Source: Antitrichia curtipendula
Lineage: Eukaryota; Streptophyta; Bryopsida; Hypnales; Leucodontaceae
Reading direction: 5' to 3'
Assembly (NCBI GenBank): GCA_951230915.1
Contig: OX579641.1
Coordinates: 558,001-622,000 of the forward strand
DNA: 64,000 bases
The first letter of the stretch is position 1; the number at the start of each line of letters is the position of its first letter. A model generated the notes under the pieces. That model searched no databases, was not told where the DNA came from, and was given only the letters and a program-made list of their open reading frames with translations. A program made the position numbers and the translations under genes. This document shows, piece after piece, positions 1-64,000 of the stretch.

Positions 1-40
1 AGCACAGAAAACGAAATAAACAAAACCTAAACAAATCCAG

Positions 41-1471
41 TCACCCATAAATGGCCTGTGACAAGATCCTCACTTCTTTCACTACCTCATCAAGACTTAG
101 TTTGAACTTAGCACTATCCTCTTCACTAACTCCACCTTTAGGAGGAACTGGTAACACTAGCAGACAACTAGTAGGCCTCTTGGTAGAACCAGCTCCACCC
201 AAATCCTGCATATAGAAGTTGGATTAGAAACTTTCAGCATTCCTCGGAGGGACAAAGTAGTAGATGTCGGAACAGTTTTTCATTGATTCATATTCTTGGA
301 TCCTACTTAAAACGTAATTTTGAGGGACACATTCTTCATGTGGAGTACTGCTCGAATCTGGACAAGCTCACATAATTTTCGATGATTCCGACATCCACGA
401 AGTGAAGATGACTGGTAGGCATCTAGGAAGATGCAAATGGAGGTTTCCAAGTACTCTTTGCAAGTGGATCTTCGTAAACTAGTATATATTTGATAAATCA
501 ACTCGTAAAGTAAATCAACGAACTTATGCTACAGGCAGTACATCATATGTCTTGTGACTAACAGAAGATCAAGCATCGGTACTATAATAAATTCTTAGTA
601 AACAGACTATGGGAAAGTAGGAACACGACAGACAATCACCTCCTTAGATGGCACATAGAGGTAGGGAATATTAGCATCTTCACACAAGATAGGAACATGC
701 GTTATCACATCAATCGGTGAAATATCCCCTGCTATGATAACCAACCTGCAAGAAATTATCAACATAAGACCAAAGAGTAGTAATAGGTAAGAAAAAATAT
801 CTGAGCAACTGTTTTCATCATTTCCGAAGTCTTTCACAAGAGCATGTTGGAAGAGAAAAGCACCAGACATACCCACAAGCATGGATGCCGGCACATACCC
901 TTGTATCATATCTAAAACTAGAGCAATGATTAGAGGAAAAATGCATTTACCCTTTCTGTCCTTTCCTGATAGCCTTCACAACTTCCTTAACTCCCCGTTT
1001 TAACTGCTTTGATGAAGCAGCTGCATGGAGTTGAACAAACATGTTACCACAATGCCAGAGGCACTCTGTTGGAGCGTCGCTAGGAAGGCTTAAACAAGAC
1101 GAGTCCTCAACTTGCAGAGCAATCAATGGCTTACACGGCAATTCCGAAGGACAGATTCGGATCAGCCGAGATCCCTCTCTGAAAGGATTCGAGTCCCGGA
1201 AACAAAAATATCCATGGCAACTCACAGAGGAGAGAAGACAAGATATGGAGCGTGAAATCGGAAACATTCAATTGCGAGGAATACAAAAAGCTGTCGAATG
1301 ATGGGGACGATGGAAGGGAAGCGAGAAGTACTATACACCTTTCTTGACGACCTTGAGAGTCTTCTTGGTGAGCTTTTTGCCGGCGAGAGGCTTGGCTATG
1401 GGAGAGACAGCCAGGCGTTTGCGTCGGTCCTTCTCCTTTTCGTGTCGATCATCTTCGCCATCACTCGCCAT
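41..1471 (-). CDS. NHP2: H/ACA ribonucleoprotein subunit 2 (NHP2, L7Ae family)
   Basis: Four exons on the minus strand, 1339-1471, 951-1020, 640-745 and 41-205, all with GT-AG borders and consistent phase, give 157 residues ending in TGA (41-43). The N-terminus is short and charged, followed by PIAKPLAGKKLTKKTLK, RGVKEVVKAIRKGQKG, LVIIAGDISPIDVITHVP, LCEDANIPYLYVPSKEDLG and TKRPTSC. This is the L7Ae/NHP2 RNA-binding core and the length matches yeast and plant NHP2. The family binds kink-turn RNA as part of the H/ACA snoRNP that guides pseudouridylation of rRNA and supports ribosome biogenesis in the nucleolus. The start is the ATG at 1471, the first in frame before the conserved core. No lesions are seen, so it looks like an active host gene. 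It has no operon-like partner. Confidence 0.93.
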
Positions 1472-1984
1472 GAAGAAAAGAGGGCGTCGGAACGGGAAGC
1501 GAGAAGGGAATTCAGGAGAGGCAGAAGTAGGAAGCAGGGTCCCAACAGCGGAACACAGGCAAATGAGGCGAGGGACTCACTTGAACCCTTTAGATAGTAA
1601 TCGCTGCAGCAACCGCGAGCTCTCCCTAGTAGGTAGCCCACCTCCCCTTATGAGAGATCGTCTGCCGGAGTTAGGGCTGCGCTCTCCGTGCCCTAATTCT
1701 TTGGTCGGCCTCGGGCTGGGAAAAGTGACCCACTCATTGCCCGGGGATAGAAGTAAAAATTTGGCCTCTATTTTCGGGTCGGTTAATTTTGTATTTCTTT
1801 TACTTCTCCAAGCTAATTTGGATTCCAAATATGGACTCAAATTTTCAACTTTTTTTTGGTGGTACATAATAAGTTTTTGATAAGAGAGGCCATGAGTTTA
1901 GGTTTAGGAATTTGCAGCTTCAATGTTATTAAAACCAATCTAGTCCATCCTTATTTTGTCATTATTCAAAGAAGAAGAATGCTT
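1472..1984. other. Upstream region of NHP2, no gene seen
   Basis: 513 bases between the NHP2 start codon and the MULE remnant. It should hold the NHP2 promoter and 5' UTR. The open frames here are antisense or low-complexity and show no recognisable domain. I see no clear core-promoter motif that I would place with confidence. Confidence 0.4.
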
Positions 1985-3607
1985 TCTTAAGGAAAAAGAT
2001 TGCCAAGGCTTTGAATGACCTTCCCGGAGTAGCTGATGTCGGAACACACATTCCGCATTTAGAAGGCGAAGAGGTATTTGGTAGCAGTATGCGCGACCTT
2101 GACCTCCCAATTGGATTGGATGGTGACTCCCATCATCCTGACAAGATCAACTTCTCACAGCCACGTGTCCAAACACGATCTACATGTACGCCCACAATGG
2201 CATCCAATAAAGACTTGGTGGTTGCTATTGCACATATACCACACGTTACAACAGCAATGGAGACTGATTGTGATACTTCACATTGGCACATTGCAAGAAT
2301 TTTGCACAAGTCAACTTGCAAATGTCACGCCCAACAAAGAGGTTCCAACATTCGTTGCGTCGCCAAAATTGCAACTTTGCAAGCAGATCAAAAGGCACTC
2401 CAGCACCAATATATCACGGGAAGAGAAACAATATGGCGAAAATAAGGAGATCATCAACGACTTCTGGTTTTGCCCAAATGCTATTGAACGATGTGTACGA
2501 GGCTCTAAACGTGGTTGGGTAATTGACTGGCCTCAAGTACTAGATGTGTGGCCTGTATTAACAGGTACTAATTTGACTAACCAAGAAACATTGCTATTGC
2601 AAGAGGCCGGCTTTCAGCTTCAACAACAACCACCAATGTCACCTCAACGTTTGTTTACAATGTCCAATATATTCCATGCAATCCCTTACAATCAACCTAG
2701 TTTTTTGCATGCCGACACATACTCAACAACAAAATGGAGCAAGGCTATTCAACGTATTGCAAATACTCCTACTCCAAAGCATCGCAATAAATGGGAGAGC
2801 GATGGTAATGTCAAAGGATCCATCTTGGGAGTAATCATGCTCCTCTTTCCAAGACTTGGAACTATAGTCTCACTTGAATCCGGATTTGCCCCTATGCAAA
2901 AGGTGTATCGTATAACACTTGGCATATACTCGGAGTATAATTGTCCCGATTTTGTAGACATGGCCATCTCAGTAATTGGTGGACGGCAGCAATACGTTAA
3001 TTGCAAACATTTTGTACTACTTATTTTGTTACTTTTGCAAGATGAATCCCGAAAAAGATAAGTTCATATATTCTCCAAACTTCAGCTTCAACAAAGTGAA
3101 GCTCCTTCTCAGTAGGGTTGGTATCATCAAGGTGGCAAATGAGAGTCTTCCAAATGTTTACAAAACAAAAAATGTATAAGTGATAGACATATGAGAGTAG
3201 AAGATTGTAGACTGAAGTTAGTTTTATAGCTTTAGAAGTATCAGTTTGTATTTGGATGAATACTGTAGTTTCTCGAAGTATTCAATACAAACTATCTTCA
3301 GATCCAACTTGCATTTTCTATACTACAATTGTTTGCCTTCAAATTATTTATTTTTCAAATTATTACCCTAAATCTTGCAAATAATAAATAACCACGGTAA
3401 TAGGTCCACGATAATAGGTCCACTGTAAGAAGTTCTAAATTTTTAATATAAACAAAAGAAATTCCCAATATTTTTATGATATTGTCAGCTTTTTGAAATA
3501 TGATTGACTTCCCTAAGATATTTTTAAATTTCAGACTTCCATGCTCACATAATCCCCGCTCACCGCTCGTACGTTCATACTCGCAAGCTCATAGTCTAGT
3601 ACCGTTG
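1985..3607 (+). pseudogene. Truncated MULE-like element: C-terminal half of a SWIM-domain transposase plus one terminal repeat
   Basis: The plus strand encodes, in shifting frames, the same protein family as the minus-strand transposase at 18590-22626: IPHLEGEEVFGSS, DFWFCPNAIERC, GSKRGWVIDWPQVLDVWPV, then a SWIM-like CxC...CxH region near 2930-3010. The frame shifts near 2340-2450 mark it as broken. Its end at 3607 is a terminal repeat. Read from the minus strand it starts CAACGGTACTAGACTATGAG, close to the 18122 terminus, and copies of the subterminal TAATAGGTCCAC motif lie at about 3390-3425. Homology begins near 1985 inside the transposase, so the 5' half and the other terminus are missing. 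The frame runs through a TAA (3177-3179) to VIDI and a TGA at 3192-3194, matching the end of the longer copy. Confidence 0.82.
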
Positions 3608-4180
3608 AGTCACTATCAATGGGGGCGTGCAATGCGTCCATTAATGGTTGTGAGTTGCCCAAGCTTTCTTGACACGATGATATCCTTGGAGGGATGACAA
3701 AGGATAAAGCAACAAAGGAAGTGGAGAACACCTTGACTAATGAAAGACCCGGTTAGGCAAATGTGCATATTTGCTAAACCGTAGAGTGTCAATTTTATTA
3801 TTATTATAAATAGAATATGAACAAAAAGAATATAAAAAAATAGAATGAATACATCAATGTGCTTCATGTGTAGTGAACTTCTAGGTTCATACATAGTAGA
3901 AAGTTCTACCTTGAAGTCAATCATTTGTAAATGTATTTTTTTTTCCATATAATATTACATACTTTTTGTCCTCTTATGTAGAAGTTGATTTTATATTTCT
4001 TACTTTTGAGTATTTTTCCTTGAATGTTTTTGGCGTTGACAAATAAAACTTTAATAATTTCAATTATATTTGTAGATTTGCCTTCATTTATAGTTGCCTT
4101 CAATAACTATCATTGAAATAAAGCCCCCTAAAAGTGCGCTAGCGATGTTTTAATTTAAGCATTTTGTTTCAATTTAATGA
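3608..4180. other. AT-rich spacer, nothing recognised
   Basis: No gene, RNA or repeat boundary recognised. The sequence is AT-rich with short A/T runs, and open frames are short and unlike known proteins. Confidence 0.5.
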
Positions 4181-4540
4181 CACTACTAGAAAGGCCATGA
4201 CCGAAACAACAAAAATCCAACTGAAAACTGTTGTTTTTCAGTCATTTTGGACGCGTTGTTTCGGACAAAATCTAACTATAAAGTGTTGTTTAATTTTGTT
4301 GTTTTGAACAAATTCAAAAACATTATTATTTTGAATTTATTTATTTTTTAAATTTTGGATGTTTTATTTTGAATTTGAATTTTTTTTTCAACTGCCCGGG
4401 TTTTCTGGGCAATAGAAATAAAATTCCAGCTTTCATTCGGGCAGGCCCCGCCACGTGGACAGGGATGCCACATGGGCAAGCCCCACCACAGGGGCAGAGG
4501 TGCCATGCGGGCAGGCCCCGCCATGCGGGCAAGGGTGCCG

Positions 4541-4601
4541 GTCCAAGGGTTTGAACCTTGGACCTCGTGTGTGAGATCCAAGGTTCAAACCATTGCACCA
4601 T
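4541..4601 (-). other. tRNA-like fossil with A- and B-box-like sequences
   Basis: On the minus strand the segment starts TGGTGCAATGGTT (A-box-like) and ends in a hairpin with a GGTTCAAACCC B-box-like core at 4543-4561, which can form a T-arm. A full cloverleaf with a paired acceptor is not visible, so this is not called as a working tRNA. It may be a SINE or tRNA-derived fragment inside the CACTA element. The neighbouring 4438-4540 holds short repeats of GGGCAGGCCCCGCCA type. Confidence 0.35.
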
Positions 4602-4767
4602 GCATTGCTTCTAATGAGAATCTAGGGTTTTAGTTTTTATTTAGTTTGTTTTTGACATTGTTTTTCATTTTATTTTCAACGCAGCAGACTTCAGAGTCGT
4701 TTTAGGCACAATAAAACAACTTTTTTCAAAAAAAATTGAACTAAGAAAAGTTGCTAAATAAAGACAA

Positions 4768-4945
4768 ATTTCACCTCCAAAAATCCGTTTGTGATTTTGA
4801 TCCTCCAATCAAAAGTTATGGACAGAATTCAGAGAAGGTGTTTGAAAATATCAAAACATATTTTCTTTATTACCTCTCTCTGATTTCTGTCCATAACTAT
4901 TGATTAGAGTCTCAAAATCACAAACGGATTTTTGGAGGTGAAAGT
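4768..4945. repeat. Inverted repeat inside the CACTA element
   Basis: About 30 bases beginning TCACCTCCAAAAATCCGTTT at 4771 recur in inverted form ending near 4942, separated by about 110 bases that are themselves partly inverted. A related arrangement occurs around 58320-58760, so the two CACTA-like elements share this internal module. Confidence 0.75.
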
Positions 4946-5536
4946 TAGCTTGAATTTACAACTTTTCTTAGTTCCAAGTTTTTTGAGAAAAGCTGTTCTA
5001 CTATGCCAAAATGACCTTCAAAGCTTGCTGAATTGAAAAAACACTGAATTTTGAATGATTAAGTCTTATGAAAAAATCATTATATTAGAATTATGTTTTA
5101 ACTCCTAAATGCTTAAGGCACCATTTTTTTATTTTTTTTTATAACAAATGGTGAGCCATGCATTAATTAAGGCACCAAATGTCGATGCCAACAATATTTT
5201 AAAGTTCAATTAAAAGTTGTCAAGTTCTGATTTTTGATAGTTCTAATTTATGAAAAAATCCTTTTGAAATCTAGTTTTGGCATTAAAATCTGATTTTGAA
5301 AATGAATGATTATGATTTTTCTATTTAAGATTGTGTGCAAAGGTATCCATTACTAATGTTCATTTTGTACTATTAGAAAGGAGTGTCAAATATAGTAGAT
5401 CTTGGAGAAAAATGGCATGCTTATATGCCTTTTACTTAACTATAGAGATTTTGTTAACAATCTTGTTGAAAATGTGTAAGACAAATTTCAAGTTCATTAC
5501 ATCTATTAGTTCTGGCTGCCAAAAATCTCTTTCTAT

Positions 5537-5690
5537 GTAAAGATTCTCAAAGATTCCTAAAGATTCCAAAAAGATTCTAAAGATCCCAAAAAGATTCTAA
5601 AGATTCCAAAAAGATTCTAAAGATTCCAAAAAGATTCTAAAGATTCCAAAAAGATTCTAAAGATTCCAAAAAGATTTTAAAAAGATTCCA
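5537..5690. repeat. Short tandem repeat, 20-bp unit
   Basis: About seven copies of a unit close to AAAGATTCCAAAAAGATTCT in direct array inside the CACTA element. Copies are nearly identical in the middle of the array and degenerate at its edges. Confidence 0.9.
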
Positions 5691-5867
5691 TATTCTACTA
5701 AATTTTGTTCATTTGGTCATTGCACTACTTAAATCAACAGAAAAATAAGTGCCATTTTGTTGATTTTCACAGAAACTTCAAAAATCAGTGAAAATGGTCA
5801 TTCCAGTGCCCCAAACAACAGAAATTAGTTGATTTTCTGTTGTTTTGGTCATGGTTTTCTAGTAGTG

Positions 5868-7790
5868 TGAATATGGCCTTCTTAGTGTTCTATGTGAACT
5901 GATGCATAGAAAGAGATGCCATGGTACTAGAAGAGATAGGAGGGAAACATATTCAAAACAATAAAACTGTTAAAGTAGAAATTGCAATGGAAGATGTTTT
6001 TGCGATGCTTCACAAGCATTTTTATTCCAAACAAAGTAGAGGCACGATGCAATGGAAGGACAAGGATAGTTGCAATGGATGAAGAAAAATGGAAGGTTGT
6101 CGCTCAACCACTAGATGCTATATGTAGCTTTCATGGGTTGCAACAAAGTGGGGCAGCAAAATGAGGAAACTTAAAATTTTCCCCAGGCCTCCAACGATGG
6201 CAACTAAGGTTGCCGCAACTGTAGGTGTCTCCATGAGGCTAAAGTTGTTTGCATGCCATGTAGCAAAAATAAGCTCATCTAAGTTGTCAAAGGTTTGCAA
6301 TAATAACTGAAGCTTGAAGCGTTATTTGAGGACAAAAAGATGCAAGACAAATAAATCTTGCCTAAAATTGCATAGCTTGATTATCTCTTGATATATGTCA
6401 CATGTATAGTTGCATGTGCTATTTCTACTAGTACAAAAAATGGTTGGATAGTTGGATACCATAGGAGTATGGATTGCAATACAATAAGACCAGAGATCCA
6501 TTGAGGACCCATTGGACATAGAAGATTAAAAATTTGGTAATAGTCCTTTTGATAAATTTCAAAATGTTAAATTCTAATTGTGGTATCTTTTGTATTCAAG
6601 CCGATTTAGAAGGGTCAATTTTTGAGTTGGAAAAATTACTTTTTGAAGTGGAATATATTTGTACCTATTGAACTATTGAATATTTGTACAACAAAGTTTG
6701 AAAACTCTATAACATACATATGCAATAAAATCAATACAAGAATTTACCAACAATTAGATGGATGAAAAATTATGATTTAATGCATGGAACATATTCATCT
6801 ATTGTTCAAGATTAAGTCTTTAATATAATGAATATGTTGAGGACTAAAACTATCCAATGTGACTTTCAAAGAGATTGTAAAAATGAAGAATGCACCTACT
6901 CACCTCAAAATCTAATAATTTTGGATTGACTGCTTCAATGATAGGGCCACATCCTTCTAAGATAAACCTCAAAAAGATAGATCTACACACCTTGTCAAAC
7001 TTTAAAATCCTTTTGTATATATGCTTCCATTTGACAATTATATATGATAGAAAAAATTATATTTATTTATTAAGGGTTGTAAAAATCTCAGATCTTTTTG
7101 TGAAAATTGAAAAATACTGTGAGGTTTTTATTAAAAATAAAAGAACTCATATCAAATGCTGAATATGATTAGAACATCCAAAAATTTCCCCATTGGTGTA
7201 CATTGTAATAGTGGTAACAAAACATCCTCCGAGTCTCACGCGTATCACACGCAAGAGAGGACCTGACAAGTGAAACTTGTTAGATCGTTTAGGGATAGAG
7301 GGTTTCCCAAATTGCAGTAATAAACAGGATCTTCAGTACCAGTATAACAAGATCAGTCTACAGTGGCAAGCACATAATGATTCGGGTGGTCTACTTCACA
7401 CCATTTCAGCAAACAGGGAATTGGGCCATCCTAACAAACGAATGTAACAAGCTGCGAGGCTTGCAAGCAAGACAAAAAGACCACTGAGGGCAAACGGCTG
7501 ATACACCGTTAGTTTACTGTATAAGAAACCACATGCACTGTACCCCTACAATGCGCTCCATCGTTCAGAAACCATCACGAGCTCGTAATTTTTTTAAAGC
7601 TACAAGGAATCAAGCATTTTCAGATCTGTTCACAGCCGATTGAATCCTAGTCGAAAACTGAATAGATATCAAGACTAGACATCTACCGTACTTACCCGGA
7701 CTCCAAGAGTCAGAACATGCTCACTACAAAATTGGCGAGAATGCAAGCTGAACAAGGTGATCAAGAAAAGTCCGTCCTGTTGGATGAAGT
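5868..7790. other. Intergenic, AT-rich, no gene seen
   Basis: Between the CACTA element and the TRPB stop codon. No convincing coding region is present. The last few hundred bases (about 7200-7790) are less AT-rich and probably include the TRPB 3' UTR, since that gene ends at 7791 on the minus strand. Confidence 0.45.
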
Positions 7791-10444
7791 TCAGTATTTC
7801 CCTTTCAAGTAACCAATCACGCTGTTGACATCTTTGTCACCACGGCCACTGCAATTGAGGACCACTCGTGTGCCATCAGCTAGTGTAGGACAGAGCGTTT
7901 CCAAAAATGCCAGGGCGTGCGATGTCTCGAGCGCTGGGATGATGCCTTCCAGCTTGGACAACCTCTGGAATGCTGCAATATCCACAGAAAGTCCTCAAGC
8001 CACCAATGAGGTTACCAAGAATAGAATTCATCTGCAAATATTGTCTTCGGATGAACCAAGGGGAATAGAGTACTTAACAGATACGATTTCCATATGTAAC
8101 ATATAATTCTACAAAACTCGTGCCCAAGTTCCTACTGACAAACTCAATTTTACAAGCATTGTCTACAGAAGGACATACTCGATCCGCAGAATCACTCTGA
8201 TCATGCGAGTGTTATAGACCAAACCATATTCTGTCAAACTCAATGAACTGTAAGGCACCTTATAAAGATTACTCTGCAGCTCATTAAACTTTGCCTCCAA
8301 TGCAACGTAATCGTAAGGTGCCAAATTCATCAAAACACATGAGCACACTACATACAACAGCACAGCCAGCAGAATTAAAATGATAACGAGAGCTTTAATT
8401 CGCATACCTTCCAGGGCTTCATCGTCAGTCACGCTAAAGTATTCAGCGCGACCCACGTCCTTGAGGAAGCTGTGTTCTGGACCAACCCCTGGATAATCCA
8501 ACCTGAGCACCACAAATTCTGATCAGTATATGATACATGGAACGCCAGTAATAGGATACCCACACAGCTCGTCGCAATGAACTAGTGAAAAGGTGTGACG
8601 CAAATCCTACTTCCGTACACTACCACTTCTACAGACGATGGAAACTATGAAATCCCACGAACCCCCATGAAATTAACCAACAATGTGAGCAGCAACTATC
8701 CAACAGCAGAATGCAAACGGTACAGAATGACCAATTCCCAAAGTTGGGTTTCCGAGTATGGCTTACCCAGCACTGATGGAATGTGGCTCAATAATCTGAC
8801 CATCAGCGTCCTGGAGCACATAGCTCATGGCACCATGGAGAACACCGATTTCGCCCATGGTCAAGGTCGCAGCATGTTTGTCGGTATGAGTACCGAACCC
8901 AGCGGCTTCCACACCGATGAGACGAATGTCCTCATCTTCAACGAATTCGTGGAACAATCCCATGGCATTTGAGCCGCCCCCGACGCACGCAAGAAGGACA
9001 TCAGGCTTGCCGCCCCACTTCTCCATGGCTTGACGTCGAACCTCGGTTCCAATCATGGCGTGAAAATCTCGCACAATCATCGGGTACGGGTGCGGTCCGG
9101 CCACAGAGCCCAGAATGTAGTGAGTGGTTTCCACATTCGTGACCCAGTCGCGAATAGCCTCCGAGGTCGCATCTTTCAAAGTAGCGGTGCCAGAAGTTAC
9201 AGAACGCACCTGTATTGCAAGCAGAACCCACCCTTCATGAAATCAAAACTATCGCCGGACCGCAGGACCACACGAAAAGATCGGACCGACAGGCCACGAG
9301 ACCTCACAAGGGCACCGCAAATATACGAGAGTTCCCTTCCCTACCTATCAAGACAAGCCTTCTGAAGCAAACATCTATCAATAGCGTTCTGTATATTATT
9401 AAACGTGGGACAAATGTTGTTCAGTCCTCCCCGCCCCCCCCCCCCCCAGCCGATGAGCGCAGAGAACGTGCACAGAAAATTGCAATGCAGACTGCCATCG
9501 ATCGATTCAGTCTCAGTTTCACGTCCTACGCTACAGAGTTCATACCTCAGCTCCAAGAAGACGCATGCGGAATACATTAAGGGCTTGCCTCTCCATATCC
9601 TGCGCACCCATGTACACGATACACTCCAGGCCGAAGCGAGCACACACTGTAGCAGTAGCAACACCATGCTGGCCTGCCCCCGTCTCAGCAATGATGCGCT
9701 TCTTTCCGATCCGCTTGGCCAACAACGCTTGGGCAATGGCATTGTTAATCTTGTGAGCACCCGTGTGATTGAGATCCTCCCTCTTGAGATATATCAGGGG
9801 TCCTTTCCCGTTACGTTTGTAGTGCTCCGTAAGACGTTCCGCGAAGTACAAAGGAGTTTCCCTGCCCACGTAATCCTTCAGCACGGCATTGAGCTCCTTC
9901 TGTAAGACCCAAATAATAATGATAGAAATAACTGTCAGCTCCAGCACTGGGACGTCTCTGCAAGCGAGAAACATAAAAAGACGTGCACAGCTCATGCAGA
10001 GGTCAGCACGATGATTCCAACCTGGAATTCGGGATCTTTGATTGTTGCACGATATGCGACCTCCAGATTGGAGAGAGCAGCCATGAGAGTCTCAGGGACG
10101 TACTTCCCTCCATACACACCATACCTCCCAAAGGAATCCGGGCGCTCGAATCCCTTGTACGTTCGAATATCGTCTAGATCCCTTGTGTGCACCTCTTCCG
10201 CCAGGGCGCAGCGCAGCTGCTGCCGCCCATAAGCCTCTGAAGCTTCCGCTTTCCTGCCACACACATCGCGTGCCACCACGCACGCAGCCCCATTCATGGA
10301 AGAAGATAGAACGTTCATCGAAGAAAATAGAGCGTTCATCTTCGTCGACGCTCTGGCTTCCTTCGCTGCCCAGGATTTACCTACCCCCTCACCTGTAGCA
10401 ATAGCGCTAGCCGCTTGGCCTGGTGCCACCGCCGACATGGCCAT
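7791..10444 (-). CDS. TRPB: Tryptophan synthase beta chain, plastid type
   Basis: Five minus-strand exons, 10022-10444, 9546-9899, 8767-9209, 8408-8502 and 7791-7972, all GT-AG, give 498 residues ending in TGA. The enzyme condenses indole with serine to make tryptophan, using pyridoxal phosphate, in the last step of the pathway. Visible landmarks are [20 protein letters not shown], the PLP lysine in HTGAHKINN (about residue 191), [14 protein letters not shown], the phosphate-binding GGGSNAMG, and SGRGDKD near the C-terminus. The first 90 or so residues are rich in Ala and Ser and lack bacterial counterparts, as expected of a plastid transit peptide. The protein would act in plastid stroma with the alpha subunit. 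The start is the ATG at 10444; a second Met follows two codons later. No lesion is seen. Confidence 0.95.
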
Positions 10445-11189
10445 AATTGATAGCCCTCTAGGTCACCTTAAGTTTTCAAATGAAAAACAAGTCTTCTGAA
10501 AAGAAAAAGTGGTATCCTCAGTCCAGCAGCTTACCCTACACGGAACGCTCTTCACACGAAACAGAGAAGTGGAAACCCTCCACTGAAATGAAAATTCAAT
10601 GCGTTCTTATAACCCCGAAAGGGCCTTCGCTTTCTCCAATCTCCAACCGTGAGCCTCCAATGGCGATGATTGAATCCCAACCCCAAGCACCCAGAACAGG
10701 AGAGTGCGGGGGATTGCAACCTCGACCTAAACTGAAAACAGAGACCCGAAGTCAAGGACCGCCCCAATTTGGCCCCCAAGCGGATTCTGCCCCACAAATG
10801 TCGATTCAACGTGTGCTGGTACGACCCGAGGGGCGAAGCTTTGCTGTGTGCGACGGGTCTAGATGAGGTTTCGGTGGGTTTGGGGGAGCTTCAGGGAAAG
10901 ATGACAGACAGACGGAATGCCGCACGGAGGCCTGAGAGATAATGTTATAAACCCTGAATTGCCGAGGCTACCCACAGTAAGTTTTAAAATCAGGTAAGGC
11001 ACATTCGGGCGTTTTCACAAGACTTTTTTAGTGGCAGAATCTGCGTCAAGTGCATAGGGTGAGGGCAAAATTGGCCATGGCGCGCCTATGGACTCGCCTT
11101 ATGACTACTTACAAGCCAGAATCGGCCACAGCCAACCCTTTCCCTAGTACGTTATGGCCCTACTTGCTTGGCTCCTCTGGCAATTTTAA
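10445..11189. other. TRPB upstream region, no other gene seen
   Basis: Probable 5' UTR and promoter of TRPB. It is more GC-rich than the surrounding DNA up to about 10930. The one open frame on the plus strand (10480-10866) has a low-complexity, Pro/Ser-rich translation without a known domain and is antisense to the likely leader, so I do not call it. Confidence 0.45.
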
Positions 11190-11820
11190 CCCCTAAATGT
11201 TTGAGGCACCAAATTTTGGTGTCAACAATACTTTGAAGTAAAATAAAACCTAACCAAGTTATTAATTTTATTTATTTTATAATTATTTTTGAGATCTAGT
11301 TCAGCTCCAAAAATCTGATTTTGAAAATGAATGATTATGATTTATCTATTCAAGATTTTGTGCAAGGGTGTCCATTGCAAATCTTGATTTTCTAGTGTTG
11401 AGGGCTCTTGGAAATGAGCCTCAAATACACTAGATCTTGGAGAAAAACCAAATTAGAAATTCATTAAAAAAATTGTAGAACAAATGTTGAAAAGTCATAA
11501 ATTGATTGTATGTGTGATTTGTGTCCTTAAACCTCGTATTTTTTTGGTTAGTAATTTTTTAGATTTGATAATTGAAAAGAAGATTTAAAGACTTCAAATC
11601 ATTTTCACAGTTTTAATACCTCATGTCAAACACTATAATCTATCAATCCATAAGCTATATTATTGTATTTTCTCTTTCCATGTGTGTACTATATGTCTAG
11701 TTTGAATTGGTATGGTCACAATTTTTTTTTTAAATTAACAAAACTTATCAAAATTTTGATTTTTTTGTTCAATTTAAAGCAAATTCCTAGGAGCTCAAAA
11801 AAGGCCTTAGGCATTTAGGG
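11190..11820. mobile_element. Small element with inverted termini (about 630 bp)
   Basis: Starts CCCCTAAATGTTTGAGGC and ends with the near-inverse GCCTTAGGCATTTAGGG. The interior from about 11300 to 11450 resembles about 5270-5400 in the CACTA element, including TCTGATTTTGAAAATGAATG in both. No coding capacity is seen. The type is unresolved because I cannot define a clear target duplication. Confidence 0.55.
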
Positions 11821-14484
11821 ATTTAGTTATCTTTTTATTGAATCAACTGTAGTTTTTTTTGTCTTGCCCTAGTAAAAATTGTTTTAGATGTAGATTTTTG
11901 GTTTACTATGTGTTTTATAATTGTTAGGAAGTTTCATCAGAGATATTATGTTAAGCATCATGTGGTATTGATGTCATAGTTGAAAGTGTAGTGGCCAAGA
12001 GAAATGATCAATTCATAACAGAGATCAAGACTGTAATCAAGCAGGATTTAGACCATTTGAGAACAGAGCTATGTGTAGAAGCAGATGCAAGAGAAGAAAG
12101 AATTTCAAAGACTTTGAAGGAAGCGATGTAAACCCAGATGGAAGAAGTCAAGAAGAGACTTGCATTAGCAATGCAAGCTGTGGATTCTTTATGCTCTACC
12201 GTCCAACCTCAACTAGAAAACTAATATGGTCAAACAATCTTTTAGTTTGCCATCAAAAAATGTGTACTAACACAAAAGAAAAAAAGAAAAAAAGACAAGG
12301 GAAAAAACATCAAGAGTCATGTGATATACTCCAAAAAAATCACAAAAAAAAAAAAAATCCAAAATCCAAAATCTAAAAATCTCAATAAAGCGGTATTATC
12401 AAATACCAAAAAAAAAACATACAAACAAACAAATAAAAAGAAAATGTGTTTTTCCGATACTTCTTTGATAGAATCAAAGCAGATTCTATTTCCCATTCGT
12501 TTTTCATATTTTCGTTAGGCATCAATATTCAGATTTATGAACAGTAAAGTAGTACTGTAAATCCTAGAATAAGTTATATGCTGTCATTTTGTTGTACTTT
12601 AATAATAAAGTAAGTATTGGGACAGCAAAGAAGGTATTCTTACACAACCAAGGGATTGACAGAAACCAAAACATTGGATTTGTTAGCTATATCATATATT
12701 TCTCATAGTCTCAGATTGGGTGGCTACCCATTACTAAAGACTTGGGAGTAAATATTAATCTAAGTATGCATCCAGGCTAGTTTTGTAGTCTAGCGATGAA
12801 GTGCTAAGCATAACTTGGCTGGTTTTGAGAGCATACATTAGTTTTAAACATTCATAGGGAGAAAAACGTGATCAGTCCATACATACAGAAAAGCTTGTCT
12901 TATTTGTGTATCAGTAATCCAGAAGTTCAAGAGACTAGTAGTAAACTGAAAATAATGTCTAGGCAATGCAAAAAAACGCCCCAGCAATAAGCAAGTGACT
13001 AAACTATAACTCCCTGTTTATAGGAAGAGAAAGTAAAGTATGAGTTTGCCAACAAACTATAGTTTCCTCCCTCCAAGTGTAGTTTGTAGAATTTCTTGAG
13101 AGAAATTCCTCGAGAGGTGGTAATCTTCACTTGTACCCATGTCAACCAGCAGACAGTTAGTATGCCACTTGATGTGCACGAGGTGTCTTAAGATTACCAC
13201 AACTTGTTATCGTATGTTCACGAGAGAGAAAGCTTACAAAAAACTACTATCATACATTTATAGATGCACAAAGCTAAAGAAAAAATTCTAGAGTTAGAAT
13301 TTTGCTTTGCACTAGCAATAAGCAACACCTGTTGGCCGATGTTTTGGGAACCTAACACCATCTCAGTTACTTCAAAAATAAAACAGCTTCCCGAAATTCC
13401 TTCCTTGGCAGCCAGAAACTACTATCCAACAAGTTCGTAATTGAACAGAGCTAGTTTGCAACTGATCAGAGTAATAGAGCCACTAAAAGAAAGTGTTTTT
13501 GTGAAGCCTGGGAGTATATCAAGCATCCACGGCAGTGTAGTCGGACCACTATGTTTGATGTATGAGAACTGAACCCAGCAGGTGTGTACAATTATTCATT
13601 GAGAGCCGTAACCCACAGCCTGTATTGGTCGTAAGTGCCGCAACCCCAGCAGTGGCAGTTCACAGCCAGTCATTTCGACATTTACTAGAGGAGTTCAGTG
13701 AGGGTGTCCGTAACTAAGGAGTTAAGGCACACAGCCCAACCTCCGCCAATTTTTGAAAATTTTAATATCTAACGTAAATGGAAGCATGGATATCCAAAGA
13801 TTTGTCCATTCGTACCCAGGGAAATATGAGCAGAGTCAGTATAAATTAAATATCCTACTCAAGTACTCATTATGTCTTAAATTTGGTAAGCTGATAGGTA
13901 GTTAGTTTTTATAAAGCAATACCCAAATAATATATGAAAAAATTATTCATTGAGGTAAAGAAACTATATATATGCACTATATATAGGTATAGCAATGAAA
14001 ATAAATAAATAAATAAGAATTGTAATGATCAGAAGCTCATACAATCTCATATTTTTTTGAAACAGCAATAGACTAATTGAAGAGGTTAGGAGTGTAACAT
14101 AGCCTCTGAGTCTAAAAAAAACAAAAAACAAAAACAAAAAAAAAACAATAAATACAAACACCCATAATTAACAAATACAAACAACAAATAACATCAAAAC
14201 AACAAACTATATTAAACAACTAAACATAACAAACCATAATAATCAACAATTTACAACTCTTCATAAACATTCAAACCAACGTAACCACATACATGAGGCT
14301 TGGCCTATTTGGAAAAAAAATAAAAAATAAACACTATACAATAATGAGGTTAATTCTATGTGAACACATAGATATAATACAATGTTACAAGCACCCAAAC
14401 AAAACTATTCATATCTTTAAATAACAATACACAAAATTTAAACAATTAATACCAAATACCAAAAAAATAAAAATAAAAATAAAT
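11821..14484. other. Intergenic, no gene seen
   Basis: About 2.7 kb without a recognisable coding region. It holds poly-A rich stretches (12270-12440) and A/C-rich sequence from about 14100 that may already belong to the 5' end of the LINE. Confidence 0.45.
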
Positions 14485-15262
14485 AAAAACCTTTTCACCC
14501 AAAGCAAACTCCATCCCCTAAAAGTTCACCACAAAACCTACAAAGTATCAAAAGACATAAAAGGGACTGGGCCTATCGGCCTCGCCCAAAGAGTATTAAT
14601 TAAATATGTTGCATCACAAATATCACTTCTTATATGTGGAGATATAGTACAATTTACTCTAAATAACAACAAACTAATGAATAAAAATAAAAAACCTTTC
14701 ACCCAAAGCAAATTTCATTCCCTCAAAAATCACTACAAAATGTACAAAGTACCAAAAGGCATAAAGAAGGCTCGGCCTACCAGCCTCGCCCAAAGAATAT
14801 TAATTAAATATGTTGCACCACAAATATCACTTCTTATATATGGAGATATAGTACAATTTATTCTAAATAACAACAAACCAATAAATAAAAATAAAAAACC
14901 TTTCATTTAAAGCAAATTTCATTCCTTCAAAAATCACTACAAAATCTATAAAGTATCAAAAGACATAAAGAGGGCTCGGCCTACCGACCTTGCCCAAAGA
15001 TTAATAATTAAATATGCTTCATCACAAATATCACTTCTTATATGTGGAGACATAGTACAATTTACTCCGAATAACAACAAACCAATAAATAAAAATAAAT
15101 AAAATTTCACACAAAGCAAAGTCTGCTCCTTAAAAAATCACCGCAAAACCTGCAAAGCACCAAAAGACATAAAGAGGGCTCGGCCTACCGGCTTCTCCCA
15201 AAAATTATTAACTAAATACGCTTCTCCTCAAATATCACTTCTTATATGTGGAGACATAGAAT
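14485..15262 (+). repeat. LINE 5' tandem monomers, about 206 bp, four copies
   Basis: Copies begin near 14485, 14690, 14893 and 15098 with (T)TTCACCCAAAGCAAA-like sequence and include AAATATCACTTCTTATATGTG near their ends. Similarity between copies is high with scattered substitutions. The array stops just before the open frame at 15277. Its position, at the 5' end ahead of the coding region, resembles promoter monomers of mammalian L1 elements. Confidence 0.85.
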
Positions 15263-15276
15263 CAAACCCTGATCCC

Positions 15277-16690
15277 ATGCCAAACGTGCTACAAACACAT
15301 CCGCCATCGCATAAAAATAGATGGAAAATATATTTTATACCATGTTCAATTAAGCTACACCCAGAATATGAACACCTAGCAAAACAATTTTCAACAATTT
15401 TTAACACAATACACCCAGAACACCTAAATGCAACTACAAAATTTCCACACTTATCAAATTACATTTACCAAAATCAACACCATCTACCATCACACATTTT
15501 ATTTGCACTAATCACTACTATCAATCCCATGATCTCAACATGTAATCAACTATTAATACAAATTCCTAATCTAGATTGGACGAGTACATTATTAAAAAAA
15601 TTGACCTTACTGCAAAATCCTCCAGAAAGACATATTGCAATTCCACACCCATACATACAATTTAAACTAGATAACCAAGACATCATCAACCCGATCAACT
15701 CTATTCATAATGATATATACAACTTTATACAACAAAACAACGAACCACTTACTCTACAATTAATGATCAATAAATTCCCTTTCTTACCTGAAAAATTACT
15801 TGTAGAAGCAATGAGATGCAAAGAACCTATACCCGAATATTCCCACCCCCCGCAACCATTAAACCTATCCCAACCCCAGAGACAAGAATTTAATTTAATA
15901 AATTTTAGCACACAAATAATCACATGGAATGCTTCATCACTAAGCACAACTCTACCAAATATACAACAACTAGTTTTAAACACACCTAACAATCCAGCAG
16001 TTATTGCAATTCAATCTACCAAACTAACAAGCACAAAATCTACCAAATTTATACAAAACCTATTTCCACAATATAAATTGATATTGAATAATACACATGC
16101 ACTAACAAGATGCATTAGACAAAAAAGACCATATACTCTTGCAAGAGGCGGGCTTCTTTTACTAATAAATCAAAAATACGCATACCCAAGTAACATCACA
16201 AAAATCCCCACCCCAGCAATAATCTCACCGTATCTACAAATAATTCAAATAATCAATCAACCCCTACAATCATGGTTAATATTACATATGTATATGCCTT
16301 CACATATAGAAGATACAAGACACATACCAATGATACAACAAAACATAGCCCAACAACTAGCTGCACATCCCAATCACATATACATCTTGTGTGGAGATTT
16401 TAACAGAGACATAGCTCTAATTGGAAGACAAAACAACCTCGTTACAACACCACCACAAACAGAAGATCTAGAATGGAGAATTTTTACAAATAACCTTCAA
16501 CTATCATACATCGCCACTAATAGCCCATACTCTAGACAAGGAGGCCATAACTACAACGATGCAAGCCTAATTGATGGATTCTACATAAACCACCCAATAA
16601 TGGCCTATACACAGCAACTACAAATAATGACCATAATCTAAATTCAGATCACTCTCCGGTAACACTACACATACCACCAAACACATTACT
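15277..16690 (+). pseudogene. LINE N-terminal region with APE-type endonuclease
   Basis: The frame opens at 15277 and runs to TAA at 16639-16641. The first ~210 residues are unrecognised. From about 15910 an exonuclease-endonuclease-phosphatase domain is visible: ITWNASSLS, IAIQSTKLTS, GGLLLLINQKY, LHMYMPS, ILCGDFNRD, and DGFYINHP. The closing SDHSPVTLH motif lies in another frame at about 16645-16675, so there is a frameshift near 16635. This domain nicks target DNA in target-primed reverse transcription. The typical Asn and His positions (GDFN, SDH) are kept. Confidence 0.8.
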
Positions 16691-18121
16691 TGCTCGCCCT
16701 CCTCCTCCAAAAAAACCAAAACAAACCAAGAATATTAAATCCTATTCCACAAAGCAAGATTGAGAAATTCAAAATAGATTTTTTTGAGGAAAATGCGCTT
16801 CATATCAATGAACTCTCTACTATATTAATGAATGAACAACTTACTGACAACCAGTGGCAAACATCATGTAGATTATCTAATAAATAGAATATCAAACAAA
16901 ATTCAAGATTCATGTAGTGCCCCACCCCTCCTTCATTTGACAAACCGCACTACACAGCAAGGAGGTTTTCTTCCTAGAAAACTTCAAAAGAAATGGAAAA
17001 TCTACATTTCTACATACCATCTAATTCGAAAAGCAATATATATTGTAAAAAATAATCCATATTGGCAAACGCACCCGATTATTGCAGAACTACAAACACA
17101 CATACATGTAAATATCCCACCACCTCCAAATCAAAAACCAAACCAACAAGAATGGATCAATATAATAGCAATACTAGCAAAAAATGCAAACTTAGAGGCC
17201 CGCAAAATAACTTCAAAATACACGCGGGAATGTGTCAAAAAAACCATCTCAAAATACAGACAATTATACAAAAGAAGCCCCCAAAAAATAAACAAAAAAG
17301 TTTTAAAAAATCAAGAAACACCTCCACTAGATTGTATTATAGACAACAACAATAATATCCTAACTAATCCAAAAGACATAGCAACAAAAATACACACCCA
17401 ACAATCCATTAGTAATAGGCCTACAATTCCAACATGCTACTACCAACCTGATCACCACCCAAGTTGCACTTGTGGAGTCAGACAATATCCATGGCACAAT
17501 CTAGATGGATTTGTTATAGATAAAAGAGGTGAACCTCAAATATCACTATACAAATATTTCGACCAAAACACTTATGATATTTGTTTAAGAAACTTAGCAA
17601 ATAATAAAATGCCAGGACCGGATAAAATTCCTAACTCAATTTTAAAAAATATGCCTGACTGTTTTCATAAACTTCTTTATAAATTTTTCACACACTGCTA
17701 CAAACAAACAAAGATTCCATCAAATTGGAAAACAAGCCTAACCATACTTCTCTATAAAAAAAAAAATCCCTTGCAACTATCAAATCACAGACCAATTGCA
17801 CTAACAAATACAATATACAAATTCTTTACAAGTACCCTAACATTAATACTATCACAATATGGTGAAAGGCACCAAATCTTACATGATGGTCAAGAAGGAT
17901 TTAGACTTGAAAGAAGTACATCTAGACAACTCCAGCTTTTAATAGCAGCACTAGAAGATGCAAGATTCACAAATCAAGATATACACCTAATGTATATAGA
18001 TTTTAAAAATGCATTTGGTTTCCTTGATCACGCAAGACTATTAGCCATAATTAAAGATCTCGGATACCTAGAAGATGCAGTAACTCTAGTCGGAAATATC
18101 TACTCTCAATCTAACACCATA
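16690..18121 (+). pseudogene. LINE reverse transcriptase, N-terminal half
   Basis: After another frame change, 16832-18121 carries the front half of a LINE reverse transcriptase: NNKMPGPDKIPNSILKN, PSNWKTSLTILLYKKK, NHRPIALTNTIYKFF, DGQEGFRLERSTSRQ and YIDFKNAFGFLDHARL, the last being the first catalytic-Asp motif. The frame is cut by the MULE at 18121/18122 in the sequence coding for SNTI and resumes at 33290. A Cys-rich CTCGVRQYPWHN segment precedes the RT core. Confidence 0.85.
18112..18121. repeat. Target site duplication, left copy
   Basis: TAACACCATA immediately before the MULE terminus; identical to 33280-33289. Joining the LINE across one copy restores the RT reading direction (SNTIYTGEH). 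Confidence 0.93.
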
Positions 18122-18167
18122 CAGCGGTGCTAGATTGTGAGCTTGCGAGCACGAGCCTATGAGCGTA
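18122..18167. repeat. MULE left terminal inverted repeat
   Basis: 46 bases pairing with 33234-33279 at 39 positions. Built from repeated TGAGC/CGAGC units. A close relative ends the remnant at 3607. Confidence 0.9.
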
Positions 18168-18279
18168 GAGCGGGGATTATGTGAGCGGGGAATTCTGAAA
18201 TTAGGAAAAATTCAATAATATTTCTAAAAATAGAAAATATATTAAAAATTATAAATTTTTTTATTATTTTTAGTAAATT

Positions 18280-18405
18280 TTAATACCTATTACCGTGGAC
18301 CTATTACCATGGACCTATTATCATGCATATATAAGCGTGGGGCTATTATTGTGGGGCTATTATTATGAACCTATTACCCAGGACCTATTACTATGGTTAT
18401 GTATA
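18280..18405. repeat. MULE subterminal repeats, left
   Basis: About seven degenerate copies of CTATTACCGTGGAC in direct order. The inverted form (GGTAATAGGTCCACGG) recurs near the right end at 33110-33165 and in the remnant at about 3390-3425. Such subterminal repeats are candidate transposase-binding sites (inference). Confidence 0.8.
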
Positions 18406-20150
18406 GTTTAATTTTCAATATTGTCAAAAACAATAGAAATATATATTCTGAAGGCAAACAAGTGAACTACATGAAAATGCAAATTGAGAATGAAAACAGG
18501 TTGTATTAAATACTCCAAAAAATTACAGTATTCGTCCAAATAGAAATTGGTATTTCTAAAGCTTCATATTTAACTTCAGCCTTTCAATCTCAGATGTCAA
18601 TCACTTCAAGTTTGATGGTCCTCTAGGCATGTTGCAGACTGTCGTCTGGAACCTTGATGATACCGGCCTTCGTAAGAAGAAGCTTCACTTCATCGAAGCT
18701 GAAGCTTGGAGAATTTATAAACTTATCGTCTACTGGATTCATTTTGCAGAAGTAACGAAATAAATAGTAAAGATGTTTGCAGTTCACGTATTGATGACGT
18801 CCACCAATTGCTGAGACGGCCATGTCAACAAAATCGGGACAAGTACATTCCGAATACATGCCAAGTGTGATGCGATAAACCTTCTGGTGGGGCTCAGTTC
18901 CAGACTGAAGGGAGATTATGGCTCCAATTCCGGGAGAGGGGAGCATGGTTACTCCCAAGATTGATCCTTTGACATTACCAGCACTCTCCCATTTATTGCG
19001 ATGCTCTGTAGTAGGAGCATTTGCAATACGTCGAATCGCTTTGCTCCTTCGAGTTGTTGGATATGCGTCCGCATGCAAAGGACTTGGCTGATCATATAGA
19101 ATCACATTGAAGACATTAGACATCATGAACAAATGTCGAGGTGATATAGGTGGCCTCTGTTGGAGCTGAAATCCGGCCTCTTGCAGCAGCAATGTTTCGT
19201 GGCGAGTCAAATTGGTCCCAGTTAATACAGGCCACACATCTGGTACTTAGGGCCAATCAATTACCCAACCGCGTTTTGAGCCTTGTACACATCGTTCAAT
19301 ATCATCTGGACAAAACCAAAAGTCGGTGATAATCTCCTTGTTTCCGCCATACTGTTTTTTTCTACCACGATATGTTGGAGCTGGAGTGCCTTTTGACCCC
19401 TTCGCAATCTTGGCAACGCAACGGATGTTAGAACTTCTTTGCTGCGCATGACATTTGCAGCTTGACTTATGCGAAATTCGGGCAATATGCCACTGTGAAA
19501 TGTCACAATCGCTCTCCATGGCTGTTGTCACATGTGGTACCTCATCAGAGTTTGCGAGTGTGTCTATTTCATTAGAGGCCGCCGCAGGTGTACGTGTAGA
19601 TCGTGTCTGCACTCGTGGCTGGGAGAAGTTAACCTTGTCGGGACGGTGAGAGTCACCATCCAATCCAATGGGAAGGTCAAGCTTGCGCTTACTACTACCA
19701 AATACTTCTTCGCCTTCCAAATGAGGAATACGAGTTGTAACTTCCGTCGCTCCAGGAAGGCAATTCAATGCCTCCGCAATCTTTTTTGGATCTCCACTGC
19801 GTCTAGCGCCTCTTAATTTCAACTCCTCTTTAGATGGCCCCGACCTTGACGAATTACCTTTTAGAAAAGCCTGGTAATTTGTCATTTGCATGAAAGCTCG
19901 AATGCAATCATCGGAAGTGGCTGCAAACAAATCATTACCTCGGTTACCGGATTGCTGCAACCATTTGTTGTGAATTGTTTCGGATAAGTTGCATGATGGC
20001 ATGTCCGCCATTTGTTCTACACTTAAATCCTGAAAAAATAAACATAAAAACTGAGAATCAAGACAAATTCAAAGAAACAATGGAGACTGTCACAGTTTTT
20101 GTTCTGACAACTTAAAACAGTTTTCATCATTCCTATATGTAGCCAAGTCT

Positions 20151-20168
20151 CCCCTCGGCGCCGAGGGG
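20151..20168. repeat. Palindrome copy 1, CCCCTCGGCGCCGAGGGG
   Basis: Perfect 18-bp palindrome in the transposase intron, flanked by a second inverted pair GCCAAG / CTTGGC three bases outside, so it could form an extended hairpin. Confidence 0.95.
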
Positions 20169-20276
20169 AACCTTGGCAACTATCTTTAGTGATGTACATT
20201 GCTTTCTAGTACCAAAATAATTACAAAAGCAAGTACAATGAAATTGCATACCATCGTAGAGTTGGTTACAACGGAA

Positions 20277-20372
20277 CAATAGAAACTTTGATCACTCGTG
20301 GTAGAGGCCAAGGCTCCCCTCGTAGGCGAGGAGAGCCTCACCCACTACCTGGAGTGATCAAAATTTCTATCA
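20277..20372. repeat. Long hairpin around a degenerate palindrome
   Basis: Outer arms AGAAACTTTGATCACTC and GAGTGATCAAAATTTCT enclose GGTAG/CTACC and an inner CCTCG-TAGG-CGAGG. This gives a nested inverted repeat of about 95 bases within the transposase intron. Confidence 0.8.
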
Positions 20373-22679
20373 ACAAGTGATAATCACTCACAAAAAAACA
20401 CTGTAATAGAAGGAAATTGGATTTAGAAGAAAGACATTATAAGAGAAACCACATAGAGCAAAATACCATTTGCATGAAGCCACCCCATTGACGATATCGG
20501 AAATGCCAAAACGCAAGCCACAACTCTAGTTCCCGCATAGCATCTTCCGAGGCTGCTCCAGATGATAACCACCAGGATCGAAGCGCTAAGAATCGAGTCT
20601 CAGCTTCATCCATAGACTTGGAGTCCTTGTACTGCTTGCAGAGACGAATATGTTGATGCTGCAAGTCCGGTTTGATGAGCTTCTGCGTATAGCGATGCAT
20701 GGACGTACTCCAGTGTAGAAGACAAGTTCGCTCACGATTCAGCATTTCATCTTTTGTATTTCCAGTACCGTAAACAGTGCGAACGGCATTCCAATTTGCT
20801 TATGCATTGTCCGCCATGAAGCCCTTGAAGTTTGTGTTCTCCACGCCATTGAATTTCATGACATTGTTCAATAACCTCCAAAAGATGCATTGAATCTCCG
20901 TGTCTTTAGATTGCATGTCACAGACAGCAATTGTCATGACCTTCCTGCAGCCTGTGTCATAGACGTGGCAAGCCATTGTGGTCCAGTCTTTGATGCGTTT
21001 GACGTGATCAAACATGATCCATGTTTTCTCCAGATTTCCGCTGGGTTGCATGCAAGTGACCAAGTCCACTCCACTCCCTGGCCCTTCTACCAACATTTTA
21101 AACAAATAAACTTTTGCCTTTCCTTGACTGGGAAAGACACTGTCATGAATGTACTCAAATCTCAAATTCCGTTTCATATTCATGATGTTATCTATGACCC
21201 CACTTCTGCCACTAGTACGAAACGAAGAAATAACATTTCGTATGTTAGGAGAACTAAGTATCTGGAACTTGTCCATCACATCCTCTAGCGAGTTCCCCCG
21301 CAACATTTCCTTAGGTCCTTCACCATTATGTATGAGGTGATTGTCTAGAAACTGTTTACTAGCTGCTAAGGCAATGGCAGAGTTGGTGGCACTAGGGGTT
21401 CTTGAAACCACACTTGCAATGAGACTGGAAATCGTATTTGAAGACTCTCTACACATTTCTAATGCTACAGGATGCACGTGATTCCCTAAGTGAATGCATG
21501 CTCTAGTCAAGTGTGTAGTATCACCAAAAACGTAATATATTCTAGCACTACATGTACTAACGCAATGCGGCGGATATTTGCATATCTTGCATTGTAGAAA
21601 TGAATCTTTCGGAGGGATCGTGCCAACATGAAATGGAGCGGGTGTATAACCACACCACTCAGTCTCATTCCGCTTCAAGGACCGCTTTAAGTAATCGCAT
21701 TCGGAGTTGTCACATACAAGATGGCCTGCACAGGAAGATTTTCTAAACTTCAGGCCATCTTGGTTGTTGATATTGGACGTCATGGTACGACACCATGCAT
21801 GTCCATCGTATCGTTTATCCATGCCCTGTAAGTTCCCAACAGCGGATGATGAAGATGAAACACGAAGAGAAGGCAACTCGAATAGTACATCTCCATCAAA
21901 ATCTGCAGGAAAGTATTGCACCTTCTGATGGATGACTGAGTCGTAGTCTAACGAAGCAATTTCGTTTCTAGATCCACGAATCGCTGCTAGCTTCCATAGG
22001 CATCCAACGATGCTAATTGCGGGTGTACTACTCGGATAAGTTGGCGGCTGAGAGTGACTGGACACAACAGGACTATTAGACGAAGTTCGATATATACCAG
22101 ATGGTATCTTCAAGACATCATCAGAGACTCTACTAGGAAGTGTTGCTTGAAGACCTAACTGGCCAGGAGACTCTCCCTCGGACTCACTAGATATATCTAT
22201 GACCGGGTCAAGAGGTTCTTGCTTTACACAGACAAGTTGAACAGGAGTATCAGCAATCGGAATATGATTGTGGTCAATAGTTTCTTCAATATCATGGTGG
22301 GAATCAGGCATGTTCACTGTAGAGTATTCAGACTGGCGAGCTAAAATCTCAGTGGAAGCTACTCTCACTTCAGACATCAAACCGTAAGCTCAATAGCGCC
22401 CTCGATAAAGGTGCCAGACATGACCATCCTCAACCACTATTTTTGGTATATAGACAGACTCCTTCAAGAAGCCAGAATCAGACATAACCTCTTCCTCAAC
22501 ATAGATACTGGATTGGACAAAACCGAAGCGAACATGAAGAAGATGTGAAGATACTACAACACATCCATCATCTCGAAGCGGAAGTACTAGTGGTATCTCG
22601 TGGCCATCCGCTCGAAGGGAGGCCATTGTCCCAGAAAATGAGCACAACAATAACAGGAACAGTATCACAAAAAAACATT

Positions 22680-24029
22680 GACCTCAATGAAAGATTGAAC
22701 TAAGGGATTGAACAAAACACACTACATGGATATATGAATGACATCAAATTGAAATTCAAACCCCAGAGAATAATGCGGCGTCATTACTTTCCCTCAATAC
22801 AAAATACTGACAGTAATCCCGTAGTTAATGTACCTTAAACCGGCAATCAAATCGTTATTTATATTGTTAAGAGATGCGTCATTGCATACAACATTTGGAT
22901 AATTGTCGCAGCAGGGGTGGTTTAGCTTTAGATTGTAATAACTATTGAAGAATAAGCCGTACGAAATTGAAAGTTTTACTGGAGATGGATCCCTTCAGTA
23001 TAATCATATCCCTCATTATTCAAAAAATTACTAAATACATTCTTATATTTAAAAGTCAATTTAGCTAATTTGTCACATTCCGGCTTTAAGGGTATTAGTA
23101 CTGTGTGACCAGCACATTAAGTGATCTAGACCTGAAATTTCTATGGTCTATTCCCACACTAGGAAGACATGTTCCTACCAAGTGGAATTTAGAAGTATTT
23201 TATGTTATGTCCTCCACCTTTGTGAAAATAGAGCTCCCTTGCGCGCGCACTTTTGAACATACAATACGGTTCCAAGTTTATTCTTATATTGAAATCCCTA
23301 CACCATAAAGTTATTCCAAATGGCTTATTCTTAGAATCTTTGAAAATTATGTTTCCAATCTTTTACAAATTAAAACGTCCAAGTATCTATTTTCTGTCGA
23401 TTCTGCACTTTTCTATATCTCCTATTTAGAATTTTTTCTCATGCTATTCCTTTCTAGGGCACCGTCTTCTTATCATAGTATACATTGTCCATATTATAAA
23501 TATTATTATAAAAATGATATTCTATTTTATAGTACTCCCAAAAAAAGTCTGTAAACTGCCAAAGTGGAACAGAAATAGCAAGTCATTCCTGCAATCACCT
23601 AGAGAATACCTGTAAGTCTGGCTACCTAACTATTGAATGTGACAAGGTTGACGCCTATAATAAATTCTCTTTGATAATGTATCTAATTTTTTGGTGGCGC
23701 AATGAGATATGGACGATCACGTTACTGTTGCAATCTCATATCCAAGGTACTATAGTGTACAAGTAATTTGAGAGAGCATTTATGGGTACACATTAGGTAA
23801 ACCAATAAGAGTCGTTTCTGTTAATCTGCTATCATATGTAAGAATTTCTATATTGAATTAGACATTTACATGTGCTTGCGAAAATCAATGTTCTCATCGA
23901 AACGGCCATTACGTCTACAACATCTAGGCATTAGTCACAGTGCAACAACTATAGCAACCACTCAATGTCTCAAACGATAAGCCCTCCTAGAGGATTCAAA
24001 ATACCGTCGTGTGTCCATAATGATAAGTG
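22680..24029. repeat. Spacer holding a dispersed repeat (about 22930-23600)
   Basis: The stretch between transposase and the small plus-strand gene. From about 22930 to 23600 it aligns in the same orientation with 49400-50090 in the CACTA element. Both contain GATCTAGA(C/T)CTGAAATTTC, TATGGTCTATTCCCA and GCTCCCTTGCGCGCGCA. No coding sequence is recognised. The 49361 copy has clear termini; here they are eroded. Confidence 0.7.
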
Positions 24030-24760
24030 ATGGACGGTGAAGCTCACATTCCATTCCATCTTGCTCAGTGTTATTCCGGATTATGTAGTGTTAGTCTTAT
24101 GCTTACGCCAGACGGTCTAACCGATGGTGGTTCTGTGCATAGCTTTAGGAAGAAGAGGAAGAGTAGAAAACTCCTATACTCTTCAAGGAAAGAATTGCAG
24201 CGGTCAAGGAATAGAGGTTCTAAGGTTGATCTACTTTCTAAGTCGCTACCAGTTGGAGACTCTACACACATTCAAATTCAAGAACGTGAACAAGCTGGCG
24301 TTCTTACAGACGGGAGTGAAGTGAAGGTAATGCACATTGTGGAGAAGCCGCCGAAGTATTCTACCTTGGAAGCAACGCCGTACAATTCAGTAAGTAAATC
24401 TCTCTCTGCACAACCTATGCAATGCTATTTCCTTTGTTTATGATGAATTCTGGATTTGAACTATATGGTCCGCAGATAACGCGAAGCCAATGTTATCTCG
24501 ATGTACCTTTGAATCATGGACTGATTACACTCAAGGTAATCAATTAACTTCCAGGCATTCTAAAAATCTATAAAATCTAATCCTTGATTTATTCTGTTCA
24601 GTTTAATGTATAAGCATTACTAAAATAACATTGTTCACAGCCTGGGATATATAATAATTCCATTTACCATATTTCACTAGAGACCTTACAAATTGGGACC
24701 GTATCGGACGGTCCAGTATCATCTTCACTAGACCCGCTCGTGTGCTATTGGGAATCATAA
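24030..24760 (+). CDS. Spliced MULE-borne protein of unknown function, 179 aa
   Basis: Three exons, 24030-24389, 24476-24535 and 24641-24760, have GT-AG borders and all keep phase 0, ending in TAA. I recognise no family. The N-terminal part has a basic cluster (RKKRKSRKL), which could be a nuclear signal. Later come EVKVMHIVEKPPKYSTL and CYLDVPLNHGLITLKPGIY. It lies between the transposase (opposite strand) and the ParB-methyltransferase gene, with about 400 bases to the latter, so both could be expressed in the same direction. The model rests only on phase and splice consensus. It could instead be the N-terminal part of a larger transcript. If TAA and TAG were sense codons the frame would run on to TGA at 25046-25048. 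Confidence 0.5.
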
Positions 24761-24876
24761 ATGCAGTGGTTCAAATATGGTCCACGTCGTATATTTACGG
24801 TTCAGGGTGCAGATGACCTTACGGGATTTTGGGTTTAGGGTTAAGGATCTCAATATAACTCACCGCAGAGAGTGAT

Positions 24877-25041
24877 GCTGGTTTGCCAAGCCCCGCAAGA
24901 CGGCACCGCCGCGAATACACTCTTGTGCGCAGCTGGTTTGCCAAGCCCCGCAAGACGGCACCGCCGCGAATACACTCTTGTGCGCAGCTGGTTTGCCAAG
25001 TCCCGCAAGACGGCACCGCCGCGAATACACTCTTGTACGCA
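24877..25041. repeat. Tandem repeat, 55 bp x 3
   Basis: Three nearly identical units starting GCTGGTTTGCCAAGCCCCGC at 24877, 24932 and 24987. GC-rich, in the presumed 5' region of the ParB-methyltransferase gene. It could hold regulatory sites (inference only). Confidence 0.95.
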
Positions 25042-25495
25042 GCTTTGAATTACTCCATGCCGGTAGACTGTGCTTAGATAGGGTTTTGATTTCGAATGCA
25101 CAGTTGATTGTTTGAGTACTTACCTAATTCGTGTTTCGTTGCACAAGCTCGGAGAAATGGCGAGGAGACCGGCTACGAGAAGTGTAGCAATGGGGCTGCA
25201 GGGAAACGACGGAGATGGAAGCGGAAGCAACGACAACGCAGTTGAAGAAGTGGTGGCTGACGTCACGGCCTCTGCAGCAGCTCCAGCCACTGAGGTATCT
25301 TTCCAAAACCCTTATTTCCAAATGTTGTGTCGTGACCGAAATTTTAGGCACCGATTTGAAGAGGACAATGGCTTGTACATGATCAGTAACTGGAACTTGG
25401 GGTCGGTAGACAGATTGAGAAAATAAATTTACCTTATCGGGGCGGCCCCCAGGCGCCAAGCAGAATTCGGATCAGCTGTGGCTTTGTAGCCTCAG

Positions 25496-25511
25496 CCCTC
25501 GGCGCCGAGGG
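25496..25511. repeat. Palindrome copy, CCCTCGGCGCCGAGGG
   Basis: Perfect 16-bp palindrome, first of a series in intron 1 of the ParB-methyltransferase gene. A degenerate relative lies at 25899-25916. Confidence 0.95.
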
Positions 25512-26291
25512 AAAAACCCACGCCCTAGTATTTAATCCAATGAACCCTGGATTCGAACACCGCTTGACTTCGTTACTCCAGTGTATCAGTTCATTGCGAT
25601 TCAAATTTTTTGCTTGCTTCAGCGCCTAGGGGTTTGGTCTTCCAATTCCACTTCTCATTTCAACAGTCACGACTAATTCTAACTACTTATTGATTTCAGA
25701 AATGCATTTGAGTTGGTCGGGGAAAGTAAACAGGGCATCAAAGCATCCGGAGGAGGTCCCTTGACGACATTTGAGGGTCTCGGAGGGCAAGGATAGAAAA
25801 ATTTAATAGGCGATTTTCTACTGTTATGTTACAGTTAGTTTCTAGATAGGCAGCTCGTAGAGGAATTGTTCATATCAATTGAAACCTGTCCGCCCCTTCC
25901 CATCAGCACCGAGGGGAGGATCTCGGCCTACAGGTTTGACGTCCTATTTCTTAAGAATCTGATTATCGGAGAACTAGAAATAACAATCTACACCCTATAA
26001 ACTCAGATTACGTTAATTCTGTCCCAAATGAAATGTGACTTTATATTGCGGTACGGTACCGTATTTGTTTGTATATTTTTTTGAATGCAAGTAAGAGTTT
26101 CTCCCTGGTTCAAAAGGCTATATGTGAAACAGTAAGTGCCGAGGGATGTTGACGACTTCAATGGTTGCAAATTGTAAGACGCTTAGATTGTCGTGCCCCG
26201 CATTGTCGTGCCTTGCATTTCCGTGCCTCGCATTCCCGTGCATCGCGGTGTCGGTCCAAGAATTCCCAGATCAAAAAGTAACAGAACCTAG

Positions 26292-26313
26292 TTGCCCTCG
26301 GCGCCGAGGGCAA
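26292..26313. repeat. Palindrome copy, 22-bp perfect form
   Basis: The 16-bp core CCCTCGGCGCCGAGGG extended by TTG / CAA, giving 22 perfectly palindromic bases. Confidence 0.95.
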
Positions 26314-26423
26314 GAGAATGGCAGATCGTCTTGATCTTCTCGTGTCGCCAGCACCTCATGACCAAATTTGGAGAGCGAACTATTTCGTAAAAAATTTTAA
26401 ATGGTCAGCCCCTGAGGTTCTCA

Positions 26424-26433
26424 TCGGCGCCGA
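26424..26433. repeat. Palindrome core copy, TCGGCGCCGA
   Basis: Ten-base core with the right arm complete (GAGGG) and the left arm changed to CA. Confidence 0.9.
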
Positions 26434-26674
26434 GGGTATGTCCAGTGTCTTGCCCGTTTGATCTGTTCTGGAAAGTTGCAGCTTTGTGTCTGTCGTAATG
26501 CTTGTGGACATTACTTAGTGACATGTAGAATATCTCGGGTTTTTGAGGTTTCTTCTTTCTTAAGCTATATGTTCAGGAACATTCCTGGCTTACTCCTCAA
26601 TTTGCTCATTGTGAACACCATCTTATCAGATATTTCGTTGTGGTTAATCTCGGGTCAAGACGTATATGTATTCA

Positions 26675-26684
26675 TCGGCGCCGA
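26675..26684. repeat. Palindrome core copy, TCGGCGCCGA
   Basis: Same form as the copy at 26424, CATCGGCGCCGAGGGTA. Confidence 0.9.
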
Positions 26685-26842
26685 GGGTAGGGGTGGGATG
26701 ACATGGGGTTAATACAGTACATTAATATTAGTTTAACATCTTCTACAATCTATACTAGCTAATTTTCCACCTTCTAATATCCTCGGTGTTGAAGTTGAAC
26801 TCCATATTTGTTATTTTAGTCAATAGAGGACTACTGGTCTCG

Positions 26843-26862
26843 TACCCTCAGCGCCGAGGGTA
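26843..26862. repeat. Palindrome copy, one mismatch pair
   Basis: TACCCTCAGCGCCGAGGGTA, palindromic over 20 bases except for one position pair. Confidence 0.92.
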
Positions 26863-27417
26863 TGTGTGTTGTGAGTTCGTTCTGATCGTAGAACTATGGT
26901 AGGTCTTACAAGGGCATATGTAATTTCATTCATGAGTTCGCACTTCCTGTATGATCTTGAAATTCACGAAATACATTCATCTACTTGGAGATTAGGAACG
27001 TTTTATCATACTGATTTAAGCAATTGAGTAAGTCGTAATGTGTGTAGTAATTCACTTAGGTTTGACATGCAGTTCATGAAGTAATGTTTTCTCTTATTTG
27101 AATTTAGCAGTGCCATTCTGGAAATTCGTGTTGTTGCGTTGTCCTTCCTGGGTATGAGAATAAAGGTAATTTGTCTATGCTTAATCTGCACCTATCCATT
27201 TGAATTTATCTCGGAACGTTATGGTGATGTAGTAGCTTGAAAGAAACTTCCTGCCCTGCATTTAACAAAATGAGCTCCCGAACTTGGGGAAGGGATTTCT
27301 GTCCCATGTTATCATTATAGCATATTCGGTACTGGCTAGCAGTTATTTCGACAAGTTCAATTTCGGGAATCCTTCTCTATGATTAGATATTGATCTGCAG
27401 AGTTCTTCTTAGTGCAG

Positions 27418-27433
27418 CCCTCGGCGCCAAGGG
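27418..27433. repeat. Palindrome copy, CCCTCGGCGCCAAGGG
   Basis: One mismatch from the 16-bp consensus. Confidence 0.92.
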
Positions 27434-27684
27434 TACTATTGTGGACATGAGGTCTTGACTGAATACTAACGGGATGAGCTGAATCTGTTTAATTGGATGT
27501 GTGTTCTAATTTGAATGATTCTCCAGTTCACCTCCATAGTTCTCGTGGTGACTGACTAATTTCATTTTGTAAGCAAATTCTGGTTTTCCTAGCTAGATAC
27601 TATTGTTTGGAAGTTGTAAATATTGCTTGGTTTTTTGTTTCAATTTCGTTGACCTCTATCTGTGGGGCTCTGCTCCAGGGTTTC

Positions 27685-27698
27685 CCTCGGCGCCGAGG
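27685..27698. repeat. Palindrome copy, CCTCGGCGCCGAGG
   Basis: Fourteen perfect bases, 80 bases before the splice acceptor of exon 2 of the ParB-methyltransferase gene. Confidence 0.93.
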
Positions 27699-30600
27699 CT
27701 AGTTGTTGGGCCGTCCAATTTGGTATCCTCTCATTCATATACTTCACTTTATCATTGCATTTTCTGTTTTCTATTCAGGTGGAGGCTTGTTTAGAACAAA
27801 TGGAGACTCAATTTGTTTTAGAGCGTGTCACCTCTGGAGGTGGAGTTCCGGAGGGAAACTCAATTGACCAAGACATGGAGGAGACCGGAGAGGAGTACAA
27901 ATCCGAGGACGCGTTTAGGAGAGCACAGAAAGTCAACTCCGTTGCGTCCATTGCCGAATTGAGATTAAAACCTCATTCCATATCTCGGCTAAGGATCCCA
28001 TTGTGCCGTCTTGCTTCAATGCCAATGGTTAGGCCTGCGCTTCAGTGTGATCTCACGAAATTGGAACAGGAGTTCGTGCACGGCTACAGAGATGGATCGT
28101 GCGTTTTTTATGTGTCAGTTACTAACGAGCAGGGTGAGACTGAGCAGGTGTCTGATGCAGAAAAAGAGGCATGGGGACCATTGTGGAATGAAGAAAACGA
28201 GATCTTCAACTCCCACCTCAATGCAACTCCAGGATTGCATCATTTTCAGAACTCCAAGTTCTTCGTCTGTGATGGTAACCATAGACTGCTGTCATGGACT
28301 TCTTATATTAAGAAGCACCATGGCCTCGACAGAGATTGGCATATTTCTGTCGATTCCATAGTTCTTGAGACGAAGGGAAAGATTGGTGATGTCATGCACG
28401 CCATGCACGACATCAACAAGTAAGTTCATCATTTCATTGTATATTTTTTTGGTTGTCCTCTGTTATTATTTAGGTACAATTTAACGACTTCATTTTATAT
28501 TGCAGGCATACAGAAAATTCATTCATCAAAACTAGCCTTGTTCACACGTTGTATCGTGTTTGCAAGTACGGGCTGTTGCCATTGGAGAAGTTCTATGAGC
28601 ACTTGAGTGACACTGAGATGACCCAGTGCCAAACAAATCTTCGAAAGAGTTGGTACTCGATGTCGGTTGAAGTCTTCACTTCATTTATCTTCCGGGTAAG
28701 TAGAGTCATTCAACATAATCTTTTTTTTGTTTTTCTATTGTATTTTGCTCAAAGCATTCTATATCGGAATTAACTTATGGTTATGTTGTTTCCAGTACAA
28801 GATAGCGGCAGCATTTGATGTTGCTGTTAGGCTCTACAAGGAAGAAACACCGGAGGAGGATCAATCAGAGGAGGGCGTCTTGGCTGCTATGAAATTAGGT
28901 ACAAAGGAAAAGACATCGAAATTGATTCAGAAGTTGGGGAGTTAACAGCCGTTGCCAATCCCAATCTTGGAAACGAATGGCTTCAAGAGGTATGACGACA
29001 TTGCCTACAATCACATTTTTATGTTCTTCTCTTATCATATACTCGGACCTCTAACTCCATGTAACTTGTGCTTCAGATTGAGCGTCACTGGAGCTCCAAC
29101 ATCACTCCGGAAATGACCTTGGAGAAATTGCAGTTGATTGCAACTTGCAACGTTAGCCGGGAACAAAAGGTGAAGTGGTTGCGTTGGTGGAATTCATCCA
29201 TTCAAACCAGAGAAGCAAGGCGCTTTCCATTGAAGCCAGTAGGAGAGACTGAGTTAAGGTCCTTCTTGGCAAAGGCCTACTGGTATGCAGGGGTAAGTAC
29301 TTCCCTTTCATTTTTTCTATTATTTAATCATATCATTGTCGTATTATGTAGTGCATGACGTTGTGAAATGCTGATTGCAACGGAATCTTGCATTGTTTGC
29401 ATATGTCTAATTACCTCATATGATTGCACAGATTGAAGAGGTGGGAATTGAAATGTTCGATAACATTGTGAAGAAGGACCAGCTCACGTTGTCAATGGAC
29501 TCTCCCCAAGAGCCTGACAACTTTGCAGATTATATTGAGGCATGGAGAATTCGAGTCTGGAACCATGCATTCTTGACTCAGTTCCGAGGACACGATGTCT
29601 TCAGGAAGTCGGATGACTTTAGAAAACACAAAGGCTCCGATCTTGTTGTCAAACGTGTAGTTTACCGGTACGACTTCCATTTCGTGTTGTCACTGCGGTA
29701 TGCTTATTTAGACTTGTCAATTTCTGACCTTGAGGCAATATTCCTTCTCACTTTCTATGCTTTGTACAGGTATTTTAAATATGAGCTGCTACCAAAGGGA
29801 GCAATCGCAAAGCGTGACCTACCTCCTTTTCTTGGAACGTGGCTAGATGTCTCTTCCGAGCACTGCATGTTTTCACCGGCGCAATTACGTTGGTAGACGA
29901 GTTCGCACCTCAAATCCGGTGCATGGTATTTAGATTGTCCACCGGAGTTCACGCCACTGCCTGAAGAGCACATCAAGCAGGCGATCAACTCTCATGAGGT
30001 CGTCGTAGAATTTGATGAGTTTGCCGACCTTGATGATGATGCGAAGGCCAAAGCTATTAAGCGGAGAGAGGAGTCTGACAAGAAGATTGCATTGAAGAAC
30101 TTGGAGGCGGTGGACAAGGCCAAGGAGAAGATCACCAGGAAAGCACAAAAACTTGTTGAGACAGAGAATGCACCAGCAGCGGAGAAGACCAAGGGAAAGA
30201 AGGCAAGGGAGCAAATTCCGCCTTCATCATCAAAAGATGAGGGCTCCCAGCACCAGCGTTCTGTCTCGCGTCGCACCAAGCGTGATGCTCAATATGCTTC
30301 CCTCAGCGAAGAGGGAATGCAGCATGGGCCATCAGCTGTGGAATATCTCAATGACTCAGAGATTTCCATCTCTGAGTTCATTGTCAATTACTCTCTTGCA
30401 GATGTAATTGCTGATCCTCTGCCCAAGGTGTATAGTGACATCCTAGATTTCATTGATAAGGTTAGCAGTTATACATGCCTTTCACCTTTTTTTTGTGATT
30501 TGGTTCTTGAGCTTTATTACTCTGTTTTGAGCTTCAGTCGTCTGACCTTTAAAAATCTGTTGCAGCACAAAGGGGACAAGCAGCGCTTCTTCAAAGGAGC

Positions 30601-32163
30601 CAGAAGTGATAAACCGCGGATTGACCTGATTATTGCAGACATGCCAGAGGGTTTGCCGGTCCCAAATTTGTCGATGCCTGCAACCAGCGTTCCAAAGTGG
30701 AATATGGACACACCTTCTTGGTTAGAGGCAATTTTTGAGTTTGCGGATGGTCATCTACAGGATGATGGAGCTCTAATTGTTATTTATCCCTTGAGGACCA
30801 TTACGAAGGCTACTATTTTGAAGTATGGTAGTACATACTCTTTTGAGAAGATGAAGGACTAGTGGGGAATGAATTGGTTACATCTAGCCTTGCCTGTTTC
30901 TACTTCAAGAACGGTATATTCATTATGCATTTCGATTTCAAACTCAGTTATTTCCTATTATTGTTTTTGGGTGAAGTCAATTTCCTTAATAGTTCAATTT
31001 TGGCATTGTCAGTTCTACCGCAATGTACTTTATGTTTCCCGTTATTTTTGAATTGTATGCCTCTACATATTTCAGTCTATAATGATTTTTAGAATAAGCT
31101 TGTAGTTTATGTCTATGCATTTGTGATGGACTGATTCTCTCCCTATCTCATCATTCTTGCAGACACAACACTTTGGCATTATGCTGTTGGTGAGGAACTT
31201 GCCTGGAGTTGGTCCTTCTAAATTCAAATTTCAACCATGCCCAAGGCTGAAGGAATTAGGGATAGATGTAGCTGTTGATGATGTTCTTCAGAATTTCACA
31301 AAGAAGGAGACTTTGACCATGGACAGCAAGTTCAACCTTTGGAGAGGGGCCCGAGAGAAGGATCCCCGATTCCTTCAGATGTTGATAGAGGCATCAACAC
31401 TTCCCAATGACGTTGTTATCGACTGCACTGCTGCAACAGGTCATTCCAGTTGCCTTTACAATCTAATTTTTGTAATCTAGATTTTCATATTCTCTTTTAT
31501 TCCTTATGAATGCTCTAGTAACTAAATTTTTTCTGTTCTTGGGATTAGGAGCCTCCATCCACGCTTGTAGGATCCTCAGCAGGCACATTGTTGCACTTGA
31601 AGAAGATAAGGCAATCTTCGATGCAATTTTGGCCCCAATGATTCGCTCAGTTCTAGATGTTTCAACATCAGCTGCAATAGTCATACTAGGTTCTGACGAT
31701 GAAGATGCAGTGGAAGTTGAAGTCCCACACATCGTGAAGAAATCTCGTTTCAGTAAGTAAGTCTATCCAAGCTTGCATTTTCTTTCCCAATTGATATGTG
31801 TAGTTCTAATCCATTGTTTATGTTTCCTTTACCTTTATGATATATGTTTGTTTTATCAAAAATGTGATATTCAATCCATTTCTAATAATCTATTTTTTTT
31901 TTGGCAGCATGATCTCTAATGCGGCAACTCATCGTCCCTTCTTCACTTTACCTGGATTTTTCCCAAGCCCAGAGAAGTCCTTTGTGTTGCCATTGTATGT
32001 AGAGGCTTTACCTTCGACATTTGCCTCTCAGAGACATTTTCCTATACGGAAGAAGTCTAAAACTGTAGACCCTAAAGTTCTGCAGTTTGTAGATGAGACA
32101 GCCCTAGAGGCAGAGGAGGAGACTTCATCCACTGATAGTAGTGACCACTCTCACTCTAGGTGA

Positions 32164-32630
32164 CTCTATTTCTAATTGCTATGCAGTTGTTTGATTTTAT
32201 TTCATCGTTTATTATATGTTGTTTTCTGTCATTCCATGATAAGTATCTCCTAAATCCAAATCAACGACAAATGATTATATGTTGAACTTCATATCACTTG
32301 GAAGTACTAAAATTTAAAAATTAAACCCAAATTTTGATTTAGAATAGAAACCGCATTTTATAAGCTATATTGCACTAGTTGGACCAAAATTTGGAAGGCA
32401 TCATTTTTATGGATGAAATTCACATCATCAGTTAACAACAATAAGTACCTAGATATTACTACAATGGTGATTTATTTGAAATCGAATGAGGTTGATCTAT
32501 TCAGATTTAGATTTTTAAAATCAATTTTAGTACCTACATACTAACATGAACCTATTCCCGTGGATTTTTAGATGGAATTGTATGCTCACAGGATGACAGG
32601 CTCACGGTCACACGCTCACAGATTAGCAAT
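32164..32630. other. 3' flank of the cargo gene, no gene seen
   Basis: AT-rich, presumably the 3' UTR and terminator of the ParB-methyltransferase gene. Nothing else recognised. Confidence 0.5.
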
Positions 32631-32634
32631 TCTG

Positions 32635-32778
32635 CCCTCGGCATCGAGGAGAACCCTTTAGCACCGAGGGGGAGCCCCTCGGGGCCGAGGAGAGCTTCCC
32701 AACGCCCAAAAAAGTAAACAAACACTGATAAACACATCATTTCCCCCCTCCTTGGGAACTCCCCTTGGCCCCGAGGGG
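32635..32778. repeat. Cluster of degenerate palindromes downstream of the cargo gene
   Basis: CCCTCGGCATCGAGGA (32635), CCCCTCGGGGCCGAGG (32675) and CCCCTTGGCCCCGAGGGG (32761). A further partial copy, CCCTCGGAGGATGGG, lies near 32950. Confidence 0.85.
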
Positions 32779-32796
32779 AGACCCCAAGCAAAAGAA

Positions 32797-32882
32797 AATT
32801 AAAAATTAAAAAATTAAAAAATTAAAAAATTAAAAAAAAAAAATTAAAAATTAAAAATTTTAAAAAAATTTTAAAAAATAAT

Positions 32883-32911
<29 letters not shown>
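32797..32911. repeat. Low-complexity (AAATTAAA)n and (TA)n tract
   Basis: Irregular AAAAATTAAAA repeats followed by about 13 TA dinucleotides. Confidence 0.95.
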
Positions 32912-32913
<2 letters not shown>

Positions 32914-33107
32914 TTATTTATTTATTTATTCTTGTTTGCTTGAGGGCTGCCCTCGGAGGATGGGAGCCAAGCAACAAAATAAAAGTGATTATAAAATTTT
33001 TAATTTAAATAAAACAAATTTATTCGATTTTAAATAAATTCTAATTAATCACCACTTTTTTTCTTCAAATCTAAAAATGTCTAATAAATAGTACATCAAG
33101 GTTGTTC

Positions 33108-33168
33108 AAAGGACCATGGTAATAGGTCCACGGCAATAGATCCACGGTAATAGGTTCATGGAAAAAAT
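33108..33168. repeat. MULE subterminal repeats, right
   Basis: Three copies of GGTAATAGGTCCACGG-like sequence, the inverse of the left set at 18280-18405. Confidence 0.8.
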
Positions 33169-33233
33169 TACTAAAGTTTACCAAGCATAATAAAATTTGA
33201 TCAAATTTTTTTGATGAAAACTTATAAAATTTG

Positions 33234-33279
33234 TACGCTCACAGGCTCATGCTCGCACGCTCACAAAATAGCAACCCTG
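33234..33279. repeat. MULE right terminal inverted repeat
   Basis: Inverse of 18122-18167; read inward it begins CAGGGTTGCTATTTTGTGAG. Confidence 0.9.
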
Positions 33280-33289
33280 TAACACCATA
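33280..33289. repeat. Target site duplication, right copy
   Basis: TAACACCATA immediately after the MULE terminus; identical to 18112-18121. Confidence 0.93.
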
Positions 33290-36194
33290 TACACCGGCGA
33301 ACACTTGGGCACAACACAACCTATACCAATTCAAAGAGGCACCATCCAAGGCAACACATTAAGTCCATACTTATTTTTAATCTTCTTAGAACCACTTCTA
33401 AGATGACTACAAAGAAGTAACAATGGATATTCATTTGGTACTTCCAAAATAAATATAAGCTCGGCGGCATATGTAGATGATCTTGTAGCAATAGCAAATA
33501 AACTACAATCATTACAAATCCAATTGGACAAACTTGACAAATATTGCAAATGGGCCGGAATGGATCTAGGAGTCCAAAAGTGTGTTGTCACAAGATGCCC
33601 AAATAAATCAAAAACTAAACCCAAAAATTTTAAAGCCCAAATACAAAACCAAAACATTAAATATAGAAACCAATCACTACCAATTCTACACCAACACTAT
33701 AAGAAACCCATATTTTAGGTGCCGTTTTGAAATTTTTTCAGACGGATTTTAGGTGATGTCAAAAAGAACAAATTGTATTTTTTTGTCAATAATCATGTCC
33801 AATATAACATCTGGATGTTATATTGGACATGATTATTGACAAAAAAGTACAATTCGTTTTTTTTGACATCACCTAAAATCTGTCTGAAAAAATTTCAAAA
33901 TGGCACCTAAAACGCGGGTTTCTTATAGTGCAAAATGAACCCTATGCATATCTAGGTATACAAATAGTCCCCTCTTTAAAATGGAAACTTCAAACACACA
34001 TCACAACAAGTAAAGTGATAGATCAATGTAAAAAACTAATACACTGCCCAGCAACAATCAAACAAAAAATAAACATGGTAGACACCGTTATTAGAGCAGG
34101 TATAGCCTATAGCTTCTACATAGTCCCATACTCACTATCAACCATAAAAAATCTAGATAAAAAAATTATCGGAACACAAAAAATGTTATGTGGACTACCA
34201 AAATGTACTGCAAATATAATAACTCAACTTCTGCATGAATTATTTGGGCTTGAAGCCTTCTCACTAAAAAATGCTTACCTAAGATGTATTAGGGAACAAC
34301 TTAGAAATGCATTAAATGACATTGGACTAGTCGGCTAGATACAATATACAAAGGATTAATCCATCATATATTAGCTAAACACGGTGGAGCAGAAGACATA
34401 CCACGCATTAAATATCACGATTGTATTCGAACACCTACCACTAGAACCTTATTTCTATTGAAAAAAGCCGGAGGAATCCATCTTAAAAGCGTTGAAGAGA
34501 ACTTCCAACTCCATATGATTGAACTAGAATCAAAATGGAGATCACAAGCCATAGTTACCTTACCACATTTAAACCCCACATTATCTCTTAAATTACTACA
34601 CAAGTTGCTAATACATAACATATTTCAAATAAAACACATCACTCTCCCAAATGGCACAAATCTAATGTCTCCAGAGGATTTTAAAATTTACTACAAAATC
34701 CCAACTAAATTAGAAAAAAGTGCACTTCACATAGCCGAACAACTTTTCTGCCACCCAAAATGCACCCCGAATTGCCCTACACCTTGTCAGAGACACCCAA
34801 GAGCATGCACACTAAAAGCAAGATACATATCAAATAATCAAGAGTTAATTCCAAGAACCATAATAAATCCTCCACAACTACAATTATTGCAACAACCACA
34901 ATTACCAACTCCACCACCTCACATAAAAAACAACCCAAGCAGATTTCCCATTCACACCATACTAGAATACAAAATCAACAAGACAAAAGATAAATACAAA
35001 ATTACAAAAGAATATAATACTTATTTATGCCAATGGTCACTTACAAATAATGTAATTTATAACAAATGGATACAACAACAAGATCTCTTTCCTCCAAACC
35101 TACCATCCGTCAGCAAACATAACACTAATTTTCTAAAAGATTATTATACTCTCCACCCACATAGAAATTACAAAAATATAATTAATACATTCTTTATCCA
35201 ATCCCAAGAGAAAGATACAAGATATATACCACCACCTACAAATATACCATTAGCACACATTTCCATAATTGAGTGCAATCCTGAAAAAGATATAATTGCT
35301 CAAAACAATACAATACGCACACAAAACGAACTAAACCATATATATGACAACACAGGTAAACATATTACTACCATTACAACCGCAAGACTAAAATGGCTAT
35401 GGCAACAATATAACATAGCAATACATAATACACATGGTTTAGTACCACTCACACAATCTTTTGAAACTGAGGTAGTATGGCTATATTAAAGATACAAATA
35501 CCAAACCTCCAGCAAAAATCCTACAAGAAATCCACACCACCTTTTACCTGTTGACATCCTCAACTCTCTCACAACAACATTTAACATATTCCATTCATAT
35601 TTCTCCTCACTAGTTTCATGTTCGACATTAATCAATAAATTTTACTCACCATTTGCAAGAGACAAAGTTTTGGGGTCACTTGGTTCCGCATTCCAATACA
35701 AATGGATAGGTAATGGATACATTCACCTACCCAATGAAGAGATGGTTCAACAAGCAATACATTGGGCAAGATTAGCAACTAAAAATGACCCTAACACCTC
35801 CACCATCCTAGTTATACCTGACATCAATTGGTACGAAAACCTCTCCCCATACATAGGTCCATTTCCAGACACTCATGTTATTACACACTTTGCAGCTGAT
35901 ATCATTATCTACAAAGACCCAACAATCCTTTTGAAACCAAATAAATTAAATATAGAACCACTAGCAGTACACATTTTATGCATTCACCACCACAATTACA
36001 GTTTTGGCACATCAAACCAAATGGAAGAACTCAAAACATTAATAATTCAACAAAATATACCACAAAGCTATACACAAATTGCCTTGCCTACACCTCCCAA
36101 TACAATAGTAAACAGAAATAAAAAGTGGAACAAACTCATCTATCCACACCACAACAATCCAACTTATACAAACTCTACAAATACCAAATTATAA
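33290..36194 (+). pseudogene. LINE reverse transcriptase C-terminal half and following Cys-rich region
   Basis: Continues the RT broken at 18121: PIPIQRGTIQGNTLSPYLF, then the catalytic AAYVDDLVAIAN (about 33460-33490, YVDD box), CKWAGMDLGVQKC, and after the foldback insertion YAYLGIQIVPSLKW. Next comes TVIRAGIAYSFYIVPYS (thumb), and further on a Cys/His-rich CHPKCTPNCPTPCQRHPRAC (about 34750-34810). A frame change occurs near 34335. From 34458 to 36194 a single frame is open except for one TAA at 35487-35489. The segment after 34900 is not recognised. Confidence 0.82.
33695..33930. mobile_element. CACTA-type foldback MITE, 236 bp
   Basis: Starts CACTATAAGAAACCC and ends with the exact inverse GGGTTTCTTATAGTG. 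The two halves are almost completely self-complementary around 33810. CAA flanks both sides (33692-33694 and 33931-33933) as a 3-bp target duplication. It sits in the LINE RT reading frame. Confidence 0.93.
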
Positions 36195-36199
36195 AATAA

Positions 36200-36680
36200 A
36201 CACCACACCTAAATTTCCACCAAAATATAGTTACTATACAGATGGATCCTTCACACCTCCTAGAGAAGTAGAAGACGGACATTGGAAAAAAGAAAAAGTT
36301 GGATATGGAATATACAACCCAATAAAGTTAGATATCCAGATATCAAAAAGATTGTCAGGTTTGCAAACCAGTTTTAGAGTTGAATTAATGGCCCTATACA
36401 AAACACTCAAAATACTTACCACCAAATATCACAATGAACCTGCACATATTTTCACAGACTGTCTCAATTGTTTATGTGGAATAAGTACACATATAAAACA
36501 CCCTACTGCATACAGTATCCATGCAGACAAAACTATTCTAACAACTATAGTAGAAATGTTACAAAATAGAATACTACCAATTACAATTTACAAAGTCAAA
36601 GCACATGCCAACATAGAAGGAAATGAGTAAGTAGACAGCCTTGCAAAAGCTGGCACTATAAAAGAATATAAATTTGCATC
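36200..36680 (+). pseudogene. LINE RNase H domain
   Basis: A type I RNase H core: YYTDGSFT (first Asp), RVELMALYKTL (Glu), HIFTDCLNCLCG (second Asp) and AHANIEGNE followed by TAA (36628-36630) then VDSLAK (last Asp). The RNase H would remove the RNA template during integration. The preceding block is in a different frame (change near 36150). A second TAA (36781-36783) lies downstream in the same frame. Confidence 0.85.
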
Positions 36681-36861
36681 CAAACCCCACGAATTTGCAC
36701 ATACAACACCATACTACTTCCAAAAAGATTCATGGCTGGGACCAAATAAACGTTCTGATAAAGGACTTGTTAGATGCCTCTAAACGTACATCACCAAATA
36801 TGACCATGATAACAATTTAGAAATAATAGCAGAACACTTTCCTAATATTAGTAAATGGACA

Positions 36862-37686
36862 ATGAACCCCAATATAGACAATGATCTTTCCAACAATTTT
36901 TGGTCCAATCCGGATATAACAAACTTCCAAAAAACTAGCATTCTAAAATTTCGTACTAGCCAATATATGGGAAACGCTAGAAAACAACTTTTCTTTGGCA
37001 TAAATAGGTTTCCATCAATTTCTTGCTCAATTTGTAACTCTCTAGATGCAGATACATGGTTACATGTTCTCTTAAAGTGTAACCACCACCACATACATGC
37101 TATCAGAGTAAGAAGACACAACAAAATAGTATGGGAAATAAGAAAAGTCATACTATCAACACAAAAATCTAGATGTTATATACTTATGAATGCAGGCACA
37201 TTCAATAATAACCCACAAGATAATACTGTACCTCCTTGGCTCCTTCCATGTAGTTGTGGACAACAACAATGCCACTGTAACGCTAGACTCAAACCTGATA
37301 TACTTTGCATCAAAGGACTTTCATATCAAAGCAATCCACCAACTACTCCAACTAATAATCTTACAATTCAATTTATTGAATTTACCTACACTAACGATAG
37401 ATTCTCGCAAGAAACCATCAATAATAAAATCCAAAAATACCAACCACTAATTAACAACATCATTAATCAAGGATGGAAAGTTGAACCACTCATAGTCATC
37501 ACAGCTGGGGCTAGAGGCACTATCCACATTTCTTCAATGAAATTACTGGAAGAGCACTTTAACCTTCCTGAAACTTCAATAAAACATACTTTCAAAAAAA
37601 TAAACACCATTGCTATCCAACATGCTGGATCAATAATTCTGCACAAAAAAAGAATAGAAAACAACCAACCACTTTTGCTAGATTAA
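36862..37686 (+). pseudogene. LINE C-terminus: CCHC knuckle and restriction-endonuclease-like domain
   Basis: CSICNSLDADTWLHVLLKC forms a CX2CX9HX4C knuckle. After a second Cys/His cluster (CSCGQQQCHC) comes RLKPDILCIKG, and about 26 residues later IQFIEFTYTNDRF. A Lys/Tyr-containing helix (NKIQKYQPLI) and VEPLIVITAGARGTIH follow. The KPD...E pattern with the following strand-helix order resembles the restriction-endonuclease-like domain of R2-type LINEs (inference; the spacing is longer than in R2). Together with the N-terminal APE domain, this suggests a dual-endonuclease LINE like the algal Dualen/RandI group. Confidence 0.62.
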
Positions 37687-37690
37687 AACA

Positions 37691-40610
37691 AACAAATAGA
37701 TGGAATAAGGGCCACTAACCATTACTACTTTCTTGCCTATTAGCTCGGAGTAAATACTTGTCTCAGTTTGTCTAATCAAGGCCGATTGGATGGTAAAATC
37801 TCTTTGCCTATGATAACTCATTAGCAGCACCAAGCCATAATTATTATGTGCACTACCGTCCAAATAGATTGAATGAGGTTTGAACTTGAACCATATAGTT
37901 GTGAAACAAAGCTCCTCTCCAACCAAGTGTAGAATTCACAACTTGACAATCTCCAACTTCATTCTAGCCATTTTACACCACCATTCATTTAAACTTCACC
38001 CACCACTTACTTTTGTTGGTTACTAGCCACTATAGTATCTACTCTCGAAAGGGGGAAGTAGTCTTGCACCAATGGTCCTTTGTCCGGTTGGCATTGGCTC
38101 ATTGTCTAGACAAACAGACACTTTATTCACTCCGGCCACTCTCCTGGAACCGAAGTTTCTACTCTTTAAGCATCATGAGTAAAATATGTCAATAAAATCA
38201 AGTTAAAAACAACAACGCGTAAATCATTTTCAAATCAATTATAAGGCATTTCAGTATTTTACATTCTTCAAAATTATAATTTATGTTGTGATTATGTAAA
38301 TTTTATGCTCTTTGGCTAAAATTTCATTAGTTACATTGATTAGCACAAGATAGTCAAAGAATTGGTCATGAAAACATAATTACTTCCCATGAATAGTAAA
38401 TTTAAACACTTCAATAATATTGAATACTTTATATTCATTTCAGCACATAAAGTTATGTAACTTATAATATACATAATCAAAAATTATCCATTTTCCTATA
38501 CAATTATTTAAAATATTAACTTAATTCCTAAACCCCAAAGGCCTATTTTTCCATTAAAAAAAAGACTCAAAACTATCATTTCTATTGTAAAGAAAAAAAA
38601 AAAAGTTAATTTTTTTGCATATCTAAATTAATCTTGTACTAGATTAGTGTAAGAGTAAGTGGAATTTATTTCAAAAACTTTGACCGTATAACTTGCAAGA
38701 TGTTTGCATTTAAAGTGAAAAAAACAAGATATTTTGGACTTTACTCAATTAGATTTTTTGGCTTTATGTCTTTTTAACTTAAAATTGTTGTACTAAAGAT
38801 TTTAAATTTCTAATTTTTTATATTGAAGAATTGAGTTGAAAGTCTAGGAAAAAAATTCAAAAAAAGAATACTTAATTTTCACTCATTAAAAAATTGTTAA
38901 GTAAAAGTCAGTTCAAGAAAACTAAATTATTAATAGCTCTAACTAAAGATGGAAATGCCATACATTATTTTCAATGTTGAGATTGTTCTAGAAAAAGCTC
39001 TCAACCTTGTGAACCTTTTTTTTATTTAACTGTGAAAATTGAATGAGGTAAAAAATGAATCCTACAAGTTATTTTTTAAAGAAGATGCTCTAATTGTCTG
39101 GAAAGCAAGATTGTCCATAATTTTCACAATAAAATAATCCAAATCAAATGAAATAAAGCTTCTATGTACATAAAAATACAATCTATGAGAAAAAAATGAA
39201 GTTTATATTATAAGTTTTTTTGGGGAAGGGATTCTATTCATTGAACTAAAATTTGGGCTTTTGTGTCATAAATTTTGTTTTTGAGCACCAATTGATATAA
39301 GAATTATATTTCTAGAAAGATAATGTGTTTTTCAATCTTCACAAAAAAATTCTGAAAATCATGACAGATATTGAGACTGTAGAAGACTAGAAGCTTGACT
39401 AGAATCCATTTTGTTCTTTGTGGGGACAATGGACTTTAGGAATTAATTTTAATCTCAACTAAAAATCGTGCATGACTCATAAAGGACCAATTCTGTAGCT
39501 AAGTCATCCCACATCATTTCTAAGTCTACTATAGAGCTTGTTTGATTTTATATGAATTTGATTCATATATTCTAATTGTAGCTTATAAGCAATGTATTGT
39601 CTATCAGTGTAAAATATCTATATCCATATTTTAAGTTAGTTTTGTTTTTGTTTTTGTTTTTTTATACGCTAAGATCTAACAAAACATTAGGTGTCATGTG
39701 GTGCTTTTGGTATCATTAGAAAGTTCTTTGTAATGAGGAGTGCACAAATTAACTTTGTTTTGTGGCATTTGAACCTTTATAAAAGTTATTGAAATTGAAT
39801 TAAATTAAATTTTGGAAAAAACATAACTTTCACCTAACATGTCCAAATTCCAAAAGCCACAAAACAAAGCCTTTGCACTCTTTTGTGCATAAAGTCTTTG
39901 CACACCAAAAATGCATCTTCTTACACTACAATGTGAAAATTATTGAATTTCAAAGTTTTAATGAATTAAAAAATTATTTTTACTTCTATTTTGGTTGTAG
40001 CAATGGTATAGGGTACAGTAGTTAGTTTTATGAGAGTATGTCACTATTATAATTTACACAATTAAAAATTAAAATAAATTTTTAAATATGAAAAACAATT
40101 CAGTTAATCTGAAATTATTTTCACTATGTACTAAAAGCAATTCAATTATTCTGAAATTATTTTCACTATTACTCAAAGCAATTTTTTTCCTACACATTTT
40201 GGTTGCTCCTGATTTTGAGGTGAAAAAATCAAGTCATAAAGATTTATAGGGAATATTATATGTAAATGAAATTATACTAATTATAATATTTATTGAAAAA
40301 ATTGGGAACATTACCAACAATTATGCTTAGAATTAATTAGTAATGGTAATGTAAACACATCCTGATCTAATTTTAGCTAACACATAACCTCCACCATCCT
40401 TTTTGGCTTGGGCACCACTCTCATTACGATTCCATATCTAATGAGCTGCATAATTGTGTCTGTTGTATAGTTTTTGTAAATTGTCATAAAATGATGCAAT
40501 AATCTCAAGATATAAATTTTGGGCTCTTTTTTATTCTAGTGATTGAAATTTTCTTAATGCCAATTTACCATATCATTTTCTGAAACATTTAATCCATTTA
40601 GGAGACTTGG
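37691..40610. other. AT-rich intergenic DNA, no gene seen
   Basis: About 2.9 kb of AT-rich sequence with short open frames only. No RNA gene or transposon terminus recognised. Confidence 0.5.
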
Positions 40611-40614
40611 TATC

Positions 40615-40930
40615 ACTCCTAATTTTAACCCTAAAGTTTTTACTCCTAAATTTAACCCCAAAGTTTTACTCCTAAATTTAACTCTAAAATTTACTCCTAA
40701 TAATTAACTCCTAAATTTAACTCCAAAATTTACTTCTAAATTGAACTCCAAAATTTACCCCTAAATTTAACTCCAAAAGTTACCCCTAAATTTAACTCTA
40801 AGTTTTATTCCTAGATTTAACTCTAAAATTTACTCCTAAATTTAGCTCTAAAATTACTCCAAAATTTAATTCCAAATTTTACTTCCCACACTAACTCTAA
40901 ATTTTAACTTCTATTTCTAACTTTTATCTT
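40615..40930. repeat. Degenerate tandem repeat, about 27-bp unit
   Basis: Repeated CCTAAATTTAACTCCAAAAT-like units with TTTACT spacers across about 315 bases. Confidence 0.88.
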
Positions 40931-41939
40931 TTCTTATCACGGTGTACTTTTCACGTGGAAAGGGCTAATTAAGGAGATCAATGCTAAAGAGGAAAAAACA
41001 CAACACCAAGTATGGATTCAAGAACTCACCTCGTCACTTCCGGTGTCAGAAATACGCTCGTCCACATTCGTGCGTACATTCCCATACTCCATGGTGGCCC
41101 TTGGGTGGTGGGACCTTTCCCAATTTCACCACTTATGTTTCCAAAATTAGGACCCGTGCAATCTAACCTCTTTCTTTCCCTCCTCTTTCCTTCTCTCTCC
41201 TTTTCTTTCCCTTTCTCTCTTTCTACACTAACACTATTCTACCTAAGCTTTGATGGGTGTCTTACAACTATAGATTCAAACCCTAAGAAGGTTTAATGTT
41301 CCTCCTACTCTCTTACACAACCTTGTCTTCGTGTCATCCTAATCCTACCTCCTAATGGTCACTATGAATTCTCAAGATTTCCCTTCTAACACCTATTTAG
41401 CTAAGCTTAAGGCACTATTTATCGTCTCTCTCCCCTTTCTCCTATTTAATTCTATGACTCACTAACCTCCCTCCATTGTGTGTAGGTGTGATTTTGGTGA
41501 GAGTTGAGAGTTGTTTGATGCAGGTATGGAGGTGCTACTTATCCTTTCCTCCCCCTTTCCTTTTTGATTTTAGACCCTAATCTCTACTCCAATCCCTACT
41601 TAGCAATAGGTCAACCCCCCATTCTCCTTTGTTTTATTTAGCTTGTCTTTGTTTTGTCCTAATGTGAGAGGGACCAAAAAAAAATCAGAAAAAAAGGAGT
41701 CCAAAAATGGGGACCGAGCTGGGGCCCCAACTGCCTGCCGAACCAAGCCTGGCCTCCCGGCTGGCTGGCTAGCTGCTGGGGGGTCGGTCTGTGATTTCTG
41801 ATGACGTGACCTGGTCTGTTTGGTTCTCGACTTGATCTAATCTGTTCTAGCTCTTGACTTGATCTGGTCTGTTTTGGTTCTCGACTGATCTGGTCTGTTC
41901 TGGCTCTGGACCTTGACTACTTAAGAGAAAAACTGGATT

Positions 41940-42200
41940 TTTTGGCAAATTGGATTTTTGGTGAACTAAAGGAAAATACTTGGGGAAAATAGGACTTGAG
42001 GGAAATAGGGCTTGGGGAACATAGGACTTGGGGAACATAGGACTTGAGGGAAATAGGACTTGGAGAACATAAGACTTGGGGAAAATAGGGCTTGAGGGAA
42101 ATAGGACTTGGGGAACACTAGACTCACTAGAAACTTGGGGGACACGGAGACTCACAAAAACTTGGGGAACACGGAGACTCACAAAACACTTGGGGAACAA
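41940..42200. repeat. Degenerate tandem repeat, about 19-bp unit
   Basis: About twelve copies of a unit like GGAACATAGGACTTGGG; the last copies change to GGAACACGGAGACTCAC. Confidence 0.88.
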
Positions 42201-42329
42201 CTAAACTAAGAGAACTTTGGGATTAGCTAAACTTCACTAAATGCAAGGGAACCTACCTATCTTAGAAGCTAAACTCTGGAGGTTTCCACAAAAGTCTTGG
42301 AAACTAGACTTTGGAACTAAACACGGGGG

Positions 42330-42670
42330 AAGTGCAAAGCTTCGCCGTTAAGTTGGTTTTAACACCAACTTTAGGACTCCTTGACACCTCGGGGGTTCAA
42401 AGCTCCGCCATCTACACTTTTAACACATGCTTTAGGACTTCAACTTTGTCACTAGTTCAAAGCTTCGCCGTTTCCAAAGGGGGTCCACACACTGGAAGAG
42501 ACTTTAGAAGAGGGAAAAAACTAAACTTTTAAAGACGAAAACACATACAGGGTCAAAGCTTCGCCGTCCCGGAGGGGGGTCCACTCAACAAGGAGAAGAT
42601 TAGAAGAGGGTTGGGATAACTTTTAGAAAACATGCACAAAGGAGGTTCAAAGCTTTGCCGTCCCGGAGGG
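42330..42670. repeat. Dispersed CAAAGCTTCGCCGT units
   Basis: Five spaced copies of (T)CAAAGCTTCGCCGT at about 42338, 42398, 42456, 42553 and 42645. The last two sit in a longer duplicated block containing CCCGGAGGGGGGT. No coding sense is seen; possibly part of an unrecognised retroelement. Confidence 0.75.
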
Positions 42671-44611
42671 GGGTACATTCAACAAAGAGAAGGTTAGAAG
42701 AGGGTGTAAGAAAAAACACAAAGAGAAAACACACAAGTTAGGCCACGTGGCAACACAAAGCTCATATGCTAAAGGCCCCCCAAAGCGGCATCGCCAAGGT
42801 ACGATGGGGGGTGACTTTAGGATTAGTACAAGATACAAAGAAGACTCTTAAAACTTCACAAGTTAGACCACAACACATATAAGAGAGAGAGGGAAGCTCT
42901 CCACTTACAACAAGGTACCAAAAACTTCACAAAAGAGTACACAAAGGAAGGAAAAGGACCTCCAAAGACCTTCAATGCTTGAAAATAAGCAACAATGGAG
43001 CCAAAAGTGCTCCAAAAACACCGTAGAGGTTTCTTAGCTAAAATGCCAAAAATCCCAACATAAGTTGGACCCACGGACCCAAAACAAGATTTGGGGTTTT
43101 TACAAGTATTGGGGGTGTTCAAGAGAGAAAAATGGGGACCTTAAATAGGTTTCCAAGGCCCCTCCTTCCCCTCAAGAGCTCTAAAGTAACCTTATCAACT
43201 TGGATTTTCATCCTCATCTTCAAAGATTTTCATCCTAATCCCTAAAACACTACTTTTACCTATCTACGCTGGACCAACCTCCTGACTTTTGGAGATTTAC
43301 TCCAATTGTCAAACGGATTGCGCCATTGGCTCCAGATCGCCGTGTTTAGTCCTAGACCCTGATGTCCCCCGTACCGAGGACAAAAAACCATCGTAGGCTA
43401 ATTTAGTTTTAAAAACTAAACCGTGGTAAAATCCTAGATATTGGGGGTCTCCTATTTTGAGAAATGTAAATAACTTAGGGTCTCCGGTAGGTGTGAGGGA
43501 GTCGGAAAAGACTCTTGGTTGACTTCGTTCCGCCGTCATATGGTCCCAAAATGCCGGTCAACGTGGCGGGGACCCCGCCACGTGATTAATTCTCGAGGAA
43601 TCTCGCCGATTCGGGTACTTGCTGCTATCGAAATGTCGCGAAACTTCACGGAGCGCATTATTAACATAAAACAAGCTAGTCTAATTTTTAGTGAGATTTT
43701 TTGGCAACCTGGGTAATTTCCATGAAATTCCCGTTGGAGGTTACCAGGGTTGACCACCCGCAAGAGGTTCTTCTGCAAGTCGGAAGATGACGGGATTTTT
43801 CCCAGGACCTCTCATGGGGTCACATGAAGGATGTGCAGGTGCATTTCCGTACCTGGCACAATTGGTCAGTGGAGATGAATTGGTCATCTCCTTGAGTTAT
43901 CGACGGTGCGGGAATCTTTTGCAGATAGAGGAATCTTGGCAAATCAAATTCGTCGTTGGACTCCTGGCATGGGATTTACCCTAGGACACCATTCTTGGGC
44001 GGTAGATTCCTCCACGGACCCGATCTTGCGTTAGTGGCTCTTGCATGCTAACAATCGGGGTTTGGAGAATTTCTAAACTTAACTCTAGGACCCGACCTAG
44101 TGGCCTCGTTGTGGATCCTTCGGACCGACTTAGCCATGAATTGCCACCTTCATGGTGGGATTTAGCCCTTTTGGGCCTACGTGACTTGAATCCTACAAAT
44201 CTAACCGTTTTGCTCTTTCTACCTATTTTTGGGCCCGGTTTGGTGGGATTCTAAGCCTCAACACAAATCTAGACCAAATACTATAATGGGTATGTTACAA
44301 CCCTATTTTGGTTCTACACTCTTTTTATGGCTTTTTATATATTTTTCTTAACTTTAAATTACAAATTTCCAAAAAAATAATTCTATAAGTCCCAAGTGAC
44401 AAATTGGGAGCTCACAGCGTCCGCGCCTTGACTTCCGTCCGCGCCCTGTCTGGCATCCGCGCCCTGGATCCTATTTGGCAGCCAGGTGGCATCAAAGTGA
44501 CAGCTACGTCACCTTTTTTTTCAATGGTAGAAAGTCAACTTAGTGTTGACCCTATCGGATGGGCGAACCGGACGGACGGGCTAATCGGACGTCTGTCCAC
44601 TATGACAACCC
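42671..44611. other. Moderately GC-rich spacer, no gene seen
   Basis: No domain in either strand. Short repeats of the TCCGCGCC type occur at 44415-44465. It may be part of a decayed retrotransposon, but I cannot point to long terminal repeats or a coding region. Confidence 0.4.
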
Positions 44612-46130
44612 TGGGTCCAGCTTGCGCTTGCTAGATCCAAAGACTTCCTCCCCTTCAAAGTGAGGCATACATAGGCACCACTCTTTAGCAAAAGGCATAC
44701 TCTGTATTGCTTCCACAACCTTTGCGGGCTTCCCCGATCTCTGGGCAAGGCAAAGTTGCAGCCCCTGCTTCGAATGTCCATTACTTGAACGCCCTCCTTT
44801 CAAAAATTGGAAGTAGTTTGTGCGCTGCATGAATGCATGTACGAAATCATCTACTGTAGCATCGTATAAATCATTCTCTTTATTGTCGGATTGTTGGAGC
44901 CACTGGTTGTGGATTGTCTCTGCCAGATTGCAAGATGGCATCTCTGCAAGTTCTTCATCGGTGAGTTTCTGTGCCACCCCATTCAAGGTTAGTCAAATCA
45001 GTTGTCGGATCCGAAATCTGAAACAAGCAGAAATGACAGGGGGTCAGAGGTATCTTACCAGCTGCATAGAGGCTCTCCATTGCCAGTAGCAATAGTGCCA
45101 GAAGGCGAGCCACTGGTCAAGTTGCTTCACTACTTCATCATTAGGTGCCCCGCAAGATTGCCATCATGCTTGAATTGCAAGATATCAAACCTCAGATTCA
45201 GCGGACGTCTTGGAATCCTAGTATTGTTTACAGAGTAGGCAATGCTGATTTTGGAACTCGCTCTTGATGTACTTGTCCATATGGCGATTCATGGAAGTAG
45301 TCCAATGAAGGAGGCAAGTGCGCTCTCAATCAACCATAGCCTCTTGCGGGTCACTTGAACTGTAGATCTTCCTTACAGCATTCCAATTTGCTCCTGCACT
45401 ATCCGCCATGAACCCCTTAAAGTTGATGGAAGCGAACCCATTTTTTGCCATGACTTCGTTGATGCCTTTCCACATGAGACATTGGGCCTCGGTATCTTTT
45501 GATTGCATGTCGCAGACTGCAATCGTCATCACTCTACAATAGTGGGAGTCATATTAATACATAACATGCCATAGTTGTCCATTGTTTGACCCGCTTGACG
45601 TGGTCAAACATGAGCCACGCATCTTGCAAGTCTCCGCCAGGCTGCATCCTCATCATAAGATCAACACCGGATCCAGGGCCAATCTCGCTCATCTTGAAGA
45701 CAAAGACTTTATCCTTATCACCCCCTTGCCCAGGGAACATATTCTTTTGGACAAAAGGCCAAGTTGTACATCCTCTCATTTGCCGGTTGCCATCCATTGC
45801 CTCAGTGCATCCCACCTGTTTGAAGGAAGAAATGACATTCTTGATGTTTGGAGAGGCAAGATTGGCATACTTCTCCATGACATCCTTCATATCGTCCACG
45901 GTCATGGTCTTTTCTGATTCTTGGGGCCGAAGTAGATATTCTGCAAAGAATGATTTACTAGCTGCCATGGCAATAGCAGAATTCATACCTAATGGGTTCC
46001 GCTCCATGTGCTCGCCCAACAAAGTATTGATCTTTGCCTCAGACTTTGGACAAATTCCAAAAGCAACATGATGGTCATGCTTACCCATGTGCACACATGC
46101 ACGAGTCATCACCGAAGGTCTTTGGACATA
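44612..46130 (-). pseudogene. MULE transposase fragment (second lineage), target of the CACTA insertion
   Basis: The minus strand encodes relatives of the 18590-22626 transposase: VMTRACVHMGKHDHHVAFG, GPGSGVDLMMRMQPGGDL, MFDHVKRVKQWTTMACYV, NFKGFMADSAGANWNAVRK, then after a gap AEMPSCNLAETIHNQWLQQS and EEVFGSSKRKLDP. Similarity stops at about 44612, before the SWIM finger, and upstream coding is cut at 46131 by the CACTA element. Frame breaks occur near 45180-45330 and 45545. Sequence divergence from the 15-kb element shows it is a different subfamily. Confidence 0.82.
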
Positions 46131-46460
46131 CACTACAAGAAAACGGCCAAAATTGTGACTGCAAAACATGACTGCGTTGATTTTGCGACTGCAACGCCTC
46201 TTCACCTCCCTAATTGCACCAGCGGAGGAGGATCCAAAGTGCTGCAATCATTCTCCAGTCGCGACAGTGACTGCGGGATGAACAGAACACGCACTGTTTA
46301 CTTCATCCCCAACATTCTGTCCAGAGGGGCGACGATGCAGTGACGTGGCAAATTAGAACGCGACTGTAGCAGGCAAAGTCATTGTTCTGGTGTGCGGTTC
46401 CGGATTTTGCGAATGCAACGCGACTAAGAAGTGACTTGAAAATGACTGCAGCGCCACGGA
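46131..46460. repeat. CACTA left terminus and subterminal motif cluster
   Basis: Terminal repeat followed by copies of TGTGACTGCA, GCGACTGCAACGC, GCAACGCGACT and GACTGCAGCGCCACGGAGTC in both orientations. The right end (63330-63461) has the matching set. TNPA-type proteins bind such subterminal motifs in known En/Spm elements. Confidence 0.85.
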
Positions 46461-47355
46461 GTCACAAAGTCGGCGTTTTCTTTTACATGTGGATAAAGAA
46501 AAGGATGGGGCCTCGTGGTACAGGAAAGATAGGGTGAGCACAGTTTCCGATATGTCACTACAGTATGATTGCATTATGACTGGCGCTATATTTTAGTACT
46601 AAATAAGAAGAGAGGTAGTTCATGCAAGTTGGGAAATTGGAATATTGGGGTTTAGGAATGTCTGAATGAATGCAAGTCACCTAAGATGTCTCACAAATGT
46701 ACCGTAAATGAGTTAATTTTAGAAGAGCAAGGTTTGCAAGCCTTATTACTTCTATTTCAGAGACTGAAGATTAGTTGAAGAATGAAATAATTGCTTTCAT
46801 TCAAGAGGGTTGTCGTGTGGTGGACACATATTGTACGGATTCATTTTCTGAAAATTGTAATAGGGATACTGTTACCAATGTTTCATGCGCTTCTACACCT
46901 GCTGTTAGTGTTAGGGTTTGCATTAAAGCACAAGCTGTATGGAAATGTTTAAAGTTGTTGAGGCCAGAGCTTGTCCATGTTTCATGACTCCATGAATGAA
47001 AAAAAGGGAATATGGCCCTCTGATTACCTAGTATATGGGAAGACATTCAAGATGGTAGGGGAGACAACGGTCAGGATACAATTGCAAGCGACATGACTTC
47101 ACTGTGACTGTAGTATGACTTTGTCTGTCACGTAACTCTACTATGACTGCGGCGAGTCTGTCACGTAACTAGACAGTGATTGGTATATGACTTCACTTCG
47201 GAAAGTGATTCGGATTGTACTACATGAAGCCAACGTCCTCCAATGTGAAGACCTGCCTAACTGCTGCATGCATTTTTACTGTAGGAAAAATGCTTCTATC
47301 GACACAAACACAAGGACCCAACATGACAGGCCATGTTTAGACAAGAAGTGTGTAC

Positions 47356-50300
47356 CTAGTACGTCTCTTGCGCAAGTAAGTTTTTTTCCACAGATAATTC
47401 GATGGCTCCAATTAGATTGGCGATGGAGCTTCTATATGGTAGTCGTTGGAGAGTAGTGAGCCCTACAGCCTCCCCCGTAGTGGTGATGAAGGCATCTGTG
47501 CGGTCCACAACTTCACGCTTGGAACGGGCTTCTTTACGTAAGACCACTTTCCAACCAGGTTTGTCAAGTGCATCGGAGAAAAACACTTGCGTGGCTTGGC
47601 TGGGAAAGATGAATGGCTCTGCCATGCGAAGGAGCTTATGGCGGAAGTTCACCATAAGGAATCCAGTGTCATCACGCACATATGTTGGATTCCCGCGTGT
47701 ATCATGCGGTTTCACCCATTCACACTGCAAGAGAATGATGCGCGTATGCAATGCGTCTTAATCTAACTCCAGTATGTCCTTCAGCACGCCCACGTAGTTC
47801 ACAGCAGACTCAGGAGCACCTTCTGCAGGCATTTTGAACATGGATGCTACACCGCTGTTGTAACTTACAAGTCGGACGGTTGTGTCATCTTCAACACGGA
47901 AGTGGTTTCCAAAAGTGGCAATGCGTGCGTACCGAGTTGCTCTCTGGGAAGGTTTCCTGCTCAACAAGAAACCATCGAGGTCTTCATTGTTCCGCCACTG
48001 AGGGTCAGACTGCAGCACGGCGTTCTCAATCCATTCTGCAAGGGGCGCTATTCTTGGATTTCTTCGTTCCTCCTGCATCCACTTACTGCAGGCAAAAAAT
48101 CCCAATATTTAATGCGGTGTGGTTTTAGAACAGGGCCATGCATGGACTTACGATCACAGAAAGCGGTGCATTTTCTGCAAGAAGTCACTGAAAACACGAC
48201 TTCAACACTACTTCACTGAGTCATTTACAAGTCGTACAGACTTGCCGAAGGCAGAACGTAACTTCATCCTCACTTGAACACAACTTCGGAGTCAGAGGAT
48301 CATACAACAGACTCTACATGGTGCCCAGGCGGTTTTAGTGACATGATTCAGGCAAATGTAGGACGGAGTGCTAAAACGAGCAAACATTGTTTCATAAGGG
48401 CTGAATGGAAACTTACGCATACCAATCCTGCATAATAGAGGCATTGGTCAACACATATTGATGGGCAATGTCTCGCAGCTCAGTTGTCAAAACATATGGC
48501 TTCCCACCACCTTGGGGGACCTCCTCGGCATCACCATACTCTTCGTCTTCGTCCTACACTCGTCTTTGCGTGGCCTCAAATTTATGGAGGTACTCAGTAA
48601 CGAAGCCTATACACTCGTCTTTGAGGTAACACTCTGCCATGCAAGCCTCAGGACGTGCCAAATTGCGCACATGATTCTTCAGTACCTTCATGTACCTTTC
48701 AACCGAGTACATCCACCTTGCACTCACCGGTCCACAAAGGTCTAACTCTTCGGCCAAGTGATAGGGGAGGTGAGTCATTACGTCGAAAAATGAGGGCGGA
48801 AATTCTATCTCCAACAACGCCATGCTCTCTGCAACATCTTTTTGCAGGGATGCGAATTCCGCTGGGTTGTAAACCTTCGTGCAAAGGCGACAAAAGACCT
48901 TGCACATACGCATGACAGCCAGACGTGGACCAGGCTGCATGAGACCTCTTAGTGCCAATGGCAGAACCTCTTGCATCAAGACGTGGTAATCGTGTGACTT
49001 CAACCCCCCAAAGTTCTTCTTCTGAATGCACTTGCCCAAGTCCAATCCATAGCCACTAGGGGTCTTCAACAACTCCAAGGTTCGCGCAAATTGATTGAAC
49101 TCATCATCTGTTAGCACATAGGACGCTCTGGGCTTCACCATCTTGCCTGGCCTTCGAGGATTTGGAGTTAGCCATAAGTGCGGTCGTACATTGCGCCTTT
49201 GTAAATCCCGACGAGCTTTGACTATGTCTTTCTTCCCAGTTATGGTCTTCAGCAAATTCTTTGACACGTTCATTTCGCAATGCATAACATCGAGTGTGTA
49301 GCGGATAAGAAGATGCTGTGAGGTAAAAAACATTAAGACGGTCAGTAACCAGGGTGTCCGGGGTGAATGCAAGAAAGACTAGTACTATTTTTTGTCACAC
49401 TTGACATGTTGGACTTGTTATCGGCTATAACTTTTGAAGAATGAATCCAATTAGCTTGAAATTTTTTTTGGAGATGGCTAACCTAATCTTGTTTAGATCC
49501 CTTATTTTTCAAAAATATTTAAAAATCATTTTATATTTAAATTTCAATTTAGCTAATTTGTCACACTTTGCAGTTTAGGGTTTTTAGTACTAGGGAGAAT
49601 CCAAACTTAATGATCTAGATCTGAAATTTCTATGGTCTATTCCCATAGTAGGAAGTCATGTATCTACCAAAGGAAATGTAAAAATATTTTATTTTATGCT
49701 CTCCACATACGTGCAAACAGGGCTCCCTTGCGCGCGCAGTTCTGAACATTCAAAATTGTTTCAAGATCATTTTTTTGGTGAAATGTCTTTCCTATAAAGT
49801 CCTCCCAAATGGAAAATTTTTAGTTTCCTTAAAAATTGTTTTTCCTATTTTTTACAAATTAAAATGTGAAAGTACCTATTTTCATGAGATTTTGCACTTT
49901 TCCAATTCTCCTACTTAGAGAATTTTTCTATACTTTTCCTTCCTAGGGTAGCTTCTTCTTAAAGGTGTATACCTTGAACAGATTTTTCAGATTTTTTAAA
50001 ATTGTTTTTCTAATTATACAGTACTTCCAAAAAAAACATGAGTACTGTGGAAAACGCTACGCAAAGTGGACGGTCTTTCTTGCATTCACCCTCCGCAACA
50101 AAGGCAGGAATGCTATTACACAGACCCTTTGTTCTTAGCAACCCTTACACCAAAGTCACACTTGAGTCGTACCACAGTGAGGGGTGAATAGTACGTCTTC
50201 TGTACTACTACACAATTACTTAGACGTGAATGAAAAGACGTGACTCAGTTGTCTGGCAACCCGGCATTCGGCGGCAGGTCAGAATTGCACTATAGTAGTG

Positions 50301-52435
50301 GCAGAGCATGCATGAACTGCGGAAAGTGGATTACTGCAGTCCATTTGCATAGGGACAATTGAGAAAAAGTAACCATTTCCTCCTCACCGCTAGGCATTGT
50401 TTCTTTTTCATGGTGGAAAACTTTCTTTACTATAAACATCTTGTACCTACAATCGGTCTGAGGTACTGAAAAAAAAATCCACGTTGTGCAAGTAAGTCCT
50501 GCGAGAACGGAATGTATAGCTTGCAAGCACATGTCTAATGCATTATAGTCACGCTGTTTAGCAGTTGTGCTACAGACGTGTTGCAAAAATGACTTTTAAA
50601 TGACTTCAACATGACTTCTACAACACTCTTAAATGACTTCAGTGCCCGGGTACGACTGCTTCATGACTCCAAAGACTAACGAAGACTCACCTTCAAATAC
50701 GGCAATCTGTGCAAAATGCTCAGGTGCTTCACACCATGTATTTTGGAGGGGTCTCTTGGCGCTCCATCTCTGCTTCCACGTGATTTCCAAGCTTCATAGT
50801 CCGCTGCATGCTGCATTTGTTCCCCAACTGAAACAGCATGCGGTGGAAGGCGGTCTTCCCTGTGGCCATTGAAATGTTCTTTCATGGTATCTGATCGGTA
50901 AGGATGATCAGGTGGCAACCAGCGCCTAGTGCCCCGGTATGTACATTTCCCAAGTTCAACGAAATGCTCAGCACCCAAATCCATGCCGCACCATAGGCAG
51001 GCGGCATAACCTTAGTGTGAAAATCCTCCTACTGTGCCGTAACCAGGGAAGTCAAGAATAGTCCAGAGGAGCATGGCACGAAGTTGAAATGACTGATGTC
51101 CCACGTCCTTTGTAATGTCGTATGCAAGAACGCCACCCCACAACTCTAGAAGCTCATCCACCAGTGGCTCCAAATACACATCGAACACTTCTGAAGTCAC
51201 GGATTCCCTACCTGGAATTAATAGGGGAGTAGAATGAAAAACTTCTTTGTGCTCAACCATGGGGGAAGATTATAGTTCAACAATAGAACAGGCCATGTCG
51301 ACCAAGAAGACCTGTTCTGAGAGAATGGGTTCACTCCATCAGCCGCTAGCGCAAAGTGGACATTTCTCGGATCACTAGCAAAAGTCGGATCCATGTTTTC
51401 GTGGAAGTGTTTCCAGGCCTTGGAGTCGCAAGGGTGCCTCACAAGCCCGTCCCCTCTCTCTTGGTCACTCTGATTCTCAGCATGCCAGAGCATCAACTTC
51501 GAAATGGCTGGGCTTCGAAACATTCGTTGAAGTCGTGGTATGATTGGAAAGTGCCGCAAAACCTTCAAGGGGAAGCAACGGCGCTCCTCGTCTCTGTAAC
51601 GACGTCCGCCACACTTGGGGCATCGAAGGGCATTTTCATATTCACCTCGGAAGAGCATACATCCTCACTTGCAGGCATATATACTAATGTAAGTCAAACC
51701 CAACTTTGAAGTGACTGTTTTAGCAGCATGGTACGTCTTCGGCAAAGTGTTCTGCTTTGGGAGGATATGCTGGTTGAGGAGGCTGAAGAGTTCGTTGGCA
51801 CAATTGTTGCTCACTCCGTGTACAGTGCAAAGATTCATGAGCAAGACGGTTGCTGCCAAGTTGCTGCATTGGGCACCAACATACAATACCTGCATTGACT
51901 CCTCTAGAGCCGTGGCGTCAAAGTTGACTTCGTCAACAGCTCCCTCTGCATTCATTTCGCTAGATTCTTGAAGGTCTCCAACTACGTCATTGCCGTCTTC
52001 CATTATGCACTCATGGATGGAATCCGCCGCTGCAAAAGCATCTGTTACTTCCTGCTGCGCCCTCTCTGCTGCAACTTCTATGCTAGGCACGTCTTGTATT
52101 GCTTGGTCGACCATGCCTTGTGTGTCGACAGTAGCATCCACTACCGGTGCACCTTCTTCGACTGGTTCCCAGAATGCCTGCTCCCATTCATCATCGGAAG
52201 AGTCTCGGTCACTTGGTCCTCTCCAAATCCGACAATTCGCATGTCGGACATTTTTAATGAGATGGTCTCTCACATTTTGTATTAATATCTTCCAGCGACC
52301 TCGACATTTATTGCAGGGGCAATAAATTCTGGTCATATTGCACTGTGTCACACGTTGATGCTCCCGAATCCATAGTCGGTCATCACGTAGTCGTTGCCTC
52401 CGACTGTTTGAGAGAGGTAAGTGTGCTGGAATCAT
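47356..52435 (-). pseudogene. CACTA transposase, TNPD/Tnp2 type
   Basis: Three blocks joined by GT-AG introns: 50691-52435, 48418-49315 and about 47356-48085. Block 1 begins with a transposase-associated domain (YCPCNKCRGRW, HLIKNVRH). Then come the Tnp2 hallmarks: RFPLKVLRHFPIIPRLQR-like text, ASDPRNVHFALAADGVNPF, TWPVLLLNYNLPPWLS, VYLEPLVDELLELW and LLWTILDFPGYG. Block 2 has YTLDVMHCEMNVSKNLL and a DUF4218-type end (WMYSVERYMKVLKNHVRN, PEACMAECYLKDE). Block 3 is the C-terminal region (VRLVSYNSG, FFSDALDKPGWKVVLRK). In-frame stops are at 51665-51667 (TGA), 51012-51014 (TAA), 48554-48556 (TAG) and 47758-47760 (TAA), and a frameshift lies near 51235. The start ATG at 52435 is tentative. Confidence 0.88.
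49361..50091. mobile_element. Small inverted-terminal element in a Tnp2 intron, 731 bp
   Basis: Begins GGGTGAATGCAAGAAAGAC and ends with its exact inverse (50073-50091). TCCG flanks both sides (49357-49360 and 50092-50095). The interior matches 22930-23600 in the MULE. It lies within the intron between Tnp2 blocks 1 and 2, 46 bases from the splice acceptor. No coding capacity. The superfamily is unresolved. Confidence 0.8.
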
Positions 52436-55004
52436 CGTTTGTCGTGGACAACACCTCTATGGTTGTCAACTGAGATTCAAAGGGACGTTTAAAATGGTCA
52501 AAACTACGTCGCAAGTATGTACAACTCCGGTGACCGCTTGTAGCTTGTCCTCAATGAATGTGACTTCAGGATGACTCCTACATACTGCTTCATGACTTCA
52601 GCATGACTGAATCCATTGCTTCATGACTTCGCTCAGGCTGACACGACTCTAGAATGACTCGGACGTGACTCAAGAATGACTTCAACGTCATGTTCAACAG
52701 TGCCAGCTTTCGACAACAAACATTGCACGCTGGACAATTTTGCATTCAGTAACACAAACTGTGATGGCTATACATTGACTGCACACTATTAATTTTGATT
52801 CAAATTTGGGTGATATTCCAAAATGTAGTGTACAGAGGAGGCACAAACAAAAATGTATGAGCCACTGACTTCTGTAGAAATCAATTTGGCATGTGCATGG
52901 AATAAAATAAAGAATAGCAATCCCAAATACTTTACTTCTTTCAGATGAGCATCTCAGGTGCCTCACATTTATACGCTGAAGGAATACAGTGTTTGAACAA
53001 AGGATAGCCTCAGAGTCGAGAGCTACGGTTTCTACATATAAGCATATAGCCTGGGCATTCTGATTTGGGACAGTGGGGTGAGGCTTCAGCGTTGCAGCTA
53101 CCTCTGATGTCCACAAATCCTGATGAACACATGCCTCCCATGTGCTTGAATAATCGCGAGGGTCTAATTTGTCCAAGTTCATCACGGATGAAAACATGTC
53201 TAATGCTGTATTGAATACCTACCATTCTTGTCGCGTAGATGTAAGTGCTAGATTTGGAGCACAAACTCCAATGAGGTGTGGACCACGTACATGAATGGAA
53301 CTGACATTATGTACACAAGAAGTGAGAATCTCAGTTTCTGCCATACTCGTGCGTAGAGGTCGTGGCACTATTGCTTCGTCCTCTGAATCTAGTGTTCTCA
53401 TCCTCTGTCTCGTCCTACAAAACAATGGAGCAACCTTCAGAACTCTCTTCTTCGGCATGTTCTGGAAGGTCCTTCCTCGGCTCCTAAGTATTGTCTGATC
53501 CTAAATCAATATGCCGTCCATAATTATTCAAACGGAGGCCTCTAACATGGATTCAGAACTCGGATTGATGTTGTATCGTCGGTCATGTTCTACACTACCG
53601 GTGAAGAAATCCCAATTTGTCGAAACACATTGCACGCACTGATATGGTCTTTCCTATACTAGGTGCATGCTACGTGGACATGGATCCTTAAAATGTGACT
53701 TCCGTGTGACTGCCGGTAGAGTCACAAGTCAGTCGACCACATGAATGACGACTACAGGATGACTTCTATATAAAGACCACGGAGATTCCGGACCAGTGAA
53801 GACAAGATGCACTTACCTACAGTGAAGTCCCGCGCCAATGTCAATCCACCTCCACGTATAATGCCCTGCCACATTACACATAGGAAGGTTAGTTACGCTA
53901 CAAAGTATATGTGCAGGCTGAAACTGCCATCTTGTATGCATGTTTGAAGGTGTGATGCATCACCATGGTCTATGCTTGACCTAATACCATCTTTTAGCGA
54001 CTGCAACAATGGATTCATGGATGATTAGCCAATGGGGATGGGGGAGCGGTAATCCCTATTCCATTTTTTTTTAGCTTCGCGATGTCACACACAGTGTCAT
54101 GTGAAAAGTATTACCCTTCTTGTGAACGGATAGTCCTAAGGGTTTTGGCACGTAATTATCAATGAAAATCGTCTGTTTTACACTCATATTCTATTTGATA
54201 GAATATGCAATGTTTTGGAAAAGTCACCATCTGTGTTCACGTTATACTCACAGGGGTTGATGCTTCTGATGTCATTCCATGAATGTGTATTATCCTCTTT
54301 GCAGGGAAAACTTACACACGATTCCGGACCATTAGGACTTATACCTCTGCAGACTGAAGCACTACCGTGTACGACACACAAATGACGCTTCCACACTCGG
54401 AATTTTCTGCAGAAGTCATTTATGAGTTCTATATCTCATATTGTGACAGAGAAATGACTCCACAAAGTCATTCAGGAGTCGTGAAGTAATTTCAATGACT
54501 TCGGGGTGACTTCAAGGTGACTGGACTTTGACGTTAGAGCGGTTTCTCCAGAAGTGGACTCAGAGGCAGGGAGGCCACCGCCTTCCGGTCCGTGCACATT
54601 AAATTCCACGCCGACAGCTAAGAGTGCAGGTGGCATTCATCATTGGGTCCTCAATGATTTCAAAACCGGGAGAGACGCACTTCAATGGAGATGAGCACTT
54701 GCTCGGTGTAGCGGACAGTGTTTACTGCGGAAGAGCGCAGCACTCCTGCCACCAAATCCAGTCATTTATGATCAGTTAATTTAGAACACCTCGAAAACCA
54801 TCATTTCACTGATCACTCACTTGTGAATTCGCCTTGACAACACAAAGATTGGAAGAACTTACAGAGTTACAGATGGATCACGCTTTCCACAAGATGACAC
54901 GGGAAGCACAGCGCTCGCTCCGCGATAGGGTAGGCAAGTGATTTGTCGCAGCTCTGATCAAGTGAATTGAAGAAAGTGCGTAAATCCAAGCATTGGCGAC
55001 GCTC
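52436..55004. other. Central region between divergent CACTA genes
   Basis: About 2.6 kb between the Tnp2 gene (minus) and the plus-strand genes, so promoters for both may lie here. It is rich in TGACTTC and TGACTGC motifs (52550-52690, 53690-53770, 54410-54530). A short minus-strand frame at 53219-53458 (starts MPKKRVLKVAPLF) might be an upstream exon of Tnp2, but nothing supports a function. Confidence 0.45.
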
Positions 55005-55127
55005 ATGGAGTCACTGCCAGAGAGCCCGCCTCATCCGAAGACTGACTACGAGCTCTTGCGAGACCAGAAGAAGGCGGAGATGCTCATGGCCCTGGAACCC
55101 GTACTGCGCGCCAGACAAGAGTTGTGA
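55005..55127 (+). CDS. Short open frame, possible first exon of a CACTA plus-strand gene
   Basis: Forty codons with ATG at 55005 and TGA at 55125-55127: PHPKTDYELLRDQKKAEMLM and a Leu/Arg-rich end. The DYE-LR pattern followed by Lys/Met resembles N-terminal segments seen in proteins next to Ptta/En/Spm domains, but it is too short to be sure. A splice donor before the stop cannot be fixed. Confidence 0.3.
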   Translation: MESLPESPPHPKTDYELLRDQKKAEMLMALEPVLRARQEL

Positions 55128-56007
55128 ATTGCGGTTCCCCTCGGAAGTCTTGTGAACTTCTCAAAGTTGTGGTTCTTGCATGCATGCAGTCCCTCCCAAA
55201 GTCATGAACGGTCTTCTCTAGCTTGGTACATGCATGCAGTGCCTCCCCCTCGTCACTATTTTTGTACAATTACTGTACAGAAGGTTGAAGCTCTTAAATT
55301 GACAACTAGTATCCTTGTTGTGTACACTAAGTCAGATGTTCGGTCATCTTCTAACTACACGATGTCCCATGGTGCTTTGAAATTTTTTGGGGGGAGGGGT
55401 CAATGTATCGACGTCGTAGTGTTTTTAGTGTCAAGGCATTAATTTCGCTACTGTCATTTTTCTTGGGTGGCGCGAAGTCATTCCCTAGTCGCGATGAAGT
55501 CACGTTCCAGAGCTTACGACTTTGACGTGACTACAGTGAAGTCAGGAAGTAGTCATGAGAGAGTCGCGCGCTCGGAAGAATGGGCCTACAAGCCGTTTCC
55601 GTTGCCGGTCCACGTGGAACCTACTGCCGCTGGGTGTGCGCCTTTGAAGAGGCTAGCGAGAAACCCTAATGGCACACACTTGCGTTGTCTTGTTTTACAA
55701 TCATGGTAGTGAGACATTTTTCTTGAATTCCAGAGCGAGAGGGGTGCTCGTGTATGCTTTAGCGTCGCCTGATTTCTTCAAGTTCTTGCAAGTTCTCCAC
55801 AGTGTACATTACCCACCTGCTGCGCGGTGGAATTGCAGGGACGGCGACGAAGCAAGGAAGAAGCCGCCCCGTCATGCCATTGCCAAGAGGAAGACGAAGG
55901 ACGCGCTTCTCCACAGGCGGACAATTCTCCCGAGGCGAGGCCTTCGAGGACGCACAGTGAAGTAGCGGAGCGCAGCAAGCAACCGCAGAGATCGGCCAAA
56001 TTCCGAA

Positions 56008-57410
56008 ATGGCAAGCGAGCGGGACTCCTCCTCCGAGGCGACAGAGTCCAATGACGAGGCCATCGTAGAAGGTATGTTGCACCTTGCAATCGCTTGTAAC
56101 CTTGAGCGGCAATTCAAGGATGCGGATGGCGCAGGTAATTTCTTAGACAGGGATTCCCTGTTGTGGTTTGAGGGTTTTTGGCACTGCATTTTGCGTTGTC
56201 ATAGGAGGACATATGCGCCTGCTGATTGCAACACGGCTCAGTTATGAGCGTCCCAGTCTCGCGCTTCTGAATGCACTTGCCCAACCAGCATATTCGTTAC
56301 TGACTGGTTTTAGAAATCAGCGTCTTGTTACATGTTCATTTTGTGCATCTTTCAAGTTTTTTCCAAGTGCAACTTCAAGTCGCCTAGCTCATTGCTGTAA
56401 TGTGCTTCTTTTGTGACTGCAGTTAAAACCCCATTACAAATAATTTAGTTGCTTGTCCAGCCCCGGGATTAGGGTCCCTCCTCAGTGGCACTCACTTTTT
56501 GGCAGAAAAACTAACTAGCGCGTGCAGTGCTCCTGCCTTTATGCAGATGACATTGAGTCGCGAGAAGACTCTAGCAATGACAACATGGAGAAGAGCGATC
56601 CTCTACTGAATCGCAAGTCCAAGTGGGCGAAATTTGGTGGCCCGTCCAAATTGCCAGCGAAGGAGAAGTCTGTGAAGGCGTTGGAGCCGGGATGTCCACC
56701 AAGCGCGACTCCGTACGCACTGGGTTGGACGTGGCAGCCGGCTCAGTGGATGCCTGCACAGTCCTCCCAACCACCACCCACTTGGAATGGGCCTCAACCA
56801 CCCATGACTACAGCGCCATGGTCTGAGAGTGTTGGAGGATCTTTACAAGACAGTGAAGACAGGGCTTCACGGAGGAAGCGACGTCAAGTATACGAGGCGG
56901 GGAGCTAGAATTGCGAAGCGGAAGGGAAGAAGCCAAATTATATTGTTGTTGGCGAAGGTGGTGAAGTGGATGCAGGGTGTAAGGGAAAAAACGCCTGGGA
57001 TGAGGCAATCTGGGACTATACCCCAAGGATGCTGGATATGTCCTGCACTACTTGGTCCAAGTAGGACCCTTACGCTGTTTGTAAGCTCAGAGAAGCTCTG
57101 AAAAGTAAGTTTGAATACAGGGGTCAACCCCTCAGCTTGGTGGGCTTCAAAATCGAGTTTATGAATCAAGTTTATGAAGTCTGAACGATCTCGCTTGAAG
57201 GTGAAGTGGCTAGCAGGACAAGTCGATTGCCCTGACCACATCAATGGTTCGCAGTGGGGGAGGTTGAAAGACTACTGGGACACACCTGCCCAGCATATGA
57301 AGTCGCTGAAAATGAAATCCGCTCGGCAAAGTGTGAAGCCAAGCCACGTCGTGGGAAGGAAAGGGAAAGTTGGCAAGGAGGCTACCTTGATAAGTACCTG
57401 GCTGTCCTAG
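56008..57410 (+). pseudogene. CACTA-encoded protein with Ptta/En/Spm-type (TNPA-like) domain
   Basis: Exon 56008-56071 (MASERDSSSEATESNDEA) splices in phase to 56547 onward. A Pro/Trp-rich segment (YALGWTWQPAQWMPAQSSQ) is followed by KNAWDEAIWDYTPRMLD, DPYAVCKLREALKSKFEY, and, after a frameshift near 57175, RLKVKWLAG, WGRLKDYWDTPAQHM and SHVVGRKGKVGKE. That last part is the plant Ptta/En/Spm transposase-type domain (W...L..YW ... R ... H..GRKG). In-frame TAG codons occur at 56906-56908 and 57062-57064. TNPA-like proteins bind subterminal repeats. It is likely followed by the exons at 59967-62291, possibly in one transcript. Confidence 0.72.
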
Positions 57411-57482
57411 GTTTTTTTTCTAATTTTTCTTGTTGCCTTTGTTTCTTCTGAGATGTGTGAACGTCACAGCACTGGAGCAAAC

Positions 57483-57644
57483 CACTAGTAGAAAATCTGA
57501 AATTTCTGTTGTTTTGGTCGCGTTGATGATCAACAATTTTCTACTGATTTTGACAAAAATCAGTTGATTTTTGTCAAAATCAGCAGAAAATTGTTGATCA
57601 TCAACGCGACCAAAACAACAGAAATTTCAGATTTTCTACTAGTG
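57483..57644. mobile_element. CACTA-type foldback MITE, 162 bp
   Basis: CACTAGTAGAAAATCTGAAA to its exact inverse at 57644, with almost full self-complementarity. AAC flanks both sides (57480-57482 and 57645-57647). Inserted just downstream of the Ptta-type coding block. Confidence 0.93.
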
Positions 57645-58106
57645 AACTGAAAATGCCATTGATTTGCCTTTTGTGGCATTGGATTGTGCAAAGAGAATCC
57701 CGGGAAACGGCTCCAGGGATCACTAATCTAGCGGAAGGACTCAACTTCACTCCACCCGCTTGTGAAGGGAGACCAGTAAGTGCTTTGTCAACCATTGTCT
57801 TCCCCCCCACTGTCTTTTTGTTTTAGTTGTGTGTCATTGAGTAGGGGTTTCTTCTTTCTGTATTTGCATTGCAGTCACTTTGAAGTCGTATGACCCGATA
57901 GGAGTTTTGGGAAAGTCATTTTTTTCCGTTGTGACTGCGGCATGACTACGCTGTGACTACGGCATGACTATAGTGTGGCTGCGCAATTTTGTGAATACAT
58001 ATGGATGACTAATCGCGTGAATCTTGACCTCTATGGTTGTTCATAAGCCGTCTGATGCAGAGGATAGCAGTCTACGCTCCACGGTTGAGTCTTTGAAGCG
58101 CAATGT

Positions 58107-58298
58107 CACTAGTAGAAAACGCAGGAATTTTGACAGAATTTTGTTGATTTGGACGTATTGATCCGGTCACTGTTTTGTTGATTTCAACAGAAATCTGTTA
58201 CAATTAACAGATTTCTGTTGAAATCAACAAAACAGTGACCGGATCAACACGTCCAAATCAACAAAATTCTGTCAAAATTCCTGCGTTTTCTACTAGTG
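58107..58298. mobile_element. CACTA-type foldback MITE, 192 bp
   Basis: CACTAGTAGAAAACGCAGGA to its inverse at 58298, nearly perfectly palindromic with a centre near 58200. TGT flanks both sides (58104-58106 and 58299-58301). Confidence 0.92.
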
Positions 58299-59066
58299 TG
58301 TTTTGGCATAGTAGAAGAACTTTTTTGAAAAGATTTTGAACTAAAAAAAGGTAGCAATTCAAAAAAGCTTTCATCTCCAAAATTCCATTTGAGATTTGAA
58401 GATTTTCCTCAAAAGTTTTGGACAAAGTTTAGAGAGAGGTTAGGAAATCATCACTTTTGACATTTTTGACATTTTCTAACATCTTCTCTGAATTTTGTTC
58501 ATAGCTTTTGATTGGAGGATCAAAACTTCAAACAAATTATAAGAAATGAAAGTTTTTTAGAATTTACAACTTCTCTAAGTTTAAAAGTTTTTCCAAAAAA
58601 TCCTTTTACTATACCAAAACGACTTCCAAAGTCTTCTGAATTTACCAAAAAAACAATTTCCGATACTTCTCTAAAATTTGTTCATAACTTTTGATTGGAG
58701 ATTTGAAATCTCAGAAAAACTGTTGGAAATGAAATTTGGTTCAATTCCACAACTTTTTTTAGTTGGAAGTTATTTGAAAAATGTTCATTTACTATGTGCA
58801 AATAACCTCCAAAGTCTGCTGACTTTATGGAACACCGAAATGTGTACTTAATTTTTTTTCAACAAAAATCTGTTGATTTTGTCACTGATTGTCCAAATCA
58901 ACCAAAAAAAAAAATGTCGCCATTAACAAAAAAATGTGAAGATTGTCCAAATCAACAAAAAAAAATGTCGCCATTAACAAAAAAATGTGAAATCGGACAT
59001 TGCAGTACCCAAATCAACATAAATATGTTGATTTTCTGTTAATTTGGACGTCATTTTCTACTAGTG
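58299..59066. mobile_element. CACTA-like remnant with one terminus
   Basis: Ends TTTTCTACTAGTG at 59066. Its interior (58320-58800) shares the GGCATAGTAGAA / inverted-repeat module of the 4181-5867 element. The matching left terminus with TAC duplication is not found, so it may have lost its left end when 58107-58298 inserted, or 58107-59066 may be one rearranged element. Two copies of TGTCGCCATTAACAAAAAAA-like sequence lie at 58915-58990. Confidence 0.55.
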
Positions 59067-59660
59067 TACAAACATTAGAACGAGAAAAGAGAGTGGAAGT
59101 CCTGACCCCTGGGTCATCTTCCTCTACTTGGTTCCTAACCGTTTAGGTTTCCCGTTTTCGCCGTAATCCTGGGAGGATCTGACCGTTGAACAGTCATACC
59201 TAATTTCTGGTAGAGCCGTTGGATTCAATAAATGCTCTACTAGCTTCCGGTAGGTCCCACAACCTCTTTCGGGACATGTCTGCATCCGATCTCATCATTT
59301 CAAGATATTCCCGGGTACTGATCCAGATCCTCTTCCGATTCCGGTTCTCGATAAAAACAGGAAGTCTTAACTTCCTGTTAACATAGTTATCTCTCTACAA
59401 CTACACCTATTGTAAGGGAATGTTAATCTTGATAAGATTCTTGGGTTACACCTCTACAAACCAAAAAAATGTATCAATACTAATTCATTCCCCCATCTTT
59501 CTAGGTAATTAGGCTAATCTCCACATTTTGGTCTACAACAAGTAGGTTCCCCCGACTGCTACATTTTGTCGTCGGACAAGCCTAGACCGCGTACAGGTCT
59601 TGCGACTGACGTTGAGCGTGAACCTGACCACAGTGAGGATCAATGTATTGGCCCTATAGA
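59067..59660. other. CACTA interior, no coding domain seen
   Basis: About 600 bases between the MITE cluster and the next plus-strand coding block. Pyrimidine-rich, probably intron or spacer. Confidence 0.45.
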
Positions 59661-59699
59661 CTAACCAGAGAAAATATGCTCCACACCAGAAACTGCGGT

Positions 59700-62291
59700 T
59701 TCTCTTGTGACACCAAAAGCTGATGTTTCTCCTGTGACAGGTGCTGATGATTCTCCTGCCAAGGTGCTCGAAGGGAATCCGGTTGGTGTTGCCAACAACC
59801 ATTCCTCCGAGCAGCGCACCATAGATTGTGGCAATGCGGAGGTCAACCCAGATGAAGGAGGTGAGGGAGGTTTAGCGGTCTTCCCTGTTGATCACGCTAC
59901 GGCAGCTGATGTTGCACCTGCGCCGGCTCGGAAGGCTAAGAAAGCTTCCAAGTCCCCCTCTAAGGTTTGTATGTCGCAGCCCCCAATTCCTTCTGCATCT
60001 GTGTTAGCACGACAACGAAGTCTCGTAGAGTAGTTTATTGTCCTTGGCTTAAACATTTTTTGGCCCGTTGCTTTTCACATTTCAAAGTAGCGTTTTGGAG
60101 TAGCAGGAGCGCTCCGTACATGTCGGATGTGGTTCCTGCAATGTTGGGAGGGTTCTACAGTCATGCCTCTGACAAGGATCCCCTCTTCTGCTGGTCCTGT
60201 ATCAGTAATTCTACAAGTGGAAGAGAACACGGTAATGGGAATTTGGGGGAGAAGCACTTATCCGTAGTCTATGGCCAGTACCCTGAGTTCACGGAGGAGA
60301 ACACGTTAATCGTGGATAGTAAAAGCTGTAGGGTTGCCTGCAACGCGGAAAAGAACGTGGTCATCACGAATCCATTCTATGTAAAGTGGCTGCGCACCAT
60401 AGCTGACGACAGAGAATATCTGAAGTTTTATCTGTGGCCCGTCTTGGAAGCTTTTTGGAGGTGTCCAGACGTCAGTGCCTTCCGCGCAAAGTACCCTGAA
60501 GTGCACAACAAGTCCAAGTCCGAGTGGATTCAAACCAAGATTCGTATAACTGGATATCATTTTTGTGAAACGGTAGGAGGTGAGGGGATTTGCCTCCCAG
60601 CCGGTTTCAAACACCAAGTGACCCTCACCTTCAACACTACTTCACATGTTTAACTTCTGTCCTGTGTCTGTGCAGGGAAGGACGGGGAAGCAAAACACCA
60701 GATCGAAGACGGCCTTTGCCACGGAGAAGAAACATGATGTTGCATCAAAGAAGGTACGGTCATTTACACACTCACCTCATGTCGTCCGCAGCATGCCCAC
60801 CCTGCAGTCGCATTGTTATCATGTATGAGTCACCAGGGTGTCGTGTTGCAGTCTTGACTACTCTAAAACTGTTGTTTGAGTGAGGTTGCAGTCGTGAATT
60901 TTGTCCGTCACTGCATCATGACTACAGTATTCTTCAATGTCGCCCTCACGCGCCCAGGTCTGGTCTCTGTTCAGTTGTCTGGATGTCGTGAAGTCTAGTT
61001 ACCATGAACTTGTCCTTCATATTACGAGCGGAAGAAGTATTCATTACGCTACAATTACGTTGCGGTGTGCTTAGAGTAATTGAAGAAGTGGATGCATCAG
61101 GGCGTGCGGTCCCTTGTGTTGTCCACATCATGTGTATTCATTCAGCTATGATGGTAGCCTCTACAGTTTGTAGCGCAGTAGGCTGTATGTTGTTCAGGCG
61201 ACGTGACTCCACTCTGCCACGATTTCTAGGGAGAAGGTGATTGTAGAGTCGATGAGTGTGTGCTCGTCTGTGCGAATTACTACTTTTATAGGAGACGTAG
61301 TGCTAGAGAGGTTCTAGTTTCGCAGGGGAAAGCATACATGTCTACACTAAGTCAAGCAAGCAGTTGTTTTTTGTGGAGCAAGCTCACCCTTCAGACGCGT
61401 TTTTGTCATGTGTGAGTCACTTTGAAGTCGTGCTGCAGCCGTGACTTCTGTACAACTTCTGTCCAGTGTCTTTGTAGTCGTGAATTGCGTCCGCGAATGC
61501 TTCTTGACTTTAGTAAGCTTGAATGTAGCATAGAAGCACTCGGGTCTTACATGTGTGTTGGAGTGCTTTCGGTTAAGTCTTCTCATGTGGAATTGTTCTT
61601 CATGTACGATAAGGGGAGATGACACAGTCTGTCATGCTACGTTGGACTTACAATAAGTCAGCATGTCCGGAATTCATAGCGGTTTTAGGGTGGGTTAATG
61701 AGGGGCAGTAGCTTCATGCTTGTTAATTCAATTGTGATGGTAGTCCTTGTAGCTTCACTCACAGTAGGCTTTCACGTTGTTCATACTTGAATTCATTTTG
61801 GCAGGGTTTTATAGATTAGTCCAGATAACTGTACTATCGGTCTAAAGTCAAATGGCACTGAAGTTCTACTTCTGTAGGGAAACATGACTGTACTAAGTCA
61901 TGCGGCAGTGACATTAAAGTCGCGTTATGCGATGTATTGCAGGTGCGCAATGATTGTAGATGCAGCCTCCGTAATTACCCCTTAAGTGAACTAATTTTTG
62001 TCTTGCATGCCACAGGGGTTCAACATTGGCGACGAAGTCTTCCTGATGAACGCACGTGCTGTGCGACAGAAGGTGTCAGTTGGAAAGGTTAGTGGATTTC
62101 ACGGGTCTCACAAGTTTCACGGAGCGGAAATTCCACCATCGTGGTTGAAGGTGGACATCCGTGAAGCGCTTCAAATTGGGGTAGCCCTCATGTTCCCCAG
62201 TGACGCAGCTGACATGACGTTGATAGAGCATGCGAAGGGGTCTTCCGCAATTTGGGACCAGAAGTACGTCAAGCAGGCAAATGGCACTTGA
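59700..62291 (+). pseudogene. CACTA-encoded FCP1-like HAD domain joined to Tnp1/En/Spm-like domain
   Basis: An acidic, Ala/Pro-rich leader (about 59700-59960, ending ARKAKKASKSPSK) precedes a block open from about 60010 to 60617: VVYCPWLKHFLARCF, FKVAFWSSRSAPYMSDVVP, LSVVYGQYPEF, NTLIVDSKSCRV and DDREYLKFYLWPVLEAFWR. This follows the FCP1/NIF HAD-phosphatase pattern, although the N-terminal DxDxT nucleophile motif is not visible and the later acidic motif reads VDS. Phase-0 GT-AG exons continue: 60676-60753 (basic, NTRSKTAFATEKKHD) and 62016-62291 (IGDEVFLMNARAV, KVSVGKVSGF, FHGAEIPPSWLKVDI, DMTLIEHAKGSSAIW), a Tnp1/En/Spm-like domain ending in TGA. A frame change or missed intron lies near 59965-60010. 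The phosphatase fold is probably captured from a host gene and looks inactive. Confidence 0.65.
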
Positions 62292-62477
62292 TGTAGGGTA
62301 TACAGTTGTGTTTGCTAATATTGGAGCCCTGAGGACGACTTGGTGGATGCCATGTATGTAGGGGCTGCGGTTTTCTCTCGCTCATTTCCTTGTGAAATGC
62401 AAAACCTTCTTTCGAACTGCATGCCCAGCTAATATGCCCCATTGCTGTCAATAGTCAAGCGCATTCATGTTTTGGAC

Positions 62478-62606
62478 TACTCCCTGCGTGTTAGCAATGT
62501 GTTTTAATTTTGTTTTGAAGTACTACCTGCGTGTTAGCAATGTGTTTTAATTTTGTTTTGAAGTACTACCTGTGTGTTAGCAATGTGTTTTCATTTCTGA
62601 ACCCGT
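62478..62606. repeat. Tandem repeat, 43 bp x 3
   Basis: Units start TACTCCCTGCGTGTTAGCAA at 62478, with further copies at 62521 and 62564; the first two are nearly identical. Confidence 0.95.
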
Positions 62607-62744
62607 AATGAGGTCGTCATTTGATTTCCATGAACGCTCACACGCATCTCCGCATTCTGTAGTTGTGACTTCAGCACTACTTCAGAATAACTGCACATGC
62701 TTCTGTTATGCAACTCTAGGGTGACTGTAGTACGACTTGTGCAT

Positions 62745-63190
62745 GACCTATTTGTGTCCACCCCTTATTGTCCACGTCACATTCATCCGCGACTACACAA
62801 TGACTGTAGCATGACTTCTGGAAAACGTCCACATTAGATTCACGAGGGGTCACTCTCAACTGTGATGTGACTGCATCGTGACTACGTGAGGAATGTCCAC
62901 GTCAGATTTTACACGGGTAAAATGCAATTGTAAAATGACTGCCGCAACTGCATTCGTTATGTCCACGTCAGATTTAGTAGGGGTAGGACGTCACTCTAAA
63001 ATGACTCCTCCATGACTGCAATAGCAAGTCCACGTCAGATTTTAGAAGGGTCAGACGCAACTGCAAAATGACTTCACCGTGACTGCCTCGAGGATGTCCA
63101 CGTCAGATTAAAAAGGGGTCAAATGCAACTCCAAAATGACTTCACCGTGACTGCGCTTCCATTGTCCATGTCAGATTTGTCAGGGTCAAG
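62745..63190. repeat. CACTA right subterminal tandem repeats, about 67 bp
   Basis: Six to seven units marked by GTCCACGTCAGATT, each with one or two ATGACTTCACCGTGACTGC-like motifs. Degenerate at the left, best conserved between 62890 and 63170. It lies just inside the right terminus, where En/Spm elements keep binding sites for their TNPA-type protein. Confidence 0.88.
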
Positions 63191-63329
63191 TCGTTGTCCA
63201 CCTAGTCCAAAAAAGCCCTCCCTTTCCACATGGCAGCTCAAAACCATCTTTCCAAGGCTTTCTTTCTTTATCAAGCCTCATATCATCCAAAATCTCATCC
63301 GTTCCCTCTTCGTTAGGTGATAATATCTT

Positions 63330-63461
63330 TGCAGTCATTCTTGTAAATGACTTGTCCGAAATGACTACAACGCCACGGAGTCATTCTTTCGTTTTGCGAC
63401 TACAACGCGACTGTTTTGCAGTCATTTGCACAGTCACATTTTTCTCCGTTTTTTTGTAGTG
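63330..63461. repeat. CACTA right terminus
   Basis: Inverse of the left end: GCCACGGAGTCATTC, GCGACTACAACGCGACT, then TTTTTTTGTAGTG as last bases (63461). Confidence 0.88.
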
Positions 63462-64000
63462 ACAGGAGATGTAAAGAGACCTACGCTTCCTACAATGATT
63501 GGACAACTTCAGAAAAACAGATGGAGAGCTATAATAAACCCTAAAGCATCAAGTGAGAGCATACACATGCTTGCTATAACAGCCAAAAGCTAATGGCTTG
63601 CAACTATGAGATCATGGAGAAAGACTTAGCTTTGAAGAAGTTGAGAGCACTTATAAGTACTAGAGCAAGCTCAACACTTAGCCACTAATGCAACAGCCTA
63701 GAATAGGTCTATTAGTTTTGGTGCCATTTCAAATTGGCAGCCATGATACCTAATAAATTCTTTCACGTGCCGTTAATAATGATGACAAAACGACGGCAAT
63801 TGTAAATAGCATTGCCACTATAATTGTTCTGAGGTGCCTCAATTTAATTTAGGAAGAACTGGATATGGTTTTGGGTGCGTTGAAATTCAAACTGCAAGCA
63901 TTTGGATTGTATCTGACATAGTCGCCTTGCTCACTTTAGGATTTCCTAAATGGTGCTCACTAATACAAGGCTTGGTAGGTGAACTCCCAACTCTGCTATT
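63462..64000. other. Right flank of the CACTA element, nothing recognised
   Basis: On the minus strand the first ~50 bases keep an open frame into the MULE fragment (SLYIS next to YVQRPSVMT), which fits the expected continuation of the interrupted transposase, but similarity is too weak to extend. The rest shows no gene. Confidence 0.4.

What the first reader, a model, noticed from the sequence alone, without database searches (positions are those of the whole stretch)
25157..32163. ParB-like domain plus beta-class DNA methyltransferase as cargo of a plant MULE
An 11-exon gene with consistent phase encodes CDGNHRLLSW (ParB/Srx signature) and, 580 residues later, a methyltransferase with motif IV before motif I (IADMPEG ... 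DCTAATGAS). This pairing is known mainly from phages and bacterial mobile DNA. Here it has plant-type introns and sits inside defined MULE ends. I infer ancient transfer into the nuclear genome and domestication by a transposon, perhaps to modify its own DNA or evade silencing. Seen: motifs, exons, boundaries. Inferred: function.
Basis: partly seen in the sequence, partly recalled or inferred. Interest (0 to 1): 0.92.

Follow-up and report, generated by a model that had tools for sequence, protein, structure and literature searches.

The report
Transposon carrying ParB-fold methyltransferase gene
A 15-kilobase jumping gene in what looks like a plant genome carries a second gene, broken in this copy, that joins a bacterial-type ParB fold to a DNA-methyltransferase fold; similar genes were recently noticed in algal transposons, and a palindrome shared with a distant relative hints at where such a protein might dock on its own transposon.

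The parts
18112..18121 (.). target site duplication TAACACCATA, left copy
   Evidence: identical to 33280-33289
18122..18160 (+). left terminal inverted repeat
   Evidence: 32 of 39 positions match the reverse complement of 33241-33279; related end at about 3605 beside a transposase relic, 72% over 221 bp
18285..18396 (.). left subterminal 14-bp tandem repeats (8 copies); transposase binding region by inference
   Evidence: inverted counterpart 33121-33153, relatives at 3385-3435
18623..20029 (-). transposase gene, C-terminal part with CxC...CxH (SWIM-like) finger; in-frame TAA at 19247-19249
   Evidence: no Pfam hit
20470..22389 (-). transposase gene, N-terminal and DDE-like part; in-frame TAA at 20800-20802
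   Evidence: relatives in window at 44615-46109 (-) and 1993-3149 (+)
20154..20165 (.). palindrome CTCGGCGCCGAG in the transposase intron
24877..25044 (.). 3.1 tandem copies of a 55-bp unit, 113 bp before the putative cargo ATG
   Evidence: not elsewhere in window
25157..25294 (+). putative exon 1 of the ParB-methyltransferase gene
   Evidence: open frame plus donor, phase 0 into exon 2; no homolog support
25295..27778 (+). large intron 1 (or upstream region) with 9 of 16 hits to CCTCGGCGCCGAGG (up to 3 mismatches); 7 of the 12 hits to CTCGGNNCCGAG (up to 1 mismatch)
27779..28419 (+). exon 2: ParB/Srx fold, CDGNHR (GxxR) at 28268-28285
   Evidence: 401 relatives E<=0.01; A2; fold; L001 exon E=1e-44
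28506..28695 (+). exon 3
   Evidence: P0004 reads across the exon 2/3 junction
28796..28989 (+). exon 4, with change of frame at about 28870-28900
29077..29292 (+). exon 5
   Evidence: matched by L001 and L002, 43% over 76 residues
29432..29667 (+). exon 6
   Evidence: aligned to P0001
29770..30460 (+). exon 7, in-frame TAG at 29894-29896
30566..30913 (+). exon 8: methyltransferase, motif IV DMPE at 30638-30649; in-frame TAG at 30860-30862
31163..31439 (+). exon 9: motif-X-like WRGAREK and start of motif I, DCTAAT
31549..31756 (+). exon 10: GASIHAC..RHIVALEEDK, rest of motif I and acidic residue of the SAM site
31908..32163 (+). exon 11, end of gene
32636..32776 (.). three palindrome copies (1-2 mismatches to the 14-mer) in the right subterminal region
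33241..33279 (-). right terminal inverted repeat
33280..33289 (.). target site duplication TAACACCATA, right copy

Best explanation
This is a decayed copy of a large two-gene, MULE-like DNA transposon. Shown: its second gene, on the strand opposite to the transposase, encodes a protein of roughly 1,100 residues with an N-terminal ParB/Srx fold and a C-terminal amino-methyltransferase fold; both parts lie in the same order in an independent, diverged and intact locus; the methyltransferase part is under purifying selection there; and a palindrome CTCGGNNCCGAG is repeated in non-coding DNA at both loci. Inferred: it is an accessory protein of the transposon. The ParB fold, with its GxxR nucleotide-site motif, would load the protein on the element, most likely at this palindrome, much as ParB loads at parS; the methyltransferase half, with D-x-P-E in place of D/N/S-P-P-Y, would then mark or occupy the DNA and so counter silencing or aid transposition, as VANC does for VANDAL MULEs by another route. 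Accessory gene of this kind: about 0.88. Self-directed docking and marking: about 0.55.
Against: This copy can make neither protein whole. None of the 135 single proteins held spans both halves; the join rests on the gene models here and in L001 and on the published cases. The two other transposase relics in the window are truncated and show no cargo. L001 and L002 show no transposase match and no element ends were sought there, so they are not shown to be transposons. L002 has no palindrome hit, but it lacks the upstream stretch. The three L001 palindromes lie in one family of ~107-bp repeats, so they are one event. The aromatic residue of motif IV is missing in all 16, so the enzyme may be inactive. 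In the window copy a stretch matching PDS[RK]F..NE, present in 15 of 15 relatives, is replaced. In L001 the residue before DGNHR is W, not C.
Confidence: 0.82

Rival explanations
1. A host gene was captured once by the transposon (Pack-MULE-like) and has no role in it.
For: MULEs often take up host genes (PMC6446971, passages); only one copy with the gene is in the window; the copy is broken; L001 shows no transposase.
Against: 401 relatives of exon 2, with clusters of up to 28 member sequences among the 120 listed; two diverged copies in one bin; same arrangement in Ectocarpus Sola1.
Confidence: 0.1
2. The protein is not an enzyme: the methyltransferase fold lost catalysis and binds SAM, DNA or partners.
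For: Motif IV is DxPE in 16 of 16, without the aromatic residue; motif I is D-x-[TSI]-[AT]-[STGA]-T.
Against: Motif IV D, P and E and RG[AP]RE are kept in 16 of 16, the LE.D acidic residue in 3 of the 3 rows of A3 that reach it; purifying selection.
Confidence: 0.3
3. The ParB-fold domain is an enzyme-like module (Srx/SerK type) rather than a DNA-loading clamp, and the palindromes serve something else, such as transcription control or hairpins.
For: DGNHR resembles SerK/SbnI/Srx motifs (recalled); these are among the fold matches. No DNA-binding domain was identified in the exons after it.
Confidence: 0.3

Closest known systems
ParB-methyltransferase accessory gene of Sola1-1_Ec32 (Ectocarpus) and cited green and red algal cases (PMC12477816; passages, outline, part 2 of section 5 and one part of the reference list seen; its refs 50 and 51 seen as list entries only)
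   Same: one protein of about 1,100 aa with ParB-like and N4/N6 methyltransferase domains, in a giant DNA transposon, on the strand opposite to the transposase
   Different: here a MULE-like element with a 10-bp duplication in a probable plant; algal sequences were not at hand, so whether they share DxPE or the palindrome is unknown
Phage and prophage ParB-N6_N4 methyltransferase fusions (PMC12704722, passages)
   Same: same pair of folds in mobile DNA; GxxR P motif
   Different: no match by tblastn in 50,697 phage and 72,556 plasmid records for either part; introns; DxPE
ParB-parS (bacterial; recalled, and PMC12704722 passages)
   Same: ParB fold and repeated short palindromes in the element that encodes it
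   Different: no HTH domain identified, no ParA sought, binding untested, methyltransferase attached
VANC anti-silencing proteins of VANDAL MULEs (PMC10398659, passages)
   Same: second gene of a MULE-type element; target motifs repeated in the element's non-coding DNA
   Different: unrelated protein as far as known (recalled); removes marks
DNMT-carrying retrotransposons of dinoflagellates and charophytes (PMC5890265, abstract and outline)
   Same: transposon encodes a DNA methyltransferase
   Different: C5-cytosine enzymes in retrotransposons; no ParB fold mentioned in what I saw
N4CMT of bdelloid rotifers (PMC8885841, passages)
   Different: host gene with SPPY and chromodomain that silences transposons

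Membership tests
Transposon ParB-methyltransferase accessory proteins (as in PMC12477816) | ParB-like and amino-methyltransferase domains in one gene | tested here: met
   folds; gene models in window and L001; no transcript spans both
Transposon ParB-methyltransferase accessory proteins (as in PMC12477816) | inside a DNA transposon, strand opposite to the transposase | tested here: met
   window; not tested in L001 and L002
Transposon ParB-methyltransferase accessory proteins (as in PMC12477816) | gene present in several copies of the element | not tested
   The genome search gave no answer in 19 tries; other relics in the window are truncated
Transposon ParB-methyltransferase accessory proteins (as in PMC12477816) | sequence homology to the algal proteins | not testable with these tools
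   algal sequences not held
Canonical beta-class N6/N4 amino-methyltransferase | fold and motif order IV before I | tested here: met
Canonical beta-class N6/N4 amino-methyltransferase | [DNS]PP[YFWH] catalytic motif | tested here: not met
   DxPE in 16 of 16; no [DNS]PP[YFWH] anywhere in the 15 relatives
Canonical beta-class N6/N4 amino-methyltransferase | Pfam PF01555 gathering score | tested here: not met
   25.1 bits against 26.7; 6 of 15 relatives match at E<=1, best 1.6e-4
ParB/Srx superfamily | fold | tested here: met
ParB/Srx superfamily | GxxR P motif (Box II) | tested here: met
   G166..R169 in 38 of 38, DGNHR in 120 of 120 and L001; definition PMC12704722
ParB/Srx superfamily | Pfam sequence profile | tested here: not met
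   no ParB family among the 12 families matched by 38 members at E<=1
MULE superfamily | 8-11 bp target duplication and terminal inverted repeats | tested here: met
   10 bp, ~39-bp ends; definition PMC6446971
MULE superfamily | MULE transposase domain | tested here: inconclusive
   no Pfam transposase or SWIM match; DDE-like and CxC..CxH patterns seen by eye

The most novel reading that the evidence does not exclude
A self-addressing transposon system: the ParB-fold half loads at CTCGGNNCCGAG, a palindrome that the element repeats through its own introns, upstream and subterminal DNA and that a diverged relative (about 32% protein identity) repeats upstream of its gene, as ParB loads at parS. 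The DxPE methyltransferase half, a catalytic variant that I have not seen described, then writes or occupies a mark there that host silencing cannot read. One such module would be shared by unrelated transposon superfamilies in algae and plants.
Probability: 0.3. Interest if true: 0.87.

Novelty: new variant of a known kind. Interest (0 to 1): 0.66.

Why it matters
ParB-methyltransferase genes, so far noted in passing in algal transposons, appear to form a large, conserved, mainly unannotated family with introns, probably also in plants, with a catalytic motif unlike that of known amino-methyltransferases and a candidate docking palindrome. That makes 'does a transposon mark its own DNA?' directly testable by a binding assay and a methylation assay.

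Tried and rejected
No relatives: viral contigs (P0001, ParB alignment, methyltransferase alignment), ParB alignment in prokaryote genome contigs, phage and plasmid tblastn with each part. The methyltransferase alignment found two loci in prokaryote contigs, both from one bin labelled a cyanobacterium; their GT/AG introns at the same places make me take them for eukaryotic contamination, an inference. PDB searches by sequence gave nothing relevant. PHROGs and NCBIfam gave, for the methyltransferase, only a 0.14 hit to a DNA methyltransferase family.

A changed genetic code was considered and dropped: transposase breaks are TAA and TGA as well, the cargo also changes frame, and the sister transposase has Q at the one stop site that I compared. 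Methylation-driven decay as the cause of the TAGs was dropped: the aligned residues in relatives do not point to one cause. A short intron as the cause of the exon 4 frame change was dropped by eye. Sola or KDZ for the transposase was not tested; recalled features of MULEs fit better.

The 14-base palindrome and the 55-bp repeat lie in the element only, apart from one 3-mismatch palindrome hit at 53475; one hit inside the element (30301, 3 mismatches) is coding. 393 shuffled palindromes of the same composition gave at most 3 hits in the element. With 2 mismatches allowed, the L001 count (3) is reached in 17 of 200 shuffles; only the exact hits stand out. The letters CCTCGGCGCCGAGG are in no held paper.
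Full report
Element. From 18122 to 33279 lie 15,158 bp of element, flanked by two exact copies of TAACACCATA; the inverted ends match at 32 of 39 positions. The element interrupts a LINE-like reverse-transcriptase frame, recognised by eye; Pfam gave no match for its upstream part. Joining the flanks keeps that frame open for 38 residues past the junction, then a stop follows. The left end is 72% identical over 221 bp to a sequence that ends at about 3605 next to a truncated transposase relic at 1993-3149; another relic lies at 44615-46109. No cargo match was found beside them (tblastn E<=0.01; profiles E<=1). Subterminal 14-bp repeats occur at both ends and at the sister end.

Transposase. On the minus strand two blocks (20470-22389 and 18623-20029) make one gene with in-frame stops. 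By eye it has a DDE-like region and a C-terminal CxC...CxH finger. No Pfam transposase or SWIM family matched, so 'MULE' rests on duplication length, ends and these patterns. PMC6446971 (passages) gives 8-11 bp duplications for MULEs and lists SWIM fingers for several plant groups.

Cargo gene. Read with X at stops this gives 1,083 residues without exon 1. Two in-frame TAGs (29894, 30860) and a frame change in exon 4 show a decayed copy. The first homology search gave one hit, P0001 (641 aa), among 7,986 candidates scored, a capped list; it aligns to the C-terminal half over 604 columns at 28% identity and carries across both TAG sites. A profile search of this half gave 15 proteins, P0001 included, again from a capped list. 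In all 15 the conserved frame ends or is interrupted at the place of the window's exon 9/10 border; P0001 and P0126 resume after it with GAS and GAT. I take this for a shared intron position. The window's introns after exons 7 and 8 are absent from all 15; the one after exon 6 is absent from the 12 that clearly reach it.

A second locus. L001 holds the ParB exon at 552-1181 (profile E=1e-44; about 32% identical to the window copy over 208 columns; WDGNHR in place of CDGNHR), then the methyltransferase exon at 2218-3861 and the last exon to 4158. The ParB exon ends with AACAA|GTAAGT as in the window. So the two halves lie together in a diverged, unbroken relative. L002 is 90.6% identical to L001 over 3,122 bp; over 548 codons dN is 0.030, dS 0.31, ratio 0.10 (Nei-Gojobori by my script). 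The methyltransferase part is thus under purifying selection. Introns argue against a cyanobacterial host; the real host is unknown. No transposase match was found in either.

Cis sites. CCTCGGCGCCGAGG has 16 hits with up to 3 mismatches in the window, 0.33 expected; 15 lie in the element (24% of the window), 14 of these outside the coding parts: two in the transposase intron, nine in intron 1, three near the right end. Flanks differ from copy to copy, so they are not one larger repeat. Among perfect palindromes of 12 bp or more with at least six G or C, the four longest in the window (22, 20, 16, 14 bp) are all copies of it. In L001, four ~107-bp repeats at 1-399, ending about 150 bp before the ParB exon, are each centred on a palindrome; three have the core CTCGGATCCGAG, the fourth has decayed. 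The common core is CTCGGNNCCGAG: 12 hits with up to 1 mismatch in the window, all within the element and one of them coding (29577), 0.46 expected; 5 exact hits, none expected; 3 exact hits in L001, 0.01 expected. I chose the core after seeing both sets, so these expectations flatter it. A scan without that choice, over all 5-base half-sites with gap 2, gives CTCGG as the only repeated one in L001 and as the most frequent not made of A and T in the window; by a rough count of mine such agreement has odds of the order of one in a thousand. The 55-bp repeats before the cargo start are a second candidate.

Host. It is not named. A tryptophan synthase beta fragment at 8763-9242, a CACTA-like element with DUF4218 and the intron style suggest a plant; the matches themselves do not prove it.

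Known work. PMC12477816 describes in Ectocarpus a 21.5-kb Sola1 element with a 1104-aa ParB-like plus N4/N6 methyltransferase protein opposite the transposase, cites green and red algal cases, and proposes that such proteins bind and modify their own transposon. The finding is of that kind; I call it a variant for the MULE-like element, the DxPE motif and the shared palindrome, while noting that the algal proteins may share the last two. In nine paper searches that bear on this I saw no land-plant report and no mention of DxPE in titles, abstracts or the passages read; subscription papers are mostly not held.

Noticed in passing
L001:1-4691, L002:1-3103: Two intron-bearing loci with the ParB-methyltransferase gene (L002: methyltransferase part) in a bin labelled as a cyanobacterium: probable eukaryotic contamination in a reference genome set.
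   Followed up: partly
22938-23546 and 49427-50035: 617-bp stretch between the two genes of the element is 75.5% identical to a stretch in the CACTA region: probably an unrelated nested repeat.
   Followed up: no
24027-24443 (+): 138-codon open frame between transposase and cargo, possible third gene or relic.
   Followed up: no
32596-32634: Inner copy of the right inverted repeat, 82% to 33241-33279, 645 bp inside the end.
   Followed up: partly
20279-20370: Imperfect inverted repeat with 44-nt arms (82%) in the transposase intron, with a palindrome variant at its centre.
   Followed up: no
47356-52456 (-): CACTA-like open frames by eye; DUF4218 match E=3e-33 at 48554-49378.
   Followed up: no
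8763-10462 (-): Tryptophan synthase beta pieces; 8763-9242 tested, the rest by eye. May help to name the organism.
   Followed up: partly
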